Positions 1-64,000 of a DNA stretch of 64,000 bases are shown piece by piece. Source of the stretch: Tubiluchus corallicola. Its lineage: Eukaryota; Priapulida; Priapulimorpha; Priapulimorphida; Tubiluchidae. The translations under genes were made by a program, and so were the position numbers. The stretch covers positions 549,187 to 613,186 of the forward strand of contig JAQGDQ010000113.1 in NCBI GenBank assembly GCA_030141605.1, in the 5' to 3' direction. Each line of letters begins with the position of its first letter. The first letter of the stretch is position 1. Under the pieces are notes generated by a model, which was not told the DNA's origin, ran no database searches, and saw only the letters and a list, made by a program, of their open reading frames with translations.

Positions 1-373
1 AACAGCAAACACTTGAAGCAAAGAATATTACATAAAAAAATCAGAACACGTGCAAAAAATTATGTACAAGTGGCAATTTTTATGCTCTGCAGTATTCAGG
101 AAATTATGAATAATGCAAGCAATGCTTTAGAGCTCCTTGTTTAGTCTTGGCCTACCATAAAATTTTTGCAATTTATACACAAATAATGTTACAACAATTA
201 GCAGGGATGCCACATTAAGCAAGTAGCAATTTATTTTGTTTGGGACACCACATTAGTAATAAAAAGATATTAACATTGCATTTTAATGATAAAGGTACTT
301 TTATGGCTTGCACGAATATCTAAAATTCACAGACTAATTTATTTTATGTTCAAATTAAATATCATAATATTAC

Positions 374-589
374 CCGAAACTTTATCCACCTTTACAATTG
401 TAAGGTTAGAGCAGTGTTTGTCACACTCTTCCTTTGTCTTATAATCCCCGCTTTCATGCACGACGCATTGTACACAAGCTCTGTTCTCATCACACTGGCC
501 TTGGCAAGTTGGGCAATCCTCGCATGTCGGTCCGCGGAAGAGACTGTCCGGGTCGCACTTGCAACGCCCACATTCGCATACACCGTGTC
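374..589 (-). CDS. Integrin beta exon 10: I-EGF4 and beta-tail start
   Basis: 71 codons with split codons at both ends. [11 protein letters not shown] and [13 protein letters not shown] are standard for I-EGF4; [11 protein letters not shown] and NLTIVKV begin the beta-tail. Donor gtaata at 373. The remaining exons lie beyond the left edge, so the gene is cut by the window, not broken. Confidence 0.94.
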
Positions 590-3500
590 CTAGTAGAAGG
601 TACAGATTTGGAAAGGTAACATTTTGAAACACATGAGAAATACAAGCTTTTTTCTTCAAAATTACTTTATTATCAGAAATAAACTACTTCAAATATATAC
701 TGATAGTTATGAAATGTATCTCAAAACAAGAAGTCATTTACATGTTAATTATACACTTGTTTTGAAAGTGGATCCTTTTAATAAACACTAAACGTCAAGT
801 CAAGTAAGTTACTCAATCAAACAAACTTATGACAAGATAATAATTCTCTTAAACACAGACCTGCACAATATTTTCCATTGGAAGCCATACAAGTTTCATT
901 GGAAGACGGACACTGGCAACGATCACCAGCGTACTGCGGCAAACAGTCGCACTTCCCGCAGAAACATGACCCCCTGCTGGATCCACCACAGATCAGGCCA
1001 TTGTAGACGCCACAGGAAAAGTTGTCACATTCGCAGTAGTCACCCCAGACCTTCTCACCAGGGTTCTGATAAACAAATGAAAAACGCTTAGAAAAGACTG
1101 AAAGCAAAACTCATTTTTACCAGTTAGTACAAGTATGCATCTGTATCCATCTATTATAAAGTAGATGTCATCATTTTCAGAAGAAAATGCACATCTATTG
1201 TTAATATAAACGATAATCGTCATACTATCAATCAGCTAATACAGTTGCCTAGCATTCTTGTGTAAAATACAAAACATTGAGCACAAGCCTGCTGAGTTTT
1301 TGCACCTCCCTTTACGCGATACTTTGTGCCTAATCTTTCATTCCCACAAAATAATCTCATTTCCTGCTTTTTCCCATGACTTACACTTATAAACTTTAAA
1401 CTGTATTACTGATAACCATTTTAAATTTTGTTTCTTTTGATTTCTAATTCTAATAATTTTGTTAGCATGTGTTGAAAATCTAAAATTATTTATTTCTGTG
1501 ATTATCTTACAAGTGTACAGCAGTCTCTACTAGTAAGTAAGCAACCATTTTCTGTTAACGTATATCGGGAAACCGTAATCAAAAATACTCACGTCTCTCA
1601 CGTAGCACTCACATTCTCCACATATGCACTCGCCACGTCCGTAGCACACGGGTGCGTTAGTGTCGTTTGACAACCGGCAGGTTATGTCGCTGGCATCTCC
1701 AGCATATTTCTCTGCATCACATTCACAATGTCGACCCTTGAATCCGGGTGGGCAAGAACAAATACCGCATTCATACGTGCCAGTGCCATTACAATAGGGG
1801 CTATTCGGTTTTTCATTTTCCGGTTTCTCACAGTCACATTCACAGATGACATCTAATTTTATCACAAGCTCCTCATTGATGTTGACTGGCTTGATTTTCA
1901 ATTCCGTCTTGCCGTCCTTTGGACAGCCATTGACAGTAACAGTGATATCAAAGTTAACCTGAAAGAGCAAGTCACAAGTTAATTGTATTTATTTGGCTTC
2001 CTAACTACCAAACAGTGAACACTAGTGGTGAGACATTTTCACATTTGATTAATAGGAAACGAAGTTGATTTGTAATTGACCATAATCGGTTTTTAGGAAT
2101 AAGAGATAAGTAATTTCGAAACTTTAAGAGAAGGAACACGCACGAAAACTTTGTGCTTATATTAATGAGAAACTTTTGCACTATGGAGGTGATATAGGAG
2201 CGCCATGTTACTATGCAAAGGCAGAGCCATAGAGGGAATACTATTAGATTTTACCATAATGATGGCTATATTTGATGTACAGATTTTGTGGATTTTCCAA
2301 AAGATAAGTTGAAAATGGTACTGGTAATACAAACTATTTGCACAGACAGTTGAAAAAATATGCGATAACTGAAAATAACTTAATCTCGAATTGAATATTA
2401 CTGATTAAATTGACTTATTGGTCCCACCAGTACTGTACATCACGTACAGCAAACCCAGAACACTTATAGATTGGTGGGCCCTTCGTTTTGACTTGCTTCT
2501 CATAATTTCTTATCGATGATTTTAGCAGTGAAAATCCTTCCATTAGAAATTGAAAAACATTCTTATGTACTCTTTCGAACTGCACATATAATTATGCCAT
2601 TTGCAATTTGCAAAATCAATATAACACAATTTCTTTTCTAGATTTTACGGATAAACTATTTGTTCTAACTATAACATTTAATGATTCTAGGTGAGTTAAG
2701 ACAGATAAAACTACTACATACCGTATCCCCTACTTTGAGTCCCAGGCATTTGTTGCTGTCAACCACTTCCGTACCTAGGCAGCTGGTTCTATATTTCACT
2801 GTCACATTTTCTGGTTTATTGTCTGTTAATATCAACTCCGAGCGAATTTTCTACAAAAGCAAAACAAGACCTGTACTTCGACACAACTTAGCCATAACAA
2901 ACAATAATAACAAAGTGCTAAAATAGAATTTGATTCCAAGTGGCTGGCCACCAGGAAATGACAAAGATAAGAGACGATAATAACATGGTCTCCTTGGAAT
3001 TAGTCCTGTAATAGATGTTACAGGAAGCAAAATGGTGTAAAAAACTTACACACATCTACAGAGGCAACATCACAGAACCTCACAAGTAAGCAAAAGCAAA
3101 ACGGTACAGCAAGTCTCTTCACAGAATGATTTTGTAATTTTCAGTTTATGTTCAAGAAGTACTTCACGTCCAGCAAAAAAAGAACTTTTTTCTGATTCTT
3201 TGCTGAATATTGGCTTCAAACTAGTTAAAATTTGTATACACCACCTGAAATCATACACGAAAACTATTTATAGCTCAACAGTTTTTCAACATTCAAAACC
3301 TTATTACTTACATCGTAGTTTTCCTGCACAAGATCCACAATATTTGAAGAATCATTCGCAAGAATTCCGGCGGTTGATCCGTCAATCAATTTGCGCAATT
3401 CTTCGTACACATCGATCGTATTCTCCGTCACAGCAAAAATCAGGTTCACAGACTTTTCCTTCACCATGCTGATGAGTTGACTAATAGAGGGGTAGTCCTA

Positions 3501-6500
3501 AAGTAGTCATAATAATCAATTACACATTTGTGAAGGCTAAACAATAAGCAGGGGAATGCTAAATGACTAGCTAGGAATTTTGTCAAATCTCATCATGGTA
3601 CACTACACATTTCTAAAGTTTGCAGTATGCTGTCCCACTTCTTAAAATTAATCTCAAGTGGCACATATTAATTACAAAGTACATTTTTCTTTTCTGTTCA
3701 TGTACTCAAATGCTTTTTTCTCCAATTTGAGATTCAAGTTATTTGGCTCTATAACTGCTAGAAACATGGAAGATACTATTTTGAATGCAATCAATCTACT
3801 AGTCATAGGCTGTTGTAGATCAAAACAAAGAACAGTGAAAATGCAAAAAATAAAACTAGACTGTTATTTATAACTAAGTCATAAACTTAAGATTACATCG
3901 AGACCCTTCATTTGATACACTACAAGCTAATATTTTTCAATACTGGGAAAATATCTGTGCCCGACCCACCCATTTTCGGTTTTTCCCCTAGCAGAAAGTT
4001 TTTCACTAAACAAATAATTCATATTCAACCATGCACAAGAACTTGACCCACCTAGTGAAATATCAAAAATTGCAGCCCTAGCTCAAAAACTGTGTCAGCA
4101 GACTACAGCCTAAAGAAAAATAAATGAACACTCGTCCATTCCATTACTTTTGACCCGGCATTCTCGGATGACACATAAACATCGTTTATTTTACCTAAGG
4201 TTGACCCACTTAGGTATTCTGTACTGTATTACAGAATATTAATTATGAAGATTTATAGTAAAGCAAATCCAAAAGCGTTAGATACAGGAAAACATTCACA
4301 TACCAGCTCTGTGCTCATTGTGTACTCGTTGTTCCTCATGTGGCAGTGACCATCATTGGGCTTCACTATCCCTCCCAACTTGCCATCGCCGGCATAGTGA
4401 AAACTGGCATCCGTAGAAAAGATTACCAAATGCCGTGCCGCCTTCCGCCAACCAATCTCGTTTTCACAAGCGATGGCTTGAATTAGAGCGTCCATTCCGC
4501 CTTCTGGTGAATCAAGATTACCAGATACGGGGACCTCATTCACTTTTTTCTAAACAGAAACACAAAAATGAGTAAATTTACTAGTTGCAATGTTAATCTA
4601 AGATGTATTCGCCATACACGAGAGGTAACACAAAAAACATTAAGCGTTTTCAAAAATGATAATTAAACCTGTCGATCAGTTTAACACACTGACGTCACGC
4701 CATTATCCTAGGGATTTTTTTCCAATTGCCGAGTACGAAATAACACGTAGCAGCACTGTAGCTAGCATACGATGCGGAAAATGTCTGCTCGAAATTAAAA
4801 ATCCTACAGTATTATGCCATGTCACATAAGTGCAAAGTGCATACACAAGCAGCAGCCAACTGCTAGAAAAGGTTTTGGATAAGTTGACGGACTGACAAGC
4901 TTTCCTGAGCAGGTTATATTGGCACTTTCTCAACTAAGCTTATACTCATTGCAGCAGTGGGTAAATCGCCACCTTGTTACTAGTACGAGAATAAAAACTC
5001 ATGGTTAACAGTCACTGTGTTAGAAGCACTAGCACTCTTTCCTTTAAAGAAGCGGGCAAAAGGGGAAAACAATTAATAATAAAGTAAAAATAAATAAAGA
5101 ATAAGTAAGAGTGTGTAACATTTAATGCAACTCCATGTCATATAGAAAACATTGGTGTGGGGTTTTTCGGCTTAACTGTACAAAAATAGATGCTTCTTTT
5201 TTCACACAATCTGGCACCCTGCAAGCAGAAATCCAGTACTCAATGGCAAAACCTACTTAATGTGGGTGGGAGTGACAGGACCAAAACCTAATTAACTATC
5301 AAGTCTTATCCTCTGGCATTGGCAAGCATGTGAATACATCCCCAACTAGCTAAACAGCCATTATCCCTACTGCGAATAAAATCTCTTAGAGCAAGTATTT
5401 AATTCAGCAATTGCACATACATTCGCTGACCTATGTTGCTCAAGTGTTGATCAACATTGGTTGCAAAGCAAATGGTAGCCATTGGGAGGCCTACAACCTA
5501 TTAAACAACATTCAACAGCAATTCACATAAAGACCTAAAACACAATATGTAACACAAACTAAAATGATTCAAAAAAACTTACCGCAAATAACGGAGTATC
5601 TACAGTCAGCGACAAGTGGTTTTTGAAGCCATAGGGAGCAGCACAACCTGTGCACGGCTCGTTCAGTTTATCTGGCACAGTGCTTACGTAAGGCATCACT
5701 GTCTTATCTACAAACGATCCAAAACCCAGACGGAAATTCTTCGTTATTTCTCTCATCTTGTCAGCTGTAACAATGAAAGCTTGTAACTTAGTTTGAGAAA
5801 CTTATGCTTGTGGCTTTCGTAGTAAAACTATTGAAATTATTGCTGTACGGTCCACGGCACATTGTAGCTAGACGTTGTACAATGTTTTCCTTGTAAAATC
5901 TATTTGTCAATGAAGATCTTGGGAATTATGAAGACTTGAATAATAATGTCAAAATACACGTTGTACTTAACGGAGTTGAAGACAGTAGGATCTCAGTAAA
6001 TTATAAGATATTTACTGTTGGGCATAATTATATTAAAGAAACTAAATGTTTTAACTTAAGCTAAATTCAATATTTTCACTTGGTAATATTATGTATTATT
6101 ACATTCGTTTGCCTCATACTTACTAGATTGCGACTGTCTTTTTCATTAAATTTTATTGCACTTGTCTAATTGTTACATAGATCCTAATTGTACACTTTGT
6201 CTTTCATGTATTGTATTTGTATTACCTCTGTAACCACAGGACTTTTGTATCAGTTTTACTGTATGTCCAAAGGTTGTACAATAAATATGTTCAAACTAAT
6301 AAAAGCTTAGCAGTCTAACAATTACTGAACCCACGATTTTGATATGTCATCAAATCGTGTGCATATTCACACGCCATAATACCAAGAATTGAAATTCAAA
6401 TATACTTAACTACAACTAGAATGGAAATTCAGAATTCAGACTCCTTAAAGAAATGGAATGCACCTGGTTGTGTATAAAGTTCATGTGAAATTAATTTTGC

Positions 6501-9230
6501 TGCTCATGCTTACAAATGTAGTAATATGCACAGACAAGTTCTTTTTACAACAATCCTCTGACAGAGAGCAAATCACTGCATTTTATTCTTTTATTTTTTT
6601 CTGAAACCTAATAATAACAAAATTCAGAAATTACTGCAACTTACGTAAATATGTTTAACAGCAGCAATAATAATCAGAGTAGTAACTCAAAATCATTACA
6701 GCTTTGAAAGGACTGGTAGTGAATTCAAATTAATTAAAGTAAACAAATCCACAAATGATGAAAATATAAAAGTTACTAGTTAAACCATACCAAGCAGATC
6801 ACCGAGCGCAGCTACTCGATCCTTGTCATCTTTCATGGAGTTGGACAAGTCCATAAGATAGTACAAGTCAACAGGGTAGTCCTCAGCTTGTCGATACTGC
6901 ATGGTGATTGTATATGGATTATCTATAAAACACAAAATCACGTATATTCCAACACATTGCTTTTCACACAATTATCATATCAAAAATAACATTTGAGCAG
7001 TTGCCAGATTACCCAAAGTTTTCTTAGTAAGGACTAATGGCTTTCTCTATATAATAAAAACGTTTAAAAAACTGCACTGGATTAAGTGTTATTAACGGTT
7101 TTAATATTCTTAGTAAATGCCTCACTAAATAACTTTTTATGAGATGTTACACCTAATCAAAAATTTTCAACTATGAATTTAAATAAAAACTGTTATTGTA
7201 TCAATAATGAACAAAAGCCACACCAAGTACAATTTATAAATGCACACTGATCTCTCAAATTTATTTTGTTTTATCATGGATGCAGAATGTATATAGCTGT
7301 GAGGATATTAGCTGAGTGGTGACAGTATGTGCTTAGCGACAAAAATGAAACAATGTCATGTCTGCTTAGTAAATAGAGGGCTGACTACCAGGATAAGTGC
7401 TTCTGAAAGTGAGGAATTCTATCTGCCATACTACCCTGAATAAACACCTCTTCTGGGAGGGTCTAAGAACATGGCTAAGCTGTCTCTGCCTGTTCACTAT
7501 CTCATCTTACAAAATTATGAAGAGATAGGTTCTGGTCCTACCAGAACAAGCTACATTAGGGCAAACACTCAATGACCATTTTCAACTCTCTAGGCCCTAG
7601 ATAGCATGGCATAAATAAAAAATAAAACAGTGAAAACACCTGTCACATGAAAAGTATAACAAACTGGGGCTACTTGCAGCGCTTACACTGCTTAGGAGCC
7701 ATGCACATATAACGATATTAAGTTACGATAGGTGGCAGGAGATGCGATAACTCCATTATAACACAAGGTAGGAAGGTCTTCGAAATTGGCTGAAAACTTG
7801 ATATCATTATATGTGGATGGCCCCTTAGGAAAATCAAACATCAAGTGTATCAACTCACTTGGTCGGATCTTTAGAGACATTTCTTGAGGATGGACTTGAA
7901 CCGCTTCCTCGTCTGGACCGACGGATCCCTCCGTCAACGGATCAGCTTTGGTGATATCTTTTTCTGTCGTGGGGTTAGTTATATTCACCCTATCACAACC
8001 TTTAGCAGCTAAGTTACTGTACGTGTCACAACGTGTGCCATCAATGCCCTAGATAAAAAATATCGAACTGGAGAAGCTAATACATAAAAATCTGCATCAT
8101 TTTTTATGTAGATATATAATATGGAAAAATTGTATGGAAAAAGAAAAGGAAAGATTCTAGGTCAAGCTAAAAATTTATGCGATTTTTTGTGCCTTATTCA
8201 AAAACTGCATCATTTACAACGTAGATACACAATATGAAAAAATCACGTGGAAAAAGGAAAAGAAAGATTCCATGTACAGCTGAAATTTTATTCGATTTTT
8301 GGTGAATTATTCAATTCTCAAATTTAAATTACATTTTAAAAACAATTAAAGGACTTCAAAATCATCACATGCTGGTAATACCAAAAATTCAGGGAATTAA
8401 TTCCTAAGTACATCAAGTAAACTGCACAGTGTGTGTTAACCAAAACTTGCCTTTTTCATGTATAGATGACTACTTGTAAATATAGACCTGACGAATTAAG
8501 CAAATAAAGGTTAAAACAAACAAAGGTGCAAATGCTCACTCCCAGTATCTGAACGTGAGTTAAAGCAAACTCATCACACTAAATGTTTTCTCAGAATCTC
8601 CAGTTACATAATGCCTTAAAAATCCACACTGAATTATAGGTTTTGTAAAAATTAGACCCCAATGTTTTTGTAGATATATGTTATTATACGATAATACTGA
8701 CTCACAGAAACTCACATTTTTTTCTTAACAACAGGCCAGGTTTTTTTAATAGATGAGGTCAATATGAAAAAAATTACTAGACTAGAAATTAGATAATTTC
8801 TACATTCATCACTTTGGTTAATTAATATAATTGATCAACCTAAGCAAAGCAATTAACTGGTAAGAATATAGCAATTAATTTGATTAAAAAATATACGTAA
8901 ATGTTAACTAGACTATGAAATAGATAAATAAATAATTATGTGGTGCAAACATTTTAATCATTAAGGGAGTGAGTTACTGCATAAATCTTGTTTGTATACT
9001 ACAGCAATACCGGCAGAGCACATGTACCACACAAATACTGTTATATTGTTGAACTATAAAAATAACCAAACACTTACTTCCTGTTCACACCAGGCACAGT
9101 TTGGATTTGAAGTTATACATATAGCACAGGTTTTATAAGATGTACACTGATTGGAAGAGGAGACTTGGTCCTGAGATAATACACTTGTTACAGCATATAA
9201 CACAAATACTAAACACACTGACAGTCTCAT
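374..9230 (-). CDS. Integrin beta subunit, ten coding exons, 3' part outside window
   Basis: Type I membrane adhesion receptor subunit that pairs with an alpha subunit to bind matrix or cell ligands. Joined exons (9078-9230, 7859-8048, 6791-6922, 5583-5764, 4304-4549, 3312-3497, 2722-2850, 1593-1958, 861-1065, 374-589) give one open frame of 668 residues with GT-AG junctions and matching phases. Order: signal peptide, PSI domain, hybrid domain, beta-I domain (MIDAS DLSNS at residues 139-143; [10 protein letters not shown] at 228-237 with the usual LIMBS Asn/Asp/Glu), second half of hybrid, four cysteine-rich I-EGF repeats and the start of the beta-tail. The remaining beta-tail, membrane helix and NPxY tail are expected left of position 1. 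It resembles beta1-like and invertebrate beta subunits; orthology to one vertebrate beta cannot be set by eye. Confidence 0.97.
861..1065 (-). CDS. Integrin beta exon 9: I-EGF3
   Basis: 68 codons plus one base. Contains [11 protein letters not shown], the typical start of I-EGF3, then NGLICGG and CFCGKCDC. One extra residue pair (SSRGSC) sits where most betas have GxGxC. Acceptor tttatcag, donor gtctgt at 860 (a weaker donor). Confidence 0.93.
1593..1958 (-). CDS. Integrin beta exon 8: hybrid end, I-EGF1 and I-EGF2
   Basis: 122 codons, phase 0. Begins with the last hybrid-domain strands ([13 protein letters not shown]), then two cysteine-rich integrin EGF modules recognisable from [24 protein letters not shown] and [10 protein letters not shown]. 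Donor gtgagt at 1592; the frame continues 20 codons into the intron. Confidence 0.95.
2722..2850 (-). CDS. Integrin beta exon 7: end of beta-I and second hybrid segment
   Basis: 43 codons, phase 0. Too short to stand out as a long open frame; found from the acceptor tttgtag at 2851-2852, the donor gtatgt at 2721 and the family pattern SELILTDN...VKYRTSC...[10 protein letters not shown]. It joins in frame to VNFDITVTV of the next exon. Confidence 0.9.
3312..3497 (-). CDS. Integrin beta exon 6: C-terminal beta-I domain
   Basis: 62 codons, phase 0 at both ends. [23 protein letters not shown] followed by YEELRKLI matches the family pattern around FAVTE. Consensus donor gtaagt at 3311. Confidence 0.94.
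4304..4549 (-). CDS. Integrin beta exon 5: central beta-I domain
   Basis: 82 codons, phase 0 at both ends. Contains [18 protein letters not shown] and [19 protein letters not shown], near-invariant in integrin betas (LIMBS and MIDAS co-ordinating residues). Read-through of the donor adds 16 intron-coded residues before a stop, which are not part of the protein. Confidence 0.96.
5583..5764 (-). CDS. Integrin beta exon 4: beta-I domain with specificity loop
   Basis: 60 codons after a split codon. Contains [19 protein letters not shown], conserved in integrin betas. The specificity-determining loop is unusually short, with two residues between its cysteines (CTGC, residues 196-199), then [13 protein letters not shown]. 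Ends in phase 0 at a gtaagt donor. Confidence 0.95.
6791..6922 (-). CDS. Integrin beta exon 3: beta-I domain start with MIDAS
   Basis: Carries [20 protein letters not shown], the hallmark of integrin beta-I domains. Asp139, Ser141 and Ser143 form the metal-ion-dependent adhesion site and the following Asp pair the ADMIDAS. Acceptor tatag at 6923-6924, donor gtatgg at 6790. Confidence 0.96.
7290..7580 (+). repeat. SINE-like dispersed repeat, copy 1 (in integrin intron 2)
   Basis: Begins near an A-box-like ttagctgagtgg and ends near ggttctggtcctaccag. Shares ctgcttagtaa, aagtgnttctg and tctgccnyactnycc blocks, in order, with 29140-29400, and its 3' block (tctctgcctgttcactatctcatct...gtcctacca) with both arms of the large inverted repeat at the right end. 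Diverged; family assignment not made. Confidence 0.5.
7859..8048 (-). CDS. Integrin beta exon 2: PSI end and first hybrid segment
   Basis: 63 codons plus one base. Contains [14 protein letters not shown], the usual strand before the beta-I domain. The open frame runs about 165 bases further left to 7692, but the true end is the GTGAGT donor at 7858: splicing there joins in frame to exon 3 and matches the family, while the read-through sequence does not. Confidence 0.93.
9078..9230 (-). CDS. Integrin beta exon 1: signal peptide and PSI start
   Basis: 51 codons. The ATG (9228-9230) opens a hydrophobic leader ([17 protein letters not shown]) followed by the PSI cysteine pattern CxxxxxCxxC and the NPNCAWC motif typical of integrin beta N-termini. 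Ends in phase 0 at a consensus donor (gtaagt). Upstream, a ttttgcag acceptor at 9245-9246 marks a 5' UTR intron, so exon 1 begins near 9244. Confidence 0.93.
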
Positions 9231-9243
9231 GTTTGTTTAAAAT

Positions 9244-12200
9244 CCTGCAAAAATAAATAAAAATAAACACTTTCAACGGTTACTATCCATAATCCATTAA
9301 ACTGGATATTAAGACATGTAATTCAAGCATTTGCTAAGTTAACCCAAGTATTAACACTAACCAAATATCTAGCACATTTCATGGTCACTTTTACTGAAAA
9401 GCTGCATGATGCCAATGTGTAGCCTATGTCTTTATATTTTAGGGTAACCGATATATTTTAACATATTGAATGAAAAAAGAATTGGACCACCAGTTATTTA
9501 TTCTATGAATTTACACAAAGTGCAATTTCGTACAAAACTGTACTGTAACAAAACTATTTCAGAACTAGATTTCAATTGAATCTACAAAAGATTAAATAAG
9601 TGAACATCATTTTTAGGCCACGACTCGAGCTAAAAATTAATATATTTATTTTTACGCCTACTAAAATGCCTTCTAATCGTATTGCGCAACTTCATCAATG
9701 TCTTATAACCGTGACAATAATAATAATAATAATAACAGCTCACATAACTGATATTCAAAAGAAGCCACTAACCCTATATTTTCCAGTGATTAACAACATG
9801 CAGTGCCTTTGTTAGCTATTACCAGCTTTTTCGATTCTAAAAGATGACTCAAAGCTGAATCATACATGTGCCGTCTATGCACCCACAAACAGCCTGTTAG
9901 TAATGAAACATGATCCTCAAACACGAGCCTACAGTCTCTCTCTCTCTCACTAACACAAACTGTTCCAGTGACCCCCGCTCTGCATGCCAAGCAGTGGTTT
10001 CATCTGTATCCTAAGGATGAGAAATCTGCGGGTCGTACCAAGCACATTAAATATCTAATATTGTAAATCATTTAAGTATTATTTTAGAGATATTGGCTGT
10101 GTTGCCCCTTAAACTGCATTGAACAGGAAACTTGTCATCTGTGTAACAGATGTTTTTAAGAAGAACTACCCACATTTTTCTTTCGTCATGATAGCAATAC
10201 ACACATATTTTTCAGGTTTCTATATACGTAATATACACGTGTAGTCTTGGCTCATCAATAGGACAGATTTGTTGTGCTTGAAAGCATAGTAAAAGGACAA
10301 TTGGTAGAATGGCAAATAGTAATGGGTGATTTTGAAATTTTCTCATTCAATTATATCATCATTAATCTTTTGCGATAATTTTTTAGTGTTTTAGCCATAT
10401 TTTCAAACACTGCAGCACTGTAATATAGCCTTATAAACTTCTTCATGTCTTTCATCGCTGTGTGCCATTTTCGTACTCGCAAACTATTTTTATAGGCACA
10501 AATATTCATTAACTGCTCTATTACTATGTCAACTACACACATCACGCGAAAACAAATAAGCCACAGGTTGCAACACTATCAGTACTCTCACACTAATATC
10601 AGAGCTCATTTCTTCTCTTCTCGTGTTGTGGGCCCTTGGAATTCACTATTAAGTAAGTAAGTAAGTAAACTAATAAACTTACTTACTTACTTAGTAGTGA
10701 AATAGTTGGCGCATCAGATCTGCCGCAATTTCGCAAATTGTTGAGGAGAGACCGTCAATAACCGTGTTATGGTTAGGTCTCTTAGACTTCGCAAGCAAGT
10801 ATTTTGCAAGCAAGCAAGCTGTTAAGGTTACTATATCATATATATTAACTAAAACTAAGATGGGTTGTTAAAGTAAATGTGGTCCTCATGGATATGCATT
10901 GCTTAGCAGTGAGACATAGCTGTGAAAAGAATTTGTACGGGATGCCTGCCCGACTTATGTAGTGTAAATTACCGTAAGGTAAAAATACCTTATTAAATAA
11001 TAAACAGAGAATTATTGTTAGCGGTGTTAATCTATGTGATATCTTTAACATTAATGTGAAATAAATGACCTAATAATATGACTAAATTATTAATGGCATC
11101 TGAATCTCTTACCCTTATTTGAATGTGGATTTTGAATGCAATAAGGAATAAGGAATTTTGCAAAATCACGCCTTTTCCTTCTAAAAGCATCAGAATGTTG
11201 CCTAACGATGTGGTTTCTTTACAGCAATATTTGTACGTTTAGTTTTTGTAAATTATTTTGTGCGGTAATGAACAAGCTTCAAACATATAACTTATACTTT
11301 TCAAAGCTTGGTTATGTAGGAAGAAAAGACAAAATGTTTGATATTGAGAATTCAAATTGATGATAAATAATGGTGTCTGTGCTTGTAATGTGATAAAAAA
11401 TATTTTTACTGTGTGAGTAAGTAGTTTAGTTTTTGTGTCTGCTTGCTTATTCACATGACAGTCATAGACTCATAGTCAGTCACATGAAAACATATAGTTA
11501 AAGACTGACATTTAAATCATATTTTGATATTCACTAATACAGTTTTATAACTAATGTTCATCACAAAAACGTAGCAAATTAGTGATACTATACATTTATC
11601 TTAATTTTGAAGATGACGTAAACGTACACATTTATAAACGATAAATAAAACTTGAATTGTTATGTACATTACTTTTGGTTTTAAGAATTGCCTTCAGACT
11701 CAAAACTGCAAACTTTTATAATAAGATACGATGATGCTGAGACTGTACCAAAAGGTCAGTCATAATATAATTATTTTAAGACAAGAAGTATTTAGCATGA
11801 GTCAAGAGTATAATGTCACATACCATTAAAAGCCAGCAGTCCATCACTTAGCTGATTTAATGTTAAAAATAGTGACAAACTTTTGTTGCTAAATTGTAAC
11901 ATATGAAATTTAAGAATATAGACATTAATTTTATTAAACTTAACTGCAAGAAAAGCAGGCATAAAAATCACCTAAGAGGGGATAAATTTCTGAATTAATC
12001 TTATAAACTTTTATTTGCCACTAGTGACGGGCGATTAATAGATTAAACGAGATTACAACCATGTATAGATCGATACAGTAGGCTACTGAACGCTAATTCA
12101 GTTAATCGAGAGCAAAATATACGTGTTATCCCACCAACTAAAATGCAGTGTTTTAGCACAAATTAACGGAATTCTTGCATTCGTTTTTCTCACTCACTGT

Positions 12201-12588
12201 ACACAAACGCTGCAAATCTACGGTAGTCTACCATAAAGAAATCTATATTAAGGCTTATTAAATTATTACTTTGATGTAAAAGTAGAACAGAAGTGACAGC
12301 CGACCGTTAGCGCCTTAATATCTACGAATTAACATCAGCAGAAGCTGCCGAGAACAAATTCTTCTCTTGGCATGTACCGTACTTTGCAAAAACGTTTCTC
12401 TTTTAAAATCAGAAAATATTACTCTTTCGCAGTCAACTAATACGTAGAAAGCGACTCACCTAGAAATAAAATAAAGTTTAAAACACCATTAAAAAGTTTC
12501 AAGTAAAGTCACAATATGACAAACATACAACACAACCTAACCGACTGCCAAGCCCAAAATAAATATGGCAAACCTACACAATTTTCGA
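9244..12588 (-). other. Probable 5' UTR intron and untranslated first exon of the integrin gene
   Basis: An acceptor (ttttgcag) ends at 9245 just upstream of the integrin ATG. The best upstream minus-strand donor is TAG|GTGAGT with exon end at 12460, and a perfect CRE lies 130 bases further upstream. This is an inference from splice signals only. Apart from the hairpin at 10642-10701 I see no coding sequence in 9250-12450. Confidence 0.4.
10642..10701. repeat. Perfect-looking hairpin built on AAGT tetranucleotides
   Basis: Arms ttcactattaagtaagtaag... and ...cttacttacttagtagtgaa face each other around a taat loop; each arm is about 28 bases with one mismatch near the outer end. It looks like a small inverted repeat, possibly the fused ends of a deleted element. 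Confidence 0.85.
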
Positions 12589-12596
12589 TGACGTCA
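12589..12596. promoter_or_regulatory. Perfect CRE palindrome (TGACGTCA)
   Basis: Full cAMP-response element about 130 bases upstream of the candidate untranslated exon of the minus-strand integrin gene. CREB/ATF sites are frequent at animal core promoters. Function inferred from position only. Confidence 0.45.
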
Positions 12597-12599
12597 TCA

Positions 12600-13250
12600 C
12601 AAAACTGGAAGTGGCTTCATTAATTTTGCCGTACGATGGCAGCACAGCACAGGAAACTCATATACCAGATGAGAAAGCGCATATTAATTATTTAACGCCA
12701 ATGTTAATACTACAACGTCGAAATAAATACAGCCATTTGAAAACCGCATGTACTGTTGTACACAATAACTGTTACTTTAGGGTAAGCTGAGATGGTTACT
12801 ATGTTTAATGAGCAGTGTTCTAACAACTCCATGGATGTGTCACATAAGCAAACCAATGTGGACTGACTGTGATTCAACTGATATAGTTTTTATTAATAGC
12901 ACCTGGTTCAAAAGCAAGCCCATCAAAAATTTAGCCTGAACAAATATGAAAGTAGACTAAGCAAAAGTAAAAACCATTGACATTTTTCTTTGACTTGTTT
13001 TACGACTAAAAGCATAGTTGTAATAGCTTTCTCGTCCGTGGAAAAATGCAGATCAGGTGTAGATATGCACCAATTAGCAAAATTAATAAAAATTATTTTA
13101 ATGCCTGACATGCAACACTTCTTTTTCAAACATCGCATATTTCTGTGAGAATAGTACAATAAGTGAACATAAATTGGTACAAAAAACTACCAAGGAAGCA
13201 ACTGATTGTCAACAAATAAAAATAACACAACGCGACTCATGGCTGAAGCA
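12600..13250. other. Intergenic, nothing recognised
   Basis: Space between the presumed integrin promoter and the presumed 3' end of the Arf gene. Only short chance open frames were seen. Confidence 0.5.
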
Positions 13251-13256
13251 TTACAG

Positions 13257-14683
13257 TTTATTCAAACATTAGTAAACACAAGACTTGACAGCATTGTAAT
13301 GAAAAACACGACTTACTGACTCGCCGACAATCACCGTACAAAATACAAACATGTGCATGCCTTTCAGCAATAATATAATCACACTGTTATGGAATAAATT
13401 CATACAATCCTCCTTAGTACTCGTATTCTGCCAAGTTAGTTATTATCGTATTATTTAAACATACAAAATATATTTTACATAGATTTAATTTATAAGTTTA
13501 CAAGCTGCTGTATACATGTATTATGGAGAGTAAACGGTTTTAGTTATCAGACAGAACAGTAAATAATCGACGTTGCATAGAAGAGGAGGAACTGCTACTG
13601 TTTTACATCATTAATGTGGAGTTTTCACTCAATATCTTAGCAAATAAGAGTTCCACTTCATTGAACTTACAAGGTTTTAAACCTGCACAAAGCAGAACTA
13701 TATACAGCAGGCCAGATACATTTATTTAGACAGGCCAGCAAGTAAAAATACAGGCTGTTTCAGTTGTGGAAAGGTAAATGACATATACTAAAAACATTGT
13801 GTATTCACACATATTTGTCATTCAACTCATGTTCTAATGTGACAACAACTATGGAACACATTTTCAATTAATATGCCAAAATTCAAAAGAAAAATCAAAC
13901 AAAAAAACGACAGGCCAATCACACATTTGTTCGTAGTAAAAAACTAAGACCTGACGGAGGAAGAAAAACAAATCAACATCAACAAAGAGAAACATGAAGA
14001 ACATGCAACTGCCTCTAGGAAAACTCACTATGCACCAAACATCCAAGTATATACAGCAACAGTTCATTTGGTGCTCAACTTAACTCTTTCTTTTTGATGA
14101 TGAGAAACGTGAACTAATAATAACATATGAGCAACAATGTAGTATATTACTAGTTAATACTTTTGCTGCCCCATTGGTCATACATAAAATAAAAGAATAG
14201 AGCACAAGTCTAATAGAGTGATATATTAAGTTCAGAAAAAAGCATTTTGTTATGGAAATATGACACAGCAGTGAGAAATATGACACAGCAATATTGATTG
14301 ACTTGTTACACACACTCACATTGGAAATTTTCAGCTCCAGATTAAGTAAGGTTGCGATAATATAATCCTGGTGCTAGAAAGTTTCTTTATGTGCACAGAA
14401 TTTTCTACAGATTAAGGTCACAATGAAATTTAAGAAATTTTCGTATTTTAGTTATCGTTGATGCTGTATCGTAGATGTTGCTACATTGCCATTTACTTTT
14501 TTCACAAATATATATTTCAAAACAGAAGAAGTAATGCCTTAACAAATGCGTTTGAACAAAGAAGGTAGGCCAGGAAGCAATAGTTAGAATTACAGGAAAA
14601 GTGTATGATGCTACGATATATCACCCTTTTAGACCGTCAGAAACCACAGATGCAAACTAGGAATAACTATTCTCTGGCTGATA
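13257..14683 (-). other. Probable 3' UTR of the Arf gene
   Basis: Follows the Arf stop codon on the minus strand. Candidate AATAAA signals (TTTATT on the plus strand) occur at 13721-13726 and 13257-13262. No coding sequence is seen. The real cleavage site needs transcript data. Confidence 0.4.
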
Positions 14684-19270
<4,587 letters not shown>

Positions 19271-19350
19271 TTAACACCAGCAATTCACGATCGGCAAAAT
19301 GGCGGACGTGGAAGAAATTTCGTTGTAAGACACGTCACGTGTCACGTGAC
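19271..19350 (-). promoter_or_regulatory. Probable Arf promoter and untranslated first exon: YY1 site and twin E-boxes
   Basis: The plus strand shows CAAAATGGCGG (YY1 consensus, near 19297-19307) and two CACGTG E-boxes at 19336-19341 and 19343-19348, the second inside the palindrome GTCACGTGAC (19341-19350). A minus-strand GTAAGT donor at 19270 ends the presumed exon. YY1 motifs close to the start site and USF/MITF-type E-boxes are common in housekeeping promoters; assignment to Arf is by position. Confidence 0.55.
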
Positions 19351-20322
19351 AGTGAGTGGGCCAGGGCATTACTCATCCTGCCATAGATACATTGATCTTA
19401 ATTTCCTATTTGTGAGTTGATGATAAAAAGTAAAAATTGAAAAAATGAAATCATATTTTAAGGTCTTTTGGTCAAATTCTACGTGGCCATATAATCACAA
19501 ACGCCCTCATTTTTTGGCGTTGCCGGATGATCCATCAGCAATGATAATTATGCAGCGTGTCTAATGATTTTAACAGTACAGCAAGATTGACAAACACTTC
19601 TAAACAAATACATCTGTGCCCTCAAACAGAAGACTATTAAATTTTTTAATGATGATGATGCTGGATAATGATATAAGTAATAAAATCAATTATAAAATAT
19701 GCACATTGTAATCTGTTCAGGTTACACGTGTACAGGTTCTCGTTTCAATTTTGTTTAAATGCCTGTACGATGAATATAATTCGGTGGTCCAAAATAAACT
19801 AAGCCTAGGTTGAATTAAAAAACATGCTGTTGACCTCTTTAGTATTCCAACCTATATATACTATATACTCAAGTATGCAAGTATAGTTTATTTATTCACA
19901 AACAGCATCACTGATGCTTTATATACTACAGTGACACATTAATTGGTCCATGCACTTTGACTGCCTCATGCAGCTAGATCAAGGTATTACCTCTTCTTCT
20001 TTGCAGAATGTATTCTGATTACAGAATTACTTTTCAGCTATGACAAATTTAGCAAACTTGGTCTGCCAGGAGTTGTCAACAACAATTTGTCATATTTGTC
20101 AAGAAAATGTATGCTAAGACATTTGTCATACTCCCGGTGGCGCTTGGGGGATAAATAAATAACTTTGACCTCACTGTTCTCTTTACATCTGCAGGAACAT
20201 GCAAGTTTACTGATACCTATGAATTTAATTTTCTTTGTTACCCTGACGTGAATTTGGTTGCTTAAGCAATCTTGGCATATTAATAATTGATAGCCTCTCC
20301 TTTAAACAGCACCTAACACTGA
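19351..20322. other. Intergenic, nothing recognised
   Basis: AT-rich sequence between the Arf promoter and the retrotransposon remains. No supported open frame or RNA. Confidence 0.5.
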
Positions 20323-20626
20323 ATGATGGCGAAGCAGACATACTGCTGTCAATTCATGAATTCATTTAAAACATTACTCGACAAACATTCCCCAATCAAA
20401 ACTTTATCAAGAAAGAACTCAAAAACTATAGCTAAACCTTGCATCACTCCCGGCATTCGCAATTCAATTAAAACAAGAAGCCATATGTACGTAACACTCG
20501 TTATCCAACTCACTGTATAAGAAAAATTTGTACAAAGCATATTCAAACAAACTTAATCACATCAAACATGCATCCAAAAAGAGTATTACTCTCAGATCTT
20601 GCTAGCAAACAAAAATAAAAATTGTA

Positions 20627-20930
20627 TTGAACACCCCATTCACGCTAAATGTAAGTTTCTGTTGACGCCAAGTTAAGCATCTGGCCTGTATAAAAGTGGT
20701 CTTTTCCGCTCTTTTACTGGTCCAGTCAGTCTAATCCACGACAGTGTAAACTCTACTTCATCATTAAATTTTTTGAATCTACTTCATGTAATTTGCCAAT
20801 AAAAGTATCGTTTTTCTCACACATCATTCTGTTGTTTATTGGATGGATGTCAGAAGAGTTATAGACTGCTGGTACCGAACCAACGTGGGTAGTTTTAGCC
20901 CTTATCGGCCAGGTACCACCTGCAGTTCAA
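20627..20930. mobile_element. 304-bp TA-flanked insertion in the LINE
   Basis: Starts TTGAAC and ends GTTCAA (6-bp inverted termini), flanked by TA on both sides (20625-20626 and 20931-20932). Deleting it with one TA rejoins the host LINE in frame (...NKNC|MKQTWSIINELL). Internally it has tataaaag near 20691 and aataaaag near 20800, so a small solo LTR is an alternative to a mariner-like MITE. Confidence 0.7.
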
Positions 20931-21439
20931 TATGAAACAAACTTGGAGCATTATCAACGAACTGCTTAAAATTAAAAGAAAGACAAATAATATAATGCCT
21001 AATAACGTTCGTTACAAAGGCACAACTTCATGTGATCCGCGCCATTAAGCTGACTTTGCTAGCAGTTTTTTTTTGGCAAATATTGGTATAACATTGGCGT
21101 CAAGCATAAGTTGCATAACACAACCTGAAAACTGTAAGTATATAAACCATTAATTTGGTGCATCCACAAATAAAAAATTCTCTCTATATCGAGCCAGTTA
21201 GCGAAATCGAGATTTCCCAAGCTATTGATAGACTAGATGTCAATAAAGCAAAAGAACGTTATGACATTCCAATTACCTATTTCAAAATATCAAAGAATAT
21301 AATTGTAACCCCACTTACTAATCTGTTTAATGCATCAATTTTGACTGGTACGTTTCCCAACACTTTAATACTGACAAAAATAATCCCCACAAAAAAGATG
21401 ATCTAAATTAGCTGAACAACTCGACCTGTCTCATTTACA

Positions 21440-22487
21440 GAAAACAGAATACAGAATAATTTATTTGTCTCAATAACACAGTACAAATAGCATTAACAAA
21501 TGATGTGACAGCTAAGAGAGACAGGGTGGCGAAAAGATCAAAAGGTCATCAAGTCTACCACCCTTCTACTAAGTTGATAACAAAACTCTACTTAGATTAG
21601 CACTGTGTGTTATGTAAATTAAGCGTTAAAAATTTAAATATTATTATATTTTATCTAAAGCATTATTCTTGTATAGCAGCAGTTGTTAGTTAGTAGCACA
21701 TGCATATGTTATGCTTGCATAGCTGGATTAATCAGTAATATGTGAAAATGATTTTAAGTTTCAAATTAAAAATTAATCAACATTTTGTCATCTAGCATAA
21801 CTGTTAATAATACTGACCACACGCAGCCATACGCATTGCGAGGGCACGCACAACTTACCACTGGTTTGACTATAAGTGTTTCACTAAACATCTGCAAACT
21901 GAATAACCATCCAAGTGTAAACGTAATTCCATAAGGACATTTTCAGTATATCTCAAATCTTAAGCATCTGGAAATATTAACAAACACCGTTATTAGGATG
22001 TTAAATGATTAACTAGCATAGAATTATAAATCAAAGTATAGCTTAAGATGATTATTAATAAATATAACAAGAATTAATTTAAAAAAATAATGTTCATTAA
22101 TATTTGGAGATTATTTCAGTACGATATTTTTTACTGTTATTTTTAAAGATGGAGAAGATTTAACAGAAGATTCAAGGCTGTTCCACAACTTGACGCCCAA
22201 AAATTGCAAGGAATTTAAACCATAAGATGTTAAAAATCGTTGCTGGAAATAGTGTCCCTTAGTAGCTGCTTCAGTAGTATACGAGTGTGAACCTCTAATT
22301 ACATGTAGTGTAAAGTAGCTAGCATACAAGGACGGCAACGTATTATTTTCATACTTGTACATAAACTTAAACAGCTCTACTGAGGCACTGAGGGATAAAC
22401 GAGGGCGTGACATGATCACGTATTTTTGCAAACGTCATTTGTTTATCGATTTATTATGGATAGTATTTAATGCAATATTTCAACTAA
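21440..22487 (-). mobile_element. 5'-truncated LINE 3' end inserted in the older LINE, opposite strand
   Basis: The minus-strand frame at 22111-22431 reads as the C-terminal tail of a LINE ORF2 (ELFKFMYKYENNTLPSLY, then GLNSLQFLGVKLWNSLESS, the usual KxWNSL region). Its 3' end (left) is an aataaattattctgtattctg tail, typical of LINE ends with simple repeats. It is flanked by a 7-bp duplication ATTTACA (21433-21439 and 22488-22494). Confidence 0.88.
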
Positions 22488-22849
22488 ATTTACATTACTC
22501 ATTGGTAAAATTTTTGAATCAATCTTGTATAAACGCCTGGTGACATATTTAATAAAAAATGACACAATATCATGTTTTCAATTTGGTTTCCGCAAAAATC
22601 ACTATACAATACTAGCAACTGCTGAAATCATAGACAATCTTCCGACAAACTTAGACAACAAATTACTTACCTGTGACTTTTATAAAGCTGGTAAGCCTAT
22701 GTTTAGGTTTGGAGAAAAGCCTGTGATGAGGGAATGTCGTTTTAAAATTTATAAACAGTATGCTTGCTTAGGTATGAGACAATACTTCTTAACTAACAAT
22801 GCTCTTCAAACAGACTTGACAAACACTTCAGTAACCATCCACTGATGTC

Positions 22850-23258
22850 CTATCCATCTAATTTGCAATTTAGCAAAATAAAATTCAGATAATCACTAAT
22901 ACCGGTAATACACTTAATTGCGTGCTTTAATGTGAAGTAAGCCTAGGAATGTTTTGCAATTGAATGATATGGAATTATGCGATATTAAGCGATCAACTGA
23001 ACGACTGGGATATTACTTTTGCAGTGTCAGATATAAATTACTGTTAAAACTTGAAGATCATGAACAGGTTGCAAAGTCCTTTATTCCTGTATTAACAAAG
23101 TAAAGTAAAGTAAAGATGATCCATCCTCTGTGGTCGATTCATTTTTAAAAAAACCTCAAAATCCTAAATTTGGGATGGAGTCTTCACCCACTGCATTCAT
23201 GTTCCCTGCTAGTTCCTAGTTTAAAAATAAGAATGCATATTGCTATTATCTTATATTT
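22850..23258. other. Unassigned sequence between LINE remains and minisatellites
   Basis: Contains a short (taaag)n run near 23098-23114. No coding sequence or known element recognised. Confidence 0.4.
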
Positions 23259-24080
23259 GTAGACTGGTACCGCGAAACTTTTGTACCGGGAAAATTTGCT
23301 ACGGGGAATTTTGGGTACAGGCAAATTTTGGTACTGGGAAAATTTGGTATAGGTAAAATATGGCACTGGTAGGTACAGTACTGGAGAAGGGTGTGCAGAC
23401 ATTTTGAAACAGACATTTCGTCACAGGTCATTTCGCCACAAGACTTATGGACACAAAGGTCATTTATGACACATAGGTTATTTGGACACAAAGCGATTTG
23501 GAAACACAGAACATTTGGACAGATAGGGCCTTTTGACACAAGAACATTTGGACACAAGACCATTTGAACACATGAGACATTTGGACACATAGGACATTTG
23601 GACACAAGGACATTTGGACATAAAAACATTTGGACACAGTTATTTGGATGTGTAAGCTCTTTACACTAGAAGTTTTGGACACATGGGACATTTGAGCACT
23701 TGGTATTTTTGGCACGGGATATTTAGACACGTAGACTTTGTTTTTTAAGTTTTGAAATTGTAAAAATCAGTTAATGTTAGTTTTTCGAAGCCCACAAAAA
23801 GATAATTTCAAAAAAGTGCACAACCAATATAATTATTTTAATTACAGGACAACCTACAACTAACTGTTATTATAAGTGCTCTCATTGTGTCTGATCAAGT
23901 AAACATTTTTACAGAAAGTCGTCAATCTGCAAACAGGAAATCAGCACTCAGCGGCTCGGTTAACAGAAAAATCTTTTCCTAGAAAAGTTTTTTGTCAGAA
24001 AAATTTTTACTAGACGAAAAAATTTCACAGAAAATATTTCCTAAAAAATTTAGCAGGAATTTTTTTTCCAAAAATTGCCA
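23259..24080. repeat. Cluster of degenerate 16-18 bp minisatellites, possibly a foldback-type element
   Basis: Three blocks: about 23266-23390 with units like ttggtacnggnaaaa; about 23395-23720 with units like acatttggacacaagg (16-20 bp spacing); and 23960-24080 with units like cagaaaaattttt. The left edge gtagactggtacc resembles the terminal gtagactcgttt of the 38942-39805 element. The open frames here (repeats of CPNV/SK) are by-products of the repeat. Confidence 0.75.
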
Positions 24081-25009
24081 TTTCCTAGTTGCAGTCACTT
24101 TACTGTGCTTTGTGCCACTTGTTAACAATTGTTTGATAACTGATTTACTTATTCATTAGTTATTGAATGTCTCATAAATTGGCAAGATGTCATGGATAGA
24201 GACAAAAAACTAATGTTTTTCATTGACTGCGTTCAACTAATGAATGTGAAGAACGCTACTGTCAAAATACCAACCTGCCATCAGGTCGCGAGATAATGCC
24301 AGTGATGTATTAACTTATCACCTTATCACTGGAGACGTCGGTAACAGTTTCTTAAAGTTTTCGAGAATTTCTCACCTCACAATGTGTTCGTGTTTTCGCT
24401 CTTAAGATATCTGCATTTCTAATAAGTAAATTAATATTTGTGCTATGATTGCTTTTTGGAATTCCTTGAAGTTCAAAAGTCAAGCTCCGAAGATTGGAAT
24501 CTCTAGGACATCTCAGATTACCATGTGAAGCAGCAATAAAAACCGCCTTAGAAGAAATCATTACAAAAAACAAACCAAAATACTTGGATAGCTAAGCTAA
24601 GCAAATTTTTTTTTGACAACATCAACTAAATTTAGCTTTAGGCGCACAGGAACTTATACGCTGTTACCTACAGGTAGGAGTTTGTGGAATGCTCAATAAA
24701 ATTTAATCGTTCTGCCTCAAAGTCTATGACCGATAAAGAGATAACTTGATGATAAGCTGTTATTAATTTATCAGAAACACTTTAGCTTTAAAATAGGTGT
24801 TAAACTATATTATACCTTATATTGTATATCAAAACAAGATAGCATGTGAAAATCCGTCTGTTTTCCTTTAAATTAAGAATAGTTCTTTTCGAATTACACA
24901 AATGTTTCAGAAGGAATAATAAGTGTTGTGCTAAGTAATTTACGTTGTACGAAAATATTTTTTTGAGATATATTTTAAAATTCCCTTTTCTTCCCCTTTA
25001 ATATTGCAG
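24081..25009. other. Upstream region of GCLC, nothing coding recognised
   Basis: AT-rich. A strong pyrimidine tract and acceptor (ccctttaatattgcag) ends at 25009 on the plus strand and could be the acceptor of a 5' UTR exon of GCLC. Confidence 0.4.
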
Positions 25010-25357
25010 GACAGGAATCACAGAGATTCGGCGTTAACACTTAAGAAGGTCAGATTAGTCATCTTTGACGATAGCTTCCTAAGCTGCTAGACGTCCATGG
25101 TCTGCTAGGTGATTTTATACCAATAACTAAACTTCTCCACAGATGGCAGCTCACAACAGTCATGCGTTCATGCGTGTCAGCACTGCGTGAATTCGCCGTG
25201 ACATGCAGCGTGAAAATGCATGCATTCCAATAAATTACAATCATGTGAAAGTGAGTTTTAAAGTTTGGTTTGGTTCAGTGGATTTTAGCAGTTCCCATCC
25301 AGGTAGCAAAGAATTTACTTACCTGTTTGATTGTGTGTTGTGATTTTCGTTTCGGTA

Positions 25358-27337
25358 ATGGGCCTGCTATCTGAAGGCTCACCTCTGTCATGGGAGGAGA
25401 CGAAAAAATGGTCTGATCATGTTCACAAGCATGGGATATTACAGTTCATAAGTTTGTATCATAGATTAAAAAACGTTGAACACGAGGAACTAAAATGGGG
25501 GGATGAGGTGGAGTATACTTTAATTAAGTTAAACCACTCCCAAAAGTCTGCCAAAGTGTTGTTAAAGGCTCAGGAGATGTTAGAAATTCTTCAGGCCAAG
25601 GAAAAGGCTGCGGGTTCAGGTCAGGTAGAGGAGCTGCATTCTATTTGGAGGCCGGAATACGCAAGTTATATGGTAGAAGGGACACCTGGAACACCCTATG
25701 GTGGTCTTCTTTCTCATTTTAATATCGTTGAAGCTAATATGCGTCACCGACGTGAGGAAATGATGTCATTGCTTGATAAATCAGCTGGTGAAACAGCATT
25801 GAGTGTAACAGTGTTTCCTCGATTAGGCTGCCCTGATTTTACAGAGCCTCACGCTGATCCAAAACCATACTGCGAGTCATGTGCTTCAAGATCACTTTAT
25901 TTTCCAGATGAAGCCATTTTTCCGGGTCATCCGCGTTTTGCCACGTTAACACGTAATATTCGTTGCAGACGAAAAGAGAAAGTGGCCATAAATGTTCCTG
26001 TTTTTAAAGATATCAATACAAAATCACCATTCCAAGATGATTTTTCTAAATTAGGTGATGATGGTGAGAGAGGTAGGCAAGCAATTCCAGATCATATCTA
26101 TATGGATGCTATGGGTTTTGGCATGGGCTGCTCATGCTTGCAGATGACATTCCAGGCTTGTAACTTAAAGGAAGCAAGACTCTTGTACGATCAGCTAACT
26201 CCTTTGTGTCCAATTGTCCTAGCACTGAGTGCGGCTGCCCCAACTTTTCGAGGTTGTTTAGCAGACGTTGATGCTCGTTGGGACGTTATTGCTAAATCTG
26301 TGGATGACAGGACGCGCGAAGAACGAGGATTAGAGCCTCTCAAGCATAACAAGTTTGTCATTAAAAAGTCGCGCTATGATTCTGTGGACATGTACATAAG
26401 TGAAGGCAATACTTCATGCAATGACGTTGACATTGTACACGATAGAGAGCTGTACGAGATGATGGTGAATGCGGGAATTGATCAAGTTCTAGCAAAACAC
26501 ATAGCACACCTGTTCATTAGGGACCCGGTGTCACTTTTTAGTGAAAAGATTCACCAATGTGATAAAGAAGAATCCGACCACTTTGAGAACATCCAGTCGA
26601 CCAACTGGCAGACAATGCGATTTAAGCCACCACCGCCTTACTCCCCAATTGGTTGGAGGATTGAATTTCGTCCCTGCGAAGTTCAGCTTACCGATTTTGA
26701 AAATGCTGCTTACGTAGTCTTTGTTGTCCTACTGACACGGGTGATTTTGTCTTACAACTTAAACTTTGTGATTCCCATTTCCAAGGTCGACGAAAACATG
26801 GCGGAAGCGCAAAAACGTGATGCTGTGCTACAGGGAAAATTCTGGTTTGCCAAGGACTTGATAACCTGCAATTCACCAGCCGAAGCTGCCACCTGTTACA
26901 GAGGTTGTAAAGTAGTGAAGGCAGAAGAGAACTGGGATTTGATGACCATCAATGAGATTATTAACGGAAAGCTTGGACTGTTTCCTGGATTGATCCCGAT
27001 GATCCAAACATATCTAGAAAGTGTAGAAGTGGATGTTGATACATCTTGTACCATCAACCAGTATCTTAAGTTGATAGAGAAAAGAGCTTCTGGGGAATTA
27101 AAAACATTTGCTCGGTGGTCACGTGATTTCATTCAGCACCATCCCGACTACAAACATGATTCGATTGTGACAGAGAAGATTAACTATGATTTCATGGCTC
27201 TCTGCGATGAAATTAGCACTGGTGCTGTTTCGGGTGTTGATTTGTTTGGCGTGAAGATTACTAAAACAACAGACAATGTGCCTACTGCAGTGCTGAAAGC
27301 AAACAAAGACAGGAATCACATGTATGAAACGTCGTAA
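25358..27337 (+). CDS. GCLC: Glutamate-cysteine ligase catalytic subunit, single exon
   Basis: Cytosolic enzyme joining L-glutamate to L-cysteine with ATP, the rate-limiting step of glutathione synthesis; usually paired with a modifier subunit. 659 codons against 637 in human. The start is the ATG giving MGLLSEGSPLSWEETKKW, the near-universal N-terminus of the eukaryotic family; the nine codons before it lack an ATG. Landmarks: KWGDEVEY (from residue 46), the substrate-pocket region YMDAMGFGMGCSCLQMTFQA (from about 248), VDDRTREERGLEPL, SDHFENIQSTNWQTMRFKPP, EVQLTDFENAAYVVFVVLLT (about 440), KVDENM and NHPDYK-like HHPDYK near the end. No stop, frameshift or intron interrupts it. The last about 30 residues are divergent. 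Confidence 0.97.
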   Translation: MGLLSEGSPLSWEETKKWSDHVHKHGILQFISLYHRLKNVEHEELKWGDEVEYTLIKLNHSQKSAKVLLKAQEMLEILQAKEKAAGSGQVEELHSIWRPEYASYMVEGTPGTPYGGLLSHFNIVEANMRHRREEMMSLLDKSAGETALSVTVFPRLGCPDFTEPHADPKPYCESCASRSLYFPDEAIFPGHPRFATLTRNIRCRRKEKVAINVPVFKDINTKSPFQDDFSKLGDDGERGRQAIPDHIYMDAMGFGMGCSCLQMTFQACNLKEARLLYDQLTPLCPIVLALSAAAPTFRGCLADVDARWDVIAKSVDDRTREERGLEPLKHNKFVIKKSRYDSVDMYISEGNTSCNDVDIVHDRELYEMMVNAGIDQVLAKHIAHLFIRDPVSLFSEKIHQCDKEESDHFENIQSTNWQTMRFKPPPPYSPIGWRIEFRPCEVQLTDFENAAYVVFVVLLTRVILSYNLNFVIPISKVDENMAEAQKRDAVLQGKFWFAKDLITCNSPAEAATCYRGCKVVKAEENWDLMTINEIINGKLGLFPGLIPMIQTYLESVEVDVDTSCTINQYLKLIEKRASGELKTFARWSRDFIQHHPDYKHDSIVTEKINYDFMALCDEISTGAVSGVDLFGVKITKTTDNVPTAVLKANKDRNHMYETS

Positions 27338-28798
27338 TTTAACTGGATAAGTCAAGTTATGTATAATAATTATGGGAAAAGCTAATTATAACTTTTATGC
27401 TATTCATTTCAATTGTTTTCCACTGAAAACTGGAGTAGTATTTCACATATGGTAATGGCAGTGTTTGTACAACTGTGTTATTTATAAGCTGGACTCTAGA
27501 ACTTTCTGCATGTAGTACTGCACGAACTTTGAACAAGTTATACACTAACTGCCATACAGATTGTTAGAGACATAAATAATATTATAGTGTTGGCGTTTGC
27601 CACCGGTGATTCAAATAACATAAATGTTAGCTATTGCGCGTATATCTAAATCTAATATTAAATTAGAGAATATAGAAATTCTTTGCCATATTTTTCTTTC
27701 CACTTTCTGCTTGGGCCAGTACAACTGTTCATGAACATTGTTAGGCAATCAGTTTTGTATTAGAAATTGTTCCTTTTTACAATAACTAATATTTTTTCTA
27801 TAAATTTATCCTAATCATTTTTGCACAAGGACATTAGCTAAACTACAGCACAAAGTAATGATCCTTAGTAATTGTTAAGATTATGAGAAATGATTACCAT
27901 TAAGAAAAAATAATTGATTACAGCAAAAAAGAAAGCTAGGCAATATATATATACATATAGTTACAATCTTTTCATGCTTTTGACAAAAGTGTGTTCAGAA
28001 AATGTTGTCACCTTGTTGGTACAATCTAGAATATTTTTGTCCAGTTATTTCCACTATTGGAACAACATTTGACTAATCTTGTAGTATCGGAAACACATGG
28101 TTTACACATAATGATAAAAAATATTGCTACAGTTTTGGCAAGTCCACATTTCCATATCTTATCCATATTTGCAAAAATATTGGGACAAATTTGGTACAAT
28201 AGTGCCGTGCTGCCTGGGAAACCGGACATTTTGTATTGCACAAAAGCACCCATTATCTTTGAAATAGAAAATATTTTTGTAAATACACCTTTCAGTCACG
28301 CCTGTAAAGTGTGTATGTGCGATCACACGTGTCCTTGTAAGCTACTGTATCCTGTAAGCGTATTATAGAAATTGCTACGCATTTGTTTACCAACATGTTT
28401 TTTCTTTCTGGGCAAAAATATCTTTCAAAATTTCACACAAAGAAAGCGGCATGATTGAAATTATTATAATAATGTGTAATCCCTGGTCAGTTTGTGCATG
28501 CGTGATAAAAGATATTGATAAGCAGTAGGCACTAGCAATTGTATTTAGACGCCAAAGTAATTTATGTCCCTGAAATCACAGCTTTTTTATTTACAGTCGA
28601 TAGTGGTTGTCATGGTAACAAATACAATCACTGTTACTATGGTTTCTGTACATTATGGATAATTGATATTTCAAGCCTTAATTTATCAAGCATAGGAGCA
28701 AATTATTTTTGATAAAAATACGAGCTTAATTAACAAGTTATTAAAATAGCTATAGCTAAAATTTAAGAGACGGTCTTGTATTTGTTTTACCTAATAAA
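27338..28798 (+). other. Probable GCLC 3' UTR
   Basis: First clear plus-strand AATAAA after the stop is at 28793-28798. Overlapping open frames at 28026-28368 on both strands match nothing I know and fit UTR sequence. The 3' end needs transcript data. Confidence 0.35.
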
Positions 28799-29139
28799 TG
28801 TGCAAGTATTTTGAAAGTACATGTCACTCTTTGCCTAGATATGATGCGATAAGTTTCTCAGTTATTTGTATAGCATTATAAGGAACTTGAACATTTAAAA
28901 GACTGTGATTTTCTATAGAACTTGTGCTGAATACAGATGTGGGATAAGAAATGTTACCAAGTTGGGTTAAACTTGACAGTCATTCAATGAATAATAAGAT
29001 ATAATAATCATCATTCATCTGTATGTTGTCAGTTAATTGTTGAACTATAATGTTATAATATATTTTTTAGAGTTTATGATATGTGTTTTATCTTTTCTAT
29101 TGGATTTGTATGAAACATTATTTGTAAAATGCAGGAATA

Positions 29140-29400
29140 CAAGATGAGGTAGATAGCTTAGTGGCTATAATAATTATATTCTGTTACAAAATTAAGCAGT
29201 GCTGGACCTGCTTAGTAAGTGAATGTGTGAATGCCAGAAAAAGTGTTTCTGGGCCATTTTGTCTGCTGTACTGTCCCACACTATCTCATTGAAAAAAGGT
29301 GCATATACATCTGAATGTGGTCAAGACACGTTTACTGATTCAGTGTATTCAGAAGTTTGGTTTTGAGAGGGAACTAATTCCGGTCCAGCCTCACACAGCA
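29140..29400 (+). repeat. SINE-like dispersed repeat, copy 2
   Basis: Opens with gaggtagatagcttagtgg (A-box-like) and contains ctgcttagtaagtgaatg, aagtgtttctgg and tctgctgtactgtccc in the same order as the copy at 7290-7580. Confidence 0.5.
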
Positions 29401-30990
29401 GCATAATAAGTTTAGTCTACCGTTCAGTACTTGCACAGTGCCGAAGTTTAAAAACAAAATCGCTTTGCACAGGCTATTCGCTTGGGCGCCTCATTGGCAA
29501 TATGATTAGTGAGTATACAGGGTGTCTCATATGTCAGCATACACTTCAAGTTTTCTGTGTTTTTTAACAAACAAAGCAAAATGTTTGAAAACTGGTACAA
29601 ACGAACTAAAAGTTTGGACACTTCTTTTAGTCAAGTTAAATAAAATTAGAAAAGAACTACGGCACTAGTAGGATTATGAATGTTCGCTAGCTTCCTCAGG
29701 AACTTAAAGAGCTTCAGTGACCAACCCAATGGCAAGTCACGCTCTTAGCTTGCATTGAGAAAGTCTCTCATAGCTCATGAGTGGTGAGGAGGGCTGCATC
29801 TTGTTGAAAAACTACATTGTTAATAGTGAGATAACAATCTTCAGTTAGTGATCTACTATTTCTAACATTTTTGTCGTCGCCATAGCTGCGGGATTCCAGA
29901 TAAAAAATAAGAAGAATTACGAAAGGCTCCATTTGATTTATGTAAGAGCTTGCTGAGATTGGAGAAAATTTTAAAAAGAAAATTCGAAATCAAAGTGTAT
30001 AGTGACTTATTATGAGTCACTGTATTTACACAGTGTAGTAGCTAACCAAGATGTTACAGCTTTCGCGAGATCACCTAATAATGGTGGATTGGCTATTTCA
30101 GAGCTAAATTTTTTACCGAATGTCTGTTTTTGGTTTTTTCGTTCAAATTGTCTTTATGCAGGACACACTTTTTGTTTGACCGAAAGAAATTTAGGTCATT
30201 GTCATGCGCAGATGTTATAAAGCCTTATACGACGCAGTAAACATCGTTATTTCTATCATCAAACGATTTGTAGACTTTTGGCAGGCAGAATTCTAACAAG
30301 GAATCTGCCTTCGAGACAGATAAACACATGAGTTAATCCAGCACAAAAACTCGACCGTGCTATGCAATGACGAGGCATTTTGCGTGGCATGCGCTGACAC
30401 TATACAACTATCAATGCTTCTTAGTACGAGCCTGCAGTGTACATTTCGATTGATTTGGCCTTGTACATTGAAAAGCAAGCTTGGAGATGCTGAGTCATCT
30501 ATGTCTATCAAACCTAACAATTTTACTTGCCTGTTGAATCCTAATAATAGGGGAATATAATGTACCGCTTAGTTCACTTCGCTAAAGGTAGAAATTGAGA
30601 AATTAACTTTAATAATTTACCTATCAAAATACAGACAATGAATGCATCGAAATTCAAATGAAAAATAGCATGTTTGAGAGTTTTCAAAAGTTTCTCAATC
30701 TATTTACATCTACTCATTATTTGCTAATTTACAAACGAAGACGATAACAATGTTTTTTTAATTATCGTTTGTTTAAATTTCTGCTCAAGGTTTCATTTCA
30801 TTAGTATAGATAAATAGATATCAGGGTTTATTTAGTTCCGTTTCTCTGAAGGAGGGTAGTTTTCACTGTACAGGAACGCTTTTCCCAAACAATGTACAGA
30901 TTCAACTGTAAAGTTGCCCTCCGCGTTACGAAAAATAACTTTAAAAAACGTTCTATGGAAAGTTAAAAAATCGAATAGCCAAATAATAGT
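29401..30990. other. No gene recognised
   Basis: Open frames at 30002-30220 and 30293-30560 are short, overlap on both strands and match nothing known to me. acagggtgtctcatatgtcagc near 29518 resembles termini of some DNA transposons but stands alone. Confidence 0.4.
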
Positions 30991-30997
30991 GACTTGC

Positions 30998-31164
30998 GGC
31001 GCGTTCAGACTAGAGAGTTCTCGTTTTGAGAGTAAACTCGCAAGTGTGAACGGCTCTGCGAGTTCTCTCGGCAAGTTATTGCAAACTCTCCGAAAGTTCT
31101 CTCACGAGTTTCTTGCAGACAAGCTCTGTTCATTGCGAGAACTCGTCTGATCTCTGAACGAGCC
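30998..31164. mobile_element. Short TIR element (MITE-like), copy A
   Basis: Starts GGCGCGTTCAGACTAGAGAG and ends ...TCTGAACGAGCC, inverted termini rich in actctc/gagagt. Shares termini and internal aactcgcaag/gcaagttattgcaa motifs with 41156-41315. Too short to code for a transposase; superfamily not assigned. Confidence 0.72.
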
Positions 31165-31697
31165 GTAAAAAATTAGCTTGTGGTTTTCGTACCAAAAATA
31201 AGATGGCGCCACAGATCAACTAGTGAGTTCTATGGTTTTACAATGAGCTCATCTGACCATTAAAAAAATTATGCGAAGCACACTTTAATATCAACTAAAT
31301 TACTACAGCGTAAAAACGGTAAGAAACTAAACAGTAGCTTCAATTAATAAACTTAATGAAATTCAATGCAATAGGGTCACTGTTTTGCTTATTTTCAAGA
31401 ATACCGTAAAAAATTAAACAGAGTGCTTTTAATTTTCAATGTGTTTATTTCGCATAAAAATATACAGCTTACAAAGACAACAGGATGCTAGTAAAACAGA
31501 TAATGGGATGTTAGTAAAGTAACATATTTACAGAAATTCCACTTTGTAGTATCCACTCATTTCAGTACTCTTGTAATTATATTATAATATGCGGTATTGC
31601 AAGCATCTATCACAGGTATCTTAAAACATAATCTTTAAATGAGCTTTCTACTTTTAACTTTACATTTTCATTTAGATTTACATTTTATTATTTTTAC

Positions 31698-31728
<31 letters not shown>

Positions 31729-33599
31729 GCCATTGTTATTATTATTATTATTATTATTATTAATTGTGCAAAACAAAGTAAATTGCGAGTGTAATGGTTG
31801 CAAAAGTTACGTGCGTCACGGTGCGTGAGTTACAGAAGTCCAATACAGTAATAATGTTAGCTGGTTAGGTCGCATCTGGTTAACCATTATGAGTTTATGA
31901 CTAGAAGCGTGGTTGAGCTGTAAACAAGTAAGCAACCTAATTAAAAACAACCTCTAGTGGCCGTTAAAAAGTATTTTTAGGGAGTTAGTTTAGCTTTTTT
32001 GCACGCTTATGTTCCGCGGACGTTCATTATTTTGTTACTTTTGGGCAAAAGCGTTTGAGAAGAGCTGGGAAGGTTTTAGGGGCCTGGGTGCAGCAGTTTA
32101 GAAAACGAATGTTACAATGATTCATAAAATGTGACAATAAAACTTCATTTGTTACGAGTTTTAATTGAACCCTTCTTTTTTACCCATCAAAATTTGCTTG
32201 TGTGAAAAATCGTTAAACAGTTCTTGTTACTCTTTCCTGAAATCCTATTGTCGACATTTTATGTACATTAATTTATACACTTAAACAATTGCACCAATAA
32301 ATGTAAATTCAAAACTCTAATAATTTTAGTTCGTAATGCATTAGCTGTTTTTTATATGCGTATATTGAGTATTTGTAATATGGTACATGTCTATGTGATC
32401 TGATAGAAAATAAAATAGTAAACAATAAAAAACTTAATGCACAGCCATCAAGCCAACAAATTATCAAATGCGAAGAATAAATATATTAATAGAAAAAATT
32501 ACCTAACAACAAAAGAAACTTAGCAAAACAGCGTTTCAACAACACACAGTAGCTGTCGCCAAGCAGTGAAAGTAAAAAGATATTAAACGTTTAAATAACT
32601 TTAAAATATAATCACAAGAAAGGAACTGCGCTGCATATTATGGAAAACGTGCTTAAGTTCAAAAGGTTTGCTGTTTTGAATAACACCTGTTACTTTATCT
32701 AAAATGAACCTGGACTTCTGCATTATGACATCATAATGACGTAAAGGTAATATTATATTACATTATAATATTATATTTGTATTACTCCACTTTTCCTACT
32801 ATACAAGTTGGTTTTTATGTATGTCAGATGTTTATTTTGTGCATTTTATTTTACTGCACCGTTTCTTCTTGAACACCCTGCACAAGAAACAAAAGAAATA
32901 GGTACTACTTGTTTATTTCAACTTCAACAGTGGTTCATAAAATTCCGTAAATACGCAATTACAGTGCTTTACACGTATGTCACTTTACACGGAAAAATTA
33001 TGTGTGATCAAGGAGCTCACCATGTGTAAGAATCCAGCATTCACCACTCGATGAAATAAGATTTGTTTTGAACAGTGACTTTGATTCATTTTACTTTGTT
33101 AGGAAGATGGAAGTTCGTTGAAAGTCTAATACCTGTATAATGAAATGTTCTTTAATCGTAAAACTATAATCACTATTAAACCAAAACACTATAGATCATA
33201 CAAATTTATAGAAATAAGTCTAACGGGCCTAATTTGAACCCTTGGGAATCCCTTTGCTCATATGAATACTTTCATTGTTTATCTGATTACCTGCTTTCTC
33301 TTAAAGGCAACTTCAAAAGCAGAAGTACACGTTGTTAAAGCTAATCATTTTCATTCATTCCTCATGGTTAGTATTTTGTCCCCTAGATGACGGCAACGTG
33401 ATACACGTGCACCAGGTCTCTCTGAAGCCAAACAGGACCATCAATCTCAACCGCAGCTCTAGCCTAATGGCGCGACCATATTTCCACTCTTTCGGCAATT
33501 TTTATTGACGGGCTAACATCAGAGGCGAATTTTTTGTTAAATTCGATTATAAGATTAAATTCTGTTATAAAAGCAATAGAGAGATTCGCTATAGTTAGC
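31165..33599. other. Gene-poor stretch with a (TTA)n microsatellite
   Basis: Contains (TTA)n at about 31687-31762 and a near-palindrome taatattatattacattataatatta at about 32746-32771. No supported gene. aagatggcgcc (31200-31210) resembles a YY1 site. Confidence 0.5.
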
Positions 33600-33779
33600 T
33601 GACTGTCCTATTTTTGCACAGTAACCCGGATGCTATATATGGCAAGGCAGCAGTCAGCTGGTTGGCCTGAAATACGAGAGGCAACCTAGACGAAGCCTCA
33701 CCTCACCGTGTTAGACCTAGATAAAATGTAGGCCTAGACAGTTAAGACATTCGAGAATGAAGTTGCTACTTCCGCACAA

Positions 33780-33911
33780 TTATACTTTTCTTTCAATGCA
33801 AATGTTATAGATATTATCAAAATACGAGTGACAAGGTATCTGCCTGATTGCAGAGTGCAAGCATCCGTCTACTTCCGGATCCGTTCGGTAGGGATACCAT
33901 CGAGCACGCTA
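33780..33911 (+). promoter_or_regulatory. Possible promoter and first exon with strong donor
   Basis: A locally GC-richer patch with an ETS-type core (cttccgga) ends at a consensus plus-strand donor CTAAG|GTAAGC (33911|33912). No downstream exon was found, so the transcript, if any, is unknown. Confidence 0.25.
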
Positions 33912-34039
33912 AGGTAAGCATTTTCGAATAATTATCGTATTTGTAAAATAGCTCTCAATTTTCTCGGACATTATATAAGAATCAGTCAATGTTTTTCGTC
34001 ACTGTTATATATTGGTGATTAAAATATCAGTCCAGTGAT

Positions 34040-34225
34040 AACATATTTGACGTCACCGCATGTCCAGTGCTCCATGGTCATATTTCCGCATTCATATATT
34101 TCCATGATAACATTTCGCATCATTGTATCTGTAGTGACCAGTGGTATCATATTTGGCGCTTGGCGCCGTTGCCTGTCCAGTGACATCATATTTGGCAATA
34201 TTACGTCCCCACTAACATCATATGG
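34040..34225. repeat. Imperfect repeats of a ccagtgacatcatatttggc unit
   Basis: At least four diverged copies of (tcc)agtg-ac-atcatattt(gg/cc) at irregular spacing of about 35-60 bases, overlapping open frames on both strands. Confidence 0.55.
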
Positions 34226-34922
34226 GGGGGGCACGGGTTACGTTTAGGTTTCCTAACTCACTGTTATGAACTCGATCATCGAGGATGTGCATATTTTCAT
34301 GTTCAAAGTAGGTTGAACTCTTCAATTTTTCAGCAATTACTAGCCTAGACTACAAACTAGAACTACTGATGCTAACTTCCCTACTAAGTTTGTAATTAAT
34401 GTAACATTACAGACCTAGCGCAAGCGTATAAGACTTTATAACATGTGAGCGAATCTCAAAAGAGTGAAAGTCACTGGTTGGTTTTGCAGAGTTTACAAAA
34501 ATATAGCCCAAAATCCTGAAAAAGTATTAGCAATGGGGCAAGCTAGATGTGGATGTATAATACGTTCGCGATGTTGCCATGCTATTCTCTTTGTAATTTG
34601 AAAACGTAACTGTAATTTGTAATTAGATGTACAGGAACAAAGGAACGCTTTTCTAGAATAAAGGTTAATCAGGCCTTCTATTTGCACTTAGTACTAGCCC
34701 AGAATGATCAGATTGGCAGGTGAGCGATAAATAGAAAAACTATGATTTCGCCATCTGTTGGAAAGAATGACAACTTTTCCATCGTAGTTACCTCGCATCT
34801 CAGAAAATAATATTTCACCTTGTGAATTTTCAAGACATATTTTTAAGCTTAACTAAGTTATGAAGAACTTAATCTTGTCAAATGTAGCCAGTTGGAAGCT
34901 GTGCATTTGGAGCGTTCTAAAG

Positions 34923-35470
34923 TCATCATCATCATCGTCGTCGTCGTCGTCGTCACCACCATCACCACAACACATTATCATCGTCGTTATCATCATCATC
35001 TTGTTAGTATATTAACATTGTTTTTATGAAAGAATATCGAAGATGTGGGCGCTGTTTCTTGTTGTTACTGCTCTTTCTCTCCGCTTTGCTGCTGGTATAG
35101 TTGCCACTAGTGCTGTTGTTGTTGTGAAGGACTACTCCTCCTACTATTATTATTGCTAATAGTTGCTAGCTGTTGTTACTGTTGCTGCTGTTACTGTTTC
35201 TGTTGCTGATGTTGCTGCTTCTTCTGCCATTCCTTTCTCTTGCTGCTGTTATTGTGGTTACTGCTGTTGCTAAACTTATGCTGTTGAAACTGTTCTTACT
35301 ACTGCTGTGTTTGTCATTGCCATTGCTGCTGCTGCTGCTGCAGCTGATGATGATGATGGCAGTGGCGATGGTAGTGATGTTGGTGCTGTTCTTGCAGTGC
35401 TATTGGTGGTGTTGCTAATTTTGCTGCTACTACTACTGCTACTTAGTGCTACTGTTCTGGCTAACACAGT
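34923..35470. repeat. Degenerate trinucleotide repeat tract
   Basis: (atc/gtc)n at 34925-35000, then about 400 bases of mixed ctg/gtt/act triplets with (gct)n at 35325-35345. Long open frames of Leu, Ala or Ser in several frames are by-products. Confidence 0.9.
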
Positions 35471-35499
35471 GGTGCTCATCTTGAGGACGTGCAAGACTT

Positions 35500-38090
35500 T
35501 GATTAACGAAGCGGATTGTTATTGAAATAGTTTCAGTACTAATTTTAAGGTGAGTTGAGTAAAACAGATTAGTGACCACGCTGCAAATATGCAAGATTCC
35601 AGTAAAACCAACTCTTTCGAGTTTCTGTGGGCCAGAAAATGTCTCATAGTTCAGTAGATGCCTCCTAGGGCACTCTGATCTTGTTCTGTAACTGAGAGAC
35701 TACGACTAAACTGAGAGATAAACTGGTTGTCTAGTTGATTGTTTTTTATTTCATCTTTTTTCGTTCGTTTGTCTGTAGCCTGTTTCGTTTGTTTTTCCCG
35801 CTCACTCATTCATTTGTTTGTTTTCTCGGTTATTACATATTACATTACGGCATTTGTGCGCTATTTTTGTTTGTCTATTTACTTATTTATTTGCCATAAA
35901 ATAAATAGAATACTTTAATCTACTAACTAGATTCTATTGTTCATATTAAGCCAAATCAACTAATGTTTTTATTTTATTTTTAAATCACTACAATCGTTTT
36001 GTTTTTATTTTATTTTATTTTGTTTTATTTTTATTTTTATTTTCAGCTTCAAATTTTCACATTTTTAACACCATCCATTATTTATGTTGATTACACACGC
36101 ATAGTGTTTCACTAAAACACATTTGATATTCACAAGTTATGCAATTCATTTTAGTGCTAACAGTTACCTAAAGTTTCTTAACCATCGTAGTTCAGTTTAA
36201 ACCACTAGCCAATAATAACAATAATGGATAATAATTGGTACATTTATTGTTTATCAATATTCATATATTTACTGGATTAGAACAGTATAATTAGCAGTTA
36301 AATTTACAACTAGAACAAATAAAACGTAACAAGTATTAAGAGCAAATTAATTCAACAGTACAGTAATTCATATTACAGTTAGTGTAATATAACAGTAATT
36401 GCGTAAAAGATATTGCAGATCAAAGAGTATCCCATGTTCTCATCTTAGAATGAAAACACAGTTCCAAATGCCACCAATATTAAAAGTTGAGCAGCCCTGA
36501 TGGGGCTGATGTAAGAACATCTTCTGCGACGAAATCGAAGACAATTTAGTTGTCTGTGTTAGTAGCAAAGTTCATAGATTCTCATTCTGAATAAATTTCG
36601 TGACTGAACAAATATTTTGTTTAATTAAAGTTTAAATTTGATTATGATGAAATCATGTTTCTCCATCAGTGTTCCGGATCTGGGTCTAACATTGAATTGA
36701 TGCAATCTGTACACTGTTTAATGCAATCAATCCGGCCTTTTTGGGTTGTGATACGCGAGACCCGCAAGGCTTCTCTCTCTGTGTCGCTCTCTATGCTCGC
36801 TCGTATTTGAAGCCAAGTTTCTATTTTCGTTCCTCCACTGAGTTTAGGTTGAACGAAGAGAGTGGTTTCGAGCTGCTATATTGGGACGAAACCCGCAGAC
36901 TTCGGCAGAATCAGAAATGCTTTATTTATAGTAGGACTTTCCAGGAATAATATTAATTACAAGCACAGGAGAAAGTCACTGAGAAGTGCGATTAAACTCG
37001 CAGAGAATATGGTTTGAATGCTTCGTTAATTTCTACATGTTGTTCAGTGTCGTAAAATTGATACAGTAGCTGTAATGTTAAATAAACAAACACACGCACA
37101 CAAATGTTTTTACAATCATTTTTTCCTTTACTTTAAACAAAAACGTCCTTCACAACCTTGAGAGGAAACTGTTGCCTGTAGGAACGTATAATGATAGTAT
37201 GTTTCAAATCAAATTTTAATCTTGTGCCTTTGTATTCCTTGCTTGTTTCTGTTGAATTAGCTTGTGCAAAAAGTGAAACTGTTTGTGTAATATGCTTTTT
37301 AAGAATTTGAAACTGGAATAAGACCACAAGGAATTTTGATTTTTTTCAAGCTTGTTTTATTTAACACACCACTAGCACCCATTCAGCTTTGATATAAGGT
37401 GAAGTGAGGAAATATGGACCCCTTAATTAAACAAAAATTAGATTGTGACCTATACCTATTAGGCTTCAACACTGCAAAAGTGTTTAGTATAGCATGCCAG
37501 CTTTGTATGTACTTTAACATTTGTTGCCTAATTGTACAAATATTAGTAAGAGAAGAAATTCAAAATTTGACCCGAATGGTCCATATCACACCGCTCTGCT
37601 ATTTTGCGCATATCCTAGATATTTTGCGCTGCGACATGCACTAATTTAAGCGCTCAGTTTCTTTTTTCCATTTTTCGTGCTTTAGTGACGTTTTTCAAAC
37701 GGAATAAGCTAGTGACCTTTCTGCAGTGTGTTTTTTTTGTGTTTTAGTTAAGCACATCCAAAAAGACGGCATTTGTTTTAGTGCTTTTCTGTTTTCGTAC
37801 ACGTATTTGCTAGTATTTTGTGCTGCAAGAGTTTTTACTCTTTTAATTAGATACTTTTCTGTCTTGAAAAACTTCCCATTATCCCAGCCTTCTCATTTAT
37901 GGGAAGCTGCCAAATAATTTCTGCAGCCATCCATAGAATTGTCCTGGTTCAGTAGCAGCTATGCAGCTGTGTGGTTACAGAATACCAGAATAGCTTATTT
38001 ACAAATTTGTAAATAAGTTTGCACACATTCTTTTTTATGTTAGTATACTTGATCTATTTACGTCGTCTGTTTTATCTGGACAATCACATT
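35500..38090. other. No gene recognised
   Basis: AT-rich, with (atttt)n-like runs near 35960-36045. Frames at 36741-36950 and 37414-37917 match no family I know. Confidence 0.45.
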
Positions 38091-38099
38091 TAAATGGTA

Positions 38100-38175
38100 C
38101 ATAGTCTCCGTACCCATCCGTAGCGATCACCCATTTACTAACCAAGTTCGGGGTTGCTTACCTTCTAGCCGTGCC
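38100..38175 (-). repeat. 5S-rRNA-derived fragment, copy 1
   Basis: The minus strand reads aaggtaagcaacccc-gaacttggttagta-aatgggtgatcgc, aligning with the 3' two thirds of 5S rRNA (aagctaagcag...cctggttagtacttggatgggagaccgcc) including the internal promoter region. It lacks the ctt of agtacttggatggg, as does the copy at 54452. Likely a 5S-derived SINE head or pseudogene. Confidence 0.7.
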
Positions 38176-38941
38176 ACTCAGGTTTTTTGGAAGCGATCTC
38201 TTGTAAATTATGGTGAAAATTTGGAACGCCTAATTAGAATTATAAACGGGATCGATTCCAAAATTCAGATTTTGCTATGCGAATATAACGAGGGTTTTCG
38301 TTGAAGTCACTAAGAATATTGGAACCGCAATTTCTGTTAGTTCAATAATAATTGCTTGAGAGGGCGCCACCAGTGTTGTAACAGTGCTGATAGCAATAAA
38401 TCATAAATCTGATGCTGACAGCTATCGACAAAGAGAAGCATTTTAAACTGATGTCTCCTTAAGTTAGTTTTTTTCATTTCAAATTGACTTAAACAGTGAC
38501 TACAGAAGCGACATTCTTTTGTTGTAGTATTTGAATACAGACTTTATCCTATCATTAACTTTAACTAACTTTTTCTACTATATTATGCAACATCTACATA
38601 TCAATAACTGATTTTAACGCATGGCAATTTAGAGAGTTAACAGCCTTCTATAGAAGAGCATTTATCATTGACATTATTCCTATTAAGACTGCCCAACTTA
38701 GTATTCTGCTGAGCAGCTTCCGCAAATTGGTCGGTTGTCATCGCACCAGGGATGGAGTTTACAGATTATTGACCAAAGAGTTGCTATGGAGACAGGCCGC
38801 TACCGCCGTCCGAACTGGACTAACGATATTATAGTAAATAAGTGATTGGTATAAGTAATTTGTGTACCTTGTTGACTAGTTTATTTATTTATTTTTATTG
38901 TACAAAGTGCCCCGAACAATGCTAGTCGCTGTTCGTGGTAA

Positions 38942-39350
38942 GGGGTTTTAGACGGTTTAGGTACGTTTCCCTAAAAAGTGTTTCCCAGAAGAAAATTTTC
39001 ACAGAAAAAAAACATTTGCCAAAAAAACAACTTCCCCAAAAATTTTGCCAGAAAAGTTTTTTTCCCGGAAAATATTTTTCCTAGAAAACTCGTTTCACAG
39101 AAAAAGTATTTCCCAGAATTATTTTTAACAGAAATATCGTGGTTGCATTTTTAGTTGCAAGATCTGCTATTTTAGTAGGATAAAGCACTAGTTTTTTTCT
39201 GTTCGTCTCTCTCTCTCCTTCCCTCCTTACCCTCTCATCTTTTCCCTCTCTTCCTCTTTTATTCTCTCCTTCCCTAGCTGTCTCCAATCGTTTTCTCTCT
39301 CCCGCTTTGTCCCTGTATTCCTCCTATTCTCTCTCTTGCGCGCTCTCTTG

Positions 39351-39414
<64 letters not shown>

Positions 39415-39805
39415 CTCTCTCTCCCTCTCTTTTTCTACTTCTAATTAATTTAGAGCGCTTTAACTAAGAGGACTATTAGAATCATTACAAATGACACAAT
39501 GTATCATGCACAGTAGACTGTCACAATGTGACACATTTTAAGCGCGCTTAATTCATGTTGATATTTTTCCCGAAAATTGCAACTCGTTGTTTTCAATGTA
39601 TTCACAGTCACAGCCAGATGTACATCCTGCCTAAATCTGTGAAATAATTCGGCACAGCAGTGAAATAAACTACCCAAAGTGAGATTCCTAAGCAGTCGAG
39701 CTCAGTCACCCAACTAATTAGTTGTCAGGCAAAAAAGTTTACCGTGAAGTTTTATGTCTGAAAATTTTTTCTGGCAAAAAAACTTCTGGGAAACGAGTCT
39801 ACCCC
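38942..39805. mobile_element. Foldback-like element with repeat-built inverted ends
   Basis: Left end ggggttttagac...cgtttccc...gtttcccagaag and right end (reverse complement) ggggtagactcgtttcccagaag face each other. The left 180 bases are tandem units like ttncccagaaaa; the right end has a few. Centre contains the (CT)n tract. Inverted ends composed of subrepeats recall foldback transposons. No ORF. Target duplication not resolved. Confidence 0.6.
39350..39426. repeat. (CT)n microsatellite
   Basis: Nearly pure CT repeat with flanking pyrimidine-rich sequence from 39205. Confidence 0.97.
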
Positions 39806-41155
39806 GTTACGGACTTGCGGTAATACTTCGTGAGGCAAGTAGTAGGGTTTCTGTTTTTTGCTAAGAATTCTGCTGTAAAGACGCCCGAGGGAAAACAAAA
39901 CAAACTAACGCCAATTTGTACAATACAATTACAATAAAGTCGAATTTTGTTCTTGATTGGCAATGTTCTGTTGAATGGTCAAATGCAGATTCAGTTCAGC
40001 TTTACGATCCAAAGCGGAATGTATTAAAATATTAACTTTTTCTGCAAAATCGTCTAAACTGAAGTTGATGTAGGTGCTAGTCTCAACCGATTCTTGGTTG
40101 TTACGTACAATTATTTTAGCTTTATTATTTAATAACTCTATCGTTATTCTATCAATATAATTCTATCGTCAATGCATTAATTATATATCGGTGTTTTGAC
40201 ATTGATTTTCAAGAAAGGATTGTATAAAATCATGTGTCTTACGGTTTTTTCAGCTGTTACTAAAAATCAAGTATTCCGTTACTTTTTCAACGTTATGCAG
40301 GAAGCAAGAAGCTTGATAAGGATCAGAAATTTTCTCTGAATGTGGGCTTGCTTACTGCGCACTGAGCAACCCCATTTATAGTAATTTTGTTTAAATAGTA
40401 ATTTGATTCTTTCCGAGTTTATGTATGTTCACGTTGTTTGAAATCTTTAACTGCTTGAATTACTAAGTTAGGCTTAATGAGCCCGGTTTGTAAGCTAGAC
40501 TTTATAAGTTCAGCTAATGCTTTATTAGTCTTACTTAAATGGCACAATATTATTTATCTAAGTGGCGCAACATTATTTACCAAAGTGAAAAGCAAATTAA
40601 ATACACAACTGTGAGCTCAGTGTCAATTGTGCATAAAGAGTAAATGTGTGTTATATCTTAAAGGGAAAAAAGGTAATTGTAAAGTATGTCCCAAAAATCT
40701 TTCCATTTAAAATTATATTACCTAGCATCACGCTTAACTGCTTAAAAGACTTTCGTAACTAGAAAAGAAAATTGTTAGTAATTTAAAATGTTCGCGCCAA
40801 CTGGTAAAACGTCAATGACTCACCTTCCCAAGTGTGCACAGTGACTCACCAAAAAAGTGTTTTTAGTCAGTTTGTAAAGATACAATATTTTGTTTAGTTG
40901 GTGAAGTGTGCCTCACGAATGCTCTAATCATTTTTCAAATTTTACGCAATGTTATCTAAACTTCTTTCAAACGACCTACCGTCGACATACCTACACTTAA
41001 CGCGGGAGACGAATTTTTCTTAGGTTTATTTAAGTAAATGGCTGTCTTGTGCCTTAAAAGTATATTAAAATTCTTTACACTCAGTCTTAATTTAATCTTA
41101 CTCTACTTTACTAGAACTCGAATGCAGACGTTTTTGTGACTTATATAATAGTAAC
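39806..41155. other. No gene recognised
   Basis: AT-rich; no supported open frame, RNA or element. Confidence 0.5.
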
Positions 41156-41315
41156 GGCGCGTTTGGACTAGAGAGTTTTCTCTCGCAATCTGTTTCGCAA
41201 GTTATTACAGACAAGCATTATTCTTGCGAAAACTCTCAGAGAGAACTTGCGAGAGAACTTGCAAAAGAACTTGCGAGGCAACTTGCGAGAGAAAACTCTC
41301 GAGTGTGAACGCGCC
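41156..41315. mobile_element. Short TIR element (MITE-like), copy B
   Basis: Starts GGCGCGTTTGGACTAGAGAG and ends GAGTGTGAACGCGCC. Same termini as copy A at 30998. The right half contains four near-tandem gagaacttgc units, giving a strong hairpin potential. Confidence 0.75.
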
Positions 41316-41367
41316 CTAGGTGTGCAAAAGTTAGTAGGAGTAGAAAGAAGTGAAAAGGGCCAATCTT

Positions 41368-41735
41368 GTGAACCTGAATTTGTCGCAAACAAAAACAACG
41401 GCACGAATAAGACGAAAAGAAAAGGGGACAGAAAAAATGTATGTACTGGAAAAAACATGATATATATATATATATACACACACCGGGAATATTCATTTTT
41501 ATTTACTTAATAAAGCAGGGTAAATGCTGCGTTTTTTGTGTTTCTGTTCGAAGAACGTACGACATTTAAACAAATCAAAGATTTAATCAAAATGTAGGAA
41601 CAAGTACTTCGAACAAAGACACAAAATACCTAGTATTTGCTTTGCTTTTCTTAAAGTAAATAAAATAAATATTCCTAGAAGGATAACAGGAGATAATTTT
41701 CATTAACAAGAGTAACTATAATTAACAAAAATTCC
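41368..41735 (+). repeat. Left arm of a 1.4 kb inverted repeat
   Basis: Pairs with 42460-42802 in opposite orientation: shared stretches include gaatttgtcgcaaacaaaaa, tgtttctgttcgaagaacgt, caaagatttaatcaaaatgt and taaaataaatattcc. Roughly 85 % alike by eye with small indels; an extra (TA)n/(CA)n run near 41461-41480. Confidence 0.88.
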
Positions 41736-42310
41736 AGAGAAAAGGAAAAGAAAAACACGGCGTTACAATCCGCCGGTGTAGATGTGAAAAAGAATAAAAG
41801 CACAAACGATCACTGATACAAATTTTTTGTAGTTTATATTATGAACACATTCTCTGGTAACCGGCAGCAGTAGAAACAAAACCACAGAAGGAAAAATGTA
41901 TCTACTGTTTCACTAAATTTCTAAATTCTTGAAAACTTCTGGGTCTCAGTGTATGGCCATATTCGTGTTGCTCTTATAGGTCATTCTTAATCTGGCTAAC
42001 TGTTTGTGGTGTGTTACATTACTAAAGGTGGTCAGCCACAATTCCGTTTATTTCCAATATACTTGGTTTAAACTTAGTCTAAAAAATAGCACCCATTTAT
42101 AAATTATGGTGCAAAACGATAAAAAATATCAATTATTGAAATATAAACTATAATATGTCAAGAATTATTACCTGGAAAGGATAATTTCGCGTTCGCACGA
42201 TTAGCTTTTCACTATTGCAAGCGTTTCGCCATTCGTTAATTAAATAGGCAACAAGGCTTACATATGAAAAATACGTGGCGCAAAAAATAAGCGCTGCATC
42301 TGGTCGTACA

Positions 42311-42407
42311 TTATATATATATAATATATATATATATATATAATATATATATATATATCAAATATATATCAAGTATATATATATCAAATATATATATATA
42401 TATATAT
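42311..42407. repeat. (AT)n microsatellite with atatatatca interruptions
   Basis: Alternating AT runs broken by tcaaatat and tcaagtat; likely to extrude a cruciform. Confidence 0.95.
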
Positions 42408-42459
42408 TGGAAAACACTGTGATTTGTGGGATTTTTAGTAATTTTAGAAAAACAGAAAA

Positions 42460-42802
42460 ACTTGTGAGATTTTTAGTAAATGTAGTTACTCTTATTAACG
42501 AAGATTGTCTCCTGTTGTCCTTCTGGGAATATTTATTTTAGTTACTTTAAGAAAAGAAAAGCAAATTTTGTATACTTTGTGTCTTTGTTCGAATTTATTG
42601 TGGCTACATTTTGATTAAATCTTTGAGTTTTTAAATGCCGCACGTTCTTCGAACAGAAACACAAGAAACACAGTATTTACTTTGTTTTTTTAATATATGT
42701 ACTAGAAAGAAAAGAAAATATATGTACATATATCTTTTCTGTCCCTTTTTTCTTTTCGTCTCATTCGCGCCGTTGTTTTTGTTTGCGACAAATTCAAGTT
42801 CA
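42460..42802 (-). repeat. Right arm of a 1.4 kb inverted repeat
   Basis: Reverse-complement partner of 41368-41735. The spacer of about 720 bases holds an (AT)n tract and no gene. Could be an old foldback element or two inverted copies of one dispersed repeat. Confidence 0.88.
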
Positions 42803-43002
42803 AAAACATGTATGACGTACTCAATATATATATATATTTGTATTGAGTAATGAGCAATACACAACATCGTAAGATACTTAGATCAGACTAAGATTTACGT
42901 CTAAAACCTGCTTATACTGGTTTAAACCTACGTTCTTGAACACTAGCCCTTCGCCAAGACAAACCGTGGTGTTACAATTCGTGCTAGTATCACACATACG
43001 TG

Positions 43003-43005
<3 letters not shown>

Positions 43006-43039
<34 letters not shown>
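43006..43039. repeat. (AT)n microsatellite
   Basis: Pure AT dinucleotides. Confidence 0.95.
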
Positions 43040-43041
<2 letters not shown>

Positions 43042-43969
43042 ACACAGTTCACTTATGACGTGGCACACAGTCTCGTAGCTCAGCAACAAACTTGGATTTT
43101 ACTTTGTAAGTATAAAACTTGCCGAATTTGTGCAGTAGCGCCGTATTTTTAAATTCTTGGTCTCACAAACACGTTCGTGACTATTTCTGCTGCTAAAAAT
43201 TGCGTTCAGTTGTGATACTATTAATTTTCTAAGTTAATATTAATTATCAGAAGCATTTTGGCATTATCATACTTGTAAAAGAGTACTTTTTATCTTACTT
43301 TAAGAACCAGAAAAATCGTGCTGTTCACATTTTAAATCTTTATTAAAATTTATTTTTTTATTTAAGCTTTTTGTAATTTATTAACAGTGAGAACGAAAAA
43401 GCAAATTTGCTACCTCGAATTTATAACAAGCATAAAAGAAAAAAGAAAAATAAACAAAGATTATTATAATATTATTTGTTTACTAGTGGTCATGTTTTAG
43501 TTAAGCCTTTCGTATTTTCATGTTTGTCTGAAATGAAAAAAAACAAAAAGATCACTTTTTATTACCTGACAGTATAAACTTTGCAAAATTATATAGCGCT
43601 TTCTCGATACACGAACAATTTACACACTAGTCTAAAAAGAACTAACCCTGCGATGCTTTTCCCCAAGCCTGTAAATTATTAAAGAAATTTGCAGAATTTT
43701 TCACAGAGTTCTGAATTCTGTGGCGCTTTCCATCTAAGCTTTCCAATTCGACCTGAGGCGAGCCATAAATGTATCAGCGGTTACATGGGTAAAACTACAC
43801 GTCTAAGTGCCCAAAGAAAAACTATATAGATTCTTTTTTAGAAAAAAGGTTTTTTGTTTATGTACCTACCGTTGTAGTTTCCATTTATTACTTTGTGATA
43901 TTCTGAAGCAAAACTTTTGATATTATAACTGTGAGTTACATAAAAGCAATCTTTATTGTTATTATTATG

Positions 43970-43993
43970 ATCATCATCATCATCATCATCATC

Positions 43994-44049
<56 letters not shown>

Positions 44050-44065
44050 TATTATTATTATTATC
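43970..44065. repeat. (CAT)n followed by (TTA)n microsatellite
   Basis: About 26 CAT triplets with one ctt interruption, then ATT triplets. Poly-Asp and poly-Ile open frames here are by-products. Confidence 0.97.
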
Positions 44066-44069
44066 GTAT

Positions 44070-45500
44070 ATATTAATTTCGGTGGCATGTGTATATATAT
44101 ATATAGCCATATGCCATGTGGATATATATATCAATGAGTAAATATATAAACGACCAACCTACAGCTCTAACGGTTAGCTATAACTAAATAATTATGAATG
44201 TAGGTGTGAGTCAGGTAGTCAGCTTCAGGACGATCTATTGGTGCTCAAGTTGTTTTGTGGTTCCTTGATAAAAGTATATATGAAAGGAATAACAACAATG
44301 ACAACCGACAATGACAAGCAACAATGACAACGACAGCAACAATAGATACTACTGCAACAAAAACAGCAGCAGTAACGATGACAACAACAATAATAGGAAT
44401 CGGGAAGCTATCAATGTCTTTTGTATACATTTTTACTAAAATTGTCATCCATTATCTAGGACCTGACTTGATTTTATTAGATTTCTACTGTTGAAGACGT
44501 CTAAGACTCTGAGTAGTTCTAGCTCTGTGCATAATGAATCTTCAAAACTTTATCAACGCCGTCAGCAGATGACACACCATGCTAGTCTAATCTTCAGTAT
44601 CCTGCCTTGTAGATTGTTTGTTTAGCTGTTTGGCAAAAATTTGCAAAGCCGAAGGAACTGCTACAACTTGTCTATAAGCATGTTCTTATGCCAAAGACGT
44701 TCATTTCGCGGCATGCTGGTAAGAAGTCATTCAGCTTTCCTTCCAAAAAGGCATAACACACGTGTACAAGTGTCAAACACTTTGCAGAAATGACAAACCC
44801 GAAAGTCTACCAATGAACAACAATAAGGATGATAAAAACAATGGTTAGTACGTTGGCTTGTCGTTTGCCCATATGGGTTTGTGCCAAACTAAATTACAAA
44901 TCAATTATTGATCGCGAGGAAAAGCTAAGAAAATTGAAACTCTAGTGTGGTATTTGTAGAAAACAAAAGAAATCCTTCATGATTCCTTTGCTGTGTACAG
45001 TTTTGTTAATAATCACAAATATCCATAAACATAGTCAGAAAGCCATGCCATGCATTTCTGTTCGTGTGTTTGAATTTTGTAAATGTACGTGTGTCTGTAC
45101 TTATAGAAATACAAATCTCCTTGTACTTAGCGTGAACTGTCATAAATTAAACCGTTATGGTTTACTATAAATTTCGTGCAGAACGCCTGCGTCTAAGAAA
45201 GTTACACTGAGCCGCAGGCAGCCATTTTACATTCGTTGTAAGAAAGACGCCAAGAACTTCACGAATTTACGACTAAAACAAAAATGATAAATAAAAATAT
45301 AAAACGTTCTGACTTTCAAAAACGCATCATGCGTAAACAGGTCGTATCAGGTTGTAGGCTTCTCCTTCCGATACGCACGGAGCGCATATTACAAATAGGT
45401 TTTGACTGGCTTCATTACAGGGGAGGAGAGTTCACGAAGTTCAACAACTTTCTATGGACTTTAAGCGACCCCTTTGGATAATTATCACGCAGTTTCTTTT
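44070..45500. other. No gene recognised
   Basis: Degenerate aacaac/gacaac repeats at about 44288-44400. Other frames look random. Confidence 0.45.
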
Positions 45501-45639
45501 CCCGAAAACGCAAAAATTACATCTCGTCTACTGCAGCCTGGACTAGTACAGCGTTTGGAATTTCTACAAAAATTCCAGTGTCTTTGTCGCTAACACATGT
45601 TCTCCTGTTGGGGAGGCAATCTTACTTTTCCGCTCTGCG

Positions 45640-45649
45640 CCAAATAAGG
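45640..45649. promoter_or_regulatory. Perfect CArG box (serum response element core)
   Basis: CCAAATAAGG fits CC(A/T)6GG, the SRF site. It lies in a GC-richer patch (45530-45800) that could be a promoter for a plus-strand transcript. Confidence 0.3.
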
Positions 45650-45802
45650 GAGGGGATGAAACTTTGCTCGGTGACGCTGCGTATCTGTCATCCACTTCTC
45701 GGCTTCTCATTCGTTGAATCTCCTTGAAACCCTAGCCAGCTCCCTCCTTGTCTAGACCAAACGGTGGGCCTGCCATATATGTAAGCCGGCTGCCATTCCA
45801 GA

Positions 45803-46421
45803 GTGGTTCTGTTGCTATTAAGGGAGACTTGTCAGCATATCGCGTCTCATACGTGGTACGCGTGGAGGCTGAAACGAGTGTTTATGAATAGACCAAGCAG
45901 TTTGTCACCTAGTAGGATGACCACAGAGAGACCAGCCTTAATGGTATCGTGGAGTCATGCAGAGAGCGTCTCATATAAAGGTCTGCATAACTGTCATATG
46001 TCAGCAGTACGATACAACTTCTACTTGAGTTAACTTCTACGACGTTTCTTTTTAGTTGACATTACGGTTCACGATTGACAATACACCAGGACCACGTTGT
46101 GAAGTACCAGTGAAGCTAGTACTACATTCTTCTCGTGTTGGCAATATTGACTTTTAGTTAAACTCTTTCATCAAGTCTGTTGTTTATGAATCATGGAGAA
46201 ACAACTTATTTTTCGCAACGGAAGTGTAGACGGAAGTCGACGAGAGCTTATTATGGAACCCGTACCTCTTTACAGCCCGTATTACATCTAAATTATGGAA
46301 TGTAAAGAAGTATGGAGTACCTATAAGCAGTATCAACGTCAACATCGCTTAACACTTGCCTGGAGGTATATCAACTCACCTATCACGTGTGAAATTAGCA
46401 TAAATTATTTACAGCAATAAA
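45803..46421 (+). other. Possible short transcript unit, uncertain
   Basis: Downstream of the CArG-containing patch are an open frame (Met at 45881 to the stop at 46031-46033, MNRPSSLSPSRMTTERP...), a 32-codon frame in good start context at 46193-46291 (MEKQLIFRNGSVDG...) and an AATAAA at 46416-46421. None matches a known protein. It may be chance. Confidence 0.2.
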
Positions 46422-48044
<1,623 letters not shown>

Positions 48045-48240
48045 TTTCTCGCTTGGTGAATTTTGTCTCTCCAGTTTCACGCATATGCAAAGCACTTTCA
48101 AAGTTTGATAGCAGTATCACTTTATACTGACGTACTGAAAAACTAACTTTTTACAATCGCCATAAAAGGTCAACATTTTCTATGTGGAGCAGTTCCGCAT
48201 AAAGAAAATAAATCATCAGATTTCTTTCATTTCTGTTTAA

Positions 48241-48294
<54 letters not shown>

Positions 48295-48372
48295 ATTACT
48301 ATTATCATCATCATTTTCATTATCATTATCATCGTCATTGTCAATATCATTATCATTATTATTATTATCTCT
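48241..48372. repeat. (TTA)n and (ATC)n microsatellites
   Basis: (ATT)n at 48241-48290, then imperfect atc/att triplets to about 48372. Confidence 0.95.
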
Positions 48373-49324
48373 TATATTAATATTATTAATTACTCTATCA
48401 TACGCCCCACTTAGTAAGGAAATAAAAAATAATTAGCGCAGTACATATTTACCATTACACTTTTTATAGGAACTAGCTAATTTTGTCGTTAGTAGCTTAA
48501 TTAGGGAAGAATGAAGAAAACCCTTCACAGATAACATTCCTCTATAGTGTGACTGCTAGCTTTGCAGAGTCTAATTTCTGCTTCTAAATTGGAAATGAAT
48601 ATGGGCGAGTAGTTTATTGAACCAATATAAATCCAAACTAAACAAATCGTGCTCAATAAGTGCAGCAACTAAATCCTGATTCACATATTTAAGAAAGGAA
48701 CCAGAAGTGGACGAAGACATTCTTATGTTCAAACTATGAAACGGCTTGTTCTTGTTCTTAAAGGCGTTGTGTACTTTGCACACGTCGTCTCTTCATACCC
48801 AGAACATTGTCGACTGGTTTTTTTACATCCTTCATTTGTTATTTTGCACTTTTAAGTCCAGATTAGCCCGTCATTACCATGTATTTATCTATGTTATCAT
48901 TTATTCAATAGTTATCGTTACTTTGTACCTAAATGTACATGGCATGGTCTATAAAAAAACTATTAATTAAAGACAAAAGTGTCGTGACCACTCTATCGTA
49001 CAGACAGTAGTGTCCATTCTGTAACGTTAGGATTGTCATACGATAAAGAATGTTCTGTAGAAAATGTTGATCTTATGGTGAACAGAGGTGGTGATCTTAT
49101 TTATAGTAACAAATGTAGGAATTTCATCAACTTCCTTTGGTTCTTTCTCAACCAAAATCTTGTATACGCTTTTATAAGTTTGACGTCATTTTTATGACGA
49201 CTAAACACGTGTTATTAAGCTGAATGTGATACTGTCCAGTCTGACAAAGGGTTCTCTAGAGGATGGGAGTACAGTTTCATCAGATACCAGTATCATATTG
49301 TTTAGCTCATGTTTTATTGTACAG

Positions 49325-49480
49325 AGCAGCAGCCCCAAGTTCATGTAAGAAAAGCCAATCCCTTTACAACAACGCAGCAGCAGCTGTTGAAGCATCTGAT
49401 GCGGGGTATCATGTTGCTACAGCATCTTCTTCAGCATCAGTACCACATCCCGCTGTCAGGCATTCTTGCTCCTGGGCTTG
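49325..49480 (+). CDS. Candidate coding exon, Gln/His/Leu-rich
   Basis: 156 bases between a good acceptor (gttttattgtacag) and a good donor (CTTG|GTATGT). Two frames are open: one Gln/Leu-rich (QQPQVHVRKANPF...TTTQQQLLKHLMRG...), one Ala/Ser-rich (AAPSSCKKSQSL...). The CAG-rich composition may itself keep frames open. No partner exon found; I do not recognise the product. Confidence 0.25.
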
Positions 49481-49599
49481 GTATGTGTGTCTTCTCGAAG
49501 TGTGGAAGATGATACGAGTCGTATCCCTGCGGATCTGGGCATATGTGCAAACTTGTCTGTGTAGAAAATAAAACGCAGGCTAGCAAACGAAAAATATCC

Positions 49600-51091
49600 G
49601 TGTTGTGACATTGCCAAGATCTTGGCAGTTAGTAATGCGCATTAGTATGTTAATACTTTCTTTCTTATGCCCGTTTATACAGGCTATATTCTCGACTGTA
49701 ATTTGCCAAGATTATCTAGCGAAATAAACAGTTGGCTGCTGTAAGTTTTGATTGTAAAATGTTACGCGGTTTCGAAAGTTTAAACCTATCTTTATCTAGA
49801 TTTTGCAAAGGATGCTTTAGCAGCTGCTCATGAAGCAAGTAACGATTTATTCACAGGATCGTCGTAATACATGAAAGACACTTTCTTATATCCAGTTTCA
49901 TAGATTCTTTACAGTAGTTCGTCAAGAATGTCCAGTAACTAGACGAAAATCTGTCTACTGGTGTACGTTTTATAATAAAAAAATACGTTATATAGTTTCA
50001 ATAGCTGAAGTCCATCTTTATCTACGTATTTCTAATATTGATACTGACGTCTTATCAAATGCTTGTAACGAATTCATTATAAATTTGTTCACGGGCTTTA
50101 TGTGTTTAGTAAACGAGTCCTAAAAGTGGAAAATTTTGCGATGGCTCAGAAATAAGTTAAAAAATACAATGAAAACGTTATACTATGACAACACAGCTAC
50201 CTCTCAACATTACACGAAGAACGCATATTCAAAGTTTGAGTTAGTCATCTTTCTGTGTATACCAAGAATTAGTCTTTTCGCATTTCTTTTGTTGTTAACC
50301 GGTTGTCTTTACAAAAAAGTTGCGGTTTTGCAAAGATTTTGTTTTTTATTTTACAGTTATTAAATACCATCTAAATGAATGTCTGGTTGAACTGCCAATG
50401 AGTTTATTAAGGTTGTCTTTTGACGTTTTAATAGAGATGTGTTCAGAAATGTTTTCCAAATTAGCTAGTGAATACAGATGAACTACAGCCCCTAGAGAAA
50501 CCTGTGTTTTGAGTAGTTTGAACCTCAACTTCAGCAGTTTCACGGAGTCGCATCCCGTGCATGCTGTAGGACAGATCTCTGTATTTTTAGCTGTTCTAGA
50601 TAAAGTTCACATTGCGAAGACCTCCTGCCGTTGCTGAAGCCATAGAGCCGACCTTAAATAGCGCACTTTCACACTTTCGCAGCTTGCCAAACTTGAGAAG
50701 TCACCCGAAGCATCAAGTTCGCCTCGAGCATGGAGGGGGGGGCATCGTAATAAATGCAATAGCATTGCAGCTCTTTAATTATGTGATTAAGCCTATTGAA
50801 ACTTTAGTCGTGAATTAGTGGAATGGGAAGAGGCGGCTTGTGGTTGCCACAGATAATGCTTTCAAAAATAATATGATTCCTCTTTGCAATGTAGATGCAA
50901 GAGTCCATGGATGCTTATCCTGCCAAAAGTGTAGTATTAATTCCAACAGGCTCTGTTTATCACTAAATACATCTTGAAGCTGGTTTTCAATTGTTTAATA
51001 TTGAACCCTGCGCCTTTAATAAGCCTCACTTAGTAATTTTCTTTGTCCTCTTTGATACTTTGTAATTCATTGTTATTCGTGACAGAAAAGT
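49600..51091. other. No gene recognised
   Basis: Short frames only. Confidence 0.45.
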
Positions 51092-51690
51092 TTAGTTAAT
51101 TTAATTTAATTTATTGGGCTAACAGTTAGCATTTACAAATATATCACAGTTATTACACAATACGTATTTACACAATATTAATGACAATAATACAGATTAA
51201 AAAAGATTATATAAATTAGAACATCATAATTTGTGGTATATACCCAGTTGAAACACATAACTATTAAACATAGGATAACGTAACAAACATAACAATAATC
51301 AGACGTTTGGATAATATAATGTTATTTTTAATTCGCACTAATTATTCCGTTTGCCCTGATTTTAAAACAATCTCTGACAAAGTTACTAATTAAATCTAAC
51401 GCTTCGCATCGTCATTTCGTAAAATCAATTTAAATTCTTCATTATTGTTCATATCTGGTAAATTAGGAAATAGGCCTAATCTCGAAATTTGGTCAAATAA
51501 CATTTACGTTTCATATCATACTTTTTACAACGCAATACCAAATGTTCCTCACTTTCATTATCTAAAGTATTACAATATTTATGCACTCTTTAATTAACAG
51601 GTATTTTAATAGGCTTATGATGTCGTCCACTTTCTATGGCAAGAGAATATGAACTTATACGCAATTTAGTAAATGCAAAATAAATTATGA
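51092..51690 (-). mobile_element. 3' end of a LINE, 5'-truncated
   Basis: The minus strand reads SSYSLAIESGRHHKP, a stop, then VHKYCNTLDNESEEHLVLRC, the post-RT segment of many invertebrate LINEs (SSHxLxIExGR...CxxC...DExHFLxxC). It ends with an aataaattaaattaaattaaac tail near 51092. Stops show decay. No target duplication identified. Confidence 0.75.
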
Positions 51691-51699
51691 TGAATAAAC

Positions 51700-53600
51700 A
51701 GATCTTAAAGCTATAATTTTTTAGCATGACACAGGAGTTGTTTTCCAACAAGTCAACAAACTATGGCCATTGACTACAGTAACCGCCACTCTATATTATT
51801 TTGTAAACTAACTTCATTGGAAGCTCAAGGGTTTAAAATAGGCAAACAGTGCAGTGAAAAACTTTTCAAATTTGACCTTATTTAGGAGTTCTTTTAAAAA
51901 TGAGAACAAACTATTAGAGCGAATTGAATAGCATTAATTGCTTAAGCGAAATCTACTTTTGTTTAGCCCACTTTTAGACGCTGCAGTTAGAATGTCTGTC
52001 AGACTGTCAGCTCTACACTGAAGTTTTATACGGAATTTGTTGCAGGCATTTCTGGAATGTTTCGTAGAATGTTGAAAACTGTTTTTCTGCCCGACGGTTC
52101 ACAACTTGCCAAGGTCGAAAGGCCAAGGTCAAAGTAAAAAGACTTCCGAAATTAGGTGCTATAGAAAAAAAATGATTTCCAAAAATGATGTTTATCCCAA
52201 AATGAAAAAAAGAACAAAATTAGCCTTTAAACTTTTTTCCACCCATTGTAGTACGACCTTCTGGAAGCATCAGCAATAACCCTTAAAAGGCCACCAACTT
52301 ATAGTGTTTCTTCAGACTTGTCAACAGATGTCACCTGGTGACGTATAATATGGTATCACTCACACTGTTTACGGCACTGATGGCACCATGTATACAAATA
52401 TTACTTTTAAACTAAGAAGAGCTAATATACCGTTAAAGTGTGTCATATTTTTGGTCTTTCTATGAAATCGGCTTCAATTTGTTCAGTTTGACAGTTTTAG
52501 TTTTCCCAGGCCAGTCGAGCTGTAGCGACGGATATGGAAGAAGCCAGGCATATTGAAGCCCGTGCTCAGAATTCTGCTGTACAGTTTTGCTATTGATCTG
52601 TGCAGGCAGTCAGCAGTTAGATGCCTCGTCTAGTCTCAACAGGGCTTCATCTGCCACTGATGAAAAGACGAGGTTCTGTCCATCCTGATGTGGTCACTGT
52701 ATGATTATCATCAGCACCATTAGTTCAGGATGGTCAGTTAACCAAGAGGTGAATAAGATCTGCAACAGTTGTACTGCGACCTCTTTACGAAAGTCTTGGT
52801 GGTTTTCCGTGTTGCAGTGTGCAGATGTAATTCAGGTCATCTCTGTCAGAGTGACCACAAACCAGAATGTGATTTGTGTCAGAGATGTTTATGTGACACC
52901 TTATTACTTTTGCATTTATTACGTGTCTCATAGTGGAGATAGAATGAGCAACAAGGGCGAAACTTGTCTAATCTCAATCAGAAACACTGAGAATGTGCAT
53001 GGGCTGTTCCAATAGATATCTTGACGAAAAAGTGAAAACAGGGATTCTCTTGAAGTAAGTACTTCTGGTGCTGCCAGACATTCTAAAATATTTTGGCAAC
53101 ACTTTGGTATGGCAGCTTAGGGAGTGTGCACAAAAATTCTGAAATGTGGCTGCGGAAGCTTCCAGATTCTAAAGTAAAGTAGCATTAGCTGATAATCCAC
53201 AAAGTGAAGATAAACCTTTGCCACCAGTTTTAATGCCCGCTGATTTAACCGCTTTAACCACCCTGTCTGCTCTTTGCCTCAGTGCTTTCCAATTTGCAGA
53301 TGTAAAACTAACGAAGTAGTCACGTTGTCCTCGTCGATTGCGCAATAAAAAGTGGAAAAATCGACGTGTCTGGATGATCGTTCGTTGACCCTGCCACTCC
53401 CAGGAACGAAGCCAAAGCAACTGACGATGACATTTGGCGCCTTACTGAGTCAAATATTTTTCAAGCTATGCAGAATTTTCATTGGGAATTATGCTTATAT
53501 TTAACTTACACTGACTTTCAAACGTTTAAGGGCTCTTAATACTCACTGTTAGGAGAAACTGGCTGAGCTGAACCAGGCTGCAATTCACTTTTGTATATGA
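51700..53600. other. No gene recognised
   Basis: Frames at 52701-53015 (plus) and 53169-53420 (minus) are open but match nothing known to me. ccaaggtc occurs twice at 52111-52132 (orphan nuclear receptor half-site-like). Confidence 0.4.
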
Positions 53601-53649
53601 AACCATTGGAAGCTCGATACATTGCAAAACTTACATAGCACCATTCATC

Positions 53650-53825
53650 TCATCGTCATCTTTGTTGTCGTCGTGTTAATAAGCATCATCGTCATTATTA
53701 TAGTCATCATCATCACCATGGTCATCAATAGCGTCGTCGTCGTCGTTTTCATCATCGTCATTGTCTTCGTCATCGTTATCGTCATCATCATGATCATCAA
53801 CATCGTCATTATCAATAGCATAACA
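53650..53825. repeat. Degenerate (atc/gtc)n trinucleotide tract
   Basis: Mixed atc, gtc and att triplets giving a hydrophobic Ile/Val open frame that is a by-product. Confidence 0.92.
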
Positions 53826-53974
53826 TGGTCACTGAAAAAAAAATGAATAAGTAAGCACGATCCAATGTCTACTCCATTGAATTAGTTTATTGCAAAGTCA
53901 ATTTAACCACTTTTGTGTATAGCTTAGAATAAATGTAGAATCACATGCGTCAGCTTTGGTCAGTTTAAATAGAT

Positions 53975-54246
53975 GGGCTAGAGATTCTGGGTCTTTGTAG
54001 AGTAACTACTAGCAGTTTTGAATTTTGTGTTCTACGTTAGGTGACTACGAGAACTCTGTCAGTTTTGAACTTGGGTCTGTGTTGGGTAACTACCTGAACT
54101 CAGTCAGCTTTGACTTTTATATGCCTATGTCGGGTTGCTACCAAAACTTTGTTAGTTTTGAATTTTGAGTCGATGTCGGGTAACTACCAGAACTCTTGTC
54201 AGTTTTGACTTCTACATGTCTATGTCGGGTAGCTACCAAAACTACC
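53975..54246. repeat. Minisatellite, unit about 45-48 bp, five to six copies
   Basis: Units start agttttga and contain tatgtcgggtaactaccagaac; full copies at about 54014, 54060, 54105, 54153 and 54200, with a partial one before. Diverged by about 10-25 % by eye. Confidence 0.9.
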
Positions 54247-54451
54247 AAAACTGAGTAGCAGTACGCAATACAGTAAACATATCTGGTTAACAGATCTGGT
54301 TAAAACAGATTTCAAATATAACGGATAATTTTTTGCTCGTCCAATACTTTGATTATACCTGACAAGTCCGCAGTAGCGAAACTATTTACGTAGGTATATA
54401 ACTTCTTTGCACAAAAGAAACATGTAGCCTGGGCAGTGAGGCAGAGGAAAC

Positions 54452-54532
54452 TGCGTAGAAGCCGATTTTTCCGACATTAATCCACCCATTTAATAACAAA
54501 GTCCAGCGTTGCTTAACAGCCGCTCTTCAGGC
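54452..54532 (-). repeat. 5S-rRNA-derived fragment, copy 2
   Basis: Minus strand gcggctgttaagcaacgctg-gactttgttatta-aatgggtgg aligns to the 5S 3' region and shares with copy 1 the loss of ctt before the atggg block. Confidence 0.65.
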
Positions 54533-56175
54533 CATGACCGGTAACCCCGTTCCCCATTTATTGAAGGTTAATGCCGGTTACCTCTGTAAGTTGTCTGTTT
54601 GCATGCAATTTATTTTATTTTGAATTTTAGTTACGATGAGGACACGTTTGAATAACGCTGATAATGTTTGGAATAAACTTCCAGTAAATTGCTATTTCTA
54701 TAACAGTTTTTTCTTATCAAAATGGGATTACACGTTGTTGCAGTACAAACTTCCGTTATCATAGACATGATGTTTCAAGACTAAGCATTGGGCAATTTAT
54801 TTTATAAGGCACCAATATATTGACACCGAATTCCCTTAAATATAATGTTGTTGTTAATGATCCCGAAACGAAATTGATCCAACGTTAATTTATTGTTAAT
54901 TTGTGAAATTCACAGCTAACTGACATAAACTACACTTCTAAGCTGATACAGCAGCCAGCACCGAATCGCAATGCACTTCACTATATATAGAAGCCATGTT
55001 ATCATGAAGGCTGGCAGGCTACTGCCCGGTTAGTGAAGCCAAATCATTGGCGTCAGGAATAAACTTGACTGCAGACGTTGCATTATTAAGGTAATAAAAC
55101 TACCCATGGTATTTGCAGTGCGGTGGGCCTAACCCCAGACATGAATGTTGACAATGGGCCAACAACGTTAATTCAGTAGATAAAAAAACATTGCAACGCG
55201 TCCTGAAAGCATTCTTTAATAATTACATTGTTGTATGCAAATCAGATTCCAGCAATAAAAGTCATCTGCAGTGCGACCGGAATCTCGCTCACTATCAAGG
55301 CTGATCCTTTAAGAAGAGGCACTAGATTAGCATAGGTACCTTAGCCATGTTCGGATACATGCGAATACAACGAGGATGACGACAACCTGAAACAGTATGG
55401 CGAATGGAACTACCTGCAACGAATATTGAACGCTGCAGTTGCCTATCTCTTTACTAACTAGATTCGGCGTTGCTGAACTTCAGTTGCTAAGCACACCCTG
55501 TTAGCACGCAGCTTCTTATCTCTTTTAACGTAAGTTAATTTGTGCCAAAGCATAGCAAGCGATTCTGTAGTAAAAACAGTACCGTATTTAATTGCATTGC
55601 ACTGTAGCGTACTGTAAGTTGAAAAATGAAGTGATTTTGATCATGGAATAAACTGATTAAAAGGGAAACGTGTATTTTGCAGACTGTTATTGACGAAATT
55701 ACATGGAGAAGATGCATATAAAATCAAAGTAGAATTTGACACAAGCTGCTAATAGTGTCTTGGTTGAGACCAGCGACGGACTGAACCCACAGGCCTTCCA
55801 ATGGATCCCTCTGTATGAATTTACGGATCACGAAAAACGTTTCCACTCCAAGATAGTTAATTGCCACATTGAGTAAGAAACTCATTTATCAACTAAAAAT
55901 CGTTTTTAATCATGATTGTCGTCGTCGTCAATATCATTATCACGTTAAAAAGGTAGCAGCGACAGCAGTGACAACACTAAAGTCTTAATTATCGGTTTTA
56001 CGGTTTCAAATTTATGACCGCAACTTGCTAGAAAAACAAAAGTTTTAACCGTAATTAAAAATTACACGTACTGATCATAGGCATTCGTAACTAGGCATTG
56101 TATATTTATTTGTAATTGACATGTTTGTCTCTGCGACAATTGCCGTAGTAGTAGCAATAACTAGATCTACAATAA
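54533..56175. other. Repeat-bearing, no gene recognised
   Basis: Apart from 5S-derived copy 3, nothing supported. Confidence 0.45.
55431..55500 (-). repeat. 5S-rRNA-derived fragment, copy 3
   Basis: Minus strand ttcagcaacgccgaatctag-ttagtaaagagataggcaactgc aligns to taagcagcgtcggg..tggttagtacttggatgggcgaccgcc. More diverged than copies 1 and 2. Confidence 0.6.
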
Positions 56176-56179
56176 GTAT

Positions 56180-56326
56180 TTGCTGCTGCTGCTGCTGCTG
56201 CTGCTGCTACTGCTACTGCTACTGCTACTGCTACTGCTACTGCTACTGCTACTGCTACTGCTACTGCTACTGCTACTGCTACTGCTACTGCTACTGCTAC
56301 TGCTACTGCTACTGCTACTGCTACTG

Positions 56327-56360
<34 letters not shown>

Positions 56361-56394
56361 CGCTGCCGCCGCCGCCACCACCACCACTTTACCT
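56180..56394. repeat. Compound microsatellite (CTG)n-(CTACTG)n-(CTA)n-(CCG/CCA)n
   Basis: About nine CTG, then about twenty CTACTG hexamers, then about ten CTA, then CCG and CCA triplets. Long Leu, Cys-Tyr and Val-Ala frames are by-products. Confidence 0.97.
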
Positions 56395-56399
56395 GCTAC

Positions 56400-57570
56400 C
56401 GCTAGCAAACTGCCCTCATTGTGTGTACGCTTGTTTTCATAAGATAACCCAGATAGCCATAATCAAAATAACTCTGGTACTTGTTACTTTGAACCGTGGT
56501 TCGAAATAAAATTCTGTATCATTGTCTTTATACATTCATATACAATTTTGAAAACTAAGCTAAATTGTAATCGTGTTTCAGGTGACTGAATTTATATTTC
56601 ACAGGTTCTGAGTAAGATGCGAATACAAGCATAACCGGAAGTTTGAAATTTTTTTGAAGCTTTTGTTATTATCACATTTATTATTTTATTACTATTATCA
56701 AAACCTGTACTTTGGCTTGTTAACTTACCTGACAGATTGAAGCACCATACCGTCTACTTGCTCAGGTTTGATTTAGTGCTAGTCCTTCAGTTTCTTGCTT
56801 CTCCTGACACGAAGGCTCTTCCACGAAGGTTAGTTGCTTAAAGCCACTTTGTAAATGATGACTTCAGAATCTTTCCTCATTGGTTCTTAAACAACGACAC
56901 TTCCCATATCTTAATACTGGATATTCCCAAGTGTCAAACAGCAGCTCATCAATCCAGCTTTTCTTTCTAACTTTTTATCTGTGGAATTCTTTACCAGAAA
57001 ACTATTTCCCTATTAAGTACAACCTCCCCTCAAGGAAACGTACCTTGATACATCATCCCGTTTTATTAGGAAATTGATTAAAAGAGTTTTCTTGACTCTG
57101 TTTCGGTTTTTTTCGTTTTTAAAAAGACTTCTTTTCGAGCCATAAGCATAAAACTACTAGCTATTCACCTGAATTATTAAGTTAAAATCGATATAATATA
57201 TATTGATGCATGGAAAATTGCGATTCCTAAGCAACAAAAGTTTGCCTGAACTATTAAGTCTGCAACTATCGTTCTGAACACTAATTTTGAATCTGTGGTT
57301 ACGTCTGTCAGTATCAAATTATTTATTTGGTATTAGGTTTATTAAATATTAAATTTATTTAGTATAAAGAATTTGCTCTCTTTTATACACATTTAATTAA
57401 CGTTTTTATTGATGCATTATAAGTTTATTAGTACATATATTTTAAATTGAAATAGTGTAAATCAGCTTATTAAATTTTGCTTCAGTTGTAAACCATGGAG
57501 AATGGAAAGACCTTTTCTTATGAAGATGAAAGACCTCTTCTTACTTAGTTATATTCTTTACTTGCTTACC
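56400..57570. other. No gene recognised
   Basis: Frame 56880-57077 resembles the end of a LINE-type ORF only vaguely (LFFLTFYLWNSLPENY, cf. LWNSLP); too short to call an element, but LINE debris is plausible. Confidence 0.35.
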
Positions 57571-57596
57571 TACCTGCCTGCCTGTCGGCCTTCCTA

Positions 57597-57647
<51 letters not shown>

Positions 57648-57650
57648 ACT
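57569..57650. repeat. (CTGC)n microsatellite
   Basis: About 14 tetranucleotide units with flanking ctac/cttc variants. Confidence 0.96.
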
Positions 57651-58147
57651 TACTTATTTTTGTTTCAATTATTTTGAAAAGTTAAATTCAACGCTGGTGG
57701 GCGTTACCCTTAAAAGCATATCATAATTTAGCAATTAGCCCATTAGCCGCATGGAACAGTTATTAAAAGTTCATTTTGCGCTCTTGTAATAGGCATTCGT
57801 AACCAGGTATTGCGTTTTTATTTATGACTGATATGTTTATTTCTAATGGTCGAATAGGAGCGTCAGTTGCAGTAGTATTAGATGCAATAATTAGGTATAG
57901 TAGCAAATATTCCCTTTGAGTGCTGTTACCACTGCAACCTGTATTTACCTGATATCACGATTCAGTCGCACTAAGATGTGTTATATTATCTCCCGGTCTG
58001 TCAGTCACCATTTTTTTCGTCATCTTTGAATCATGAGTACAACGCCATGATTTTGTTCACGTCTTCATCCCAATGGCTCTGCAATGGACCAACTGCTTCT
58101 ATCTCTAAGGATCAGTATATTATTGGAACTTTATTGAACCATCTTTA

Positions 58148-59825
58148 TTGGAACTGTGAAGCCAGACACTTGATACTTTATTGGAGAACTGCTTTCTTTG
58201 TCTGACTACAGGAGAATAAAGTGCCTCTTTTTAACCCTATTTCAGTCATTGCCATGGTAATACTTATCAACGCGCGTGTGAATTAAATTTAACTTTAGCA
58301 TTTTAACGAGGCAAATTTCGCGTAAAGAAAAAAAGAGCTGATAAGATGGTCCATATGTAAAGAAATTAGTAAAATGACACAAGTTACTTAGAACTTTGAC
58401 ATTTCACTTACATTTGCAATGACAATAAAATATTTTTGTGTTTTGCAGATTTAACGCCACGTGGAGCCAACAATTCCAGTGATGCCTTAGTGTAACGAAA
58501 ATTAAGCTCTTTTTAAAAATCTAGAAATTGATTGAGTGTGTGAGATCGTAGTTTTACTATACAATTCTGTACGCTGCCTCAGCACTCAGTGAGGTCCTAC
58601 TAATGTTGAGTTGTTGTGGTAGGACAGGAACTCAAAATCATTCCCGAGGATGAATTCTATGAGATGAGATATTGAACTGGCAGAGAATCTGAACACATCC
58701 TCCTTTAATGGGGAGAAAAGCTGGGCAGCATGAAGCGGCTCATTAGTTTACCAGCCCAGTCCTGTTTATGTGCAAATAATATCGTTCGTCATAATTAATT
58801 CGTAAATATTTCTTCGTCTGCAGGAAGAAGTGAAAAATGTCTTTAGCTGGATGTGTCATCAATAAAATCAAATTTATGTGTTGGCGCAAAAATATAAAAA
58901 TAAGCTAATATTTTAAAAAATATATCTAAAGAAATGCGTTTTGCATAAAACCTAATGGAATTTATAGGTGTACAATATGCTATTCCTACATATCGTAAGA
59001 TAAATTTTATAAATCGGATATGTAATCATTTTGTTTAGTCTCATCGAGATGTTTGATTAACTGCTTTGAAAAGTGGTAGTATTTAGAAACGGGTTTTACG
59101 TGTATAATAAGTTAATTTATTTCAAACAGCAGCACCAAGTTTCTAATTGTAACTTTTTGTCAACTATATGTAGCATTTTCAATTGTAACAGCTAGAAAAC
59201 AATCAAATGTGTAAAAATACTGATCAAAGATTTTGTGATGAAGAACTCTCTCTGTGATATACTGAAATCACACAAAATGTGCCTGTGATTTGATTCAATA
59301 ATGTAAAGTAAACTAGAATCATTTAGGTAGCTGTTGTAAAACATTTCCTACAAAAGAGTATTGATTTTTCCCAGTATCACCTGCAGTCAACAGTTTTCCT
59401 TAATGAATTTTCTTAATTATATTATATAATGTTATAAAATTAAATTATACTAGAATCTTAAAGTGGGAAATGAAGGTAATAAGCTTAAAGGTATTAAATT
59501 TTTGAAGAAAAATATGACCCAAAATGCAAAATACTTTGGACTGGAATTAAACCAGTGACGTTTGAGTAATCAGCTCAACGTCTTAACCCACTTGATCACA
59601 CTGCCCTTGAAAATTATGAGCAACACAACACAGACACTAATTCTATCCTAACAAACATTTGAAGTGGTGGAAAAACTGGTGAGTTATTAAAATTTAATCA
59701 GTATCTATGTTTTTCACAAGGGTCTGAATGGTCTATTAATCTGACACTTTGAGCTGTGAAAAATCCTTGTTTCAAATTCAAGCACAGTGCTGATTTTTCA
59801 ACTTTTCACATTTGTTCTTTGTTGT
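58148..59825 (+). repeat. Left arm of large inverted repeat (palindrome)
   Basis: Each base at position p pairs with 122148 - p on the other strand. The register is constant from the inner edge (59825 with 62323) to the window end (58148 with 64000), so no net indel, and several 40-60 base samples showed no mismatch. The arm holds the SINE-like repeat (about 58570-58760), a tRNA-like segment (59538-59606) and AT-rich unique sequence. The outer end is unknown. Confidence 0.97.
59538..59606 (-). repeat. tRNA-like SINE head in left arm
   Basis: Mirror copy of 62542-62610, identical sequence on the minus strand. Confidence 0.65.
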
Positions 59826-60523
59826 CCAGCTGTGGTGAGAGTTGTTAATCGCAGCTTGTGACGGAGAACTATTTGTGCAATTTTAACGTAAACCACTACA
59901 TTTGAAATTACAAGCAGCAAAAAATTGAAGTTGATCCAATAAATATGCCCAACGTAAGGCACTTCATCTACGGAACATATTCCAGTGTCTGTATCAGGCG
60001 TAGTCAGAGGGCGAATCAAACTCGTGACACCATGTATAAAAGCGTAAAACCAAGTAAAAAACAAGATGATGGCGGTGTGACGGTGGTTGAAGATCACTGA
60101 GTATCGAAGTGGATAAATCACAGCGACATATCTGTCAATCGTTATCAAAGTTTGACACATTACAGAACCAGTAAATAACAGATCAGATAAGAAGGTACTA
60201 GCCATGCAGTTAGCAAATGTCAGCTGTTCATTTCTCGCCCGCTTCGCAATTTTCCACAAGCCAAAGACGGCAAAAACTGTTCCGTTCGTGGCTAGATTTG
60301 CCAAAATGACATTCGATGGTGTGCGTAGAGAACGCATGCTGGCAACGGCTACGGCAACTGAACCATTTAGAATTATCACAATAAAGTCGAATACCAGGAA
60401 TATTATGAACAGTAGGAGTTTTATTTTTCCAATTTTCGCACCTGTTTTTAAGCCGCTGACGCTGTCGGAATTTGCAGAATTTGTTACATTTTCTATGAAA
60501 TTTTGCATCTGCGTAAGATTCAT
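59798..60523 (-). pseudogene. Rhodopsin-class GPCR, TM1-TM5 only, 3' end replaced at inverted-repeat junction
   Basis: 241 codons. N-terminal glycosylation sites N2 and N12; TM1 about 36-62 (LNG), TM2 70-93 (LANLATNG, with Asn where most have Asp2.50), conserved Cys106, TM3 ending DRY (130-132), TM4 about 149-170 with Trp158, ECL2 Cys183, TM5 about 194-220 without the usual Pro (ISNVVVY). After RHKLRLTTLTTAG the frame enters the repeat arm at codon 234 and stops after QQRTNVKS. TM6, the CWxP motif and NPxxY are absent, and no candidate exon for them was seen to the left. Ligand class not assignable; lack of Pro5.50 is seen in adenosine, cannabinoid, lysophospholipid and melanocortin receptors. 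It could be a live multi-exon gene if a distant exon supplies TM6-7. Confidence 0.82.
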
Positions 60524-61087
60524 TATCAGAACAAATTAAAAACTGAATTCTTTGAGAGGAAAGCAATACATTAGTGTGCATATTCGGCTTGCGTTATGTA
60601 TTACAACACAGTATAACCATGCGCAGATGGCCATAGACGAGTCAATCTAAACGAAGGTGCGACCAAGGTGAAAATTTTTTGTCTCTTTTTACACGACTTT
60701 CAAACTATGGATCAAGATAAAATTTAAAAGGAAACATCCGATTACAATGTGTCAAAGTTTGTAAATGTAACTTGAATTGAAGAACGGGGGTCTTTAAATT
60801 TATGAAGGATAATTACAAGACCAAGGCATTCATCTACGTTAAAGTAAGCTGACACGTTAGGTGTCAGTAGAAACTGGGAGCGCAAATAGAGCCAGTCTGC
60901 AAATACAGCCAATTCTGAAAAGATAGAAATGCCAAAGTTCGTCGTTTTGTGACATCTCAACAACGTTTAAAAATCATATATTCAATGACAAAGGATAAAT
61001 GGAACATACACACAAAGAAGTTAAGCCACTCCTGATGCCATGCATCTCGCGTAGGATATACGCATTACGTGTACTTCAGGTGAAAGG

Positions 61088-61145
61088 TGGATAGCCAAGT
61101 GGTCACAATGTGCGTCTCGTGACCGAACTTGCAACCTTGAGTCTT
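61088..61145 (+). repeat. Degenerate tRNA-derived SINE head
   Basis: gtggatagccaagtggtcac followed by gcgtctcgtgaccg and ccttgagtc resembles the A-box to B-box part of common tRNA-derived SINE heads. The B box is eroded. Confidence 0.4.
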
Positions 61146-61486
61146 ACCTGTAAATGAATGGGCGAATTGCTAGTTCAGTGTCCCATCCTAGCGGACTATC
61201 TTCCATAATGAGATTCTGTCTCGTCACAATCAGCTGCATGTTGAACAAACTCTGCCACTGAGTGTTAAAGAGCAGCTTGATGTGTAGAAAACTGTTGCAC
61301 AATGATGAAAAGGTGAGATGCAACACTAAACGGCAGTTCTTACTCAATGTAGATGGTTGTGGCAAAACCGGAATCTGGTGTATTGTCAATAATAACCAAT
61401 AACATGAAACAATGGGCCGACAGAAGCCTCCTAGTTACATTCGAATATATACACCTTTCCTATTATTAAAGATGGGTCTTTTTCAT

Positions 61487-61488
<2 letters not shown>

Positions 61489-61529
<41 letters not shown>

Positions 61530-61592
61530 ACCACCACCACCACCACCACCACCACCACCACCACCACCACCACCACCACCACCACCACCACC
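61489..61592. repeat. (CCG)n-(CCA)n compound microsatellite
   Basis: About 11 CCG then about 23 CCA triplets, pure. Poly-Arg/His and poly-Gly frames are by-products. Confidence 0.98.
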
Positions 61593-62541
61593 AATATATA
61601 TAAATATGTTTAGTGTAAGATTCATTTCATGCAAAATTTCGTTCACTCTTTATAAGCACTCTGTGAAAGCATAGTATGAGGTTAACACTAGAGGTTACTG
61701 AAACAAGTCAGCATGTTACAGTAATTTTACAGAAATTTCAATACGTGTGCTATATACACAAACATAAAACAAACAAAAAGAAGTGTAAAAGTTTACAGTT
61801 TTACAGTAGTGATGAAGATTGCAAGATGTGCGTTAGATACTGCTTAGAGCAAGTGGGACTTAGCGTCTTGTTTCTGCAGTTTTTCGGCTGTCTGGTGACG
61901 TCACTTTGAAAGTTGCGATGACGTAGAAACATTTTATGTCAACAACAGCTGGTTGAAGGGGACCAAATGAGTCGGTCTGGTACAATTTGGCCCTGATCCA
62001 ACAAGCTGACTTTGACATCGGTCAACCATATTCTGCTACAGCCTGCATTTTTTCTTTTCCCCGGCGAGAGGTGGCGTGGTGAGACAACAATAATCCAGAG
62101 CACCAGATTACCTTTTTGACTTTCAAGTAGCGTTTGTTATGAAAACAAAATTATACTAAAATTAGAGAAGGATGATATTAACTACATTTACCCAATCATG
62201 TCAGGTGTAATACGTACTATAGCCTCCAATTAACACACAAGTACACTGCAACAAGCAGACAATCAACTTAACAGTGGAATAAACACACAATTATTTTGAA
62301 TTTTTATTCAAGTATTACAGGTACAACAAAGAACAAATGTGAAAAGTTGAAAAATCAGCACTGTGCTTGAATTTGAAACAAGGATTTTTCACAGCTCAAA
62401 GTGTCAGATTAATAGACCATTCAGACCCTTGTGAAAAACATAGATACTGATTAAATTTTAATAACTCACCAGTTTTTCCACCACTTCAAATGTTTGTTAG
62501 GATAGAATTAGTGTCTGTGTTGTGTTGCTCATAATTTTCAA

Positions 62542-62610
62542 GGGCAGTGTGATCAAGTGGGTTAAGACGTTGAGCTGATTACTCAAACGTCACTGGTTTA
62601 ATTCCAGTCC
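62542..62610 (+). repeat. tRNA-like SINE head in right arm
   Basis: Shows A box-like gatcaagtgggttaagac, a 5-bp anticodon stem ttgag/ctcaa with loop ctgatta, a 5-bp T stem actgg/ccagt with loop tttaatt (B box-like). The acceptor halves (gggcagt / ccaaagt) do not pair, so this is a tRNA-derived SINE head or a pseudogene, not a working tRNA. Confidence 0.65.
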
Positions 62611-63375
62611 AAAGTATTTTGCATTTTGGGTCATATTTTTCTTCAAAAATTTAATACCTTTAAGCTTATTACCTTCATTTCCCACTTTAAGATTCTAGTA
62701 TAATTTAATTTTATAACATTATATAATATAATTAAGAAAATTCATTAAGGAAAACTGTTGACTGCAGGTGATACTGGGAAAAATCAATACTCTTTTGTAG
62801 GAAATGTTTTACAACAGCTACCTAAATGATTCTAGTTTACTTTACATTATTGAATCAAATCACAGGCACATTTTGTGTGATTTCAGTATATCACAGAGAG
62901 AGTTCTTCATCACAAAATCTTTGATCAGTATTTTTACACATTTGATTGTTTTCTAGCTGTTACAATTGAAAATGCTACATATAGTTGACAAAAAGTTACA
63001 ATTAGAAACTTGGTGCTGCTGTTTGAAATAAATTAACTTATTATACACGTAAAACCCGTTTCTAAATACTACCACTTTTCAAAGCAGTTAATCAAACATC
63101 TCGATGAGACTAAACAAAATGATTACATATCCGATTTATAAAATTTATCTTACGATATGTAGGAATAGCATATTGTACACCTATAAATTCCATTAGGTTT
63201 TATGCAAAACGCATTTCTTTAGATATATTTTTTAAAATATTAGCTTATTTTTATATTTTTGCGCCAACACATAAATTTGATTTTATTGATGACACATCCA
63301 GCTAAAGACATTTTTCACTTCTTCCTGCAGACGAAGAAATATTTACGAATTAATTATGACGAACGATATTATTTG

Positions 63376-63580
63376 CACATAAACAGGACTGGGCTGGTAA
63401 ACTAATGAGCCGCTTCATGCTGCCCAGCTTTTCTCCCCATTAAAGGAGGATGTGTTCAGATTCTCTGCCAGTTCAATATCTCATCTCATAGAATTCATCC
63501 TCGGGAATGATTTTGAGTTCCTGTCCTACCACAACAACTCAACATTAGTAGGACCTCACTGAGTGCTGAGGCAGCGTACA
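63376..63580 (+). repeat. SINE-like repeat segment in right arm (mirror at about 58568-58772)
   Basis: ttctctgccagttcaatatc-tcatct and gtcctaccacaac match the 3' half of the copy at 7290-7580 in order and spacing. Confidence 0.45.
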
Positions 63581-64000
63581 GAATTGTATAGTAAAACTAC
63601 GATCTCACACACTCAATCAATTTCTAGATTTTTAAAAAGAGCTTAATTTTCGTTACACTAAGGCATCACTGGAATTGTTGGCTCCACGTGGCGTTAAATC
63701 TGCAAAACACAAAAATATTTTATTGTCATTGCAAATGTAAGTGAAATGTCAAAGTTCTAAGTAACTTGTGTCATTTTACTAATTTCTTTACATATGGACC
63801 ATCTTATCAGCTCTTTTTTTCTTTACGCGAAATTTGCCTCGTTAAAATGCTAAAGTTAAATTTAATTCACACGCGCGTTGATAAGTATTACCATGGCAAT
63901 GACTGAAATAGGGTTAAAAAGAGGCACTTTATTCTCCTGTAGTCAGACAAAGAAAGCAGTTCTCCAATAAAGTATCAAGTGTCTGGCTTCACAGTTCCAA

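Follow-up and report, generated by a model that had tools for sequence, protein, structure and literature searches.

Is the long inverted repeat that closes one contig of the Tubiluchus corallicola assembly a structure of the chromosome, or did it arise while the DNA was being sequenced and assembled? The window analyzed here, i.e. the whole stretch of 64,000 nt, corresponds to C1408:549187-613186 on the plus strand. C1408 itself comprises 613,186 bases and belongs to an assembly of 343,548,820 bases in 2344 contigs; mir-1, glutamate-cysteine ligase, and 150 scored GPCR matches (of 587 candidates) served as markers of an animal genome. An earlier note, made from the letters of the window, had proposed three origins for the repeat: a very recent duplication, ongoing gene conversion between the arms, or an assembly error. 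Our analysis indicates that the repeat is very probably an artefact of the contig end (a strand-switch chimera or an equivalent assembler slip) and not a chromosomal palindrome.

Geometry and genomic context of the repeat

The pairing rule p + p′ = 122148 was true at 1678 of the 1678 positions of 58148-59825, and from 59826 onward pairing was at chance level. A repeat search over positions 50000-64000 with a minimum length of 40 nt returned a single inverted pair (58148-59825 and 62323-64000, 1678 nt, 100% identity), with arms 2497 nt apart. Both the perfect inverted repeat and the spacer of about 2.5 kb described in the earlier note were thereby confirmed. As controls, the longest exact inverted match measured 18 nt in a single mononucleotide-shuffled version of the window and 34 nt in positions 1-58147 of the window itself. 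The 1678-nt repeat is far beyond chance. Coordinates of all features are given in Table 1.

Table 1. Features of the window, in window coordinates, with strand and remarks
Feature	Position	Strand	Remarks
mir-1 hairpin	46251..46324	+	49.3 bits on +, above the gathering score of 45.6; 36.9 bits on -
Inner arm (A)	58148..59825	+	Outer limit hidden, since the contig ends within the partner arm
Truncated rhodopsin-type GPCR	59798..60523	-	241 aa; Pfam 7tm_1 profile positions 2-189 of 260
Inner arm/spacer junction	59825..59826		Read as false (chimeric); GPCR homology ends here
Spacer (B)	59826..62322		2497 nt
mir-133-like hairpin	61940..62014	-	In spacer; 38.9 bits on -, 24.9 on +; below the gathering score of 55.5; E = 8.9 × 10−7
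Spacer/terminal-arm junction	62322..62323		Probable native neighborhood (A, then flipped B), judged by where the GPCR breaks off and how mir-133 is oriented
Terminal arm	62323..64000	-	Exact reverse complement of 58148-59825; stops on the last base of C1408

Window base 64000 is the final base of C1408, and the right arm thus reaches the contig end. Because this arm is cut there, the length of 1678 nt represents a minimum, and sequence outside the arms is present on the left side only.

Searched against the assembly, the arm gave four matches. Two were full-length, both of them on C1408, and the remaining two were 79 and 96 nt long with 79% and 78% identity, respectively. For the spacer, the matches reported were one of 67% with a GPCR paralogue on contig C1953 and seven short ones (37-122 query letters, at approximately 61.3-61.5 kb), with none other reported. 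No contig carrying an unfolded version of C1408 was found in these searches of arm and spacer against the assembly. In the wider window, Pfam searches returned no hit at E ≤ 0.01 for 27.4-47.1 kb on both strands and no hit at E ≤ 1 for 47.1-57.1 kb on the plus strand; within 1-27.4 kb, they covered the frame at 25331-27337 only. Mind bomb, considered as an orientation marker, had 8 matches on 5 contigs and none on C1408.

The truncated GPCR gene and the orientation of mir-133

The boundary of the arm is at the same time the point at which a rhodopsin-type GPCR gene breaks off. In the match to the 7tm_1 profile, the portion for the last two helices is missing, and the terminal 28 nt of the gene, including its stop, fall within the arm. 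The closest paralogue among the scored GPCR matches (150 of the 587 candidates) is located at C1953:13662-14345 and shows 52% amino acid identity. Homology between the two at the DNA level extends from window position 60420 to 59818, i.e. it ends 8 nt past the inner junction. In the paralogue itself, the frame breaks down some ten codons beyond the equivalent position, and the C-terminal half continues in a shifted frame. By eye, an apparent short tandem duplication adjoins this frame shift.

The ten best other GPCR matches have open frames of 329-391 aa, compared with 245 aa for the frame on C1408. For nine of these ten, the match to the C-terminal half adjoins, in a frame of the same length (three of the nine loci being near-identical copies by score), which suggests that the family is mostly intronless. 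Some of the weaker matches among the 150 scored lie in short frames, e.g. of 159-262 aa.

When the C-terminal half of the C1953 paralogue was used as the query, 72 matches were obtained in the assembly at E ≤ 0.1 (100 candidates scored). None of these was on C1408 and, the query itself aside, none exceeded 43% identity. An intron at the break, with the C-terminal half located further along the contig, was rejected for lack of any match on C1408 to this half of the paralogue. A C-terminal half inside the arm was likewise rejected, as the best score reached 47 and the maximum in 200 shuffles was 51. When minus-strand frames as far as 49.8 kb were scanned with Pfam, a weak match to SPX (E = 0.034) was the sole result. 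Such scans are blind to a GPCR C-terminal half: that of C1953 has no Pfam hit itself, and they are thus uninformative on this point.

A single event probably made both the arm boundary and the break in the GPCR gene. Given that the two coincide, the inner junction (59825/59826) is probably the new one. A fold at the other end of the spacer is an unlikely source of the structure, since its landing point would then coincide with the gene break without any reason. The GPCR could be a natural pseudogene instead, as its closest paralogue on C1953 also loses the frame near the corresponding point.

That the spacer is reversed is hinted at a second time, though less strongly, by the orientation of mir-133. 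The mir-133-like hairpin in the spacer scores below the gathering score, and no other match was reported in the assembly (candidates scored: 59 of 36,386). Its fold on the minus strand surpassed those of 200 of 200 shuffles (z = −4.7, compared with −3.1 on the plus strand). The mir-1 and mir-133 hairpins are 15.6 kb apart and, as assembled, lie on opposite strands. Flipping the spacer about the repeat places mir-133 at 60134-60208 on the plus strand, downstream of mir-1. The human genes mir-1-2 and mir-133a-1 are located on the same strand. The mir-1/mir-133 pair has been described as an ancient cluster (PMC1388199) and has also been listed as clustered in animals, a cluster being defined in the latter source as same-strand genes within 10 kb (PMC3763532). 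For flatworms, however, distances of 11.7-34 kb between the two genes are given in a further paper, whose authors doubt a single transcript (PMC4405270), and the argument from orientation is weak for this reason.

The start of contig C50 and its counterpart C1695

Inverted repeats of at least 100 nt were also recorded in a sample of 23 contig starts. Twenty of these starts were 10 kb long (C1, C50, each hundred from C100 to C1800 except C1400, and the start of C1408 itself), and three were 5 kb long (C1900, C2000, and C2200), the latter being too short to reveal a fold-back as large as that of C50. Three of the 23 starts begin with N, and a fourth is partly N. The fold-back signature was detected in one start of the 23, namely C50. 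Its arms (1-2360 and 6005-8365, 99.87% identity) run from contig base 1 and enclose 3644 nt. One difference between them, at position 2188, is the sole one in the first 2349 positions; the rest occur from 2350 on, in the junction zone. All other inverted repeats in the sampled starts were shorter or more diverged: (i) 217 nt at 82% in C300; (ii) 554 columns at 76%, also from base 1, in C800; and (iii) 382 and 232 nt at 95% in C1500. Across the 199,732 non-N bases of the sampled starts and the 10 kb to the left of the window, no inverted repeat of at least 1 kb and at least 99% identity was found besides that of C50.

With C50:1-6004 as the query, 82 matches were obtained in the assembly (candidates scored: 40 of 1199); repeats in the arm or spacer accounted for many of them. 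The segment C1695:5-989 is identical to C50:2343-3327 at 985 of 985 nt. C1695 departs from C50 at the terminal-arm junction, where 7 nt (ATTTTTA) are common to both templates; this microhomology sits inside a longer near-match between the two. A frame that Pfam named Kelch is open over 664 codons in the 2600 nt fetched from C1695, about 335 of them past the junction, whereas the Kelch frame of C50 stops 51 nt past the spacer edge. In view of the identity with C1695, the departure at the junction, and the Kelch frame that is kept open there, the terminal arm of C50 is most readily interpreted as a fold-back whose unfolded counterpart exists as C1695. The identity at 985 of 985 nt suggests that both contigs represent one haplotype and not a second allele, with the heterozygosity of the animal as a caveat.

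The two cases differ in one respect. The false junction is located at the terminal arm in C50 and, by our reading, at the inner arm in C1408. Correspondingly, the body of the contig is on the arm-spacer side in C50 and would be on the returning side in C1408, so that the spacer of C1408 looks inverted.

Origin of the repeat and its consequences

For C1408, we infer the in vitro origin, the chemistry, and the native order as follows. The repeat would be one genomic sequence that was read twice. Natively, the left flank L with mir-1 would be followed by A, by the flipped spacer B (in which mir-133 precedes the first half of the GPCR gene), and by the rest of the GPCR gene onward. A strand synthesized through A and flipped B would have left its template inside the GPCR gene, continued on the complementary strand from the end of A, and run back through A. 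If the resulting molecule (arm, spacer, and, across the false junction, reverse arm) was built into the end of C1408, the contig would read L, A, B, and the reverse complement of A, with the false junction between A and B, and then stop. Both contig ends share the form of an arm and a spacer joined to a reversed arm, which is the expected product of a displaced growing strand that re-primes a few kb away on the opposite strand.

Chimeras of comparable form are known from multiple displacement amplification (MDA). Inversion was seen in 406 of 475 chimeras, of which 337 joined segments less than 10 kb apart, in either segment order, and more than 70% of the junctions were primed at 2-21 nt (Lasken and Stockwell 2007; PMC1855051). 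The present cases resemble them in several points: segments of one locus less than 10 kb apart are joined in inverted orientation, one stretch is passed once (2.5 kb at C1408, 3.6 kb at C50), and the 7 nt at the C50 junction are within the range of 2-21 nt. Unlike the MDA chimeras, the present structures are known after assembly only and have arms of more than 1.6 kb, and the DNA may not have been amplified. The earlier note had taken the unique spacer as an argument against a simple fold-back; this argument fails, since inverted chimeras of the published kind leave a unique spacer (PMC1855051). Among the three origins that it had listed, sequencing or assembly error is the one favored by the contig end, the GPCR break, the antisense position of mir-133, and the C50/C1695 pair, and none of the results supports gene conversion.

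Conceivably, an assembler slip alone, without any chimeric molecule, joined a short terminal contig (flipped B plus the overlap A) end-to-end in the wrong orientation. This variant, which we count within the favored reading, is rather unlikely. At C1408, it would explain why the overlap is exact, why the false junction is the inner one, and why the structure is terminal, with an appended piece of 4175 nt, but the 7 nt of exact microhomology at the false junction of C50 are not predicted by an end-to-end join. A real, recent inversion with duplicated ends, brought about in the living animal when A plus flipped B was turned round by a staggered break or by strand-switch repair, is improbable. 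Models of staggered breaks and repair leave inverted duplications at inversion ends, and in their description (PMC7584159) the order of parts is the same as here, with opposite duplicated ends around an inverted segment. An inversion of this type would leave A in two opposite copies and cut the GPCR gene, the assembler merely stopping in the second arm; the GPCR break and the mir-133 orientation would fit equally, and zero differences in 1678 nt would suit a young event. However, inversions of this kind need outer flanks on both sides and must be present in the DNA of the animal, and C1408 has a contig end on one side. The event would also have to coincide with the contig end, and the contig end of C50 has the same form with its unfolded sequence recovered at 985 of 985 nt, a comparison to which the caveat of heterozygosity applies.

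Near-perfect arms around a unique spacer, here one that carries a gene fragment, are also a feature of sex-chromosome palindromes. These are old, far longer than the C1408 repeat, and bordered by unique DNA on both sides. A long-lived palindrome at this locus, with gene conversion maintaining the identity of its arms as in sex chromosomes, is nevertheless highly improbable: nothing points to age (the arms do not differ, there is no outer flank on the second side, and the gene break falls exactly on the boundary of the arm), and the only other inverted repeat of its class in the 199,732 sampled bases is again at a contig end, that of C50. Long inverted arms flanking a spacer could further indicate a transposable element with long terminal inverted repeats, of the foldback or Maverick type. 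We regard this as extremely improbable, because the arm has only two full-length copies, both in this structure, the spacer contains a GPCR fragment and the mir-133 hairpin, and Pfam detected no transposon domain in arms and spacer, where it returned 7tm_1 and weak matches to DUF2946 (E = 0.099) and ZrgA (E = 0.26). The likelihoods expressed here overlap and do not sum to one, as the assembler slip is contained in the contig-end artefact.

If the C1408 repeat is indeed a contig-end artefact, an annotation of this end would be wrong in listing a segment as duplicated, a GPCR as truncated, and a mir-133 as transcribed against mir-1. At C50, an error of this kind cuts short a Kelch gene whose frame is open in C1695. 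There is a slim chance that a young, possibly polymorphic inversion flipped the only detected mir-133 against mir-1 and cut the neighboring GPCR gene, in which case an ancient pair of muscle microRNAs would have been split by strand. Cases such as C1408 and C50 would be caught by screening every contig end for terminal inverted repeats, which would also permit the correct joining of neighboring contigs.

Features of the window and of the repeat arms

In the window, 15.6 kb separate the mir-1 hairpin from a hairpin resembling mir-133. The glutamate-cysteine ligase frame aligns to PDB 3ig5 over residues 10-629. The tRNA-like match in both arms of the inverted repeat may belong to a tRNA-derived SINE. 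Visual inspection also showed a stretch resembling it near window 61085-61140.

Features and their window coordinates
Feature	Position	Strand	Remarks
Glutamate-cysteine ligase	25331-27337	+	668 aa, unbroken frame; Pfam GCS, E 3.1e-173
mir-1 hairpin	46251-46324	+	
tRNA-like match, inner arm	59539-59599	-	30.1 bits (gathering score 29)
mir-133-like hairpin	61940-62014	-	divergent; score below Rfam gathering score
tRNA-like match, copy in terminal arm	62549-62609	+	

Comparison with other contigs

C50 (stretch C50:1-10000), which has a similar terminal inverted repeat, and C1695 (stretch C1695:1-2600), which carries its unfolded sequence, share 985 identical bases. The two are probably neighbours in the genome; the fold-back at the end of C50 apparently kept them from being merged. 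In the stretch C800:1-10000, an inverted repeat starting at base 1 of the contig (76%, 554 columns) is too divergent for a recent fold-back. The closest paralogue of the truncated spacer GPCR, around C1953:13664-14242, is frame-shifted ahead of its C-terminal half, reflecting either a pseudogene or a sequence error; an apparent short tandem duplication lies beside the shift.

mir-133 and a candidate neighbouring contig

One match was reported by an assembly-wide mir-133 search, in which 59 of 36,386 candidates were scored. In flatworms, according to PMC4405270, mir-133 lies close to a Mind bomb gene. Since Mind bomb domains are encoded close to the start of contig C1949 (C1949:11135-14677, minus strand), this contig is a candidate neighbour of the end of C1408, the contig of the window.
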